A stretch of DNA of 64,000 nucleotides from Lobosporangium transversale (taxonomy: Eukaryota; Mortierellomycota; Mortierellomycetes; Mortierellales; Mortierellaceae): the NCBI RefSeq assembly GCF_002105155.1, contig NW_019028980.1:744001-808000 (forward strand), written 5' to 3'. Positions 1 through 64,000 of this stretch are shown piece by piece; position 1 is the stretch's first letter; the number at the start of each line of letters is the position of its first letter. The notes beneath the pieces are model-generated. The model worked only from the letters and a program-made list of their open reading frames with translations, made no database searches and had not been told where the DNA came from. The translations under genes and the position numbers were made by a program.

Positions 1-740
1 GGGTCAAGGGCGGGAAATTGCCTGGCATTCTGATCGGGACCGAGAAGGGCTGTAATGCTGCTTGCTCTGGAGGTGGAACCGCTGAACGCTGCTTCTCAAC
101 TCGTATGATGTGGCGTGCACATGGTAGTGGCGAGCTCTATCTCTATGCTGCCAAATCTCTTTATTTCCCAAAAGAGAAACCAGAAAAATGTAGTCGCAGC
201 TTGGACAAAAGATCGCCTGAAGCCTTGTTCCAGCTTGAGCAGCGACAGATCAAAGCTGTTCACATCCCTGAGGATGATGAATGGGATGAAGCCTCATATT
301 TTAGTGAGGCAGGCCTGCATAAGCGTGCACTTGATAACTCGTGCCTGAATGGGATCAATGTCAGGATCACCCCTGGCTCTCGCAATATGTGTAACCCGAC
401 CTATGGAATTTCAGTTGGTCGTGGCGGCGACTTTAAGTTCAGGGCTGGTACCTGGCATAATATTACCCAGATCGTTCGCGTCAACTCCAAGGGCAAGGCC
501 GTGAAGGACGGTTACCTGGCTGTCTACTTGGACCGCAAACCCGTTGTTCAAATCAATAATCTAGTCCTTCTCAAGAATGGTTACGATCCTAAAAAGACCG
601 TCGGTGAAGACCGTCTAGTCAAGTTTATGTTTTCATCCTTCTTCGGTGGCGCTGACGCGAGTTACCGGACTCGTAAGGCTCAATGGATTGCCTGGAAAGG
701 ATTCAAGATGACCACCAGTGTCAAGAACATTTGGCACTAG
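1..740 (+). CDS. Polysaccharide lyase family 14-like protein, 3' part only
   Basis: The frame is open from the first bases of the window (first full codon at base 3) to the stop at 738-740, so the 5' part lies outside; an internal TTG at 18 is not a start. The protein shows the usual PL14 series: KGGKLPG near the edge, a CSGGG loop, CFSTRMMWR, then YGISVGRGGDFKF, a GTWHNI strand, GYLAVYLD and FSSFFGG. PL14 enzymes cleave uronic-acid polysaccharides (alginate, glucuronan) by beta-elimination and are usually secreted in fungi. Catalytic activity and substrate cannot be read from this fragment. It ends tail-to-tail with the metallo-beta-lactamase gene 300 bp downstream. Confidence 0.85.
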   Translation, partial: VKGGKLPGILIGTEKGCNAACSGGGTAERCFSTRMMWRAHGSGELYLYAAKSLYFPKEKPEKCSRSLDKRSPEALFQLEQRQIKAVHIPEDDEWDEASYFSEAGLHKRALDNSCLNGINVRITPGSRNMCNPTYGISVGRGGDFKFRAGTWHNITQIVRVNSKGKAVKDGYLAVYLDRKPVVQINNLVLLKNGYDPKKTVGEDRLVKFMFSSFFGGADASYRTRKAQWIAWKGFKMTTSVKNIWH

Positions 741-1036
741 AGATCACATCGATTGCAGCATTTTTTTTTTTCAACTCATTTTCCTTATGTAACTTATTGT
801 CAATTCATTTTTATATACCATGTATACTTGCCGCATTAGTTTTTTATATTATCGCGTAGATGTTTTTGTACATTCACCATTACATACATTACACACATTA
901 CATACATTCCATAAGAGAATAATAGCGTTGATCGCTTTGACTCTTTCTATCCAATAAAAATGTACTTTATAACTCATATACACGCTCTGTCTTTCGTTCT
1001 GAATGTGAGACATGGGGCCCTCTATCTTCAAAGCTC
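741..1036. other. Shared 3' intergenic spacer
   Basis: Spacer between two convergent genes. It is AT-rich, with a T-run at 761-770 and a CATTACATA-type microsatellite at about 875-910. No gene is seen. Confidence 0.6.
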
Positions 1037-2008
1037 CTAATGGTGAATATAAAAATCACTACCAACTCCCAGCGACGCGACTCTGCCAGGCATGGCCTGC
1101 TCCAGTGCAGCCTTTGCTCTCCATCCGGAGCAATGACCTGGAGCCATAAATGATGGATCGATCTTTAACATATCATCAATTGTTTCTAATAAAAAAAAAA
1201 AAAAAAAAAAAAAAAAAGATTTAAAGAGCTGCAACTACTGAATTTTCTTTTTCCTTTTCTCATGGTTGGTATTAAATGGACTGACGTACCTTTGATCCTT
1301 GTTTCGACACTGTGTCCAGCAAGGTGGAATCCTCCCACAACGAAAAAGATTTGATTGTCAGCAACGTCGCTGCCTTTGGCACTGTTGGAATTACTATTGT
1401 TGCTGTTTTTTGGATCAAACGCGTGTTTCACGTCCTGACAGACGTTAATCACGCCTGCATGACTACAGCCCGTGAGGACGACAAGACCCTTGGATCTGAC
1501 TCGAGCAACCAAGTATCGCTCATCCATGATCTCAGGTTCCGGTTTCCAAGATTTACTGTCCTGGAACCATCGAACATGATTTGGAATACCGGTTTCATAA
1601 GATGTCTTGCGTGGAATCAGGCCTGAGACGCCGAAAAATCCATCGCAGATCGTATGTGCCTGACTTTTCAGCGAAACCTTTTAAAAAAAAATAGCGTGAG
1701 AAAAAAATAAAAGATAAAAAAAGAGGAGTCAAAACAAAAAAAAATAAATAAATAAAATAAAAAACTTCCATTACCTGTGCACCAGCCTTCTTAAGGCCAT
1801 CAAGAGAAGGATCCGCACCCCAGGCTACATACTGAATAGGCTCCTCTTCTGGCTCATTATGAACCTTTAACGATTTGGTGAGACATGTACCACGTTGATC
1901 TGGTCGATCAGGGTGCAAATCCACGACAACTATAAAAAAAAAAAATAGCGTTTTCATTTCGAAACTCTCTGAGGTTTTTGTTCCAGAAGAAGAACGGGTT
2001 GGGGATTG

Positions 2009-2042
<34 letters not shown>

Positions 2043-2840
2043 ATAACAAGGACCCTCAAGAACGGATTGGGGGATTGCTTCGATATTCTTTCATTATGAT
2101 GTGATGGATGTTTATGATGTGATGGATATTTATGTGCTTACCTGGTGATAGGCCTTGCTTTTTCTCACGCGCCTCCCTAATCTTCTCAACAGCCGCAATC
2201 ATACCACCCGAGTGATCAATATGCCAGTGTGAAAGAACAACAACCTCAATCTTTTCAAACTCAAGTTCAAGCCGTCTGGCATTGTCAAGGAAAATGGCAG
2301 AATGTGGCCCTGTATCAAAGAGAATTCTGTGTTCAACACCATCCTTGATTCCCGTCTAAATTATTTTAATTATTTATTAGTCCTATTTCGCTCAAAAGTT
2401 CCATGGTAAGATCATTCGAGGTTGGTGCAGAGTAATAATAAGAATAGCAAATAAGTTTTTACCACTAAGATGGATAATCCATGCGCTCCACAGCAGACAT
2501 CGTTGAAATCAAAGGCAATGGTGCGAACAGGTCGTTCACCATCTTGAGTATGCGGATGTACATCCTCATGTCCATGTCCATGTTCATGCTCATGTTCACG
2601 TTCACGCTCATGAGTGTTGGCTGACTCTTTTTCTGTGGTCTTCTCCCAGTCAATATTTCTCTTGTCCGAAAACAGTTTGATGGCCTGTGCGGTCTGCCCT
2701 AGTTCTCTAGGGACTGAAGTCATAAAGTCGACATCATTATCCACAATGACGGTCAGACGTAAGGCATCGAGTTCAATAAGATCTGGGAATAAATTCGGCT
2801 CTGCTTCACGAGAGTCTGTGGTCGGTGTGGAAGTTGCCAT
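1037..2840 (-). CDS. Metallo-beta-lactamase-fold hydrolase, five exons
   Basis: Exons read 2840-2463, 2355-2142, 1929-1775, 1677-1290 and 1185-1037; all junctions are GT..AG and stay in frame (427 aa). Exon 2 carries the zinc-binding HxHxDH motif (LSHWHIDHSGG) after an ILFDTGP strand. Exon 4 carries TGCSHAGV and a VVGGFHL strand. Exon 5 has APGHCSG. This order matches the MBL subgroup that includes archaeal dihydropterin/RFA-P-synthase-like proteins (DHPS-like MBL fold), whose role in fungi is unknown. Between residues of about 75 and 110 there is an insertion rich in His, Glu and Arg. Start chosen at the ATG at 2840, the first that precedes a plausible N-terminus. Intron 2 holds a retrotransposon tail. 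All metal ligands that I can see are kept. Confidence 0.85.
1990..2079 (-). mobile_element. 5'-truncated retrotransposon tail with target-site duplication
   Basis: A run of about 31 T (2011-2041) is followed by GATAACAAGGACCCTC. The pair is flanked by near-identical copies of a 21-22-base sequence (1990-2010 and 2058-2079). Read on the minus strand this is a short retroelement 3' end, GAGGGTCCTTGTTATC plus poly-A, inserted by target-primed reverse transcription. It sits inside intron 2 of the metallo-beta-lactamase gene. Confidence 0.75.
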
Positions 2841-3076
2841 AGTTGAAAGAAATGAAGTTTTGTTGAGATAAAACAAAAAAAAAAAAAAAAAAGCGAAGAC
2901 AATTCTTTAGTACTTCACATTTATTTATAAAAAAATAAAAAAAAAAAAAACTTTGTTGCGCAGTATAACCATGCGCCAGCGACGCGTCTCCCGCCACGTT
3001 TTTTCATTCTCGGCTTACTTTCAATGGGAAATGGGCTTTTACGCGAATGCAGTTCACAGAAAGAGTCATCTTTTTT

Positions 3077-3092
3077 AAACCGATCGACTCCT

Positions 3093-3126
<34 letters not shown>

Positions 3127-3163
3127 ATAACAAGGACCCTCAGGAAACCGATCGACTCCTTCT
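3077..3163 (-). mobile_element. Second truncated retrotransposon tail with perfect 19-bp TSD
   Basis: Flanking 19-mers at 3077-3095 and 3145-3163 are identical. Between them lie 30 T (3096-3125) and GATAACAAGGACCCTCAGG (3126-3144). The insert is the same 3' tail as the copy at 1990-2079, so only about 19 nt of element body plus poly-A were copied. Confidence 0.8.
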
Positions 3164-3362
3164 CTTCGGCACATAAAAAAATAAATTATCCATAGCTCCA
3201 ACGCGTCTTCTTCCAGATACTTCATCATGTACAGAGAGTCCTCAAAAAAGGGTCCAAAATAGTGCCTTGTCAATGAGCCCTTTTAATTCAATTAAGAAGA
3301 GGGTCGTTTTTTAAGCCCTTTCTTTAAGGTTGATCGATAAAGCATTATATATATAATATATA

Positions 3363-3630
3363 TTTTTTTTTTTTTTTTTTTTTTTTTGGTAACAAGGACC
3401 CACGAGGTCATGTAGGATTTATTTATATGTAGCAGACTCGGCCTGATAAAGAGGGTGTTACCCAGCTTGCATGGCATTGAGGGTAGGGTAGCATACCATG
3501 CAGCTTCTTGATATGGTGGCACCTGGCTGTAAGACAAGGACCATGTATTTATAGGTCGTGCTAATGTAGAATGTGCTCTTGTGGAAAGCCTAAGTGTTAC
3601 TAAAGATTTGGAAGCTACTAGGTACAACAC
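3363..3630 (-). mobile_element. Third, longer copy of the same retroelement 3' end
   Basis: A T-run (3363-3387) is followed by GGTAACAAGGACCC, a one-base variant of the tail in the two neighbours, and then by further unassigned sequence up to the tRNA gene. The right boundary is a guess: I could not find a target-site duplication. Orientation (minus strand, poly-A at the left) is the same as for the two short copies. It could be a SINE or a truncated LINE. Confidence 0.45.
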
Positions 3631-3641
3631 GCTCGCAAGGC

Positions 3642-3715
3642 GCTGGAATGGTGTAGTTGGTTATCACATGCCTCTCACTAAGGCAAGGTCCCAGGTTCGA
3701 ACCCTGGTTTCAGCA
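3642..3715 (+). tRNA. tRNA-Val (anticodon CAC)
   Basis: 74-nt cloverleaf without intron. The acceptor stem GCTGGAA/TTTCAGC pairs with one G-U. The D arm starts GTG and ends CAC. The anticodon stem TGCCT/AGGCA holds the loop CTCACTA, giving anticodon CAC. The T arm is CCAGG-TTCGAAC-CCTGG, and the discriminator is A. TTTT, a pol III terminator, follows at 3717-3720. The retroelement copy on its 5' side is close enough to suggest tRNA-targeted insertion. Confidence 0.88.
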
Positions 3716-3755
3716 CTTTTGCCACCAACCGCGGCATTCTTTTTGTTTTGGGTAT

Positions 3756-3790
3756 GGATTACTCTATTTGGCAGCCCAGCTGCCAAATAG
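3756..3790 (+). repeat. Perfect palindrome, left copy of a 23-bp inverted motif
   Basis: 3764-3775 (CTATTTGGCAGC) and 3779-3790 are perfect reverse complements around CCA. The 23 bases at 3756-3778 recur in inverted orientation at 11484-11506 with one mismatch. Confidence 0.8.
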
Positions 3791-4493
3791 CATCAGACTT
3801 TTGTCTATCGTCCACCATCACCAGAAGATCCTTTATTAATTTATTTCCGACATCACGTAAGTGCAGTCGCTCTTAGTTTGGTTGTTTGGCACCTTATCCT
3901 CGTGGTTCAACTTTGATTCTGATCCGTTTGGTAAGCTTTCCGTACCTTTGTCTCAATCTAAACCGCAAAATGCCTAATTTAAAGATGGCCTTTGAAAGCC
4001 GAACTTCGTCTTTTAGTACTTGTTTTCTTTTCTTTCATCCATGCGGTCTTCGACTTTGTATGGTGGCAATCACTCCTGACATTTTATGTGAGGGAAATAA
4101 CTACTTCAGCTTGGTTGCGGTACTTTTTTTTTCTTTTCTTCTTCAAGCTTGGGTTTAGTGTTAGGTCACGTTAGTCATCCTTTACATTATAAAGGTCCCT
4201 TGTAATATTTCACCCAAGAAGCGTGCTGATTGTAAAACGGTGATACTGACCAAACCGATGAATGTTTTTTCTTAAAAGCTTGTTTCTGCCACGTTGGCGA
4301 TTAAAATTGCTCTCACAAGAGTCACCAGGAATATTTTTGAATTGGCGCATTCGGAAAACTAACTTTTGGTCAAGATTAAACCCTTTGATTGACATTTTTT
4401 TGCAGCTATCGAGACTACTCATAAAGTTGACACAAACAAAGGATAATCTCACAGGAAGGGGTTCACATCTCCTGAAATCCTCCATTTTTGGCC
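3791..4493. other. Spacer between tRNA region and hypothetical gene
   Basis: No convincing gene on either strand. A 91-codon minus-strand frame at 4210-4485 has no homology that I recognise and lies in the 3' flank of the next gene. Confidence 0.5.
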
Positions 4494-5277
4494 TCAGGCG
4501 CGATCATTTTTTTTACAGATCTCGGTTGTAATGATCTTCAGTTCGCTTATTATAGTGCTTTTCAGTTCGTCCATGGTGCTCTTCATCTCGGCTGTGGCGG
4601 AGATCACAAGTAGAAATGGCAAAGCATATTAGGCAAAAATAAAATAAAATAAATTAAAAAAAAGTACAGATATCACAAAGCCTGTTGTCTGTTGTTTTCG
4701 ACTGAAATGAACTGATATCAACTCACTTACAGACATCCTTCTCTAGAGATCTTAGACGAGATGCTATGGTACCACCATCAGCATCACTGCCATACTTGTC
4801 GAGGATTTCGGAACGCGGTGGTGGGGTCACGCGGTATGCCCTGTAAGGAGAGGGTACCTCGACGGGGTCTGGCGGGGGAGGGGGATGAGTGGAGAGTTCT
4901 GTGGACATGACGAGTGGGGTCGGATCGATATAATGCCAGGGACTGCTGAGCCTGACAGGCAGTATCACAAACGTGGCGTTTTTTGGACATTTTTTTTTCT
5001 CCTCAAATATGTCTGCAATGCTCGTCTGGCACCGACGGCATTTGTGGACATGCCGAGGAAACGCTATATGTCCAACTTCATTACATTCTTCCCCGGGCAG
5101 TTGGAACTTGCCAGTTTTTGTCGGTGTAGTAGTGTAGGCGATGCACAGTTTGCTGCGAATTGGTTTGAAGTAGACGGTGGCACTTGCAGAGGAAGAAAGG
5201 CTTTCTGCACCATCGTAAGGAGGAGGAGGGCCTTCTGGCGTGGTATTCTTGTTTTTTTTTATTATAGTTTTAGGCAT
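4494..5277 (-). CDS. Hypothetical protein with C-terminal coiled coil, two exons
   Basis: Exon 1 is 5277-4731 and exon 2 is 4591-4494. The intron starts GTAAGT and ends CACAG, and the join is in frame (214 aa). Without the intron the frame stops after the cysteine codon made by the donor; splicing adds a heptad-patterned tail (SEMKSTMDELKS and on), typical of a coiled coil. The middle holds a run of Cys/His (CNEVGHIAF..HVHKCRRCQ), possibly a zinc site, then proline-rich segments. I do not recognise the family. Its start is 424 bp from the divergent gene at 5701, so the two may share a promoter. Confidence 0.6.
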
Positions 5278-5348
5278 CACCAACTCAAAATAAAAAAGGA
5301 ACTTGAATTTCTTTGTTCAAGATGCTGGCCTTCTTTTTAAGTGAAGGG

Positions 5349-5508
5349 TTTACTTTGTTCATAATTCTGTCCAGCGTCCCAATATTTTTACACGGGTTTA
5401 CTGCGTAAATATTTTTGGGTGGCTCGCTTACATTTTACATGTGTTTGCTTCGTTCATATTTTTTCCAGCGGTCCTAATTCTTTACATGGGTCTACTGCGT
5501 TGATTTTT
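5349..5508 (+). repeat. Diverged direct repeat, two units of about 60 bp
   Basis: 5349-5408 and 5447-5508 both read, with substitutions, TTTRCTTYGTTCATA, then TCCAGCG, TCCYAAT, TTTACAYGGG, TYTACTGCGT. The pair lies in the shared upstream region of the divergent genes at 5277 and 5701, where a duplicated regulatory block would sit. Confidence 0.6.
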
Positions 5509-5700
5509 TGCCAGTGTCACTAACATCTAGACATTCATACCTTGCACGTGGCCAACTTCATTTTTTAAAAAAATTCATCAGTTCCAGTAGAGAAATATGG
5601 GGCCCAGACTAGGGACAAATATTATTTTTTTTTCTTCTCATTTCTTCATTCCAACCATTACATATTTTCCACATTCATACCTTTATCACATACATTCTGC

Positions 5701-6207
5701 ATGTCTTCCACTAACAACACCATTTCTTCTTCCTCTGCAGTTAGCACTAGCAAGAAACGTACTCGTGACGAAGTAGAGAGCACTCCCAACGTCAACAAGG
5801 TGTCATCGAGTACCCGATCCGATCCAAACGAGTACCGTGGCAGGTTAGTGCCTTTCGCGCCAGTGTCCACGGATGGTGTGCTAAGTGCATATAGTAAACT
5901 TTTCCTGGATCTGAATCACTGTTCAATCCGCGGGCAGTCTAATCCTTTGCCAGCCGACTATCAGGACGGGCCTCGAGAGTGGTTGACACTCGAGGGTCAT
6001 GTGGCGAGGACACACAAGGGCGATGTGGTGAAGCGTGAAACCTTCACGCTATTCCATCTGCATGAGCCATCGTTGTTCAAGCAGTTGGAGAAGCACAAGC
6101 TTCGGCTGGTCTCGGAGGAGGATTGGGAGACCGCCAAAAAAGCAAGGGCTACTCTGCAACAACAACGTAGAGTGACTGAAGCGCCTGTGGTTTATATTGG
6201 ATCCTGA
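5701..6207 (+). CDS. Hypothetical protein, possibly transposon-derived
   Basis: 168-aa frame that starts with a Ser/Thr-rich stretch and a nuclear-localisation-like KKRTRDE, followed by an unrecognised globular part. The frame ends at TGA just where an overlapping +1 frame continues into a basic, zinc-knuckle tail (6188-6343, listed separately). This suggests a single ancestral protein broken by a one-base indel, or an unspotted short intron. The function is unknown; the tail resembles those of Mutator-like transposases and related domesticated proteins. Confidence 0.5.
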   Translation: MSSTNNTISSSSAVSTSKKRTRDEVESTPNVNKVSSSTRSDPNEYRGRLVPFAPVSTDGVLSAYSKLFLDLNHCSIRGQSNPLPADYQDGPREWLTLEGHVARTHKGDVVKRETFTLFHLHEPSLFKQLEKHKLRLVSEEDWETAKKARATLQQQRRVTEAPVVYIGS

Positions 6208-6343
6208 AATTACGGCGAGGAAAGGTCGACCACGGACAAAACGAATCAAGAGCAGTGTGGAGACCGGCAAGCATTTGTCGAAGCAAAGGTGTGGAGAGTG
6301 TGGGGCTCTAGGGCATAACAAAAGATTCCATAACCAAATTTAG
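6188..6343 (+). pseudogene. Frameshifted GRP-basic plus zinc-knuckle tail
   Basis: In the +1 frame relative to the 5701 gene the sequence reads WFILDPEITARKGRPRTKR, followed by CGECGALGHNKRFHNQ and a stop. A GRPRTKR stretch followed by CxxCxxxGHN is common at the C-terminus of MULE-type transposases and plant/fungal FAR1-like proteins. There is no start codon of its own, so I treat it as the displaced end of the upstream gene. Confidence 0.55.
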
Positions 6344-7368
6344 AGGAAAAAAATATTTGTAAGGGGGCCTGTACCTTATTATTATTATTAGTATGGTAAA
6401 ATAAATTTATAACGGAGTGTTTCTTTATGGACATGTCGATACCTTGGTGCTATAGGCAAAGTCACTCATTTCAAACCTAATTGATGTCGCTCCATCCGAA
6501 GCTACTAATAGGCATCGAAGCGCAACTTATTCATATGAGTTTTACGCTTTCTGACAAACACTAATATTTGTAATAATATGATGAATGTTACAAGACGTAG
6601 TGTGTGAAGTTTGGTGGCTATTTATGTGGCTGCAGTGTTCCTTTTGTACGTGTACATTTGTACATGTGATCAGATATGCAATTAGACGAAATATGCAACA
6701 AGTCCAATATCGTTGTAAAAAGAAAGACATTTGGTGATCCTAAACCATCTTCGCAGTTAATGGAGGTTAAGAAGATTTATTGTCTAAAATACAGATTGGT
6801 ACATTGATGGGCCTTATATACTGTAATAGTTTATTTAGTCAAATTCCAATATGTGCCCATTAATAGGCAAAATGTTTCATAGGTTTCACGTACAGACACA
6901 GAGACACAGAGGCTAGAATTCAGGCACATGTCTTTTCACTACATCTAACCATAAAGTAGAAACTAAAAGCATCTTCAGTTACACGCGCGTAGCGCGCTCA
7001 CAAAGCGATCTGATCTGATCAACACCTTGCTTCATACTCAATTCTTCACTCCCTCATTCCATTCCCCTCATTCCTCTCATTCCTCTCATTCCTCATTCCG
7101 TACTCAAAGGAAAATAATAAAAAAAAGCGCGCTTGAGGGAAGCTAACAAGTGATCGATTGAACAATTGAATTATGAGGAGAGTATATTGAACTGGACTTG
7201 ACAATATGAGTTAAAAGTATAAAGGCATGTTCGCTTACGCTTATATTTTTCTTTTATACATCATACATCACCGCCATTTATTACGATAACCACTACTTGT
7301 AACGCTTGCTCGTACTCACAAATATCTACTCAATCCCCTCAACAAAAAATACAAAGTAACCTATCAAC
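6344..7368. other. Intergenic, promoter side of the Crypton-like gene
   Basis: No gene is seen. It has a short ATT repeat (6377-6391) and a tandem CTCATTC repeat (about 7060-7100). The 100 bp before 7369 are pyrimidine-rich with ACAAAAAATACAAAG just upstream of the start. Confidence 0.5.
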
Positions 7369-10300
7369 ATGCCCCGCACCATCGCTTCTTCATCTTCTTG
7401 CAACGCTGCCTCCTCAACAACAAATGCAGGTCCAAGCGGCGCCTTCTTCGAATTTAGTGTGAAGCGAGGGAAAGAAGGAAGAAGTGGCTATGCACGAAAG
7501 GCTAAGGAAGCCAGAGATGAAAGAGGAAAAAGGAGAGAGATCCGTGAGGGCAAAAAAAGGGCCTGTTCTGTAGGCGTCCATAGCGTCTCCGAGGAACACA
7601 CCCCTCACAAGCGGATCCATTCCCAAGACACCATGATCGGTGCAACAACTGATAACTCCTCCAGCAACCCTCAATCGTCTTATTCGTCTGAAGAAACAGC
7701 AGAGCAGAGAAAAACCTGTGTCAACAATGTTCTTGAATCTCTCCTGGCCAACAAGAGTCCCTCAAAGACATTGCTGCAGTACAGGACGTACTTAAAAGCT
7801 TGGCAGGTAAATTTTTTTTTTGTTTATTTGTTTATTTTATTTTTTAGGACATTCAATTTTTTTTTCATGCTTCGTAATACAAAATATGTAAATACAATAT
7901 AAATGATAGGTGTTCTGCACAAGAGAAAAAGGGGACTGCAGCGTTGATGCAAGAAAAATGCTAAAGTTTTTCGAGGAGGTTGTTTTCAAGCGTACAGTGA
8001 AGAAATATATCGATCCAAATGCGGGATTCAGTGGCGCCGTTGGAAAGGCTTCATCACAGGCGTCCAAATCAGTGTTGGAGGGTAAGCTGACTCGCGAAAA
8101 TAAGAGAAAACTGAAGGCTTGGAAAGCAGAAACAGAAGAGAGTATTTTTCAGGATGTCGTCCATGAGCTGGAGCAAAATTATAGCCAACATGACTCACAG
8201 CCTTATAAGACCTTGGCCTTTGAGGAGTTCGAGGAAGCCTCCCAAGGTGACAAAGACGATGCAGGAAGCGAAGACGAGGAACAAAATCACTCGCAACCAG
8301 CTGAAGAAGAGGCCCTCATGTCTACTGAGCCGCAAGCCCTCATGGTCTCCTCCATTGCGGAAAGAACAAAAGGTAAATCTAGTGTAATCATGTAACCAAA
8401 ACAACCTTGTTCAAAGCTGTGGCTCACTCTTAATTGACATTCTGACACTTCATTTTAACTCAAATATAGTTCTTTCGCATCCGCTAACTGATGAGACTGG
8501 CCGAAAATTCATCTATGCGCCTATCTCGATAGAAACAGTGGATTGTGCCAGGAAGGCGTTAATTTATCTCTACAAGGAGCAAGCGTCATCAAAGGTGGAT
8601 TGGCCAAACCCTGCACCTCATCCGCGCAAGGATATCCCGCTGAAGGAGGCTATCGAGGAATACGAGGGGAAACTAGTGTATGACACCTCATTCCAGGGGT
8701 CGACGCGCACTGATACCTGTTCTATTCGTGACACCTATAATGAGAAGCAGTTTATTCGGATGGCCCTCCATACGTGGGGTATGAAGCCAATGCTGCGACT
8801 AAAAGGGAAGCGAGTGTATCATGCGGAAGGTAGGTTTCAGTATATGCGTGAACGCCTTTGTATCTTGGCACGACACCATATGCTGTTGCGAGATGAGGAT
8901 ATTCGCAACCTTAATCTGTCTGATGTATTCAGCATCATGTCTTCCCATCCGGCAAGTGGATCCCAGCCAGCTCTCGGACTTACATTTTGCATATCTCGTG
9001 GCAAAACGAATAAAAAAGGTGTTAAGCTTTATGCAACCGCCTTTCGTCATAAAGTTTTTTACAGGTGTACTGTAGGAGCGTTTGGCTTCTACATGTTGGA
9101 ACGATTCATGGTAAGGGACTTATGCCATTCTTGTCTCTTCTTACCGCAATATACACTATGTACTTTCCTAGCTCGTTGTTAAATGTTGGGCTGTGTACCA
9201 TCCTATAATAGCTGGATAAGGAGGATGTCCCAAACTTCGCTGATCCCGACGATTGGTACAACATCAAGCTTTTGATCGCAGCTAGTACGATCGAGAGGCG
9301 CAACGCAGGCCTTCGCAAGAATGCTGTTGCACCAAAGACTCAAATCGATGCCACAGCTTCTGTGATGCGAATCTGTGGCGTCTATTCGACCAAGGTCACT
9401 CACGCTGGTCGACACGCAGGAACATCAGATGCGTACCGTCTGGGCTTAGGCTTGGAGCATATCCGTCACCTTGGGCGTTGGGTAATGGGACAGATGGAGA
9501 GTTTCTATGCTCCAAAGAACCCCACCACGGGCGCGTTTTATATGGCTCATTTCAACAAGGAACAAGAACCTTATATCCTTGAACGTAATCTCGTTATCCC
9601 TGACTTGGAGCTGCAGAGGAAAATTTTCCCTTGGATCGAAGGGAACTTTAACAGCAGCGCTAGAGAGAATGAGGAATGGGTCAAGGATTGTGATGATGCT
9701 ATGACAGATGTAAACCCGGATCTCATCACGGAGGACGATCTGCACTGGGGAGGCTGGCAGGAGCGTATGCGCCATTCGACAGCGGCTAGGGATCAAGATG
9801 AAAAAACTACGGGAAGCTCCGCCGCAACGACCAATAAGCTCATGAACAGCGCAATGATTGATCGACGGGCTTTCCTACTATTGCTGGTACAAATGAGGAG
9901 AGTTACCCTTCAAGACGCCGTGCTGTACCTGAAGCCTGACAGCAAAGGAAGGACTTTGAGCAATAAACTTTTAGAATCACTTCCAGAAATCTTTGAGAGT
10001 CAGCTGTTCCTGGACTTTCAGATAGAGCTCCTCCGTACAATCGAAGTGCATCAGCAGAGCGCCAATGTCGTCAATCCATTGGTCCCAGTTGACAAACATG
10101 TGGTCTCCAACGCGCTAAACAGCCTTAGTCACCAGAATGCATCTCTTGAAGCAGCTATTGCTCGGCAAGGGGCACAAATGGCACAGCAAGAGGCACAACA
10201 AAGGGCGCAGTTGTCTGCCATGAGCTCAGAGCTCGCGACGCTAAAGCAGCAAATGGAGATAGTGATACATTTACTGCAAGGTCCGTCAGATCGCCAAGCT

Positions 10301-10825
10301 CCAACGCGTCCTTTGAATTCAGCCGGTCTCCTTGGGCCATATCTCCATACTATGCCAAGCTATCCTGCTCTGCGCGGAGTCCCTCAACAGCAACCGTTTG
10401 CGACGCGTCCCCCACAGGTACCTCAACAGCACTCATCGCTGGTTCAAGCTTCTTTACATTGCTTCCAACGAGCGCCGGAGTCACCGCATCACTCGTCCCC
10501 AGGCCCCAGCTCATCAAGCGCCACTTTTAAATGGAAAGCAGACCGTGGAAAGCTTACGGTGGCAGATGCTTGGGAGGAGTTTCATGGACCTCTTGCGGCA
10601 TTCAAAAGACTGAACCCGAGTTGGCCAGTGAGTACGTCAGATCAAAGGGCTTACAATCGACGATATGAGTTGATTAGGCTGATCAGCGAAGCAGCGCAAA
10701 GGGAGGGCCGCAAGCCTGAAGACATTGTTGCTGAGTGGTCACAAGCAAATGAGGGAAAGACTATTAACTCGCTGTTAATATCTATGAAAGCTAGGGAGCA
10801 TGAGGATCCTGAAGATGGCCAATAA
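7369..10825 (+). CDS. Crypton/Ndc10-type tyrosine recombinase, four exons, apparently intact
   Basis: Exons 7369-7806, 7910-8372, 8470-9110 and 9212-10825 join in frame (1,051 aa; introns GT..AG). Order: a basic low-complexity N-terminus; a helical SAM-like core-binding part (about 135-175, TYLKAWQVFCTRE...); and a catalytic-like domain (about 420-640). The last has LLRDEDIRNL (Arg 441/446), an HxxR pair (THAGR, His578/Arg581), HLGRW (His600) and a candidate nucleophile Tyr613 (ESFYAP), the R-H-R-H-Y order of tyrosine recombinases as in Ndc10 domain II and fungal Cryptons. A Gln-rich coiled coil follows (about 815-875). The end (about 958-1025, WKADRGKLTVADAWEEF..) resembles a GCR1_C DNA-binding domain. 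Cryptons move by recombinase alone; kinetochore Ndc10 is a domesticated relative. Which of the two this is cannot be told from sequence alone. Confidence 0.82.
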
Positions 10826-11566
10826 ATGACAATACACTTCCCCGGTAGGTAACAACATCATATATAGAAACATATACGATAGTAACACCATATATAATAA
10901 TGCATATAATAATAAAATACTAAATGCGTTAATTGATTTGCCAAAAAAAAAAAAAAAAAAAAAAAAAAATGGTATGTTTGTAAGTCGCGCATTTGCGATC
11001 CGTTTGGCGTTTGGTAGCGTCTTAACGCGCTTTCTCCTCATTTCCGTTGAGGGAAATAAATGACGAATAATATGGAGTATGGAAGAAGGGAATGTTAGGT
11101 CAGATTAACTTGACCAGATGTGGTCTGTAAAAAGCTAAATAATACCAGAACAGCAAGGTAACTGAAATACTAATAATTGAAAAGGAAGGAATATACGCCG
11201 TTTTCACTACATTTTACTCATTCTGTGGTTTACATTGACTAAATATACGCCAAAATGGTTACACAAACAAGACACAGAGCAGTGACAGTCACAGTTCAAG
11301 ACACAGAGCACTCCCTGTCTTAATATTGATTCAGATTCGCTCTATATACTGTACTAGCTGTGTGAGAACTCAGTGGGAACCATAGGATGTAGGGAAAGAG
11401 AGATTCTCAGCCGGGGGTTGCATTTTTCCTTAGTCCCCAAAAAATAGGCTGCCAAACAATGGCAAAAATTACTGTATTTGGTATGGGCTGCCAAATAGAT
11501 TAATCCCTTATATTTTTCATTTATTGTTTTTTTTCTTTATTTTTTTTTTTTATTTTTTTTCCTCGT
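10826..11566. other. 3' flank of the Crypton-like gene
   Basis: A-rich; a 27-base poly-A ends at about 10969. A repeated AGACACAGAGCA occurs at about 11268 and 11303. The inverted motif at 11484-11506 lies here, with a partial extra copy (GGCTGCCAAAC) at about 11449. No gene is seen. Confidence 0.5.
11484..11506 (-). repeat. Right copy of the 23-bp inverted motif
   Basis: The reverse complement matches 22 of 23 bases of 3756-3778. The two copies face each other across 7.7 kb that includes the Crypton-like gene. Confidence 0.75.
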
Positions 11567-13345
11567 TTAAAGTGCTCCTCGCTCAACCCAAAACATTTTG
11601 GAGAAACCTGTGTAGCGATGAATGTTGCCAAGTTTGAACAGATCCAATTCGACTCTCGCACGTAGATAGATTCTCTTGTTAGGAGTAGCACTCATCATGA
11701 TGGCACTCGGGTGCAAGTACATGAACTGCACATCACTTGGCATATTACCCGCCACAATATCATATCGCTTGCCTGTGAAGGCATCTTCGACATAGACATT
11801 GACGACACCTGTCAAGCCCTTGCCGGATTCTGGGAATTCCCATGCAAATACATAGGGTGCTCCAACAAAAAACCGGACCTTATTTTCGATCCACCGTGTG
11901 ATATTGATCGTGCCCGCATCAATGACCTTAATGGGTGGGTTATAGCCTGGGTCGTCCATATGCTCGTTCCAAAGTTCAACATCCTCGTCGTTCTGGAAAA
12001 AATTGGGATCGATAGAGTGAGTATGATCGTGCTTCTCCTCATCTTCGTCGCCGTCCCTTTTCTCCTCGTGACTATGGGTTTTGGTCTCCTGCTGGTGTTG
12101 ATGTTCGTTTTCATGATCATTTTTAACCTCTTCCGTCTCAGTGGTATCGTCAGTGTTCACTCCCAATTCTCTCCCAGTAGGTGTGTACATATTGATTTCA
12201 TTCTCCTTTTCTATATCGTCCTCTACGCTTTGGTTTTCGTCCTCACGTTGTTGTTGATTAATAATGGGAGAAACTGGTGGCTCTTCACTGCTTTCATCAC
12301 TAATCGATTCAGTTCCTTCATAGCCAGCCTTGTCGCCATTAGTGCTAGCGATGACTTCATCCTCATTGGATTCTGATCTTTCTTCTCCATGAGATTGATC
12401 CTGAACATCGTCTTCCAGATGCGTGATATCTGAGTCCTTCTTTTCGAGTAGACTCTCAGTCGATACGTCCTTTAGATCTGGTTCTTCTTTCTGTTGTAGC
12501 TGCTGTAATTCGGCCACACCACCACCGCTGCCACCATTCAGAGGGATGGGAAAATCCGATGCAGGTGAAGGAGCCTTGACAGCGCGTAGATCCCGCGCGT
12601 GATCCTTTCGGATTATGATGGGGAAAACACTCTTCCGAACCAGGATCTTATTAGACCGGCCTTCGTAAGCGGTGATATAGAGTCGAGCCTGCGACCGAAT
12701 ATCTTTGAAAGGCTGTGCTGACGTCGTTGGTAATGAAGATGGGATTGCAGGTAGGTCAGTATCATTGGCGTCGCCCTGATGAACTCCATGGATAAATTCC
12801 TCAGGAATCTCTTCTACTTTTTCACCGTCGCCTTCCTGCTCCTGGACCAATTGTTCCTTTGTGATCAAATCATAGGGAACGATGACATCTACGAAGCGTT
12901 TAAGCGCTGATACATAACGAAGCGTAGGCCGTCGCGTGACTGTGATCGCCTCTGGGTTAGTCTCTGGGTCGACGGGGACGAAAGTAATATCGAATGTTGT
13001 ACGTGGTGGAAGATTCAGATCGACCCAACTCAAGCTTTGTAATGAACCTGAAATCCATTCATCATTAGGTTCCGGGTTTAGGATGTCAAAATCATACTTT
13101 GGTTGTTGGTGTTGGCGGGGATGAGAGTTTTTAGGCGTCTTTGATTCAGTGACTGTTGAGTTTGTATTATTAGAGGCGGGGGTTGGAGACGGAGTTGAAT
13201 TGGAAGGATCGGGATCTGCGCGAGGATGATGGGGATACGAACGCAAGCTGACCGGCATAGCCTGCACAGGAACCGGGGCCATCAGAGCCACGGAGAGAAG
13301 AGATGTTAGGCTGACAAGACCTAGGGATATCCTTATCGCCTTCAT
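11567..13345 (-). CDS. Secreted surface protein with Kre9/Knh1-like N-terminal domain
   Basis: Single exon, 592 aa. I take the ATG at 13345 because a clear signal peptide follows (MKAIRISLGLVSLTSLLSV, likely cleaved after VQA); an upstream in-frame ATG would put low-complexity sequence in front of it. After a Ser/Thr/Pro-rich linker, residues of about 75-240 (ILNPEPNDEWISGSLQSLSW) resemble the Kre9/Knh1 fold of fungal cell-wall and GPI-type proteins. The middle 200 residues are acidic and disordered, with a His-rich segment (HQHQQETKTHSHEEK). A second folded domain (WIENKVRFF..YVFAWEFPESG) ends the protein. No GPI signal is evident, so it is probably secreted or wall-bound; its role is unknown. 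Confidence 0.7.
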   Translation of the reverse strand: MKAIRISLGLVSLTSLLSVALMAPVPVQAMPVSLRSYPHHPRADPDPSNSTPSPTPASNNTNSTVTESKTPKNSHPRQHQQPKYDFDILNPEPNDEWISGSLQSLSWVDLNLPPRTTFDITFVPVDPETNPEAITVTRRPTLRYVSALKRFVDVIVPYDLITKEQLVQEQEGDGEKVEEIPEEFIHGVHQGDANDTDLPAIPSSLPTTSAQPFKDIRSQARLYITAYEGRSNKILVRKSVFPIIIRKDHARDLRAVKAPSPASDFPIPLNGGSGGGVAELQQLQQKEEPDLKDVSTESLLEKKDSDITHLEDDVQDQSHGEERSESNEDEVIASTNGDKAGYEGTESISDESSEEPPVSPIINQQQREDENQSVEDDIEKENEINMYTPTGRELGVNTDDTTETEEVKNDHENEHQHQQETKTHSHEEKRDGDEDEEKHDHTHSIDPNFFQNDEDVELWNEHMDDPGYNPPIKVIDAGTINITRWIENKVRFFVGAPYVFAWEFPESGKGLTGVVNVYVEDAFTGKRYDIVAGNMPSDVQFMYLHPSAIMMSATPNKRIYLRARVELDLFKLGNIHRYTGFSKMFWVERGAL

Positions 13346-14563
13346 GACGGGATGTGAAAATATAGGTTGTGTGCGTAAAAAAGATTTGTCGTATGCAAAA
13401 AGAGAAATGTCGTATATAAAAGGAAGAGGCGGGGGTGGGAGTATTAATAGTAGTAAAGGAAAAAAATAGGTTTGAAACGGCAAGATCGGTGGAAGAAACA
13501 CACTAGTAACGGAAAAACTATAGAAAAAATATAAATAAACTGCTAGAAAACAAAGACTATAAAAGGATCGGTGAGTGAATAGTAAGAAGAGTTTGAGGAT
13601 GGATACTGTTCTTCTCTTTTAAGAAATATATTTAAAAAAAAAAGAGGTACAAGCCGTTGAAAGGAAATAAAAGGGGAAAGGAGAATTAGTTTAAATAATA
13701 ATAAATGACTCGCGTGGCAAGTATTGTTTAAAATTAAAATAGAATAGAACAGAATAGAATAAAAAGAAGAGAAAAAGGGGATGTAGACATTAAAGATGCA
13801 GTATATGCGTGTGAATGGTAATTAAGAAAATGAATGGGGATGACAGAGATGAGAATGTGGAGTTAAAGAGCGGAAAGAAGAGAAAGAAGGTGTGCGAGAG
13901 AGAGAAAGAGAGAAAGAGAGAGAGAAGAGAGAGCGATGGATGAGAGAAGAGAAAGTAAAATAAACGTGCCAATCAGATGTGAATCTTTGGTTTGTGCCTC
14001 CAATTGTATGTACGGTTAATATATTCAAATGTTTTTATCCCCTGCCTTTTCCTCTTTTTTTATTTTTATTCTGATCGGCTCTCAAAAAATAGAAAAGAAA
14101 AAAAAAGAAATGGCACCACCCTGATGGACTGTAAACAACTCTTCCGGATGAACAATATGATATGAACAGCGCCTCATCTCATGCAAAGTACTAATTGAAC
14201 TAATACAAGGTTCGCCATCTTTCTATTACCCCCTTTGCCATTCACATTAGCAAGCAAGCATGGACTTTTTGTACTTGTCTACTTTGGAAGTTTAGTCTGT
14301 TATAAATACATCTCTCTCTTTCACAGCAGGATATCTCGATAACGTACAGGTTTTACATTGATAGTCAGCAGGGCTACGCCCTTATTCTCAGCGTTTCTTC
14401 AGAGCTTGTTACTGCTCTCACAACAGACAAATAAGCATTTTCACATTAATGTTACCCTTTTTGAGACAAAAAAAAAAAAAAAAAAAACGTGATCTGAGCT
14501 GTTGTTTTGAAACTCTTTTTATATTTTTTATTTTTCTCTTTCATTGTATCCATTTCTTCTGTC
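13346..14563. other. Divergent promoter region
   Basis: Upstream region of both the secreted-protein gene and the EFM4-like gene. It contains a GA-rich microsatellite at 13895-13935 and a poly-A run at 14468-14486. No gene is seen. Confidence 0.5.
13895..13935 (+). repeat. GA-rich microsatellite
   Basis: Alternating GAGA and GAAA units with few interruptions. Confidence 0.8.
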
Positions 14564-15816
14564 ATGTCGAACGAATCAACCATTCCAGCTCCTGACTTCG
14601 GACCATCGAGGCTTGGTACTCAGAGCTAGTAAGTAGACCAATGATTCTTTGTTTCGAAAGTACTTTGAAAAAAGAAAAGAAAGTGTACAAATTCATATAC
14701 ATATACATATATATATATATGTTTTAAATTTTTCTAAACTTTTTTTTTTTTTTTTTTTTTTTGCAACTTAGCTGGGACTCAGTATATAACAGAGAGGTGG
14801 ACAATTACAAGGATCATGGGGATATTGGCGAGATCTGGTACGGATGGGCATAGCAGACTGAAAAAAAAGAATTCATGCTTATTTCATGAATAACTGGAAT
14901 CCTAATCAAGATTTCTTATTATCTGATTTGTTACAAAAAAAAAAAAAAAAAAAAAAAAAGGTTTGGCGAGGATAGTGCCATGAAGATGGTCGATTGGGTT
15001 GAAGAAAACTATGACTCTGTAAAAGAAACTTGTTCAATTTTAGATCTAGGCTGTGGTAATGGTCATCTCCTCCTGGATCTTGCAGAGCTCGGATTCGAGG
15101 ATCTGACTGGAATCGATTATTCACCTGCTGCGATTCAACTGGCTCGTACCATCGCGAAAGACAAAGAACTAGATCATATCATTAAATATGAGACGGTCGA
15201 TTTTTTAGCAGAGAAGGCAACACTTGAATGGTGCACTCGACAACAGACTAGTGCTACTGAAGAAAAACAGCAGCCTAAAAAGTTTACAGTATTGCTTGAT
15301 AAAGGAACTTATGATGCTATTAGTCTGCACCAAAAGAAAAAACAAGATAGTGCAGACGCCGCTACTGCTGCTGCTTCTCAGGTCGCTGTACAACAACAAC
15401 AACAAGGGGATGGACAGGGCCTAGAAAATGAAAATGAAGCAAGATCAATGGAAGGGGAGGAAGAAGAGGATATTATACTGGCAGAAAATGACAGTGACTT
15501 GGAGGAATTGGCGGATCGTTATCCCAAGCGTGTTGCTTTGATGATGCAGGATGATGGACGGCTATTGATCACCTCTTGCAACTGGACACAGGCTGAACTG
15601 ATTAAGCGCTTTTCACAATGTATGTCAATTACCTCTTCCTTTTTTCCTTTTTTATGCTCATTAAGTTCCAGGATAGTTGCTGACACAAAGATTTGTTATC
15701 CTTGACGCGTAGACTTCGATTATGAATCGCATCTCAAGTATCCGACGTTTACTTTTGGTGGTGTCAAGGGTCAGACAATTTCCAGTGTTATCTTTAAAAA
15801 AAAATCTTCGGCATAG
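14564..15816 (+). CDS. EFM4: Protein-lysine N-methyltransferase EFM4/METTL10-type
   Basis: Exons 14564-14628, 14772-14837, 14961-15619 and 15713-15816 join in frame (297 aa). The product matches the EFM4/METTL10 family throughout: SRLGTQSYWD, GDIGEIWFGED, the SAM-binding motif I LDLGCGNG (residues 71-78), GIDYSPAAIQLA, and an FTVLLDKGTYDAI segment. In yeast EFM4 methylates Lys316 of elongation factor 1A; METTL10 does the equivalent in animals, so a cytosolic role on eEF1A is expected. A Gln- and Glu-rich insert of about 60 residues (about 155-205) is unusual for the family. Intron 2 ends with about 24 A directly before the AG, instead of a pyrimidine tract. Confidence 0.9.
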
Positions 15817-16052
15817 AGACGATTTCATAGAACTAAGAATCTACACATATAATGAACACATTCTTGTATTTCTGTAACTTTAAGTAGGTCAAATATGTCA
15901 AAATAACATGTATTTTTTTTTTTTTTTTTTCTCTTTGTACTAATGACTACGAATTATAGTGCAGTGGTAAGAACAAAAGAAAAAAAAAAAAAAAAAAAAA
16001 AAGGTAAAAGAAACGTAATGGGACAAAAATAAGATGGAGTGGGGGGTCATAT

Positions 16053-17179
16053 TTAAATCTCGTCAATATCGAACTCGACATCAAGCTCGTCTTCGCTACC
16101 CTGGAAGGTATCGGTTTCGTTGATTTTGGCTGTATTTGGAGGTTAAGGAATGAAGAAAAAAAAAATTAGATATTGCATTTCTTGGTTAATTGATAAAATA
16201 AAAACAAAAGTATTATCATGAATTCATTACCGCTTTCGGGCAACTCGCCATATGCCTTCAAGTTACGAGCTTCTTCAGTGTTATACTTGAGAATGACGTC
16301 CGCCTTGTCGTCTTGGAAATCACGGAGAGAAATAAGAATGATGTCTCCCTGATTGATCCAGACCTATTATATGTTTCATTTTGGAATGAACAAGAGCCAC
16401 AAACAAGTTGAACTTTTAATTAGTGAAGCCTGTTTGACAGATAGGGGCTGCATGCGCCGCATTCCTTGTAATAAAACTGCGGCTCTCTCTCTTTTTTTTT
16501 TTTTTTTTTTGTTTTTCTTTCTCAAACAAAACGTTGCGTATTTTTGCGGATTAGCGTGGGGTGAGCATGTGCATCTTGGAGAGAGTTCATGCTCTGTGCC
16601 TGATTGATGACAGATGACACTAGAAGCGCACAGACAGTGTATTTTTGGAAAAAATCAAAAATTAGGCCACAAATGGGATATTGAGGTATACCTTTTTTCT
16701 CATCTTTCCACGAATATGTGCTAGCCTTTTTTCGCCATCAAAGCATTGGGCCTCTACACGACCGTTTCCGAGCATCTTGAGGACTTGAGCATATTCTTTT
16801 TAATCATTTAGGGTCAAAAGGCGAAATGTTAGGAGAGTATACAGGATAAAGATGTCATGATACATCATCATCGCTTTTTTCTTTCTTGTTTGGTTTGTCA
16901 TCTGAGTATCAGCTTTTAGGTATACTATTTCCACTGATGTAATGTCTTTTTTACCTTGTCCATCTTCCTTGAAGACCAACTCACGCTTCTCGCCTTCGTT
17001 CTCGTTTTTTCCACGTCTTCTGTTCTTTCCTCCCTATTTTCAACAAATCGAAGCATGTGACACTATATGTTAATGATAGCACAAGACAAAGAGGTAAACA
17101 AAGAAAAAAAAAAAAAAAAAGTCCGGAATCAAGAACTAAAGATTGTAGAGAGACGCACCTTTCCTTTATTCTTTGGCAT
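16053..17179 (-). CDS. TIF11: Translation initiation factor eIF1A, five exons
   Basis: Exons 17179-17159, 17033-16955, 16795-16692, 16363-16231 and 16129-16053 (137 aa). The product is eIF1A: basic N-terminal tail ([18 protein letters not shown]), the OB fold with [20 protein letters not shown] and [20 protein letters not shown], a [14 protein letters not shown] strand, and an acidic C-terminal tail ending EFDIDEI, which in yeast binds eIF5B. It promotes scanning and start-codon selection on the 40S subunit. The first coding exon is only 7 codons. The long third intron (16364-16691) holds a T-run. It is divergent from the twin-CX9C gene at 17957, with a 777-bp shared upstream region. Confidence 0.95.
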
Positions 17180-17956
17180 GATTGTTTAATCCTGTAGAAT
17201 AATATCGTTTGTTATTTGTTTCGGGTCGAGAAGAAAAAGCGAGAGTAATAATGAGAAAGAAATAAAAAAAAGAGAAAGGGAGAGGGAGATATATATTATG
17301 ATTAGATACTGATCCTTTCAGAGGATTTCTTGAGTCGTGATGTGAAGAAGAGAAAGAAGAATCCCTTTAAAGTATGAGAATGTATATATCCGTCATTGGT
17401 TCACTCTTCAAAAAAAAAAGAAAAAAAAATATGTCCTTCCTGCTGTCCAGGGCAATTCCAAGTATGACATAACATCCGCAGTAGTTGATGCAGGAAAAAA
17501 AAAAAAAAAAAAAAAAAAGAAATGAAATAAACCCCTGCTCTTCACACAAGCATAATAATGAGTAAAAAAATAAAACGAAATAAAAAAAAAAAGGCTGCAT
17601 CCAAGGGGAATCGGATTATTGTCGTTTTCTACATGGTTGTCTGTAATACAAACTGAAAAAGGGATTTTTTTTTTTTTTTTTTTTTGCTTGACGTACGATT
17701 ATCGAGGATGGTTAAAGAAAGGATGTGAAATTAGATCAATCGAACGTTTTTATTTTTCCCTTGTTTACACTCAGACCCCCTCACTCTTTGGCTTCTATGC
17801 TGTGGGATGAACTAAACTCAAGAACCGCAGTCAAAAAAAAAAATTGGTGACATCACATTGTTTTATCATGTGACTTAGGATCCAATTATGTGGAATTAAC
17901 ACATCTTTACTTTTTGTAGCATTTTTTTTATTCATTGCTTCAAAAAAAAAAAAAAG

Positions 17957-18349
17957 ATGTCTAAACCTCGGAGGACGGTCGCTGCATTCTCAGCAAGCAT
18001 TGCTACTTGTGCATCTACTGTAATATGAAGTCTGTTTACTTTACTATAACAATCCAAAGAAAAACAGAAACAAAAAAAAAACCTCTACTTGTATCTGATA
18101 AGCAGTGACTTGTACATAATACAAAAATCCATATCTTTAGGCCACTGCATATGGCGCATGTATCTCCGCAACCATGAACGACGTTCATAAAGGTGTCTGC
18201 GAAAAAGAGTTTTTGGCTTTCAAGGAGTGTGTCCAAGCTTCTGTAGGTCTACCTACCCTCATATGCAAATTGTATTTTATTATTAATATTATTATTGGTA
18301 ACAAACTAACCCAATTTACTGTATTTTTTAGATGAAACGCAAATGGTAA
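17957..18349 (+). CDS. Twin CX9C protein, NDUFAF8-like, three exons
   Basis: Exons 17957-18019, 18141-18242 and 18332-18349 give a 60-residue protein too short for length-filtered gene finding. Cys18-Cys28 and Cys41-Cys51 are each CX9C, the coiled-coil-helix fold imported into the mitochondrial intermembrane space by the Mia40 relay. The arrangement TAYGACI then CEKEFLAFKEC resembles the complex I assembly factor NDUFAF8 (partner of NDUFAF5). Family assignment rests on this short pattern, so another small CX9C protein is possible. The last exon codes for only five residues (MKRKW). It converges on the gene ending at 18659. Confidence 0.7.
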
Positions 18350-18658
18350 ACTAAAAGTCCAGCAACGTGGTCGAGTAAAAGATAATGTTCATTGTAAATT
18401 AGCAAGGTCCTCCTCTCTGAGTAATAAAGGGAAATATAGTTGCAGGCCATCACTTTAATATATATTTTTTTGTTGTATACAAGATCTTCTTTGGGACTAA
18501 GAAAAAAAAACAAAACTGAGATAATAATCAATAATTCTTCGGCGGTGGAGGCGATCAATCCAACTAGGTAGATTAGAAAGCAATGGGAAAGAATGATTAA
18601 AATCACAAGAAAAAGAAATCGTGGAGCCCAAGATCAATTTTTTTATTTTTATTTTTTC

Positions 18659-19023
18659 TTATACCTGCATCTCCTGGATCTTGATATCGTACAAGGACTC
18701 AATGTCTTCCAGGGTCTGTTTCTGCCCTGGATCACAAAGATTAATCACTAATGTGCGCAGTCCTGATCGTCCAAATGGACCAAACGACGATATGTAGTAT
18801 GCAGCACGTCTGGACATCTCATAATTGATCATCAAGGATGAATAATCCAGATCTAGATTGTCCATCAAAGTCAATTCAGAAACCAGAATACAAGGATCTG
18901 GACCATTGAATTGTCGTGCCACTTCAGTATTATCCGCCAAACTCCACTAATCATAGGAAAGAAGAAGAAAAAAAAAAGATTGTTGTGAATTAGCAGGTTT
19001 TGCGGATTAAAATCGTTTATCAG

Positions 19024-19055
<32 letters not shown>

Positions 19056-22000
19056 TACAGCAGAGAGTACAGGCAACTTGTGTGCAGCAAGCTTGGCCGT
19101 CAATGCTTCTGTCGTGCTCTGAGACTGTGTTAGGATCACAGTGTGCGAAATGTTCGGATTCTTCGTCAAGATCTGCATCAACACCTCCCACTTGTGATCT
19201 CTAGGTGCTGTCGATTCAACCTTCTGATTCTTATCATCACTTGCTTCCTTTTCCTTTTCTTCTTCTTTCTCTCCACCCTTCTCTTTCTCTTTCTCTTTCT
19301 CATTCGCGCCAACTACTGCTGAAGAAGAAGATGGCGATGATGAGGATGGAATTGATACATAATAATGTTCACTCCACTGCATTGTTAGTTCATCTGCTCT
19401 CCGGACAACTGCATCTGCTCTAAAGTGCCGATCTTTGATCACTTGAATCTTGGGCTCGATCCGTCCTGTCATCAAAATCACTTGAGCATCCCGCGCTAAA
19501 AGCCCCAAGAATTGCTTGAATGAATCAAAATCAACCAACTCTGCGACTCGCATCGAGATCACTACGGTACCGATAGCTTTCATATCTAATACATTATTCC
19601 TAACTGCCTCCAGCAGCGGACCAAGCGTTGTTACCACCACTTGCTTGGGTTGTTCGGGATCTATAAGGACGGATGTTTTATCCGTATCCTTAGCCATGTC
19701 CGTTGTGAGGAGAATAGCCTCCAGTCCTGGAGTTTCTTTGAACCATATCTGGAAATCTTCGTGGACCTTCTGTGGCTTGACACCGTCCGAACAGACGACA
19801 AGTGCTTGACAGTGCTTCTGGGTCAAAGCTGCTGAGGAAAGTTTCTGTAACAAGGCAATGGCCAAGGTATTGGTACGATCATTTTGGGATTGAGATTGCG
19901 CTATTAGGTCTTTGCCCTGCTGGAATGGTTCCATGATCATCTTTTGAATATTGGAAGGTTTCTCAAGTCTGGCACAAAAAATAAAACTATTAGCCCTGAT
20001 CCATTCTCATTGAGTATCGAAACATTTAAAAAGCAAGGGTGGGGTTTTTTTTTCAAGATTGATGACATACCCAGCCCTCGCAATGCTAGCCATGACAACA
20101 GGGTTAAGATTCATCTCCTTCCAAGTCATCTGGCACTCGAGTGAATCTGAAAACATTGGCGCCTACATACGCGTTGAGAAATAGGAGTTTTGAATAGGGT
20201 CAGGATGAATTCCCTTAAAAAATTAAAATAAAAGATGATTCTCTTTATCTGACATTCATGTGCAGATTCCAAAAATACCAAAATTAAATAAAAAAAAAAA
20301 TAATAATAATAAATAAAAAATGTAAATGATGAAGAAAATCTCACTAATCTTTACGTACAAAGCCTCTTGGTTCTCTAGGCTTTGAGGATTTGTTTCCCCT
20401 TGCAGACTTGTCAAACTGTCCTCTTGCCTCAGAAGAACCGTGTTGTTGTCCATCAGAGGGCTGTCCATACTGATTCGAATATGATCCAGACCTGGGGCCC
20501 CTAGGATTCTCTGAACGAGGTCCTCTTTGATAGTTGCTCTGACGCGCATCCCACGACTGATCTGATTCAGAGCCCTGGAACCTTCGGCCACCACCACCTC
20601 GGCCACCACCGAATCTCACATCACCTCCGCCACTACCGAATCTCGCATCACCTCCGCCACTACCGAATCTCGCATCACCTCCGCCACCACCAAATCTCGC
20701 ATCACCTCTATCATTCGCAAATCTACCTCCACCACGTCCGCGCCCAGAAGAGCTCCTGTCGAACCTTTGAGGCCCATTTCCTCCGTAGCTTTGCGTGTCA
20801 CCACCCCAGCTTTGCGTGTCACCACCCCAGCTTCTAGTGGGCTGTGAATCGGTATCTTCACCCCACTTCACATCCGTTCCCCCTCCTGAGCTCTCCACAG
20901 GCGAATCTCCCCAGCCATCATTACCCCCTTTTACCACAGGTGCTTCGCCCCAACCTTCCTCCTTCACAGCTGTTGGGGTATCACTAGTATTTGCCTCGTC
21001 ATTCGTAGGCGCAGGTGGGGCGTCCCAACTATTGCTGTTTGCGCCTGCAGACGTGCTACCACGAGAACCGCCTCTATTTGCCGCAGATCCACCTGCACGA
21101 CCTCCTCTCGGTGGTCTAGATGAACCTCTTGATGAGGAGTAGCCACGGCCAGTAGTAGTGGTAGTAGCAGTGGAAGCTGATTGGTCACCCCAACCACTAT
21201 TCTCTGTAGCTGACTGGTCGCCCCAGCCACTATTCTCCGTAGTTGTAGTAGCAGGAGCAGAATCCCCCCAGCTATCGCCCGATGCAGAAGTGGCATCCTT
21301 TGCGTTGGTTTCGGAGTTATAGGGAGGTCCTGCTGAAGCACCTTTTTTCTTGAAATCTTGTTTACCCTTGGAAGCTGGGCCTCTCTTGGAGTTGGAACGA
21401 GGACCAGCAGTAGAATCTCCCTGACTGGCGTTGGCGTCAGCTTCAACGTTGTCCTGACTGGGGGTCTGGTCGCCTGTGTTCCGGCTCTCTGCATCCTGGT
21501 TCGACTCTTGGTTTTGATTTTGGCTCTGGTTTTTGCTCTTGTTCTTGGGCCCTCTCTTCGTCTGCTCCTTACGCTCCTTCGAGGACGCTCTACTGTTTCT
21601 ATTGGGACTGGCAGAAACAGTCGAGATTTCTTCTTCATCCTTGTTTTTGTTCCTTTTGCTCGGCTTGCGTTTCTTTGGTGCTGCAGAATCCGATGGAGTG
21701 GCGGTATCAGTGGCAGGTGACACAGTCGCATCCTCGATAGCCTCTTTGTTCTTGGGTTGTCCCGAAGTTTGTTCTCCGCCCGCGGAACGAGGTGCACGAG
21801 ACGGCTTGCTAGTCTTTTTGGTTTGTTCACCGCTTGAAGGCTCGCTCTTTAGGCATATGCAGGCATTATAAGAAATAGGCGATGTTACTTGGCCGTATGA
21901 GAATTATGTCGACAACAATAGCAAAACTACAAAAGTAACTCTTAAACACTTACAACAGCTGGCTGTTCTGCTGCAGTAGCCCATCCGGAAGGAATTGAGC

Positions 22001-22835
22001 TTGCAGGATTTGACGTATCATTGTTAGACGCTTCGCCCCAACCGCCATCGCCTGTTGATGTTGCAGCTGTTGGCGGAGCCCCCCATCCATTATTATCCTG
22101 CGTAGTTGTAGTTGTATCCCGACCCTCCTGGCCATCGTTGTTATTGTTTTGATTTGAGGCAAACCTTTCTCTTGTGCCTTCCTCACCTCCTGCCCCCCCT
22201 CCTCGTCCTCCTCTTCCACGTCCTCCACGCCCTCCACGTCCTCGTCCTCCTCGTGATGGAAATTGCTCTGACCCTCTACCACGACGACTGTTGGGGGGTG
22301 AAGATGATGCAGGAGCAGAGGCAGCCGCAGATGGGCCACTCGTACTAGCATCTACACCGGACTCAGCTGTACTGGCGCCGGCGGCAGCTGCTTCTGATGG
22401 CTTTTTACCTCTCTTGTTTCTCTTACTAGTGGGAGGAGTGGATGGAGCCTCTCCGGTGGATGATGGCTGCTGTCCTTCTTGACCTTCATCACCACCACCA
22501 CTGCGGATGGAGGGTGACGACGGAGCGGGGGCCGAGGAGCTTTCTCCATCCTTATCTGTGATGGCAGCCTTGTTCTTCCTAGGTTTTGGGGGCCTGGGTG
22601 AATTGCTATTGGCAGGGCTTGATACGGGTGTAACATTGCCATCACCATTGCTTGAATCTGCTGCTGTTACTGCTGTTGCTGTTTTGTCAGCTTTGTCAGT
22701 TTTATCAGCCTTGTTCTTCTTGTTGCCTTTACCCTGTTTGCCCTGCGGCTGCTTGTCCTTGTCCTGTTGTGGTTGAGTGGTATCTTGGCTGGTACCCTCA
22801 GTCACATTTTTTGGTTCAGATGTCGATTCGCTCAT
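18659..22835 (-). CDS. WG/GW- and RGG-rich protein fused to a degenerate DEAD-box (eIF4A-like) domain
   Basis: Exons 22835-21954, 21846-20359, 20162-20071, 19968-19059 and 18946-18659 join in frame (1,219 aa). Residues 1-790 are disordered and highly charged, with RGG/GRGG clusters and about eleven Trp set in G/S/D/E contexts (GWGD, GWGE, SWGGD), as in Argonaute-hook proteins. Residues of about 795-1215 follow the eIF4A/DEAD plan: MNLNPVVMASIARAGLEKPSNIQ (Q-motif region, here split), GKDLIAQSQS, then LVINYEMS and FGRSG near the end. The ATP-binding AxxGxGKT is replaced by SQSQNDRTN, no DEAD box can be found and the HRIGRxGR motif is lost, so it should not hydrolyse ATP. If the second intron is not spliced, a stop at 20344-20346 gives a shorter protein; two separate genes are the alternative, but no promoter room exists between them. 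Confidence 0.65.
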
Positions 22836-25215
22836 GGCTGCGGCTCTCGATCTGTCGCGTCGAATGAGCTGTAATGCGTTTTCTTTTGGGAAGGGAAGAG
22901 GAGGTGAGGTGGAGTAAGGAGAGGTTTAAAAGAACAAGAGAGAAGGAAAATAAAAAAGAGGGGGGGGAAGGTTGGGTGTGTGAAAGTATTAAATACATTC
23001 ATCAGCTATGAGCTCGCGTATCGTATTCACTTATTTCCGCACTCACAGGCTCACGAGACAATCTTCTGGAAAACGAGCTTGCATTTCTGCGGCTAAAAAT
23101 GCGTAAGGGTATTTACGAACTTTGATTGGCGCTAGAATAACAACTTTATTTCGCTGCAGGGATCAAATACCACATTCTTCCTTAACTAAGCAAGCATCAT
23201 TTTTTTTTTTTTTTTTTTTTAGTTCCGATGTTATTGAGAGCAAGAATGATGCTCTAAAAGTCGCAGCTATCCCAAGATTGAAGCCTACTGAGGAGTTCAA
23301 GATAGAATCTGTCATGGCAGCAGTTAGCAGCAACACCCACGGCCGCTACTACTGCCATAACACCCTACGGCAAGAAAGAAAACAAAAGAAAAGGATAAAA
23401 AGAAGGCCTGTATCACTATGTAAGGAACGCTGGCTTTTTTTTTTTTTTTTTTTCCCCACCAGCAAAGGCTTTCAGTTTTTTGCGCGCATGCACTAAAGTA
23501 ATGGCGTTTTCCTAAACATCAAATGTCAAATATCACACGCTAGTATTTAAAATCAGTACAAGAAGCCTTGCAATCCTTATCCTTTGAAGCTGCACTCATA
23601 AGGAATGCAGGTACTGAAGGATTATTCTTCATTTTCTCTTCAGAGCTCAGTTTAAGTTCTATCTATTTAAATGTGAAGGCTTTTAATATTTTCCCTCCAA
23701 GCTTTATTAAGGCTCAATCCTATCCAGAACTTTGACTAGAGGAGAGAGGATATGTCGCGTTGTCAAGTATTTTCTATAGGATTTTCGCCATTTTGTTCAG
23801 CAAAGATCTAGAAGCCATAACAGGCACTTCTTTCTTTCATTTTCATTACTTATTATGGTTCACCACGAATTACAGAGGAGGCACACATCCCACTTATGGA
23901 GAGCACTTTCAGTCAGGAACTTGAAGCGTGTTACCAGTCGAGAAATATCTTTCTTGGAGTGCTTTTATATTTCCGAAGATCTGGAAGATATCTCGGGCAC
24001 GGTAATCTCCTGGTATTCTGGCTGCAAGCACAAGCATGTCGGTAGATATAGCATAAATGGTCATCCGAATGGATAAGGTCGCAAACTATCCTGAGATTGT
24101 TCTCCATGTCTGTGGAATTAGCATTGTATGTCTTTGCAATACAGAAGCACACGGCCAATACATCTACCAAAGCAATGTTTGCATAGTAAAACCCAGAAGC
24201 CAAGCTAGATAATAGCATAGGAGAAGACAATAAATTAGCTTTGTGGGTTATGTGCTGTAACGAGTAAAACTTTGAGCTATCGCTTTTTGGATTTTGTTAT
24301 TCTTGCCAATGTAGTGGCAGTAACTCGAGCTTAGGATAGCGAGAGGCGGAGGCCCATTGAAACGGGTAGTTTGTGGCTGTAAGGAAGACAAAAGCGCAAA
24401 GGGTGGGTTTTATAGTTTCAACGATAGTGATGCTTCGCCACAATGTTGAGTATCAGTACTCTTTAGGATACGATTGAATTGAGCCATGCAGGTAATTTAA
24501 AATCCCCTTCATCTGGATGGGGAAAGTTCAATAGTGACTGGAATAAAATTGAATAGGAAAACGTCTCCTCATAAAGTCATTGTGAAGATGTTGTGCGTGC
24601 TGAGACTCCTATCCATGCTTCCGTCAATTAAAATCAAATCCTGTCTGAAAATTTATAAAGGGATCAATTTTATCCTCCTACAGCGATACAAGGGTTTGTT
24701 TATTTACGTTTGGCAAATTTGGCAAATTAGGAGAAGCTGACAACCCCAGTTTTCAGCGCCTCCTGTAATTATGCTTACTACCCACAGCCCAGTCATACTC
24801 TTATGCACATGAGGAAATAGATAAAGATTTACACACAAGTAATTACTTTTTTTTATAAAAATAATAAAAAAAAAAAAAAAAAAAAATAGAGAGAACCAGT
24901 TCTCGCCCGATGAAGAGAAAGATGTGTTCACTTAAACTAGTCCTAACCGCATGTGAAGCGCCCGGTCATAAACATTCTGACTATCTTTAAAGATACGATT
25001 GAATTGATCCAACGCAAATGATTTTATTAAAAAAGAGTATACTAAAAGTTTCGGAACCATATATATTTTTGTCCTCATCCCTTAAATCGGGTAGGGAAAT
25101 TATGTTTATCAAACGCGATCGAAATAAAAATAGAAGGAATGCTACTCAGGAAGTCATTGACTGGACAGCGCTGTGCTTAAAATTATAGGGAAATTTGTCA
25201 GTGTCCTGACGCGTT

Positions 25216-25251
<36 letters not shown>

Positions 25252-25453
25252 TAACGATAGAGAGTATGAACTTGGTTTTGTAGTGCAAACCTTTCCCTCG
25301 AAAAATAAAACTGAAGCGGCTCTTATCTTCAGAGCATCTCCAAAGATTACGACAATGCCTCCATATCAAACAGAAGAGGTTTAGAACTGCACAGTACTTG
25401 TTTGAATATCGTATAACAGCCCTTAAAAAAAAAAGCTTCAAGTATGGTCTGGG

Positions 25454-25485
<32 letters not shown>

Positions 25486-26572
25486 CACCTTCGTCTATTC
25501 TAATCTTTACACTGTACAAGCTCGGGGGGGGGGGGGGTTTGTCTTTTTTTCTTGAGCTTATTTTGCAGGGGTTTTTTTTTCTTTTGTTAAGGACTGTTTT
25601 TACGTTATTCGAATACGTACTGTGCCAGTTTTAAGCCTCTTTTACCTAATCCGGAGGCGATGATACAGTCTGTGGAGATGCTCTGAAGGTGAGAGCTGCT
25701 TCACTTTTAGTTTTTGAGCGGAAGAATCTGCATTAAAAAACCCAAGTTCATGTTCTCTATTATTATTGTTAATTTTATATTTTGACTAACATTGCCTAAA
25801 ATCTAAAACAACGCACGAGCCAAGTAAAATCTAAACGTAAAAAAAACGCGTCAAATTTTCAGAGCACTTTGATAACTTTTTTTTTATAACTCCTATAACG
25901 CAAAGTACAAGGATCTTGCTCTACATGGATGATGGGGAGGATACATAAAAAGGGTTATAAAGCGACACCGCCGTGGTTGCTTACCTGTTACAAGTCGATG
26001 GGCTGTCGTGCTCGTAAGAATACTCTTCAATATCTCAACCGTTCCAATAAAGACTTAGGATTGATTCTGGCAACCCTAAACCAGTCCTTGCGCGTATGTG
26101 CTCACAGGGATGAAAGTTATTTTGGTAGCATTGCTAGGCCATAGGCGGTGGAGAGCAGGGGAAGACCCTTCTTCAAGTCCCCCTTACCTTTTATATTCAG
26201 TGAAATAGCTTTCAGAATCGACATGCCTCAGAAGGATATGATGTAATGATAGTAATAGTAATAAAAGCAATATCAGCCTTCGGTTCCATTTCCGGCTTAT
26301 TCTTGTCGTTTCACAAAAGCATATTCCGCATCCTTCTTTGCTTTGGCCTCCTATCAATGATATCATAGCCGGCTTTGTCTTGTTCCATGCCATATGCCTG
26401 GGTACTGCTTACCTCCAAGATGCTCTTTGTTTTTTGTTAAGATGTCATAAGACAGAGATATGGAATGGATGTGATTGGCCCAGGATAGCTTGTACTCCTG
26501 AATAAGTCGCATTTTTCATGCATGGTGCGTTGTCCATGCACGGTAGGACTACAGCAGTGAATAAAGTCTCAT
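22836..26572. other. Gene-poor AT-rich region left of the mirrored element
   Basis: No secure gene. A coding-looking stretch at 23221-23400 (SDVIESKNDALKVAAIPRL and on) follows a 22-base T-run and an AG, so it may be a stranded exon or relic. Homopolymers: T22/A16 back to back (25214-25251), A28 (about 25456-25483), G14 (25524-25537). A 15-base GATACGATTGAATTG occurs at about 24468 and 24992. Other frames are short and unconvincing. Confidence 0.5.
25214..25251. repeat. Adjacent T22 and A16 homopolymers
   Basis: A perfect A/T fold-back with no loop, flanked by GC-containing unique sequence. Confidence 0.85.
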
Positions 26573-26599
26573 TGACCTGTACTGATGTACTGAACATTC

Positions 26600-26880
26600 G
26601 TACTGAAGTTTTTTTCAGTAAATTTTTACTTATTATTTACTTATTATTTACTTACACATCGGTAAAAAAAAAAAAAAAAAAAGTAAATTTTGAGTAAAAC
26701 AAAAGTATATTTCGAGTAAAAATCAGTAAGTACTTACTGAAAATATACTTTTTACTTACTTTTGTTTTACTGATATTTACTGAAAATATACTTTTGTTTT
26801 ACTGATATTTACTGGAAATATACTTATTATTTACTTTTGTTTTACTCAAAATTTACTTTTCTTACTTTTCTTTCAGGGGG
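26600..26880. repeat. Subterminal iteron region with nested inverted repeat (left arm)
   Basis: More than a dozen TTTACT/AGTAAA units occur in about 280 bp. Within it 26682-26707 (AGTAAATTTTGAGTAAAACA...) is the exact reverse complement of 26832-26857, so the arm end itself can fold. The mirror copy is at about 39563-39843. Such subterminal arrays often bind transposase or replication proteins. Confidence 0.7.
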
Positions 26881-27079
26881 CCTGCACTTGAATTCCCCGT
26901 ATATGCACGAGCAAACCAAAGCCACTTACTGATGGGTCTCCACATATGCATGTGGATAGGCTGTCATGGACACACGTTGTTCAGAACATGAGATCAACTT
27001 CTATCAAGTATTCAGCGTGCTACCATGATTAAAAGCGACCACCTTCATTTCATGTTGATAGACATGCTTTTCAGGACTT

Positions 27080-27112
<33 letters not shown>

Positions 27113-27387
27113 GCAGACATAGTATATATAGCCCCGTTTCATTTGGTCATGATACCTTATATTTTTTAAATTGATTGAATAGGCTCCAGCGAAAATTGAA
27201 TTGTATTGAATAGCAACTCTAATTCTGATGTCGTTCGCTACTTGCAAGCTTGGCTCGCTGTCCTCTATTTGCACGCCTAGCGGCGGAAGAGGTCAGTGGC
27301 TTTGACGTTGAATAACTGTTATGCGTCATCATGTTTTGCTTCCGCTTCCTTGCCTTCACTCTTAGCTCTCACGCAACGCAATCAAAC

Positions 27388-28198
27388 ATGATGATCGTCA
27401 AATTCACAGAGTTCCATCAAGTAAGTAGTAAACATTATCTTTTTTTATCATTTAGCTGCGCTTCCTAATTATCTGTAAGTAATCTCTGGTTTCTTACAAT
27501 GAATAGACGCGGACTTTTTCGATCCAATGAGAACATCGCAGCTTCCTTCTCCCTTTTCTTTTCTTTGACCTTGAAGGTCGTTACAAGGAGACACCAGATG
27601 TTCTGCTGATTCGAACCGGCCACTGTACTAGTGGGGAAGCTTTTGAACAGATCTTTGGTCTTGTGCAAAAGCTTCAGCCCCCCGGTAATTAAGAGTCTGT
27701 CAAGCATCTGAATCTTTCTTTTTCTTTTTTTTTTTATTCTTTTCTTTGACCTTGAAGGTCGTTACAAGGAGACACCAGATGTTCTGCTGATTCGAACCGG
27801 CCACTGTACTAGTGGGGAAGCTTTTGAACAGATCTTTGGTCTTGTGCAAAAGCTTCAGCCCCCCGGTAATTAAGAGTCTGTCAAACATCCGAGTCTTTTA
27901 TTTTCTTTTTCTTTTATTTTCTTTTTCTTTTATTTTCTTTTTCTTTTCTTTTTCTTTTCTTTTTCTTTTTCTTTTCTTTTTCTTTTTCTTTTCTTTTTCT
28001 TTTTCTTTTTTTTCCTCCGAAATATGGCTCTGCCTTGGTTCCTACTATCTCCTGTCGGCTCCTTAGGTTCGACCACAAGTTGCCGTATGCTCTCCGTCTC
28101 GGAAAAATGGATAAGGATGTGATCCTTTGCATGGTACTACAAACGCATGGCCTTTATTCAAACCTGCAACCTGCAACTCGATATCAAAACCGATTTTA
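27388..28198 (+). CDS. Unresolved spliced coding candidate in the left arm
   Basis: Pieces with coding character lie in order: ATG at 27388 (MMIVKFTEFHQ) ending at a GTAAGT donor; a 19-nt piece at 27456-27474 between AG and GTAAGT; a piece from 27507 (YADFFDPMRTSQ); a twice-repeated piece reading RYKETPDVLLIRTGHCTSG; and a last piece from about 28070 reading FDHKLPYALRLGKMDKDV and stopping at about 28198. I could not join all of them in frame, so this may be a decaying or mis-read gene. I recognise no domain. Confidence 0.3.
27556..27901 (+). repeat. Tandem duplication, two units 181 bp apart (left arm)
   Basis: About 165 bp beginning near TTTGACCTTGAAGGTCG and ending past AGAGTCTGTCA is repeated at 27556-27720 and 27737-27901 with only a few changes at the 3' side. 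It is followed by a long TTTTC/TTTTA microsatellite (27902-28011). Mirror copies lie at about 38543-38888. Confidence 0.85.
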
Positions 28199-28421
28199 AC
28201 TTACTATCATATACTCTGTATTAATATTAGATCAATCAAGATTTCATTCGTTTGCACACTCAGATGATTAGCAGTTATCGGTCTGCGGTTTTTGTTGAGG
28301 GGCATGGATGAGGGTATCGTGGGCAAGACTCTTGACGGATTTGTTTATAATTCGTTGGAATAGCAAGAAGCATCAGGCATTAAAGATGAATAGTACAATA
28401 AACAATCCTTAATGAAGCAAT

Positions 28422-30133
28422 TTATTCTGATCTCTTGCGCTTTCTATCCTTGAGCTTGCAGAGGTGAAAAGATGGCCTCACCCATGTATGGGCATGTTTC
28501 ACCGCGCCTGTAACGCTCGCGGGTCGCCCCTCGACAGCTTCCTTGGCTTTCAAGTAAGGTGCCTTTGTAGCCTCCAGAATTGGCACTGCTTCTGCAATTA
28601 CTCCAAGGCTCTTCTTATCCTTGGGCAGTGTGACCTTGCCCAATAGTCTGGGGATATAAATGGCTTCGCAATCTAGGGTCATTACGAAGATCTCCATTTG
28701 ATCCTCTAAAAGCGTGAATTAGCACCACTGTCTCCGTTTAGGTTTCATGGATTATAAAAATATACAAGAGTATAACATACTTTGAACAAGCAGACCCAGG
28801 ACCGTTGGGTCTACCACACCCTCAGCGAACAAGAGATCTAGTGCCAGCTTCATCTCAGAAAGTAATTTCCTGAAATCTCTACGAAGGAACACGTTAGAAG
28901 TGCCTGGGAGTTTCACCTCCACTATGAGTAGAGGCAGACCGTTGGCCGTAACCAAGTGATCTGGTCTAAAGCGCTCCTCATAGTATTCCTCCGTTGGGAA
29001 TTCGTAATCGCTGAAAGCGGAGGCGTGTTATACCAAGAGTGAAGAAATAACATGTGAATATCCTGCAGAAGTGAATGAAGAACAAAGAACTGACAGGTCC
29101 ACTACTCACCAAAGTCCTATAGTTTCTGCGATGGCATAGAGGTAGGGCCTGAGGTAGAGCATGCTGTATGTCATCTCGTTTATTTTGGGTGGCTCCCAAA
29201 AGAACGTATCGCTGCCAACCGTGGTGAAAATACTCTTGAGCATTTCACTTGCTCCTTCCCAACCCTGTTCAAGACAGGCGCGATACTCGGAAGCAGAGTT
29301 TGACGCCTCTGCTTTCTCCATGCAGAATTTGGAAAAAGCCAAATCCTGCTCACTCAAGGCTACGGTCGTTGTAGCCTTGAAAAAGTGGCTAAGGATCATA
29401 CCATGCCTGTCTTTTGGACAATACTTTTCCATAAATTCCTTTGTAAAAATGAAGTTTATGGAGCTTGAAATCACAGTAAGAACTGTATTAGTGTCACGAC
29501 CTTCGGTGTATTCTCAAGCAATGAAATAAATGGTTGTAAAAAGCACTCACAGAATATCAGGTGAAGAGAGGAGCGTTCCCTGGCGCTGTTCCTCAAGTTT
29601 AACGAGCTCTTCTCGTGCCTCCATGAGGAGAGAAGACACGTCGAAACGTCCTTTCAAGACCAATCTATCCGTGACCTGGCTACTCCTCTCGCCTTCCCCA
29701 GTGAGGCGGTTGACAGGCTCAGACTTTTTAGTCTTGTCAGACTCGTTAGACTAGTTGTTATTATTTTATTAATATTGGAATCATAATGGAAGTAAATATT
29801 AGTCAAATCGGATCAATTCGTTGGTTCAACGTTAATTTATTCGATACATACCCCCTCCAGGTAACCTCTGATTTTTCTTGTTTTTATGTCTACAAGTAGG
29901 GCACGTAAGCTCTCCTTGTAAATCATATTCACGACCGAATCGTTATTTTTTGGTCGCGTCATGTTCTTGATCCTTGTAATAATGTTGTTGAAGCTTTTAA
30001 CACTACGGCCCATACAGTTTTCTTTGGCGATCAATTCGACGAAATGGAAAATGGTAAGATCCTTTGGGCTTGGCCATTCGCCAATTGGAAATTGGCATAC
30101 CATGTTTTCGAAAATGAATGAGTTGACGGCCAT
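28422..30133 (-). CDS. PD-(D/E)XK nuclease-like protein, left-arm copy, five exons
   Basis: Exons 30133-29852, 29750-29551, 29463-29110, 29010-28781 and 28705-28422 join in frame (449 aa). Residues 292-312 read like a PD-(D/E)XK core: Asp296 in FRPDHLV, then a hydrophobic strand ending Glu310-Val-Lys312 (LLIVEVK). The N-terminal 280 residues are mostly helical and match no family that I know; the tail is basic (KLKDRKRKRSE). Restriction-like nucleases of this sort serve in transposons, in homing and in effectors, and the context with a helicase and DUF6589 protein favours a mobile-element role. Its promoter is the 830 bp up to the helicase start. Catalytic assignment is inference from a short motif. 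Confidence 0.68.
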
Positions 30134-30963
30134 TTTGTCTGAAGAGGTTTAATAAAGTGGTGCGGAAGTTTTTTTAAAAGTGTTACGAAGATGAGAGTGA
30201 CAAAACTTGGCTTGTTGCTTAAGACAATGTGAGATGTTTTTCAGATATTAGAAGTCAAGGAGATCAAAAGTTGTTTTTATTATTGTCAAACGAGAGCCTT
30301 TTATCAAAGACTCTCTATGACCGTCACATGATATTCTGACCTTATGAATAAAAATGGAAGTGCACCTGAGGTGCACTCCCAAGCCTCGGTACGTAACAAC
30401 TCCCCCCTAGGCTCGTCACCAGCCTGAGGACGAAGCGCACGTGTGTTTACACGTGCTGCAAGGCAAGCGTGCCTAAAAAGGCAACTGGTGGCTTGCTCTT
30501 GCAGATGCTTCTCTCTCAGGCTGGTGACGAGCCTATCTCTCAGGCTGGAATCAAAAGTCGACTATTAGCTGGCGACTTAAATTTTTTGAATTTTTTTTTT
30601 TTTCAAAGTCAAAAATCATATGGAAGAGCGTACAAAACACATGCAACTCACATTCATGCTTATATGGAGTCAATCTGGCATATATAGATCGGATACACAT
30701 ATACTTTTCAACATTAACTTTTATCTTTCTTTCTCTCTCTTACCTTTCTTCTCCCTCTCCCTCTCCTTCTCCCTCTCCCTCTCCCTCTTCCTCTCTCTCT
30801 CCCTCACCACCTCACTCTTCCCCTCGCCTTCACCCCTTCTCTCACTCTCATTGCGCTCCCATTGCAATCTCATTACACACCTGCTACACACTCATTACCG
30901 ACCTGTAGTTTTCTCTAACATTTGCAAAAAAAAAATTAATAAAATATTTTGCAACATTAACAA
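30134..30963. promoter_or_regulatory. Bidirectional promoter, left arm (nuclease outward, helicase inward)
   Basis: 830 bp between two divergent start codons. It has an imperfect fold-back of AGGCTCGTCACCAGCCTGAG near 30410 and its complement near 30520, a long CT-rich tract (30727-30860), and A10 just before the helicase start. All but the last 6 bases are shared with the other arm. Confidence 0.6.
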
Positions 30964-33081
30964 ATGTCAGCTACTGGTACTCCAGCAAACCCAGCAAGCG
31001 AATATTCCATCCTACCTGATGATGTTGGTCAGAGATGCTATGATACCTTCAAGTTTTACCCAAGAAAGGAGCAACTTGAAGTTGTGGAGACAATTGGACG
31101 CCATCAAGATTGTATTTTGATTGCTGGTACAGGGTGGGGCAAGACGTTGGTGTATTTTCTTCCACTAGTTCTGTGGCCGAAAGAAATTATAGTCATTATC
31201 ACGCCGCTGAGAGCGCTAGGAGATGAACAGTCGGAAAAACTCGACTTATCTGGTATCCCAAACATCCATCTGAAGAAAGGAACAGAGTTTTCAGTCAGTG
31301 ATCTGGTTAAGGGAAAGTACCGCGCTGTGTTTATGTCGCCTGAGATAATTTTTCAGAACCCTCGTGTGAGCTCACTTTGGAGCATCCCTGAATGGAAGAA
31401 CCGATTAAGAGCGGTGGTGGTGGATGAGGCCCATTGTATTGGGACTTGGGGAGGACAATTTAGAACTGACTATGCGAAGCTCGGGCACTTACGCGCAAAA
31501 GTATCTCCTTCAACCTGCTTTGTGGCCGTCTCCGCCATATTGCCCCCAGTGCTTCTCTCTGAAGTTTTGAAGACGCTTCATTTTAGTAATCCTGTTATAT
31601 TTAACTATGGTAACGATCGGACTAATATCCAGCTTCATGTAAAGCAACTACGATACAAAGCGTCCTCCTACCAAGATCTCGAATTTCTGAAAGATGGCAT
31701 CAAGACAATTGTCTATTTTGATGAAATTCGACAGGCGGAAGCAGCAGCTCGACACGTTGGTGAGCTCATAGGCTGTCGTCAAGTCGCAGTATATCACTCG
31801 ATGAAGTCAGATCCCCTAAAGAAGATAAGAATGTCTGATTTTAAAAACAACGAAATACAAGTCCTCATGTCCACAGAGGCCGCTGGCATGGGTTGCGACA
31901 TGAATGATGTTATCAGAGTCATTCAGTACGGATATCCTAAAAATCTGTCAACCCTGATTCAGAGACTTGGTCGTGCAGCACGCAACCCTGATCTAGAAGG
32001 GGATGGCATCCTTCTTGTCCCGGCATCCAATAGTAAATCTATAGGTAATGTGGATAAAGATATTGTTGAATATGTCAAAACTACAGGTTGTCGCCGCGAG
32101 CTCCTTAATAACTTTTTCGGGAACCAACATAAAGTTATTTCAAGGTGTTGTGACATCTGTAATCCTTCTCTTCCATCAACAGAGGAATCTTTACATGGAT
32201 TAGTTGCGGCAGATACAAGCGACTCTGGTAGTATACTTCCGAAAGTATCATTCACTGAAGCGGAGCGGAAGGTGATAGTAAAGGCAATTGAAACATGGCG
32301 GTATAACATTTTCAAGGAGCAATACGAAGGTCGTTCTCTCTTTGTAAGCCTCGAATGTATCATGTCAAACAAAATGATCAAAACACTTGCTGGAAAAGTC
32401 GCGAGGATAAAACCGTCTGAGTCAGTTCAATCTGTCATTCCATGGCTCTCCATTAAGCAGGATCATATAAAAACTCTGGATGACATGATTGTTGATCTGA
32501 AGACGGACATCATGGCAAGGAGAACACAATCAAGATCAGCGAGTCGTCCATCAGTACAAGATGCGGAGGCAAAGCCAATACAGCAAGTGCATCATTTGCT
32601 TGAGCATCAGCAGGAAAGACAATATGGGCAATTTAGCACAATTCAAGGACTGGAGGCGCTACTCAAGTCGCAAAAAGTCCATCATCTAATACGACAACCA
32701 CCGCTGAAGCAGTTAATACCATGGGATGCATTAGGGCCTCTACAGCACCAAGAATGCCATTGTTGCAAGCTATCAGAGTTGCAACAACCACTGGAACAAC
32801 AGCAACTACTTTTGCAACAGATATTGCAAGCAATTTTGAGTAATCCACCAACGCGGCAACTGCTGTTACAGCCGCCACTGAATCAGTTGCTGCTCAGACA
32901 ACCACTGCAATGTCAACAACCATTGCAAGAAGGACTACAAGAGCACGAGCCACCGCAGGAACAACCGCAGGAGCACCCTAGAAAAGAGAAACTGACATCT
33001 CGGTCTTCACGAAAGCGCAAAGAGCTAAGTAGTCCAACAACATCACAAAATAATATAAAATTTATATCTTGGGAACCATGA
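30964..33081 (+). CDS. RecQ-like DEAH helicase of the mirrored element
   Basis: Intronless, 705 aa. RecQ motif 0 (FKFYPRKEQLE, 30-39), Walker A AGTGWGKT (54-61), TPLRALGDEQ (81-90), DEAH box VVDEAHCIGTWG (153-164), VSAILPP (190-196) and motif VI QRLGRAAR (334-341) are all present, so an active 3'-5' ATP-dependent DNA helicase is likely. A Cys group (CRREL..CCDICNP, about 375-400) resembles the RecQ zinc-binding subdomain. The last 180 residues are a Gln/Leu/Pro-rich repeat with a basic end (KRKELSS). RecQ-type genes are often carried in subtelomeric and mobile DNA of fungi. It converges on the DUF6589 gene with only 49 bp between stop codons. Confidence 0.9.
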   Translation: MSATGTPANPASEYSILPDDVGQRCYDTFKFYPRKEQLEVVETIGRHQDCILIAGTGWGKTLVYFLPLVLWPKEIIVIITPLRALGDEQSEKLDLSGIPNIHLKKGTEFSVSDLVKGKYRAVFMSPEIIFQNPRVSSLWSIPEWKNRLRAVVVDEAHCIGTWGGQFRTDYAKLGHLRAKVSPSTCFVAVSAILPPVLLSEVLKTLHFSNPVIFNYGNDRTNIQLHVKQLRYKASSYQDLEFLKDGIKTIVYFDEIRQAEAAARHVGELIGCRQVAVYHSMKSDPLKKIRMSDFKNNEIQVLMSTEAAGMGCDMNDVIRVIQYGYPKNLSTLIQRLGRAARNPDLEGDGILLVPASNSKSIGNVDKDIVEYVKTTGCRRELLNNFFGNQHKVISRCCDICNPSLPSTEESLHGLVAADTSDSGSILPKVSFTEAERKVIVKAIETWRYNIFKEQYEGRSLFVSLECIMSNKMIKTLAGKVARIKPSESVQSVIPWLSIKQDHIKTLDDMIVDLKTDIMARRTQSRSASRPSVQDAEAKPIQQVHHLLEHQQERQYGQFSTIQGLEALLKSQKVHHLIRQPPLKQLIPWDALGPLQHQECHCCKLSELQQPLEQQQLLLQQILQAILSNPPTRQLLLQPPLNQLLLRQPLQCQQPLQEGLQEHEPPQEQPQEHPRKEKLTSRSSRKRKELSSPTTSQNNIKFISWEP

Positions 33082-33130
33082 AGATTTTTATCATTCAATA
33101 AACAAATTAAGCAAACAGAATCTCTTTGGT

Positions 33131-35488
33131 TTATTGTTCACAGGTCGCATGGACGTAATCAGTAATATCAAAACCAACAATATCGTCCTGCATATCTTCC
33201 TCCTCGTCTTCAATCTCCGTCTCATTATCTACATTCATATCATTGTCAACGCTCAAATCCCCACCCTGCTTCCGGACACAGACTGAATTGACGAATGATT
33301 GGATGCGCTTGCCTTCATTCATTTTTATTATGCCTTCTATGAGGAGATTAGCCACTGATGTGGCGTTTCCAAAGTTTGGATGATTCCTCTTCTCCTGAGG
33401 TATGTTGTCAAAGATATAATACTCTACTAATGACTTGTGGATTGCTGAGATGTCATCGCTCATCGACATATTTTCATGTTTAGTGCCTGTGTATGGAATA
33501 TTAAAATCAATCTCCATTTGGTCCGATAGATCACCGAGAGTCTGAACATTGACAGAAAGTGTCTCTTCCTCCATTTCCCAGTGGTCACAGGTTCGTTTCG
33601 CTTTAAATAAATTCTTGATCAATAAATTGTTGTGCTCTTGGTAAAGGTCTGCTGGTATCCAACGGTTTGGTTGGCCAGTGGTATTGACTAGCCATGAAGA
33701 TCTAACGGCATCCTTTGTTTGCTTGGACCAGGAGTAAGCAAAGCCGCAATGTAGATGCAGAAGTTCATTTGCATAGTTTTTTGTTGATCCGGCTTGAAAC
33801 ATTATTGTGATCCATTTTAGAATCTCTTCAATGCGCCCATGATCACCTGCTTTGATCGCAGACGATAGCTCCAAGTAAAAAAGCATGTCACGGAGAAACA
33901 AGGCGGAATTCCTAGATGTGGTCCCATCGAGGATTTCTAAGGAGCCAGTCAGAAGAAATCTATCAATTAATGTGTCCACTTTCGCCATGAGTTCAATTTT
34001 AAGTACTTCATCGGAGACACCTTCCGCAAATTCTTCCAAGTTTGTACTTAGTAGAGTAAGCTCCCATGCCCGTTGTACTAGTGCATCAAATGACTCGCGG
34101 AGAAGCTCATTTGTGGCATGAAAATCAGGCTTCTCTAGGGAAACCCTCTTTCGTTCAAGCAACGATACATTGAACGCAATTGAACCAGGTGTTGAAGCAG
34201 TGCCATAATGGGTACGCAAAATTGTTGAGGCCAGAAGCATTTGAAGATGGAATAACTGAATGACAGGTATGACCCAGTCAAGGCGGTGGTATGATGAGAT
34301 ATCGTCTGCACGTAATTCCTTCAATGAACGGAGCCTACTGACCGTCAGCTGGTCACCAGCAATGAGTATTCTTCGTCCCTCAAACCATTCATGCGGGAGT
34401 TCCAGCGCAGCTTCCGTTATAAATTCCAAGACTTCCAAGTTACCGCGAATCGTTCCTTGGTCAATACGCATTGATGGAAGCGGAAAAGTTTTCGTCTTTT
34501 CGAGCGTCAGTAAGTGCTTTGTAGGTGCTGGCATTGATTGCCCATCAAATCTTTTAAAATTTCGGAGTAGAACTCCGACCAAGTGGTATTGAAAAACTTT
34601 TCGAAGATGAGCTTCATTGTCATCAGTAGGCATCAAGTCCTGTAGGCGAAGGGATTGTGTGGGCTTGAAGTTTATCTCCTCCTCGGCTGCAACATTTGAG
34701 ACGATTGCAGTTGCTGTAGTTCCACTTACAAATATGTCCCTGTTTCCAAGTCGTTGATGGTGCTTGTGAGACGCCATATTTATATTATCGTATACGATAT
34801 ACCAAGGCACTTCTCTTACTGTAGCCTGGATACGATCGCGTGAGTCCGTACTTAATGCCTTTAGACCCCTCATGATTGTGGGATGAGAAACTGAAAGTCC
34901 TGCCTTTGAGAAAAGATTGACAAGCTTGACAGGCGCACCTTTACCAAACATATATAATCCAGTCATCATTTGAAGATAATTGCATCTGTTGCTGTATAAG
35001 AAGCCCAAGATACTTGCAATGACAGGAACTACTGTTGTAGCATCCCTGGAACTTGATTTATTCGCTCTGGTAAGGCCATTCAGGAGCGAATAAACGGTAG
35101 GAGCAATGGATTGAAATCTGTTGGCAATATTTTGAAGTGAAAACTTATCGGTTCTCTCCTTACAAACACCATTAGATGGAAGTCGCAACGTGTTATCTGC
35201 TGTAACCTCCCTGAGCTCATCCTTTGCAGAATGGAGAACAAATTCAATAGCACCAGAAAGAGCACTCTTCATATGCTCCGGGTCCGTAATGCCTCGCTGC
35301 CACAGGTCGATAATTTCTGCAGGACCATCATTTGCATAGAAAAAATTAACCTTACGCTTAATATTAGAGTCTTGCGACACTAACGAGGCTTTCAAGAAAG
35401 CCCTCAGCGAAAGCCTATGCTTTGCCATCACGTTATAAACGGCTCTCAAAGAAGTGGCACGTTTCGTCTGTTTCTTGCTTTTTGGCAT
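33131..35488 (-). CDS. DUF6589-type protein of the mirrored element
   Basis: Intronless, 785 aa. I choose the ATG at 35488 (MPKSKKQTKR): the frame stays open upstream to 35824, but that part is the shared promoter and untranslated leader. A basic N-terminus is followed by a helical region (about 110-225), then WYIVYDNINMASHKHHQRLG (229-248) and ILIAGDQLTVSRLRSL (374-389), the two blocks I associate with DUF6589 proteins that are greatly expanded in basidiomycetes and Mucoromycota. Asp233 and Asp379, each at the end of a hydrophobic strand, are placed as in RNase H-fold (DDE) transposases; this is inference. The C-terminus is very acidic (ETEIEDEEEDMQDD). Its stop TAA lies within AATAAA. Confidence 0.7.
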   Translation of the reverse strand: MPKSKKQTKRATSLRAVYNVMAKHRLSLRAFLKASLVSQDSNIKRKVNFFYANDGPAEIIDLWQRGITDPEHMKSALSGAIEFVLHSAKDELREVTADNTLRLPSNGVCKERTDKFSLQNIANRFQSIAPTVYSLLNGLTRANKSSSRDATTVVPVIASILGFLYSNRCNYLQMMTGLYMFGKGAPVKLVNLFSKAGLSVSHPTIMRGLKALSTDSRDRIQATVREVPWYIVYDNINMASHKHHQRLGNRDIFVSGTTATAIVSNVAAEEEINFKPTQSLRLQDLMPTDDNEAHLRKVFQYHLVGVLLRNFKRFDGQSMPAPTKHLLTLEKTKTFPLPSMRIDQGTIRGNLEVLEFITEAALELPHEWFEGRRILIAGDQLTVSRLRSLKELRADDISSYHRLDWVIPVIQLFHLQMLLASTILRTHYGTASTPGSIAFNVSLLERKRVSLEKPDFHATNELLRESFDALVQRAWELTLLSTNLEEFAEGVSDEVLKIELMAKVDTLIDRFLLTGSLEILDGTTSRNSALFLRDMLFYLELSSAIKAGDHGRIEEILKWITIMFQAGSTKNYANELLHLHCGFAYSWSKQTKDAVRSSWLVNTTGQPNRWIPADLYQEHNNLLIKNLFKAKRTCDHWEMEEETLSVNVQTLGDLSDQMEIDFNIPYTGTKHENMSMSDDISAIHKSLVEYYIFDNIPQEKRNHPNFGNATSVANLLIEGIIKMNEGKRIQSFVNSVCVRKQGGDLSVDNDMNVDNETEIEDEEEDMQDDIVGFDITDYVHATCEQ

Positions 35489-36310
35489 GTTGCAAAATAT
35501 TTTATTAATTTTTTTTTTGCAAATGTTAGAGAAAACTACAGGTCGGTAATGAGTGTGTAGCAGGTGTGTAATGAGATTGCAATGGGAGCGCAATGAGAGT
35601 GAGAGAAGGGGTGAAGGCGAGGGGAAGAGTGAGGTGGTGAGGGAGAGAGAGAGGAAGAGGGAGAGGGAGAGGGAGAAGGAGAGGGAGAGGGAGAAGAAAG
35701 GTAAGAGAGAGAAAGAAAGATAAAAGTTAATGTTGAAAAGTATATGTGTATCCGATCTATATATGCCAGATTGACTCCATATAAGCATGAATGTGAGTTG
35801 CATGTGTTTTGTACGCTCTTCCATATGATTTTTGACTTTGAAAAAAAAAAAAATTCAAAAAATTTAAGTCGCCAGCTAATAGTCGACTTTTGATTCCAGC
35901 CTGAGAGATAGGCTCGTCACCAGCCTGAGAGAGAAGCATCTGCAAGAGCAAGCCACCAGTTGCCTTTTTAGGCACGCTTGCCTTGCAGCACGTGTAAACA
36001 CACGTGCGCTTCGTCCTCAGGCTGGTGACGAGCCTAGGGGGGAGTTGTTACGTACCGAGGCTTGGGAGTGCACCTCAGGTGCACTTCCATTTTTATTCAT
36101 AAGGTCAGAATATCATGTGACGGTCATAGAGAGTCTTTGATAAAAGGCTCTCGTTTGACAATAATAAAAACAACTTTTGATCTCCTTGACTTCTAATATC
36201 TGAAAAACATCTCACATTGTCTTAAGCAACAAGCCAAGTTTTGTCACTCTCATCTTCGTAACACTTTTAAAAAAACTTCCGCACCACTTTATTAAACCTC
36301 TTCAGACAAA
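35489..36310. promoter_or_regulatory. Bidirectional promoter, right arm (nuclease outward, DUF6589 inward)
   Basis: Mirror of the left-arm promoter. The same DNA therefore drives a different inward gene here, with the shared sequence running into the start codon itself. Confidence 0.6.
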
Positions 36311-38022
36311 ATGGCCGTCAACTCATTCATTTTCGAAAACATGGTATGCCAATTTCCAATTGGCGAATGGCCAAGCCCAAAGGATCTTACCATTTTCCAT
36401 TTCGTCGAATTGATCGCCAAAGAAAACTGTATGGGCCGTAGTGTTAAAAGCTTCAACAACATTATTACAAGGATCAAGAACATGACGCGACCAAAAAATA
36501 ACGATTCGGTCGTGAATATGATTTACAAGGAGAGCTTACGTGCCCTACTTGTAGACATAAAAACAAGAAAAATCAGAGGTTACCTGGAGGGGGTATGTAT
36601 CGAATAAATTAACGTTGAACCAACGAATTGATCCGATTTGACTAATATTTACTTCCATTATGATTCCAATATTAATAAAATAATAACAACTAGTCTAACG
36701 AGTCTGACAAGACTAAAAAGTCTGAGCCTGTCAACCGCCTCACTGGGGAAGGCGAGAGGAGTAGCCAGGTCACGGATAGATTGGTCTTGAAAGGACGTTT
36801 CGACGTGTCTTCTCTCCTCATGGAGGCACGAGAAGAGCTCGTTAAACTTGAGGAACAGCGCCAGGGAACGCTCCTCTCTTCACCTGATATTCTGTGAGTG
36901 CTTTTTACAACCATTTATTTCATTGCTTGAGAATACACCGAAGGTCGTGACACTAATACAGTTCTTACTGTGATTTCAAGCTCCATAAACTTCATTTTTA
37001 CAAAGGAATTTATGGAAAAGTATTGTCCAAAAGACAGGCATGGTATGATCCTTAGCCACTTTTTCAAGGCTACAACGACCGTAGCCTTGAGTGAGCAGGA
37101 TTTGGCTTTTTCCAAATTCTGCATGGAGAAAGCAGAGGCGTCAAACTCTGCTTCCGAGTATCGCGCCTGTCTTGAACAGGGTTGGGAAGGAGCAAGTGAA
37201 ATGCTCAAGAGTATTTTCACCACGGTTGGCAGCGATACGTTCTTTTGGGAGCCACCCAAAATAAACGAGATGACATACAGCATGCTCTACCTCAGGCCCT
37301 ACCTCTATGCCATCGCAGAAACTATAGGACTTTGGTGAGTAGTGGACCTGTCAGTTCTTTGTTCTTCATTCACTTCTGCAGGATATTCACATGTTATTTC
37401 TTCACTCTTGGTATAACACGCCTCCGCTTTCAGCGATTACGAATTCCCAACGGAGGAATACTATGAGGAGCGCTTTAGACCAGATCACTTGGTTACGGCC
37501 AACGGTCTGCCTCTACTCATAGTGGAGGTGAAACTCCCAGGCACTTCTAACGTGTTCCTTCGTAGAGATTTCAGGAAATTACTTTCTGAGATGAAGCTGG
37601 CACTAGATCTCTTGTTCGCTGAGGGTGTGGTAGACCCAACGGTCCTGGGTCTGCTTGTTCAAAGTATGTTATACTCTTGTATATTTTTATAATCCATGAA
37701 ACCTAAACGGAGACAGTGGTGCTAATTCACGCTTTTAGAGGATCAAATGGAGATCTTCGTAATGACCCTAGATTGCGAAGCCATTTATATCCCCAGACTA
37801 TTGGGCAAGGTCACACTGCCCAAGGATAAGAAGAGCCTTGGAGTAATTGCAGAAGCAGTGCCAATTCTGGAGGCTACAAAGGCACCTTACTTGAAAGCCA
37901 AGGAAGCTGTCGAGGGGCGACCCGCGAGCGTTACAGGCGCGGTGAAACATGCCCATACATGGGTGAGGCCATCTTTTCACCTCTGCAAGCTCAAGGATAG
38001 AAAGCGCAAGAGATCAGAATAA
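36311..38022 (+). CDS. PD-(D/E)XK nuclease-like protein, right-arm copy, five exons
   Basis: Exons 36311-36592, 36694-36893, 36981-37334, 37434-37663 and 37739-38022; mirror image of the left copy and the same 449-residue product, as far as the matching frames show. Because both copies have intact splice sites and frames, the arms were copied or homogenised recently. It points outward, away from the core, and is divergent from the DUF6589 gene. Confidence 0.68.
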
Positions 38023-38245
38023 ATTGCTTCATTAAGGATTGTTTATTGTACTATTCATCTTTAATGCCTGATGCTTCTTGCTATTCCAACGAATTATAAA
38101 CAAATCCGTCAAGAGTCTTGCCCACGATACCCTCATCCATGCCCCTCAACAAAAACCGCAGACCGATAACTGCTAATCATCTGAGTGTGCAAACGAATGA
38201 AATCTTGATTGATCTAATATTAATACAGAGTATATGATAGTAAGT

Positions 38246-39056
38246 TAAAATCGGTTTTGATATCGAGTTGCAGGTTGCAGGTTTGAATAAAGGCCATGCG
38301 TTTGTAGTACCATGCAAAGGATCACATCCTTATCCATTTTTCCGAGACGGAGAGCATACGGCAACTTGTGGTCGAACCTAAGGAGCCGACAGGAGATAGT
38401 AGGAACCAAGGCAGAGCCATATTTCGGAGGAAAAAAAAGAAAAAGAAAAAGAAAAGAAAAAGAAAAAGAAAAGAAAAAGAAAAAGAAAAGAAAAAGAAAA
38501 GAAAAAGAAAATAAAAGAAAAAGAAAATAAAAGAAAAAGAAAATAAAAGACTCGGATGTTTGACAGACTCTTAATTACCGGGGGGCTGAAGCTTTTGCAC
38601 AAGACCAAAGATCTGTTCAAAAGCTTCCCCACTAGTACAGTGGCCGGTTCGAATCAGCAGAACATCTGGTGTCTCCTTGTAACGACCTTCAAGGTCAAAG
38701 AAAAGAATAAAAAAAAAAAGAAAAAGAAAGATTCAGATGCTTGACAGACTCTTAATTACCGGGGGGCTGAAGCTTTTGCACAAGACCAAAGATCTGTTCA
38801 AAAGCTTCCCCACTAGTACAGTGGCCGGTTCGAATCAGCAGAACATCTGGTGTCTCCTTGTAACGACCTTCAAGGTCAAAGAAAAGAAAAGGGAGAAGGA
38901 AGCTGCGATGTTCTCATTGGATCGAAAAAGTCCGCGTCTATTCATTGTAAGAAACCAGAGATTACTTACAGATAATTAGGAAGCGCAGCTAAATGATAAA
39001 AAAAGATAATGTTTACTACTTACTTGATGGAACTCTGTGAATTTGACGATCATCAT
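38246..39056 (-). CDS. Mirror copy of the unresolved spliced candidate (right arm)
   Basis: Same pieces as 27388-28198 in reverse orientation, with identical sequence. It adds no independent support because the arms are copies. Confidence 0.3.
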
Positions 39057-39331
39057 GTTTGATTGCGTTGCGTGAGAGCTAAGAGTGAAGGCAAGGAAGC
39101 GGAAGCAAAACATGATGACGCATAACAGTTATTCAACGTCAAAGCCACTGACCTCTTCCGCCGCTAGGCGTGCAAATAGAGGACAGCGAGCCAAGCTTGC
39201 AAGTAGCGAACGACATCAGAATTAGAGTTGCTATTCAATACAATTCAATTTTCGCTGGAGCCTATTCAATCAATTTAAAAAATATAAGGTATCATGACCA
39301 AATGAAACGGGGCTATATATACTATGTCTGC

Positions 39332-39363
<32 letters not shown>

Positions 39364-39562
39364 AAGTCCTGAAAAGCATGTCTATCAACATGAAATGAAG
39401 GTGGTCGCTTTTAATCATGGTAGCACGCTGAATACTTGATAGAAGTTGATCTCATGTTCTGAACAACGTGTGTCCATGACAGCCTATCCACATGCATATG
39501 TGGAGACCCATCAGTAAGTGGCTTTGGTTTGCTCGTGCATATACGGGGAATTCAAGTGCAGG

Positions 39563-39843
39563 CCCCCTGAAAGAAAAGTAAGAAAAGTAAATTTTGAGTA
39601 AAACAAAAGTAAATAATAAGTATATTTCCAGTAAATATCAGTAAAACAAAAGTATATTTTCAGTAAATATCAGTAAAACAAAAGTAAGTAAAAAGTATAT
39701 TTTCAGTAAGTACTTACTGATTTTTACTCGAAATATACTTTTGTTTTACTCAAAATTTACTTTTTTTTTTTTTTTTTTTACCGATGTGTAAGTAAATAAT
39801 AAGTAAATAATAAGTAAAAATTTACTGAAAAAAACTTCAGTAC
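39563..39843. repeat. Subterminal iteron region with nested inverted repeat (right arm)
   Basis: Mirror image of 26600-26880, with the same AGTAAA/TTTACT units and the same internal fold-back. Confidence 0.7.
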
Positions 39844-39870
39844 GAATGTTCAGTACATCAGTACAGGTCA

Positions 39871-40670
39871 CTGACTGGAAACATCAAGGACCGAGCGGGA
39901 TTAATCATGGGAGGCCTGTGAAACATTTTGCCACTGCTCAGTCCAGTTGTGTGGTGCATTGGTCATCCCAGGGAGCGCCGTACATAAGAAAACATTCAAT
40001 ACGTTCCAATAAATTTATTCTATTTCTCGTTTCATTGAATATCTTTCTGATAATGGATTGTACGGTTGAAGAGAAATCCTCAGCTTAAATAGTATAGAAT
40101 CAGGGGGGTGATGGAGATATTGCTTACAATATAGGAAAGCTAAAGATGAGGATGAGAGCTACTTGGATAGGTTGATTACACAGTACGTATGGCCGGTATT
40201 TGCTCATCTGCTCATCCCACATCGGATCTTTACCAGTGAATGGGCGTCATGTCTGAGGTGCTGATGAAGAGGATGGAAAGTTAGTTGAGGACTCGCCAAG
40301 GTAAAAATGGTTTTTTCGCTTTGTCTTTTTTTAGTCTTGGCTACAAAAGGAAGAATGATCTACAAACGAACTACTAGCAAGCAAGGTCAAACCTAGTTAG
40401 ACTCACAAAATAAAATTTTTCTCTCACGCGCTCAGATGTTGTTCTTTTGTGTACAACACGTTATATATATGTATTCGCCCAGATTTTGTGCTAGCTGAGA
40501 CACCAGATCTTGGATTCGCCTAGAAAAATTCGCACTCGCTCTGTGCCTGAAGCCCGTGATCTGGCCTAATTGGCTAGTGAGCCATCACGTACTTCACAGC
40601 TTATACTACATTGCCAATATTTTGGTGTCATTGGCTATACATTTATATCCCCATTACCAAGGTGTGTACA

Positions 40671-40701
<31 letters not shown>

Positions 40702-41075
40702 CGCTGTGTTTGCCCTCAGTTGACTCCCATTTGATTTCACTGGTGAGTCTTTTTGTGCCATCTTATGTCGCATGTTAGTTGCTGTTTATTTACACTTGGA
40801 AGCCTTTACCATATCACTTGCAAATAATAATAATAATAATAATAACCTTACGCGTTGAACTAGGCCCATGGCGCACTCAAAAAATCCCAAAGTTCGACTC
40901 ATTATCGGGCTACTCACCAATAATACATTTTTCTTTTTTTAAGTTAACAGGCATCCATAAAAACCTGTTTTCCTCCTGCCTCATGTGCTGTTCAAGGATA
41001 GAGCCCTTACAGACGCTTTCCTCGTCAAAGCGGAGACACTTGTTTAGGACTTTATTTTTTATTATTTTATTTCAT
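39871..41075. other. Spacer right of the mirrored element
   Basis: Holds the broken GH95 fragment (40133-40330), A27 (about 40672-40698) and an AAT repeat (40824-40846). No intact gene is seen. Confidence 0.5.
40133..40330 (+). pseudogene. Broken inverted copy of part of the GH95 gene
   Basis: About 195 bp match, in opposite orientation, the 3' end of GH95 exon 2 and the start of its intron 2 (42557-42752), including the splice donor and the following TTTTTTCGCTTTGTC. Small indels (for example an extra CGTA after ACACAGTA) break the frame. It is a genomic, not a cDNA, duplicate. Confidence 0.8.
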
Positions 41076-42053
41076 TCAAGTATCAATCTCGATGACATAT
41101 ATCTGGCCTTTAGCCATAGTTAACACAATCGTGTCCTCTTCACGGGAATATACAGGTGTCTTTGTTGAGCCCTTGATGGACACATGGATCTTGTCATTTG
41201 GCGTCACATCTTCTCCTTTCATTGTTCCAATCCTCACTGTCAACACTGAGCCCTTTAAGGTTGCCTCAGTCTCTACAACCTTGACTTTTCGTCCTTGCCA
41301 GCTCACGGCTACAGTATGTCCCTCTTTCGTCCTAAACCCTTGAACAGATCCCTGATTCAACCATCGATCTGGCAACCCTGTCTCTGCACAAGTCAAGACA
41401 TCCACAGAACCCGGTGATTGGCTTTGTATCACCATCTCCACTATCGCTGCAGCCATCCCTAACAGTCCAGAGTACCCCTCATCAAAATCCAACAAGTTCG
41501 TATGTTTGAGATTATGTTCCTTGAACAGCTTCAGTGCTTTATTAGCCATTGTCCCATTGCCAAGCCGAGCCCATGCAGCTGCACGCCAGCTCTTAGGCCA
41601 TCCCAAGTCCTCCTCCGTTGTTCCCATACGTCGCCGTTCAAGCGTCATCTTGGCAGCCTCCAATAGCTCTTCCCGGCCCGGATTAGCTTCACATCCTCCC
41701 TCGCCGCCTGTGGGCCCTTTTGGTTGGACAAAGATGGCCTGTCCTGGATAAACGGCCCAGAACGGCGCTAAGTGTCGATGAGCGTTGTTAGGATCATCCA
41801 AATCCAAATCCCATTCCTGTAACTGACCCCACTGTCCGATCTTGAATCCCGGTGATAAATTGCTCAAAGTCTCTGTTAGGTTTTGAATAAAGTCCTTGTC
41901 CCGTTCACCAATAATTGTAGTCGCCTGTAATGTCGAGTTCAATAGATTCCAGACCAATTGTTGGTCCAATGCAGAGCCAACTGTGAAGGGACCATGCTCT
42001 GGAGAATATGATGGGGATATCACACGCGAGCCATTGCAATGAGATGGTTGTTG

Positions 42054-42090
<37 letters not shown>

Positions 42091-44538
42091 GGATACTGTT
42101 GCGCTAAAGAATCAATCCAAAACTGTGCTGCTCCCTTCATCACCTTGTACACACGATCCCTCAAGAAATTATAGTCTTGACTATAGAGATACCTCTCCCA
42201 TGCATGTTGAGAGAGCCAAGCATTTGCAGCCGGGAAATAGAATGAATTTGGTTGAGCTGTAGGACCCGTATGTGCCCAGATATTGGAGAATGTATGTGTC
42301 ATCCATCCGCGGACTCCATGATGAAGACTAGCTGTCTCTTGGCCACGAGGGACGAGCAGTTTCTCGATATAGTCGAGCAGCGGTATCACTGTCTCGCCAA
42401 GCCCTGTCCCCTCTGCCAGCCAATAGTTCATCTGCAGATCAATATTCATTTTGTAGCCAAGGCTAGGAGGTCGAAAGAGAAAATAAAAAGCAGAGTTTAA
42501 ATGTTTTAAAAAGCTTTTGAGTAAGTGAGAGCTTAAAATATACATAAGGAAAAAGAAAAGGACAAAGCGAAAAAACCATTTTTACCTTGGCGAGTCCTCA
42601 ACTAACTTTCCATCCTCTTCATCAGCACCCCAGACATGACGCCCACTCACTGGTAAAGATCCGATGTGGGAAGAGGAGATGAGCAAATACCGGCCATACT
42701 GTGTAATCAACCCATCCAAGTAGCTCTCATCCTCATCTTTTGCTTTCCCATGCCGGCTCGCCTCCACTAATTCGTCTGTTGCCAGTTGAGTAGTCGCTGG
42801 TTGGCCCAGATCCAGTTCAAATCTCCGGAATAAAGCTTGGTATTCTTGAAGATACTTTTGGAGCTGATCGTTATAAAACATGGAAAGCGCCTTATCGATC
42901 ACATTGAGCAAGCGAACGTGTGGATCCTTGCCCCGAAAAGTTGGATACTCATTTGTATCCCAGTTCGTGCCCAAACTGTAGTATAGAGTCACCGTGTCAA
43001 ATCCTAACACTATCACTTCTCGACTGTTGGACATGGACACCCCCGTGGCCCCCTCAGCCTTGACTGCGACTTGTGCTTCAACTATCATGTTATTGGATTG
43101 CAGCTGTGCTCGGAATCCTAGCCGGTTATGAATATTGGTGTACTCGAGATTGTTTTCTTGATGTGATTTGAGCGAAACTTTGAGGTTCATAGACTTTGGT
43201 TCAGAGGCTTGCATACGCATCACACAGGTTGACTCTGAGTAGCTGCAAAAATACTCTCTAAAAAGAAAGAAAGTAAAAAAAAAAAAATAAAATAAAAAAA
43301 AAATGAGTATATTAGTAAAAAGTAAAAAGACCATGCAGAAGCTTGAAGGTCCTCACCACATGAGGGTGATTAACTTTCCTTTTTTTTTTTTTTTTTTTTT
43401 TTTTTCCCGGGCTTGCCTATTACCTGCTGTAGTCCACACCTTGTGCCGAGAAGGTCACCCTAATGACTCCAGTTTCCAGATCTAATTCACGTTTATATTG
43501 CTCTACTATTGCGAACGGGCGTAACTCGCTGATCAAGATCTCACCAAATGCCTCGGGCCGTCCAAACCCACGTTCATCCCCTTGTAATGTTTTGACGATC
43601 GGCATGGATGTTTTAATCACTTGCCTCTCATCCAATGCCTTTCGAAATCCCCCCAGCGCCTTTTGCCTTGCCTCTGCTTCACTCTCTGCTACATTTCCGC
43701 CTCTGTACACATTATCTCCTTCGCTTTCACGATCGTAGTAGTAGCTGTTATTATTATTATTATTATTATTGTTGTTGTTGTTGATTTTACCGCTGTTGTT
43801 TTTGTAATTGTACCCAACATTAGTATCCATGGACTCTTGCTGCTGCTGCTGCTGCTGTTGTTGTTGTTGTTGTTGAGATTGCGGTTGAGATTGCGGTCCC
43901 TGTTCAGGGTATCCAGGTCCTCCTGACCAGCAGCTCTCTTCATTCAACACAAGTCGCTCTTGGTTAATCCCTCCACCGACCAACACTCGTACCCGTCCAC
44001 CATTACTCATCAGAAGCCCTTCTTCCTTAATATTCTTTGCAGGGTTCCGATACCAGAGCCTCCAGCGAGAAGGAGGGGGTTCCGATGAAGGGAACGCGTC
44101 TCTCTTTATTTCTGCTTCAATGAATGTTGATGACGTGGGTTCCGATAAGAATTGCCTGCACTCCTCCTCCAATGCGCTCCTAACTTCTGCCTCTGTGCGC
44201 AGGTCTGCAAGACTATTGGAGTTGTCATCCTCATCTTTGAATTTCTTCTCCCCTTCTGTTTTCTTATATCTATCATCCATGTTGTAATCCTGAGAAAATA
44301 CCTCCTGAATGTTGAGCCCTTTATTGGTGTGTGGGCCTCGAAGATGCATAGGTGGTGGTGATGATGGCGATAATGGTGTGTCCTGTAGGAATGGTACCAC
44401 TAGTTGTGCATCTACAATGGCTATAGTCTTCCTGCCTGCGTTATAGCCAAAGTTCCCTTGGCCTGTCAAGAACGCAAGCGTTGTTACCAAGCAGAGCAAC
44501 AGCCGAGCCTTTGGCTTCATAGGACCGTAGTGGTGCAT
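41076..44538 (-). CDS. Glycoside hydrolase family 95 (alpha-L-fucosidase type), three exons
   Basis: Exons 44538-43424, 43257-42586 and 42462-41076 join in frame (1,057 aa). A signal peptide follows the second in-frame Met at 44520 (KARLLLCLVTTLAFLTG), so it is probably secreted. GH95 marks: LWYRNPAKNIKEEGLLMSNG and LNEESCWSGGPG near the N-terminus; SLGYKMNIDLQMNYWLAEG at the start of exon 3; then HGVRGWMTH and WAHTGPT. GH95 enzymes remove alpha-1,2-fucose (or galactose) by inversion. Three low-complexity inserts are unusual: a Gln run and an Asn run in exon 1 (43740-43880) and a Gln run in exon 3 (about 42047-42090), coded by CAG/CAA and AAT/AAC repeats. The catalytic Asp/Asn pair could not be fixed by eye. 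Confidence 0.85.
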
Positions 44539-44666
44539 AACGTATAATATTAATGTCCCTTTTTGCTGAAGCGAGTGAGAATGAGCAGAGTTTTTTTAAA
44601 TAAAAAAAAAAAGGAATGCCTTGTGGGAATTTCGACATGAACAAAAAAAAAAAAAATTGCATGACG

Positions 44667-44699
<33 letters not shown>

Positions 44700-46133
44700 C
44701 ACGTAACTACTAGAACCACAGTGGAGGAGTCCTCGGTTGGACTGCCTTCTATGGTTTTTAGATAGGACACATTGTTTAATTCATAGAAAATCAATTTAAC
44801 TGGTAAGTATTTAATCAATACAAATGTACATAACTCTATCTGTTACTCTGATAGAACCACCTTCCTTAAGCACATTCTGTTAGAGCTCTTTCAGTGAATA
44901 GTTATAACCACGCAATCAACGCTCTTCTCAATCTTCCAATCCGCGTTTTTTTTATTTTTTTTTTTTTATTTTTTTTTTTTTTTGTGTTGATCCATATAGT
45001 TCTGTTATAAATATATATATGGCTTTGAATCTTCAAGAAACTAAGGACTTGAATCCGATCTGGGATTGGTTCTCCCCGGTCATCATTCACCCACTTAAAG
45101 GAAAAGAAGGAGGAGTATATCCTAGGCCAACTTCTCTCCCCCTCCCTCCCCCCCTCCTCCCTCTCCTCCTTTCCTCCTGATGATCGCATTTCCGAGTCAG
45201 TCAGGGTGATCAAGAAAAAGAAAAAGCTTAGTTTTGGAGAAGGTATCTTGTTTTACTTCTTTTTTACTTTTAGATATAAAAATAACTATGAAATAAATAA
45301 AAAAAGAATAAAAGCAGGGCAGATTTGTCATTTCGTTCATGCAGGTTTGCGTTAATGGGGAAATGCTTTGGCGACTGTTCGATGCTTGTTGATTTTCCAA
45401 ATCTGCTCTGATTTCACCGTAATTTAGCGGAACTGATAAGCATCCCCTGAATAGCTGTCATCATCCAGAGGGGACTACTTCGAATGGACAGGATATACTG
45501 TGTTGTTCAAAACAATAAAACAGAAAAGACAGCATTGTCTCTTTTGAGCAATGAAGGATAAAGGATTTGTTCCTTAGGGCAAACTTTTTGAAGCCACGCT
45601 TGTTGCTAGTAAAAACACAAATGGGTTCCCGTTTTCCGTATACTTTCAGTGCTTCCACATCCCAAGGGCTGTGATGTAGCCATTAAATGTTAAATGTTTG
45701 TCGAAGCATTGACACATCCCTTGCAAAAGTTCGGATGTATGCTAGGAATATTGTTTAAGGGACGTAGAGGTCAATGTCGTGTAGCAGTGTTCAAGTGTTT
45801 ATACAGTATCATAGTATCATATGGAGTCCGAACAGTCGCCTTTAGCTACCCACCCCTCAAAAATAAAAGCCAATAACAGAAATGGCAGGATGAGGATGAA
45901 GAGAAAGATAGAGAGAGAGAGAGAGAGATGAAAAAAAAGGGGGAGAGGGGTGATCAGGACCCTCAAGATGATCACCAGGTGTTTATTGATTTATTTTATT
46001 TTATTCTATTTTATTTTATTCTATTTTATTTTACTTATTTATTTTGCATTTACCCAAATAATGTAAAATATGTTTCTACCATCGAAGCAGAATGTTAGGA
46101 TCCACAAATCTCCGAAACACAACCGAAAAAGAA

Positions 46134-46177
<44 letters not shown>

Positions 46178-46924
46178 ATCTATCTCTCTTCCTCTTTTGA
46201 CCGATTAAATGGGAATCCATATAACTATTATAGAAAGACATATGAATGTATATATTAATGAATGCGATTGCGAATATAAACATGAATATAAATCAGTACG
46301 TTTATTGACGTTTGCAATGCGCTTTTTTCTTCTTGGCGTCATCGATAAAGGAGACAGAGATCGAGAACAAATTACTACTTTTTTTTTTTTTTTTTTTACA
46401 ATTCCAGGTAAAAGCTAATAATGCTCTAGTTTTTTATTTATTACGATTGTATCATGAGTAAAATAAAATAGACTAAAAAAGAGTTGCTGCTGGTATAGGA
46501 TATTATTAACAGAAAAAAATAAAAAATAAAAAAAATAAGGATATAAAAAGTACAAAGTACACGGCGTTAAGGTAGAGAGGGGAGTGATTATAAAATGACT
46601 TTTTTTTTTCTTTTTTTCTCGGCAAGTCAGCAACATCAGACTAATTCATTTAGATAGAGAAAAAGCAAAAAAAAAAAAAAAAAAAGCATAAAAACAAATG
46701 TTTCAAGAATAATAGATACAGTGATAACATTAGCAGCAATGACAACAATAAATGCGCAAATGCAATAAAAAAAAAAACCATAAAATGAAATTAAACATAA
46801 AAAGACATAAAAAAAAAAAAAAAAAAATGGAGATTGTGGATGTGATGGATATGATGAATGGAAGACATCCACAGAAAAATTAAGAAAATAAAATAATAAA
46901 ATAAAAGAAAAATAATAAAAGAAA
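44539..46924. other. Microsatellite-rich spacer
   Basis: Between the GH95 promoter and the kinase 3' end. It has T-runs (44669-44698, 44950-44983), a C/T tract (45125-45180), a TTTTATTCTA repeat (45985-46035), (CT)n (46136-46173) and many A-runs. All frames are short and repeat-derived. No gene is seen. Confidence 0.55.
46136..46173 (+). repeat. (CT)n microsatellite
   Basis: 19 uninterrupted CT units. Confidence 0.9.
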
Positions 46925-46964
46925 AATAGAGTCGCGTCGCGACACGACACGACGCGACTCTATT
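46925..46964 (-). promoter_or_regulatory. 15-bp stem-loop spanning the kinase stop codon
   Basis: 46925-46939 and 46950-46964 are perfect reverse complements (AATAGAGTCGCGTCG on the plus strand for the left half) with a 10-base loop of CGACA type. The stop codon TAG of the kinase (46962-46960) is inside the stem. It is GC-rich in an AT-rich 3' region. Confidence 0.8.
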
Positions 46965-48110
46965 GCGACTCTCCGATGACCCAACGGTGGTTGATCACCT
47001 GGGCCATCGTCAGACGCCGTGCTGGGTCCACAGCCAGCATATTCTTGACCAGATCCTTAAGATCTATATTAAAATAAATAAATAAATATATATTCCAATC
47101 ATTCAGTTAGAAAGACATGCTCATAATGTAAAAAGTCTTGTTAAGAAAAGATCTGTGCAAGTTTTTTTTTTGAACCATACCTGGGTCAATGTCCTCTTGC
47201 AGCGTAAAAGGGAACATCCGATGGGATGCCCTCTTACGCTTGTACGCTGCAACCTTCTTCTTGTCGGTCTCGTACAGCTCCTTGGGCAAGTCACCATGGA
47301 TCATGGTATATAGTGTCAAGCCCAGTGCCCACACGTCAGCTTCGTAGCCATGGTATAAATCCCAGTTCGTGGCGTGGCTACTGTTGTTGCCACCATGGCG
47401 TCTGCCACTGCTACTGGGCTGCTTCGATTTCTGACGTGCTGCTACGTTATTGTCCATCTCGGGCGGAGCCAAGATGGTGGTTCCGTAGAACGAGAAGCAA
47501 GGAGAGCTTCCTGGCGTCAAGTATTTTGAGTGACCAAAGTCACAGAGCTTGGCGCGGTATGTGTTCGTGGCTCTGTCAATGCTGATCAGCACGTTCTCGT
47601 CCTTGATGTCACCGTGGACAATATTCTGCGAATGCAGGTAATGAAGCGCACGTGCAAGCTGAGTGAAAATGGACCGGAGTGCACTCTCTTGAATGGTTGA
47701 GGTATAAATGGATGGTGGCTCGGACGTGGACCGTGGTAGTTCCTGAAGATTCTTGGATCGCGTGGATGCATCCTCATCTTGGACAGGCTTGTGTAGCTCA
47801 ATAAAATCAAAGAGTGAAAACCCTCCCATCTCTGCTACAATGTACGAGATGTCCTTGTTGGACTGGTCGTTTGGATCGATATCACCATAGAGGGAGGAGG
47901 TGAAATGTTCATAGAACTCAAGGATGTTCTCATGCTCCTTCAGACGCAACAAGATGTCCAGCTCTCGCTGCACTTTCTGCTCCACATGATCCCCAGTGTG
48001 GGGAATGACCTTGATTGCGACCTTTATAAAGTATAGTATATATATGTAAAGTGCACAGACAATAAACCAAGAGTGAATTAGTACAATGAAGATTTCCGTA
48101 CAACCATGTG

Positions 48111-48141
<31 letters not shown>

Positions 48142-49108
48142 AAATTACCTCGCGTCCATCAAAAACACGCTTGGCAGCGAGTACAAAACCACTGGCTCCA
48201 CTTCCCAAATAACGGGTGACAATGTAGTCCTCTCGGAGGATTCTACTCGTCGCAAAGGCTCGTTCAAGTGTGGCCTTGTTGTGTGCCTCAAAGACGGGGA
48301 AGATAGAATCCACAACTCGTCGGAAAACAGGGTCAAGCTCATATTTATGATGGCTGTCTGTTGTTGGTGAAACAGCTGTTGGCACTCCCTGCTTGGGATG
48401 TTTATCTTTCTGGACTTGATCCATCTCTTCATCATCGTCGTCATCGGATGAAATGACAATGACTTCTCGCACAGGCACCTGCTTGGAGGATGATGAAGGG
48501 TGACCCTTGTTGTGTTGTTGATGACGATGACTGTTATTCTTGATATTCTTTGGATCGATTTTGAGCTTCTTATTAGTTGGTGGAAAAGATGTTTCATCCT
48601 CCCTGGATGTGTGAGAAGCAGGGGCAACAGAGAGTTTCCTCTTCTTGGGTGGAATCAAAGCGAGGTTTCGTAAATGGATGGTGGCAATGCTCCCACCAAT
48701 GGTAACAGCATTGTTTCCTTGATATCTGGATGATGAGCCACTCACTGAAGGTGCAGAGGAGGAAGTGTCGGAGGAGAGGGAGGAGGATGAAGAGGATGAA
48801 GAGGACGTTGAGGAGGAATAGGACGATAATGAGGAGGTGAGTGAAGGGGAAGAGGGGTAGGAGATGTGAGTGTGATTGGGGGATGTGGGCATGACATCTG
48901 TCGTGGATCCGTCGGAGGCTTCCCTCGAAGTCGTGGCGTAGTCCTCTGTTGGTGCACTATGGCCAGGATTGTTCAGGAGGCGGTTTCTTGTAACGTCGGT
49001 AACTCTTAGTGGCCTCGGTCGGGGAAGAGGTAGATCTTCCGTACATTTTTGATAAATGTCTCGTGGGATGACAATGATATTGCGGTGCTGTTGAATTCGG
49101 GCGGCCAT
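46960..49108 (-). CDS. Ser/Thr protein kinase with long disordered N-terminus, three exons
   Basis: Exons 49108-48149, 48021-47181 and 47063-46960 join in frame (634 aa). The first 270 residues are Ser/Pro-rich, with KKRK and NKKLK nuclear-localisation-like segments and an acidic run SSDDDDDEE. The kinase domain (about 290-630) has the Gly loop LGSGASGFV, Lys324 (VAIKV), a catalytic loop HGDIKDEN (456-463; Gly replaces Arg of HRD), DFG (481-483) and LAPPE. The VHGDIKDENVLI loop and FYGTT..APPE recall PAS-kinase/CAMK-type kinases, but no PAS domain is seen, so I leave the subfamily open. The HGD change suggests no need for activation-loop phosphorylation. An insert of about 25 residues follows APPE. 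Confidence 0.85.
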
Positions 49109-49259
49109 TGCGGAAATATTCTGGAGAAGGATTAAGATCGAAGGACGGTTGGAGAAGGGAAAAAAAAAGAAAGGAGAATCGGTGATGATGAAGATAGTTA
49201 ATATGAAGATCCTTCCTTGACTGTTACTATTTCGTTGTTGTGACTGAAAGAAAAAAAGG

Positions 49260-49295
<36 letters not shown>

Positions 49296-49962
49296 AGAAC
49301 GTGAGTGAATGTGTGGTTGTGATGCAGGACCACGGTCAGGAGAAGAAAAAAGGTGATCGGCTCCGCGTAGGAGTAATGAGAGAAAGAGATACAAGGGTGG
49401 AATAAACCAGGCAGAAGAGCGAAAGGAAGGGGTGCAAAGGCTATTTAGGTGGGATTAGGAAAAGAAGAAACGATGAAGAGAGAAAGGGGAACGATGACAG
49501 TATTTATATATTCATGTGTAATAAAAATTATAATAATAATTTTAATAATTTTAATAATAATAATAATAAGAGAGAAGAGAGAAGAGAAAAAGAAGAGAGA
49601 GTGTGAGAGAGTGTGAGAGAGAGTGAGAGGAAAGGAGAAAGCAAAAAGCAAAAAGTAAAAAGCATAAAGCGGCGTTGGAGAAGTAAAGGACGAGTACACA
49701 CACACAGCTCGCACTGACTGGCACGTAGAAAGAACTGTATGAGAGCAGATACCGCAGTTCATGTAAGTGTGTCTGCGGTTCAAGGCAAAGAAGCTTCAGC
49801 ATAATTTAAAATTTAAAATATTTAAATATATAAATATATGAAAAAAGGATGTAAATGAGATGGGTATTCAATACAAGCTGTATGATCATGACAATGATCA
49901 ATGATGATGAACAACACAACTCAAAATGACTTCTTGACAAAGCAATACAAAATAATAATAAC

Positions 49963-50005
<43 letters not shown>

Positions 50006-50745
50006 GAATATAAATGTATATAAAATACAAAATAAAAAATAAAAAAAACGTCCAAACAGTTCAAAACAATCAAACCAAGCCTGAAGCATAAAGTAAAAGA
50101 AAAAGCAAAGCATGAAGCGCAAATGAACAGCATAAGAAAAGAAAAAAAAAGCCGTGCGATTGCTTGCTTGGACAGTATGTATTACATGCTTTGTATAAAA
50201 TGTGTACTTCAAGAAAATAGAAATTATGTATAAAAGAAATAATAAATAAATAAAAAGAGGCACAGGTGATGCCCAACCAAATGCATGGTACGGTCAACAA
50301 AAGTCTTGTGTTGCTCATTTCATTTTTTAGGACAAGCTGGGACACAGGAAGCAAATCAACAAAACCACACACAAACAAGACAAGACGAGACGAGACGACA
50401 ATGAATGATTACGACAAAAAAGAAAGCCAGATTGCAATAACATAAAGTACATGTATATCTTACAACGTCAAATAACAATACAACAAATAAAAAATAAAAA
50501 ATAAAAAAGATTTAAAAGGTTGATTTACAATGGATGGGCTGGGTCAAAACCAAGGAATAGCAAATGATACTCTTGTAAAAGACACCAGTGAGTTTGGACA
50601 GGGGAAGGAGTTGAAGGAGTAAAGAGAGACAAAGAAAGAGAGAAGCGGCAAGATCAATTTGCTCCACTTGTTCATTATTGCTGTCAATCCAAAGAATCGA
50701 AGGCGTAGCAAAATGTCAAGACATATAACGAGTTTATAATTGAAC

Positions 50746-50776
<31 letters not shown>

Positions 50777-50965
50777 CATGACTATGGTGTAGATAACACA
50801 GGTTGCCAAGGAAAGGAGAAGATGCTTCAGAGCAACAAGACATTAGCTTGTATGTGTAGTGAAATGCATCCAGGAGTGTTCCTTCTCTAATAAGCTCTTT
50901 TTTCTCTTACTCTTACTCTTACTCTCTCCACATTCTCTCTCTTCACTCTAGTCGTTAGCTCGATC
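49109..50965. other. Promoter side of the kinase gene and AT-rich spacer
   Basis: A30 at about 49261-49291, a (TAA)n array and several A-runs. No gene is seen. Confidence 0.5.
49951..50005 (+). repeat. (TAA)n microsatellite
   Basis: About 18 units with one C interruption. Confidence 0.9.
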
Positions 50966-51287
50966 TTAAAACAGGTCCACAGGACGTGGATATGATCCCT
51001 TTAAGGATTTGCCTGTAAAATGTATAATTGATAGATTGGTACACAACATTTCACTTGAGAATCGATGACAGAGACAAGGACATACACATGCACATGCACA
51101 TTGATATTAACCCTTCAGGATTCTTTTTTTTTTTTTTTTTCCTTACTACAAATAGTTCATGTCTTTAAAGAAGGGGGATCAAAAAATAAAATAAATTGAA
51201 AAACATAGGCTCAACAGGGTTGGACCAGGACATACATGCATCCTCGTACTCACACCACACATGGCCTTGGACAAATTGTTCAAAAGC

Positions 51288-51322
<35 letters not shown>

Positions 51323-51465
51323 CCATATCATATTTGAGAGAAAGAAAGAGGTTGGAGATAAGAAAAAAAAAAAAGGAGAAAGAAACCTGCATCTCCACCT
51401 ATGCCCAGTCGCTCATTACCTGACCGATAAACCGGCTGGTTGTGACCATAATAAAATGTATGCAT
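50966..51465 (-). CDS. Possible small two-exon gene
   Basis: ATG at 51465 opens a frame (MHTFYYGHNQPVYRSGNERL) to 51387, where GTTTCT could act as a weak donor. The acceptor at 51013 leads in frame to KSLKGSYPRPVDLF and a stop at 50966, giving 41 aa. The end looks coding, but the donor is non-consensus and further upstream exons are possible: a piece at about 51575-51655 ends at GTAACA in a compatible phase. I do not recognise the protein. The putative intron contains the (CAT)n array. Confidence 0.3.
51291..51325 (+). repeat. (CAT)n microsatellite
   Basis: About 11 units; the poly-His and poly-Met frames across it are artefacts of the repeat. Confidence 0.9.
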
Positions 51466-51689
51466 GTGTGTACCAGGGTAAAATGGTGATCCACCAGAAT
51501 AAGAATAGATAATGAAAGGGGGGACATGTAAAAAAAAAAGCGTTTTTTTTTTTTTTTTTTTTCCTTTGTTACCTTTTCGTTTTCGTTTCTCGTAAGGTTG
51601 GATTGATTAATTCGATTCGATTCAATTGGACGTTGCGGGCTAATGGTATTCGTCAAATGCTAAAGGTCGTGCTTTTTAGATTGTTGTTG

Positions 51690-51721
<32 letters not shown>

Positions 51722-51795
51722 TTGTTTTCGTATTTTTTCCTTGAGAAAAAAGAATAAAGAAGAAAGAAGAAAGAAGAAAGAAAAAAGAAAAAAGG

Positions 51796-51827
<32 letters not shown>

Positions 51828-52460
51828 CTTGTAGAAAGGTAAAGAGTAACAGATGAATGTATTATGCGGTAACTCGAAATCAAAAGGGAATAAAAGGGAA
51901 ATGCTCGGATAATTGGTCAGTATGGGGATCGAAGAGTGTTGAGAGAAAAAGAAGAAAAAAAAAGTTATTGAGCGTGTCTGCGTTGTTCCTTAATAGTAAA
52001 CGGATGGTATTTTAGTTGGTGGTATAAGAACTAGTGAAATTGATTGCTACAATAAAGAAAAAGAAAAAGAAAAGAAGATAAAAAGGGCCTTGTTCTTGTT
52101 GTTGCGATAGTGTCGTTGTGGTTACTGCAATTCGTTGTTGGTGTAGAAAAGGTAAGAGTAGTAACTGTAGTTAAAAAAAAAAAAAAAAAAAAAAGCTTGA
52201 GAGTTATGCGAGGGATGCGAGGAAGGTGAGTGGTGGTATCGTTGCAGACGATTGAAAGAAGGTGAATGTAAAGTCCATTGGAGGTTGGAAGAAGGGTCGA
52301 ACGTGGATTTGGACAGAAAAAGAAATAGAAAGGAAAGAAAGGTGTTGTGGAGGAACCACGTTGGGTAGAGATGAGCAAGAAGCAAGAAAAAGAGAAAAGG
52401 GCTCAATTGGGAGGAATGGAGGTGATCACTGTTGGGTCAATGGTCTGAATGAGTGAAAAA

Positions 52461-52494
<34 letters not shown>

Positions 52495-53526
52495 GAATGA
52501 GAGAAATGAGGGGGGAAAAAAAAGTGTGAGTGTCAGTGTGAGTATGAGTGTGAGTGTGAGTGTGAGTGTGAGTGTGAGTGTGAGTGTGAAGCAAGAAAAA
52601 GAAACAGAAAGTATATTTGAGGTTAAATGTATACTATACTATACTTTAATTCAATTCAATCTAATTTAATTCAGTCAATTATTCTTTTTAATTTTATTTC
52701 TATTTTAGAATATCTCATTAAATCGATTGCTTTGCCTTGCTTTTCATGCTTAGAAACACTGTCGACTTCACTTCAATATCGGTGGGCAAATAAATAAAGA
52801 AAAAGGTGGCGATGGAGAACAAAAAGCTTGGCTTGACTACAGTAGAATATATATATATATATTGATGTCTATAACATAATAGAATGAAATAAAATAGAAA
52901 TATAATAAAGGGGAAAATGATTCATTCATCCATCCATATTCAAGCAAGTTATATACTTTTGCTTACATTGTCAGGGCACTTGACCTCCTTGTACATCAAC
53001 ATTGACATCAATGCTGGCCTATGCCATCTCTATCGCTCCTACATGTCCTCTACAGCGATGCCTCACTCTGTCCTTTTCAAAAAAAAAAAAAAAAAATGAA
53101 GCGGTAAAGATTGGGAGGAAGATGTGCGGACGATTTTATTTCCTCCCGATTATTCTTGGTTCAATCGGATTAGTCAACCCTTGGCTCATCCCCTCTGAGC
53201 TTCGCTTTTCAACCCACATGGTAAATGGTCAGAGTGTACTGTGCAACCGCGCATCTTTTTTTTTTTTTTTTTATTTTTTATTTTTTATTTTTGATACTCG
53301 TCATAAAAAAAATCCGATTTTACCCTGAATGGAGCACGTCTTTACAGTCAGGATGCACAGCTTGGTGCGGCGCGCATCATTCATGTTTTTATATAAATAT
53401 TATATAAATATATATATATTTATATGAATTTTCCTTTTGTTCCTTTTCATGCTGTTCACCATTCATATGCACCACAGCCCTTGGTCAATGATAAAAACAG
53501 GATTGCAATGATTAAACGGAAATCGG

Positions 53527-53560
<34 letters not shown>

Positions 53561-53969
53561 CTTCTTTTTTGTGCCATGCCTTTGAGTTTAATAATCAATC
53601 TTGGCAAAAGAAAAAAGAAAAGAGAGAGTCACCTCCGCACATCTCCATTGAAGAGGCAACTTGAAGTTGAATGGAAAAACAACGGTATTCCCCTCGTCCT
53701 TCGCTTTAAAGAGTAAGGGATGTGTGACAAAGGGTTGGTTGCTTTATTATTAATAAGATTCTATTCAATTATACAAATATATCAATCAATCTATCCCTGA
53801 TCTCCGGTGGATCTGTTCAAAGACGCATTTTCTCCTTTTTTTTTTTTTTTTTTTTTTTTTTTTCGTACTTCATTATGCGTCTTTTCTAAGGGAGGTGGTT
53901 CCCTCTGTCGCCCTTATTAATAATGTCCTAGTTGCAATACAAAAGCCTTTTCTATTGTTTTCTTATGGT

Positions 53970-54006
<37 letters not shown>

Positions 54007-55046
54007 TTACTTTTTTACATTTTACGCAGGTTCGCAGGCACACTTTTTTCTTAGGCTCTTTTCTATTGGCCATGTCTTTAAAAAGGTCAACCACATCGAT
54101 CGGTATGAAGAAAATCACACACCAATACCCTCAACTAAATCTACATTCTTCAGTAAAAAAATAAAAAAAATAATAATAAAAAAAAATAAAAATAAAATAA
54201 AATAAAAAGAAATAAAAGAAATAAAAGAAGAGATAGGGGGAGAAGGGGAAAAGGCAAAAAAGAGGATCAGAAAAGATGTCCTGCAGGGCAGGGAATTATT
54301 TGAATTGCTGACATGAGCAAAGGGAAAAGAGAAAAAGGGGGAAGAGGAACTATTTCAAATAGATTGGATTGCGGCGCAATCTCTATGCTGTGTCCGTAAC
54401 AGATGATGAACAAGTTTAGACATTCTCATCAAAAGAGATAAAGAGAATGTCTCCTTTGGATCTCGTCATGATCATCTGTATTGCCTGCATGCGCATGTAA
54501 CCACCTCTTTCCGTCTAATCTTTTTTTTTTTTTTTTTTTTTTATGAATTCTCCGTTATTCATGATTGTTCCTGAAAAAAAAAAAAAAAAAAAAAAAAAAA
54601 AGACTATTTAGGTTTATGATGTCCCTAAAAAAAAAAATAAAAAAAAAAAGCTCCAGTCTTTCTACCCTATCACAGAATATAAATGTACATGTTTATGTTT
54701 GTTTATTATATAGATGTATGCCATTAACGGCTATGAGCCCGAAAGTTTCTTTAACACAACAGTTGGCATTAAAACCATGAAAATCATGAAATCATGAAAG
54801 TCTTTAATACATTAGAAAACAAAAAAAATAAAAAAAAATAAAAAAGAGGCTCGAGAAAATTCTTCTTTCTTCCAAAGAGTAGAATGCATTCAATCTACAC
54901 AGATACATGTATAAAGCATGTATATAGTAGATGATGGATCAAGTTGAACAAAAAGGGCTCTAATTAACAATCTAAAAAAAGGGAAGTTTTGTTCGCCCTT
55001 TGCTCGGGGTCTGCAGGTCATTCCTCAGACATTCAGGGACTAACTT

Positions 55047-55084
<38 letters not shown>

Positions 55085-56303
55085 AAAATGACAAGGAGGA
55101 AAAGGCAGGGAGAGGGGGAAATGATCAACTCTCTTCTGAAATAAAGCGTAACAAAAAGAAAAGAAGAAAAATATTCATATACTGGGCTTGGATGGATTGA
55201 ATGGCTAGTGTCCACAACAAAAGCCTATTGTAGACGATCATAATCATTATCATAATCATGATCAATACATAAATATATTATCATTATTATTATACACAAT
55301 TGCACTGGACCTCTGTCCTTTTTATGTCCGGAAAGGTACATTTTTCGTGAATGTACACCTCATGAGGCATGCATTTAAACAAGGTAAATGGAGGCTCTCT
55401 TGGATGAAACGAAAAAGGGACAACACCCTCTCTGGGACAAACAGGAGAGGAAACAAATGCCTTCAGAAAAAAAAAAAACAAAAAAAAATAAAAGAGAGAA
55501 AAGCATATCTGCAACGTGATACGGTATATACGATATAGTTAATGATGGATGTTTGGATGCAAGCTCTTTTTTTTAATTTGCTTTCCTGTGTGTGTAACTA
55601 TATGGACCAAGAGACCAAGTTGTTCAAGCTTACAATCAACAACACCCAATCCATTTTGTGAATGGCCCCATGGCGTCGAGTAGTATACTATATGCATGCA
55701 AAGAGAAAGTATCGATTGAAAACAAAAAAAAAGAAAACATCCTCTTGATCTTGATGATCCTGATTTGCTCAAATGCTTCCCTTCATCATGAAGTATACGA
55801 CGATATTCGCTGACATTATCTACATATAACACATGTATCTACAGTATTATACATGTACACTTTATTTTTTTTTTTTTTTTTTAACCCTTTTGCTCTGTGT
55901 ATCCTGTTTGCAATTTTTTTTTTTTTTTTTTTTTTTTTTTGGTTGGCTGTTTATAGAATTCATAAAGCTAATTCATCCAAGGCACGGACAGCCACCCAAA
56001 ATCTTAATTTTAAAAAATCAAAAAGGACTGCGCCCTTACCTGATTCGTGGCTATTGGTTATTGAGAGGTTATTGAGCTAAAATGGTGAAACAGGAATTTT
56101 ATTCGATCGCTCATTTTGGTCCACTTGATCACGCCACTAAAAATGGCCATAACACGTTGGCTTTAAATCAAGGTTTATTGAAATATTTATACACCAATTA
56201 ATATTTAAAACAAAATATTATATAATATATAATAAAACACATGCATGTACTTCGAATCGGGACAAAAATGAGAGTTCTCACCTCAGGGCCATATTTATTT
56301 GCG
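51466..56303. other. Long homopolymer-rich non-coding region
   Basis: Nearly 5 kb with no convincing frame on either strand. Poly-A or poly-T runs of 17-35 bases recur every few hundred bases (for example 51799-51824, 52169-52194, 53531-53560, 53837-53863, 53973-54000, 54576-54601, 55054-55082, 55914-55940). It may hold untranslated leaders or non-coding RNA that I cannot define. Confidence 0.5.
52523..52589 (+). repeat. (GTGTGA)n microsatellite
   Basis: About 11 units of GTGTGA with two variants at the left. Confidence 0.85.
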
Positions 56304-56450
56304 CTATTCCACATAGCACTTCTCGCGCTTCGCAAGCTCCCGGTCCAGCGCGATCGGCCACAGAAATCCTTTTACCCAATGAAGGGCTGCATTGGCCATG
56401 TTCTGGCCAGCATTATGGTCACGATCGCGCTGAAAGCCCTCCTTGCCATG
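56304..56450 (-). pseudogene. TnpB/Fanzor-like C-terminal relic
   Basis: An open stretch of about 48 codons from 56450 down to the stop at 56304 reads GKEGFQRDRDHNAGQNMANA and on. An RD.NA..N motif at the end of a Zn-ribbon is the third RuvC motif of TnpB/Fanzor (OrfB) nucleases. Just upstream, in the same frame, lies CTSP followed by a stop, and further Cys pairs occur in neighbouring frames (KCLCGD at about 56550), so the ribbon is broken. No full RuvC domain is found. The assignment rests on one short motif. Confidence 0.42.
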
Positions 56451-57539
56451 TCATGGACTTGTGCAGCTCAGGCAAATAAAGGATCAGCCTTTTACCTTCG
56501 CTCTTTTATGATAAATACAGCAAGAGATTGATGCCGAAGCGCGACTTTAATCCCCACAAAGACATTTTACGTCCCTCCTTAAGATTATCTTCAGGAAGTA
56601 GTCTCCACTGACCGTGCAGAAACTGTCTTTATACAATAGCATTGGAAGGTAGATGAGGCGCTTTGATGGAGATAACTTTGTATTAGGGATCCAAAATACC
56701 GATACTGCATCATGGGTTGATGATGTGCCACTTTCATCAATTGTATTTATGAGATATAACCCACCTTTACTCACAGCTCATTCTGAGCTCCATATTGAAA
56801 CCTAAGAGATTTGTATAATAGTATGATAATAGTTTTTGCAAGGAAAATAATAAGCTATGCAATGACTTCACTTAGAACATAAACCCTTATCTTCAGTTCG
56901 AAAACAAATGCCCGCATATGACATCTGACCATATCTGCAAAGGTCTAAGCAGTCTGTCCAAGGAAACGGGCTGGGACCGCCTTGCACATAGTCTTTAATC
57001 CGTTCTCGCAATTTCTCCCATTTTTTTACCCATAGCATGTTTGAACGATGCTACGCTTGAGTCCCGGGCATCGCTTGTTTTGCTTTCAGCTCCAGTGTAG
57101 AGCCTTTTCACAAGAACCAGGGAATACGAGTCCATGTCCGCTGCAATATATTTAAACTTTTTGTGCCGCGAACTGATATTCAATTCAAGCATTAAAGATG
57201 GATGTCCGAACATGACAGTGTTCATGTGTCTGAACGCCGCCATGGACTCCGCGCCTTATCATTTCCGTACTGAATTTCGTCATTCCATGGATTGCTGATC
57301 TGATAAGGTTCTCGACACTGACCCCATTGGTATAGTTGTTATTTAGGCCGCGCTAGAGACATAGAATAAGTATACCGCAGTTGCGGATGCCTTGAACTGA
57401 TGTTGGTAAATTGTTTGTGGCTCTATCGACGTGAATCAGACATGTTTTGGACTTGACATGCTTGGCACACCGCATCATCTGTCTACATGTCTCCACATTG
57501 ACCTCACTACGAGTGTTGAAGAATCCTACGACACAGTCT
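56451..57539 (-). other. Decayed coding region between the two relics
   Basis: Minus-strand fragments at 56547-56774 and 56995-57243 look protein-like (YLINTIDESGTSST; MAAFRHMNTVMFGHPS) but are unassigned. Together with the flanking relics they suggest one or two long inactivated genes read right to left. Confidence 0.35.
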
Positions 57540-58146
57540 AGACTTTGATAACATTGTTATCGATACCCATCGAGATAGTGGGAGTATGGATAGAATAATT
57601 GAAGTTAGCTATGTGAGGGCTGATATTCTTGACTATGTCGCGCTTGCTAGCCTCCGACGTATTCTTGGTCATACACATTCCATGGAAACCTTTTTCCTGG
57701 AGTATTTGATGTATGCCTCAGTATCTTCAGCGCTATGAATGCTCGATATCCAGATACGCCTGGCATCCCACAACAAGTCTAACACTTTAAGCTTTAACAA
57801 TTCTTCTGTCTCGTACATCATTACCTGATCACCATTCTGTACCTTGAATGTGTTGTGAACAACGTATACGTCATCGCACAGGCTTTCCACAACCTGCACA
57901 TATCACTGGTGAGGTTGGCATCAAGGCAAACTACCCTGGATGCACTCTTGATGAGCTCACGTAGGATTTGGTTGCCTACACCGTACATGTCGTCCATGGT
58001 CATTGTGCTGGTCATTTGTTCGCAAAGTGAGCTGAACTCATCAAGAATCAAGTCGACGTTCTCTCCATAGAACTTCATGTCAAGCCTTTGCAATGACTCA
58101 GCTTGGACCACAACTTTGTCGCAGGCAATCTTGTCCTTGCTGTCCT
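57540..58146 (-). pseudogene. Origin-binding-protein-type helicase relic
   Basis: Read leftward, three frames follow one another: VVVQAESLQRLDMKFY with LILDEFSSLCEQM (helicase motif II region) and RVVCLDANLTSDM; then, after a frameshift near 57895, DVYVVHNTFKVQNGDQ with IWISSIHSAEDTEAY; then, after another shift near 57670, KNTSEASKRDIVKNI with IHTPTISMGID. This order matches the replication-origin-binding protein family (PF02399 type), known from large DNA viruses and some eukaryotic genomes. Frameshifts and an upstream stop (near 58146) show it is dead. The source (viral or transposon) is unknown. Confidence 0.55.
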
Positions 58147-58862
58147 AGTACATGTAGTCCACTTAACTTTCAGTGGACATTCTAACAACAGTCCTGCACC
58201 GTTCTCCGGGGCTCAATTACAATAGAAGCTTTTAAGGCTATCATAAACTGTAATCAAAGTTGTATTAAAGTAAAAGCGGAAAAAGTGATCAGTTGACATC
58301 TGGCAAATTCAAATTTATAATCCTTTCCAAATGTCCCCTTCAATGATCATTTCAGTCCTCCTGGGGAGCAGTTGTAAGCAGAGGAATGAGCAAGTAGAGT
58401 GTGAACAAACGTTTAGTCTATCTGAGCACTAAGAATTGTCACGCCACAATGACCAAGAAAATGGCACGTGGCTGATTTGAAAAAAATATTCTCTCACACA
58501 TCGCCTAACCTTAAAATAAAGGCAATTGTCGCTCCTTTCCTTTGCTTCACTTCATTTTTGCACTCTCTCCCTCTTCCTTTACTCTTTTTTTTCACTTTTT
58601 TCATATTTCACCCCAGTTTTGCTCCCATCAATTTTGCTCTTTTATTTATTCCAAGCCTTCATCTATTGCCTTCCCTTTCCTTTCCTTTCCTTTCCTTTCC
58701 TTTCCTTTCCTTTCCTTTTTTTTTTTTTTTGCCTTACACATTTTTCATTTTTGTTTTCATACAGCGACCACGGGTGAAAGAGTATAGAATATACCTTTGG
58801 CTATTTAACCATCATTCTCCCTGCATTTCAACCACACTCAGTCCCACTCATCTTAATTTTCA
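58147..58862. other. Upstream region of the CRN gene
   Basis: A CT-rich 300-bp stretch with the TTTCC array just upstream, then TATAGAATATACC at about 58785. It is probably the promoter of the CRN gene. Confidence 0.45.
58671..58720 (+). repeat. (TTTCC)n microsatellite
   Basis: Nine TTTCC units ending in a T-run, about 150 bp before the CRN start. Confidence 0.9.
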
Positions 58863-61719
58863 ATGGCCACCACAAGGAGCTCAACACAAAAAAACATGGC
58901 TGCAAATGATTCCACAAGGAGCCAAGCACAAAGAACAATGACTGCAAATAAGCCTGAGGATGCCTCCACACTCAATGAACCACTGCTGCTGGAGCTGAAC
59001 TGCGTTGTTGAGGGAGAAGCAACGTCGTTCCCAGTAGGGATTTCCTCCGATAAATCGGTCGGAATACTCAAGGAGGTCATCAAAGCAAAGAATGCCAATG
59101 CATTTAAGGATATTGACGCTTACCGGCTCACCCTCTACAAGGTCTCCATCCCTGACGAAGACAAGACCGTCGTCGAGCCAGAAATCGAGTCAAAAGAGGC
59201 TCTCGCACCCGCGTCAATAGCTTTGGGAGATATTTAATTCTGAACTTCCAAGGAAAACGATCCATGTTTTTGTCAAGCCACCGCAGCGAGGTATGTATTA
59301 GCTCTTGATGGACTGATGATATTTCGATTGTTCAATTGATGAAGCTATCTCATCACGGTCACGTGTATCTATCCCTTTTTTATGTTGTTGAGATGAATCT
59401 CGGCAACACTATTTAACCGGGGGCGACTTTGGATTTCATCTCTATAAAAAAAATTGAAAAGTCGCCCCCATGGTCCATGCGCATGCTCTGACTCTCACTG
59501 TTGTCTGAGAACACAGTTTTCATTTTTATTTTTATTTTTATTTGACCTGTTTACATTGATGCATTTGTTAGTTTTTCTGATTGAATCTGTTTCGCGTTTC
59601 GCACACATGCTCTGACTCTCCATTAGCTGGCGTTCATATCTCATTGACAGCAATATATTCTTTGATCTGATCAAAATGCTAACATTTCTGCCATTGCCGC
59701 GCTCTCTTATCTTTCTAGAGTCATCGGAACAGATTCTCAAGAGAAAAATGGATGAAGGTAATAATTTGTTTTTTGCTGTTTAGATAGATCGACTTGGTGA
59801 CTGACTATGTTATGGTACTAACCAACTGTGTATGTGTATGATGATCATAATTAGATCCACGGTATATTTCACCTTCAAAGAAGATGCGCATTGAGGAAGG
59901 GTGGAGAGAATACAGGGCTTCTGATGGTAAAATGGTCACGTTACCACCCTCTTGGATCGCAATGCTGGAGAATCCTGAAGACCCGCCCGATGCACGTAAT
60001 AAGTTTAATCATCTGAAAAGCGATAATCAGCTTGGTGATCAAGTTCACATTCCATCCTTGGGCCTCACACCGAAAGAATTTGAGGAATATAATTCGGGAT
60101 TTATAATTACGGATCAGATGCTAGAATTGTGGAAGGAGATTAGTGCTGAACAAAGGTTTTCATTTCGGCGAGTCCTTTCTGGTCCTATGGGGGTTGGCAA
60201 GTCATATCTATCCTATTTCCTTGCTGCAAAAGGATATGCGGAAGGGTGGCTTACCCTTTATATACCAGATGCCGCGATATTAAATGAAAGTTCGGATACA
60301 AAATCGGCAAAGGCACTGTTAAGGCGCTTCTTCGCTTTCAACAGGGATATCTTGACGGCATCTGATCTGGAAAGTCTCCTCGACTTTTCTGAAGTTATAG
60401 ATTGCTCAATTGTGGCTGCTCGCGCAGTATTCGACCTATTCAAACAGAAGGAGCGCAAAACACTGTTCATTATCGACGAACATGGAGAGTTATTCCGAAA
60501 AGAGCCGTATGTGCCGGATAAATACCCGTTCCTGAAGCATCTAATGAACCTTAATCTATGGCAGTCTCATTACAAAGGATCTAGAGTGATATTTACAGGA
60601 ACAGCCCATGCCAAATATGAATTGCAGATTATGGAAGACAGTGCTCGAGCTATCTTATTGTACTTTGTTGGCCCACTATCCGAGACAGTGTTTTCAAAAT
60701 GGTTGGAGGTCCACCTGAACCAACCCGATATTGTCCAGGATGTAATGAGGATTACAAACCGTGTGCCGCGAGAGTTTATGCGCCTCATTCGATCAATTAA
60801 GGAAAGACCACTCACAAGAGATAGCATTGATGGGTATGTAGCTCAGAGAACAAGCGAGCTTCGCCCTGTAGTTCAGAATTACTACAAAGCTCTCAGCGAG
60901 ATATCGAAGGAGGAGTTCGCTAAAAGCCTTGCAACAGTCTTCCTTGGCAACAACTCGGAGAGTGGTGATTTTGAATGGGATTTCCGTGACCTAGGGCTTA
61001 TCTATCGTCTCAACAAGAACCGCGGAGCCATAAACTATGTCTTGTGCCCCCCAGTGCAGAAAGCACTCTTTAAGGCGTTTACAAGTATGCCTCATCATGA
61101 GCATATCCTGAGGGGAGTTGTTCTTGGAGAGATGAGTGGAGATGATTTCGAGTTGGCACTGCTGGTCCGGTTTTTGACTTTAACCAAGCCAATCGTTCTC
61201 GAAGCAACAAACCTTGTCGGCGAGGATCCAACGCAGATTATAATGGACTTTAAGGATCATGGGACAATCCATCAAAACATGACTTCTCTTGGACGTGGCT
61301 ATGGACATGTACTGAGCCATTGTCATTCGAGTTATCCTCGCTTTGATTTCATACTCGACACAATGTTTATCCAGGTGTCCATAAGTGATTTCTGCGACCA
61401 CGAGCAGAAACAAACTAAGCAGATCCAGAACGCTTTTGATAAGAGAGATTCCAACGGCAAAAATCAGATTGAAGGATATTTGGACGAAGTATTTGGAGGT
61501 AATCATTCCGCCATAATTGACGATGGGCATTTTGTTGTCAAAAAGGATGGAGAGCCAGTAACTGGATTTAAAATAGTTTACATGCGTGGTTCCCCTGGTA
61601 CACCAAACCACACTGGATTAATCAGAAAGTACAAAGATCTTCTTCATGTCAGCTTCGACGAGCTCAAAGAGAAACTTTTTAGAAATATCCATCTCAAAAA
61701 TAAAGAACCGTGTTATTAA
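58863..61719 (+). CDS. Crinkler (CRN) protein: ubiquitin-like header plus P-loop NTPase/nuclease-like module 1
   Basis: Exons 58863-59290, 59719-59757 and 59855-61719. Residues 1-33 contain two imperfect 14-residue repeats. Residues of about 40-112 match the CRN ubiquitin-like header (LELNCVVEGEATSFPV, LYKVSIPDED). The header frame hits TAA at about 59235, while the expected header end continues in the +1 frame to a GTATGT donor at 59291: a frameshift. Exon 3 encodes a P-loop module: Walker A GPMGVGKS (about 60181-60204), Walker B LFIIDEHG (about 60463), VIFTGTAH, an Arg-finger-like NRVPREFM, then a restriction-nuclease-like end (FDFILDTMFIQVSISDF, from about 61341). CRNs are nuclear-acting effectors of oomycetes and some fungi. 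Their toxicity comes from the C-terminal module, whose activity here is inferred. Confidence 0.75.
59395..59502 (+). repeat. Hairpin-bearing repeat in CRN intron 1 (copy 1)
   Basis: It contains GGGGGCGACTTT (59419-59430) and its reverse complement (59458-59469) around a 27-base loop with CTCTATAAAA. A closely matching copy is at 61794-61902. Confidence 0.85.
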
Positions 61720-61793
61720 ATTTCTATGACAAGCCTTTTTATAGGATTAAGAACTATATTATTACTGTATACTGTGACGAAAATTCTAAGTTG

Positions 61794-61902
61794 GAATCTC
61801 GGCAACACTATTTAACTGGGGGCGACTTTGGATTTCATCTCTATAAAAGAATTTGAAAAGTCGCCCCTCCATGCTCCGTGCACATCCTCAGACTCCCACT
61901 GT
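61794..61902 (+). repeat. Hairpin-bearing repeat (copy 2)
   Basis: Same order as copy 1, with the stem at 61818-61829 and 61857-61867. It lies between CRN module 1 and module 2. Confidence 0.85.
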
Positions 61903-62148
61903 TATTTTTGTCCTTTCACAACGCTGTTGTTTTTTTTTTTTTTGTTTGTGGTTTAGGTTCATTTACATCCATCAGCTACAGGTGCTGATTTGATTAAATG
62001 ATAATAGGACTTTTTTCAGCGCTATTCTATTCTTATTTGGTTCTCGACGGGCTGGTTGTTGATATTTTCCACTGATGTAGCTTATTTTCATTCTCAACGT
62101 GGTCATATAATAATCGTCTGACTGTTTGTTGTCCATGTGAATATTTAG

Positions 62149-64000
62149 CAATTTCAAAAAGAAATCGAGAAGATGATGTTGATTTAGACGGTAAGTTTGC
62201 TATGCTGCATCGATGACCATTGATCTCACGAACCTTGAAGCATTATTGTTTTTCGTATCGCTCACTCGTCTTACTTTTAAAATACACAGGAGAAAGTCGT
62301 ACAAAACGTCGTCGTTCGTCAGAATTTTGGTCATACTATACTCACCTTGACGGCAACCGAGTGCCGTTGCCCAACTTCCTAATAGGCATGCTTGGGGACG
62401 ATAGCAAAGGTGTAGAACCACGCTCTGCTTTCTCGCAGTTCACAAACGTAAAAGTGGGAGATCAAATCAGGGTAAAAAGTCTCGGCCAGTCACCCAAGTT
62501 CTTTGCGGAGGACTATCAAGGTCACGAGCTTATTGTGACTGAGCAGATGATGGAGCTATGGGAGTTACTTGGTGGGGATTTTGAATGGTCGATTAAAAGA
62601 TGCCTGTCTGGCCCCATGGGAGTCGGGAAATCATATATCGCTTGGTTTCTAGCTGCTAAGGCATATGCTCATGGGTGGCCAGTCCTCTATATCCCCGACG
62701 CTATGGATCTCCAGTCGTCTGTATCAGAGGAAGAAGCAGCGACCATTATATGTCGGATCTTTATAGCTTTCAACAAAGACATTCTAACAGTGGAAGAGCT
62801 TGTAAACATGGTTAATTTTCAGGATACAACAAAACCTCTTGTGGTTTCAACTGCTAGATACATTTTACGCAATCTACTCCAACAAAGACAACAGAAAACT
62901 CTTTTTGTTATTGATGAGCATGGAGCCTTGTTTCCACATGGTACAGAGTCAGCAACAATGAAGTTTGATTTGTTACATTGTTTGAACTCCTTTAATTCAT
63001 GGGGGTCACACTATGCTGGAGCGCGTGTAGTATTCACAGGGACTGCGCATGGGAGGTTTGAGAGGACTATTCTCAGAGACGCATCACATTATTTCGAGTT
63101 TGTTGGTCCACTGTCACCCATTACTTTCGATAAGCTACTGAGTGTGATCATAGGTACGTTCAGGCCAACAGTCCGCCAACATTTGGACAAGCTACGAGAC
63201 GAGATTCAAAGAGCCACCGGACGTATACCACGGGAGCTTAATAAATTTTTTGGCAAAGACTTTCGAGAGATTGAGTTCACAGCTGATGAAATCGAGCGAA
63301 GACTAAAGACCTATGAGGAAACTCGTCAGGCAGAGCTCTCTTGGATCTTGAAGGGCTATTACTTAAGACTTGATCCGATGTCTAAAACAGATATCCGTAG
63401 AGCCCTAGCCGATGTGTTTCTGCGAGACAACCAGCACCCAGACGCGGTACTTGATTGGCAATTCCTCGATTTTGGAATAGTATATCAGTATGAGGATCCG
63501 GACAAGGCCAGTCTTTTAATTTTAAAGCGCCCAATTACACCAGCATCCGAGGCGGCGCTTTTCGAACTATACAAGTCATGCCCACTCCCCGACGTATACA
63601 AAGATGCTATAAAGGGGGGTACCTTAAATCCTGCCCAATTTTCCGATGCTTTCTTCCAGTCGCTTATCAAAAGTACCAACATAGTTTTCAAGTCAACTAA
63701 TCTTGCTGGAAAGGAGGAACAAATTTTAGAGCTGAGAGTCAATGGCTATCAGTATCTTCAAAAGCCACCTAGAAAACTCGGCGACGAGGGCAAGAATATC
63801 CTGATACATGGATGCGAACTAGCTCGATTCGATTTTATACTTGGCTACACTTTTATTCAAATTTCGATCTCTAATTTTCAAAAACACAACAATGGCTCTG
63901 CAAACGTTGATTTGGCATTTACAAGTCGGGAACATGCTGGTGAAAGAAATCAAATCGAGTATTTCCTAGACCACACATACGGCGGAACTCACAAAGCAGA
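62149..64000 (+). CDS. CRN P-loop NTPase/nuclease-like module 2, runs off the window
   Basis: Exon 62149-62190 (AISKRNREDDVDLDG) follows an AG, and the next exon starts at 62290 and stays open to 64000. No header is found between 61720 and 62149. Both this 42-nt exon and the 39-nt exon 2 of module 1 begin in phase 1, as needed to join the header exon. Motifs match module 1: GPMGVGKS (about 62616), LFVIDEHG (about 62905), VVFTGTAHG (about 63029), GRIPRELN and FDFILGYTFIQISISNF (about 63830). A basic TKRRR segment near the start may be a nuclear-localisation signal. The protein has diverged clearly from module 1. It may be a separate gene with an unseen start, or an alternative 3' part of the upstream gene. 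Confidence 0.65.

Follow-up and report, generated by a model that had tools for sequence, protein, structure and literature searches.

The mirrored 13.3-kb stretch in the window (the whole piece of Lobosporangium transversale DNA analysed, 64,000 nucleotides, C40:744001-808000) is most likely a nest of four ordinary transposable-element kinds, without a new single element. From the outside inwards it comprises a hAT-type MITE, part of a Sailor element, the 5' LTR of a retrotransposon, and an AcademH-like transposon. A concentric nest followed by one copying event explains the mirror, and we assign this reading a probability of roughly 0.8. The nest of four and the copying of one side are well supported, and the route of copying would most likely have been break repair guided by inverted ends. 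Thereby a candidate new element class, as put forward in the original prediction, is removed, and a checkable history takes its place.

Self-comparison of the window confirmed the predicted mirror, its coordinates, and the approximate arm length of 4.4 kb:

26573-39870, no strand: entire mirrored region
30958-35486: core between the arms, 4529 bp

The two arms (26573-30957 and 35487-39870; 4385 and 4384 bp) were identical at 4384 of 4384 aligned bases with one gap, a match far above chance level. The sole difference, already anticipated as one homopolymer base, is a T-run of 28 (27085-27112) facing an A-run of 27 (39332-39358). Both outer flanks of the mirror are unique sequence and differ from each other. 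The genome searched was the 42.7-Mb assembly in 127 contigs. The mirror is a real structure with an ordinary make-up, its components being further members of known element kinds.

The innermost component and its immediate surroundings were delimited as follows:

30408-36036, no strand: AcademH-like DNA transposon, 5629 bp, ends TAGGCTCGTC..GACGAGCCTA
30408-30957, + strand: left terminal inverted repeat of this transposon, 550 bp, stopping directly before the RecQ start codon
35487-36036, - strand: right terminal inverted repeat, 550 bp, identical to the left one and reaching the DUF6589 start codon
30964-33081, + strand: RecQ-like superfamily-2 helicase, 705 aa
33131-35488, - strand: DUF6589 protein, 785 aa, DDE-type transposase by predicted fold
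30399-30407, + strand: ACTCCCCCC, the 9 bases with which the retrotransposon interior begins; insertion target of the AcademH-like transposon
36037-36045, - strand: the same 9 bases mirrored, reading GGGGGGAGT on the + strand, at the position expected for a direct 9-bp duplication

Similarity to two close core copies ended at 30407/36037, approximately 0.55 kb beyond the core and well within the arms. One copy (C40:1683796-1689378) showed 98.8% identity over 5635 aligned bases; in the other (C46:70634-77778), the RecQ gene is split by approximately 1.6 kb and the frames contain stops. Neither copy has the arms, and both are flanked by direct 9-bp target duplications (GGATTTTTA in C40, GCCTAGGGG in C46). 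The window copy differs from them in having no target duplication, its flanks ACTCCCCCC and GGGGGGAGT forming a mirror pair instead. AcademH is described as the helicase-bearing lineage of the Academ superfamily (Kojima 2020, Mobile DNA; via PMC10045372 and PMC10799480) with a target duplication of 9 or 10 bp (PMC10045372). The core element shares with it the superfamily-2 helicase gene, 9-bp duplications (at both close copies), and a fungal host; its putative transposase is of the DDE type by predicted fold, and the element is apparently complete.

The RecQ gene starts 6 bases into the core, whose other border runs through the start codon of DUF6589; thus, the inverted ends supply the upstream regions of both genes, which are convergent with 49 bp separating their stops. 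Genome-wide, a RecQ match was found within 15 kb of DUF6589 in 15 of 29 clusters (18 of 32 if three DUF6589 matches to the repeat-encoded leader alone are included), and 12 of 16 RecQ-DUF6589 pairs were convergent. The co-occurrence count covered all matches, in at least 44 RecQ, 48 transposase, 32 DUF6589, and 32 nuclease clusters; its values are lower bounds because only the best candidates were scored.

Both core gene assignments of the original prediction held in Pfam searches. The helicase matched DEAD (7.3e-19) and Helicase_C (1e-16), with RecQ_Zn_bind under the cut-off; in NCBIfam it matched recQ_fam at 2e-54, which is under the curated cut-off of that model, and its PDB matches include WRN, RecQ, and BLM (best 3.4e-34). 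The DUF6589 match was at 6.2e-110, and a 477-aa Lobosporangium transversale protein matches a portion of the window protein at 100% identity. DUF6589 is a Pfam family without assigned function, and its name was not found in the literature searched. The structural model of the protein resembles DDE transposases of the hAT, P, and RAG type; Foldseek alone gave nothing at E ≤ 0.001, with the P element as best match (6.5e-3). The predicted DDE fold for this family is a by-product of the analysis. In the element, both genes may be driven inward from the inverted ends; the DUF6589 protein, acting as a DDE transposase, would carry out DNA cleavage and joining with assistance from the RecQ-like helicase.

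Most of each arm is taken up by part of a Sailor element:

27131-30229, + strand: left part of a Sailor element with terminal inverted repeat and nuclease gene, without the transposase half; 82-91% identity to the Sailor copies C37, C44, C13, C106, C53, C58, and C95
36215-39313, - strand: mirror copy of this Sailor part, from arm self-comparison
28422-30133, - strand: nuclease-like gene, 5 exons (30133 down to 28422), 449 aa
36311-38022, + strand: mirror copy of the nuclease-like gene, from arm self-comparison

A complete Sailor copy was found at C37 (6976 bp) with TATA on both sides, a 607-aa transposase ORF, the nuclease gene, and terminal repeats that form a 1359-bp inverted match of 99.85% identity. 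The published Sailor of Lobosporangium transversale closely agrees with it (6979 bp, 1362-bp terminal repeats, 607-aa transposase), and Sailor elements are described as IS630-Tc1-mariner members with a TATA target, a DD78E-DD111E spacing, and a size attributed to the long terminal repeats (PMC8533490). The Sailor transposase found here has 88 residues from the second D to the E as chosen by us. In the window, the junction reads TATA|GCCC with the TATA target at 27127-27130. The window differs from Sailor in having the nuclease half alone; because the transposase is missing from the arms, the genes that the outer element would need are not all present in the mirror, and the self-sufficiency suggested for its genes was not borne out. 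A 181-bp tandem repeat of approximately two copies lies within each arm (27556-27930 and 38514-38890) and is also present in Sailor relatives.

The third predicted gene kind, a PD-(D/E)XK-like nuclease, fared less well, and for the arm gene, whose splice sites were our choice, this label is only weakly supported by sequence features. The Pfam match to HSDR_N (E = 0.015) is under the cut-off; a PDB sequence search revealed no relative, PADLOC gave no match, and the fold model of a relative (P0001) was poor (pLDDT 41). A D..EVK motif is intact in 10 of the 11 loci examined, both window arms included, and only the C95 copy is without the D. Among 6514 candidates, a single relative was identified, from Lobosporangium transversale. 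The dN/dS ratios of the nuclease gene between subfamilies were 0.69 (C37), 0.66 (C95), and 0.94 (C106, a broken copy), indicating weak constraint at best and arguing against a strongly needed gene. A Sailor-type transposase lies within 3 kb of the nuclease at 12 of 32 nuclease clusters genome-wide (lower bounds). The word 'nuclease' is absent from the main text of the Sailor paper (PMC8533490), and the finding that such a gene travels with Sailor in this fungus is a further by-product.

The two remaining components are the LTR and the MITE:

30230-30398, + strand: LTR (TG..CA), 5' LTR of a retrotransposon, 169 bp
36046-36214, - strand: mirror copy of the LTR, identical
26573-27130, + strand: left half of a hAT-type MITE, plus three outer bases CAT at 26570-26572
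39314-39870, - strand: right half of the hAT-type MITE, with CTG at 39871-39873

Solo copies of the LTR are flanked by the 5-bp duplications GGTAT (C103) and GTGTC (C95), and a full-length LTR pair in C33 has GGTCG at both outer sides; one copy in C45 (L060) has the unequal flanks TATAC/TATAT. At two further loci (L054 and L055), the bases following the 5' LTR are ACTCCCCCC, the start of the retrotransposon interior. The Sailor sequence in C106 (L045) is uninterrupted by the LTR and runs on into the Sailor transposase.

Other MITE copies extend from CAGTGACC to GGTCACTG. Exact 8-bp duplications were present in three of the five two-ended copies checked (found by script in L019 and L021, and in L022 on reading, its end shifted by one base); in the other two, an exact adjacent duplication is absent. 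The duplications and the CAG..CTG ends resemble those of hAT-type MITEs, and no transposase was seen. The window MITE has no 8-bp target duplication, unlike three of the five other copies, and its ends are CAT on the left and CAG on the right. Given the missing duplication and the third base that differs between the sides, the two flanks may not derive from a single insertion, and a larger rearrangement is possible; the absence of an exact duplication in two of the five checked copies weakens any argument from the missing one in the window. The Sailor insertion lies at TATA near the MITE centre. The central loop is retained in two MITE copies (L017 and L019) and is missing on the right side of the window, which indicates that copying extended beyond the end of Sailor and reached the arm of the MITE.

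These data suggest the following history. A Sailor element with transposase and nuclease genes would have inserted close to the centre of a hAT-type MITE, itself palindromic. An LTR retrotransposon would next have inserted upstream of the nuclease gene, as the insertion-free site in the C106 relative shows, and the AcademH-like transposon would then have entered 9 bp into the retrotransposon. Before copying, the left side would have consisted of MITE, Sailor nuclease half, LTR, and AcademH in this order; on the right, as we infer, AcademH would have been followed by the remaining retrotransposon, the Sailor transposase half, and the MITE. For a break or gap on the right, the left side would have served as an inverted template for repair, the 550-bp AcademH inverted ends probably providing homology on the inner side and the MITE arm on the outer side. 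The copied tract would comprise at least 3.28 kb (27131-30407), with loss of the remaining retrotransposon and of the Sailor transposase half.

The mirrored AcademH flanks without a duplication, together with the LTR found at corresponding positions of both arms, indicate that one side was copied after the nest had formed; two independent insertions of one 169-bp LTR at an identical base are impossible. The near-identity of the arms, which had been taken as a sign of recent origin or active gene conversion, thus reflects recent copying. An unlikely alternative to the repair of a chance break is that transposases made the inverted duplication, by hairpin formation or aberrant end-joining at AcademH excision. 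The AcademH ends mark the inner limit of the copied tract, and the DUF6589 model is similar to enzymes of the hAT and RAG type, which form hairpins; however, excision alone leaves the outer border at the MITE unexplained, and the AcademH element is still in place.

Three further gene-bearing mirrors were identified in the assembly. In C103, the arms (16150-19315 and 29980-33145; L057, L056; 3166 bp, 99.97%) each contain RecQ together with a solo LTR whose GGTAT duplication is common to both arms, and a DUF6589 gene lies between them. The C84 arms (L064; 61681-63995 and 67683-69999; 2317 bp, 99.91% within the piece examined) each contain RecQ, with no DUF6589 match between them among the matches of the genome search. 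In C34 (L065), arms of 2951 bp (19979-22929 and 24123-27073; 99.93%) each carry an IS630-Tc1-mariner-type transposase, of which other copies have one. These mirrors indicate that the process recurs or, less likely, that the assembly is repeatedly in error. With four such structures in one assembly, the window included, it becomes possible to test whether copying between inverted transposon ends happens repeatedly.

It is distinctly unlikely that the window mirror is itself an assembly error in which two copies of the left arm were joined via inverted repeats and the true right side is different. Repeats exceeding many read lengths are a known assembly hazard, the arms differ in homopolymer length alone, like polished copies of one sequence, and a systematic error would give several mirrors in an assembly. 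Nevertheless, since the outer flanks are unique and unlike each other, two false joins would be required, one at the AcademH end and one at the MITE.

For copying of one side of the nest, Galileo of Drosophila provides a known parallel. Its inverted ends are described as extending by absorbing adjacent sequence, with recombination or break repair between close inverted repeats discussed as the route (PMC3573991). In both cases, inverted ends appear to gain neighbouring sequence; in Galileo, as described there, inner element sequence is absorbed, whereas in the window the mirrored sequence lies outside the innermost transposon and spans three older nested elements.

A single composite element mobilised as a whole from the MITE ends, its arms carrying the nuclease and its core RecQ and DUF6589, is extremely improbable: the mirror borders do coincide exactly with the MITE ends, and at C24:133457-137464 (L053) nuclease exons lie 1.4 kb from a RecQ fragment, but the outer ends have no target duplication, core and arms occur at other loci with separate ends and with partners of their own, the co-occurrence count over the best-scoring candidates revealed no second copy of the combination, and at C24 both genes are broken and the window's AcademH end is not matched. 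The nuclease stands next to RecQ or DUF6589 only in the window and at C24, which also departs from the other Sailor-type relatives examined in its identity to the arm (71-74% compared with 82-91%); with this one broken locus as exception, arm and core genes do not co-occur elsewhere among the clusters counted. The separate ends, partners, and target duplications of the core copies elsewhere lead us to reject one element class formed from arms plus core, and the idea of a self-sufficient element of unmatched class falls with the armless core copies and their own 9-bp duplications and with the pairing of the nuclease with the Sailor transposase.

With regard to a possible role, it is conceivable, albeit very unlikely, that the mirror is a natural hairpin locus whose transcript folds into approximately 4.4 kb of double-stranded RNA over the Sailor, LTR, and AcademH ends and silences those families via RNA interference. 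An inverted duplicate silences Mu elements in maize. If so, recurrent mirrors would be kept since they tame their own parent elements.

Elsewhere in the window, a 144-bp inverted pair of 97% identity (40187-40330 and 42556-42699) surrounds a glycosyl hydrolase 95 gene (41076-42545).
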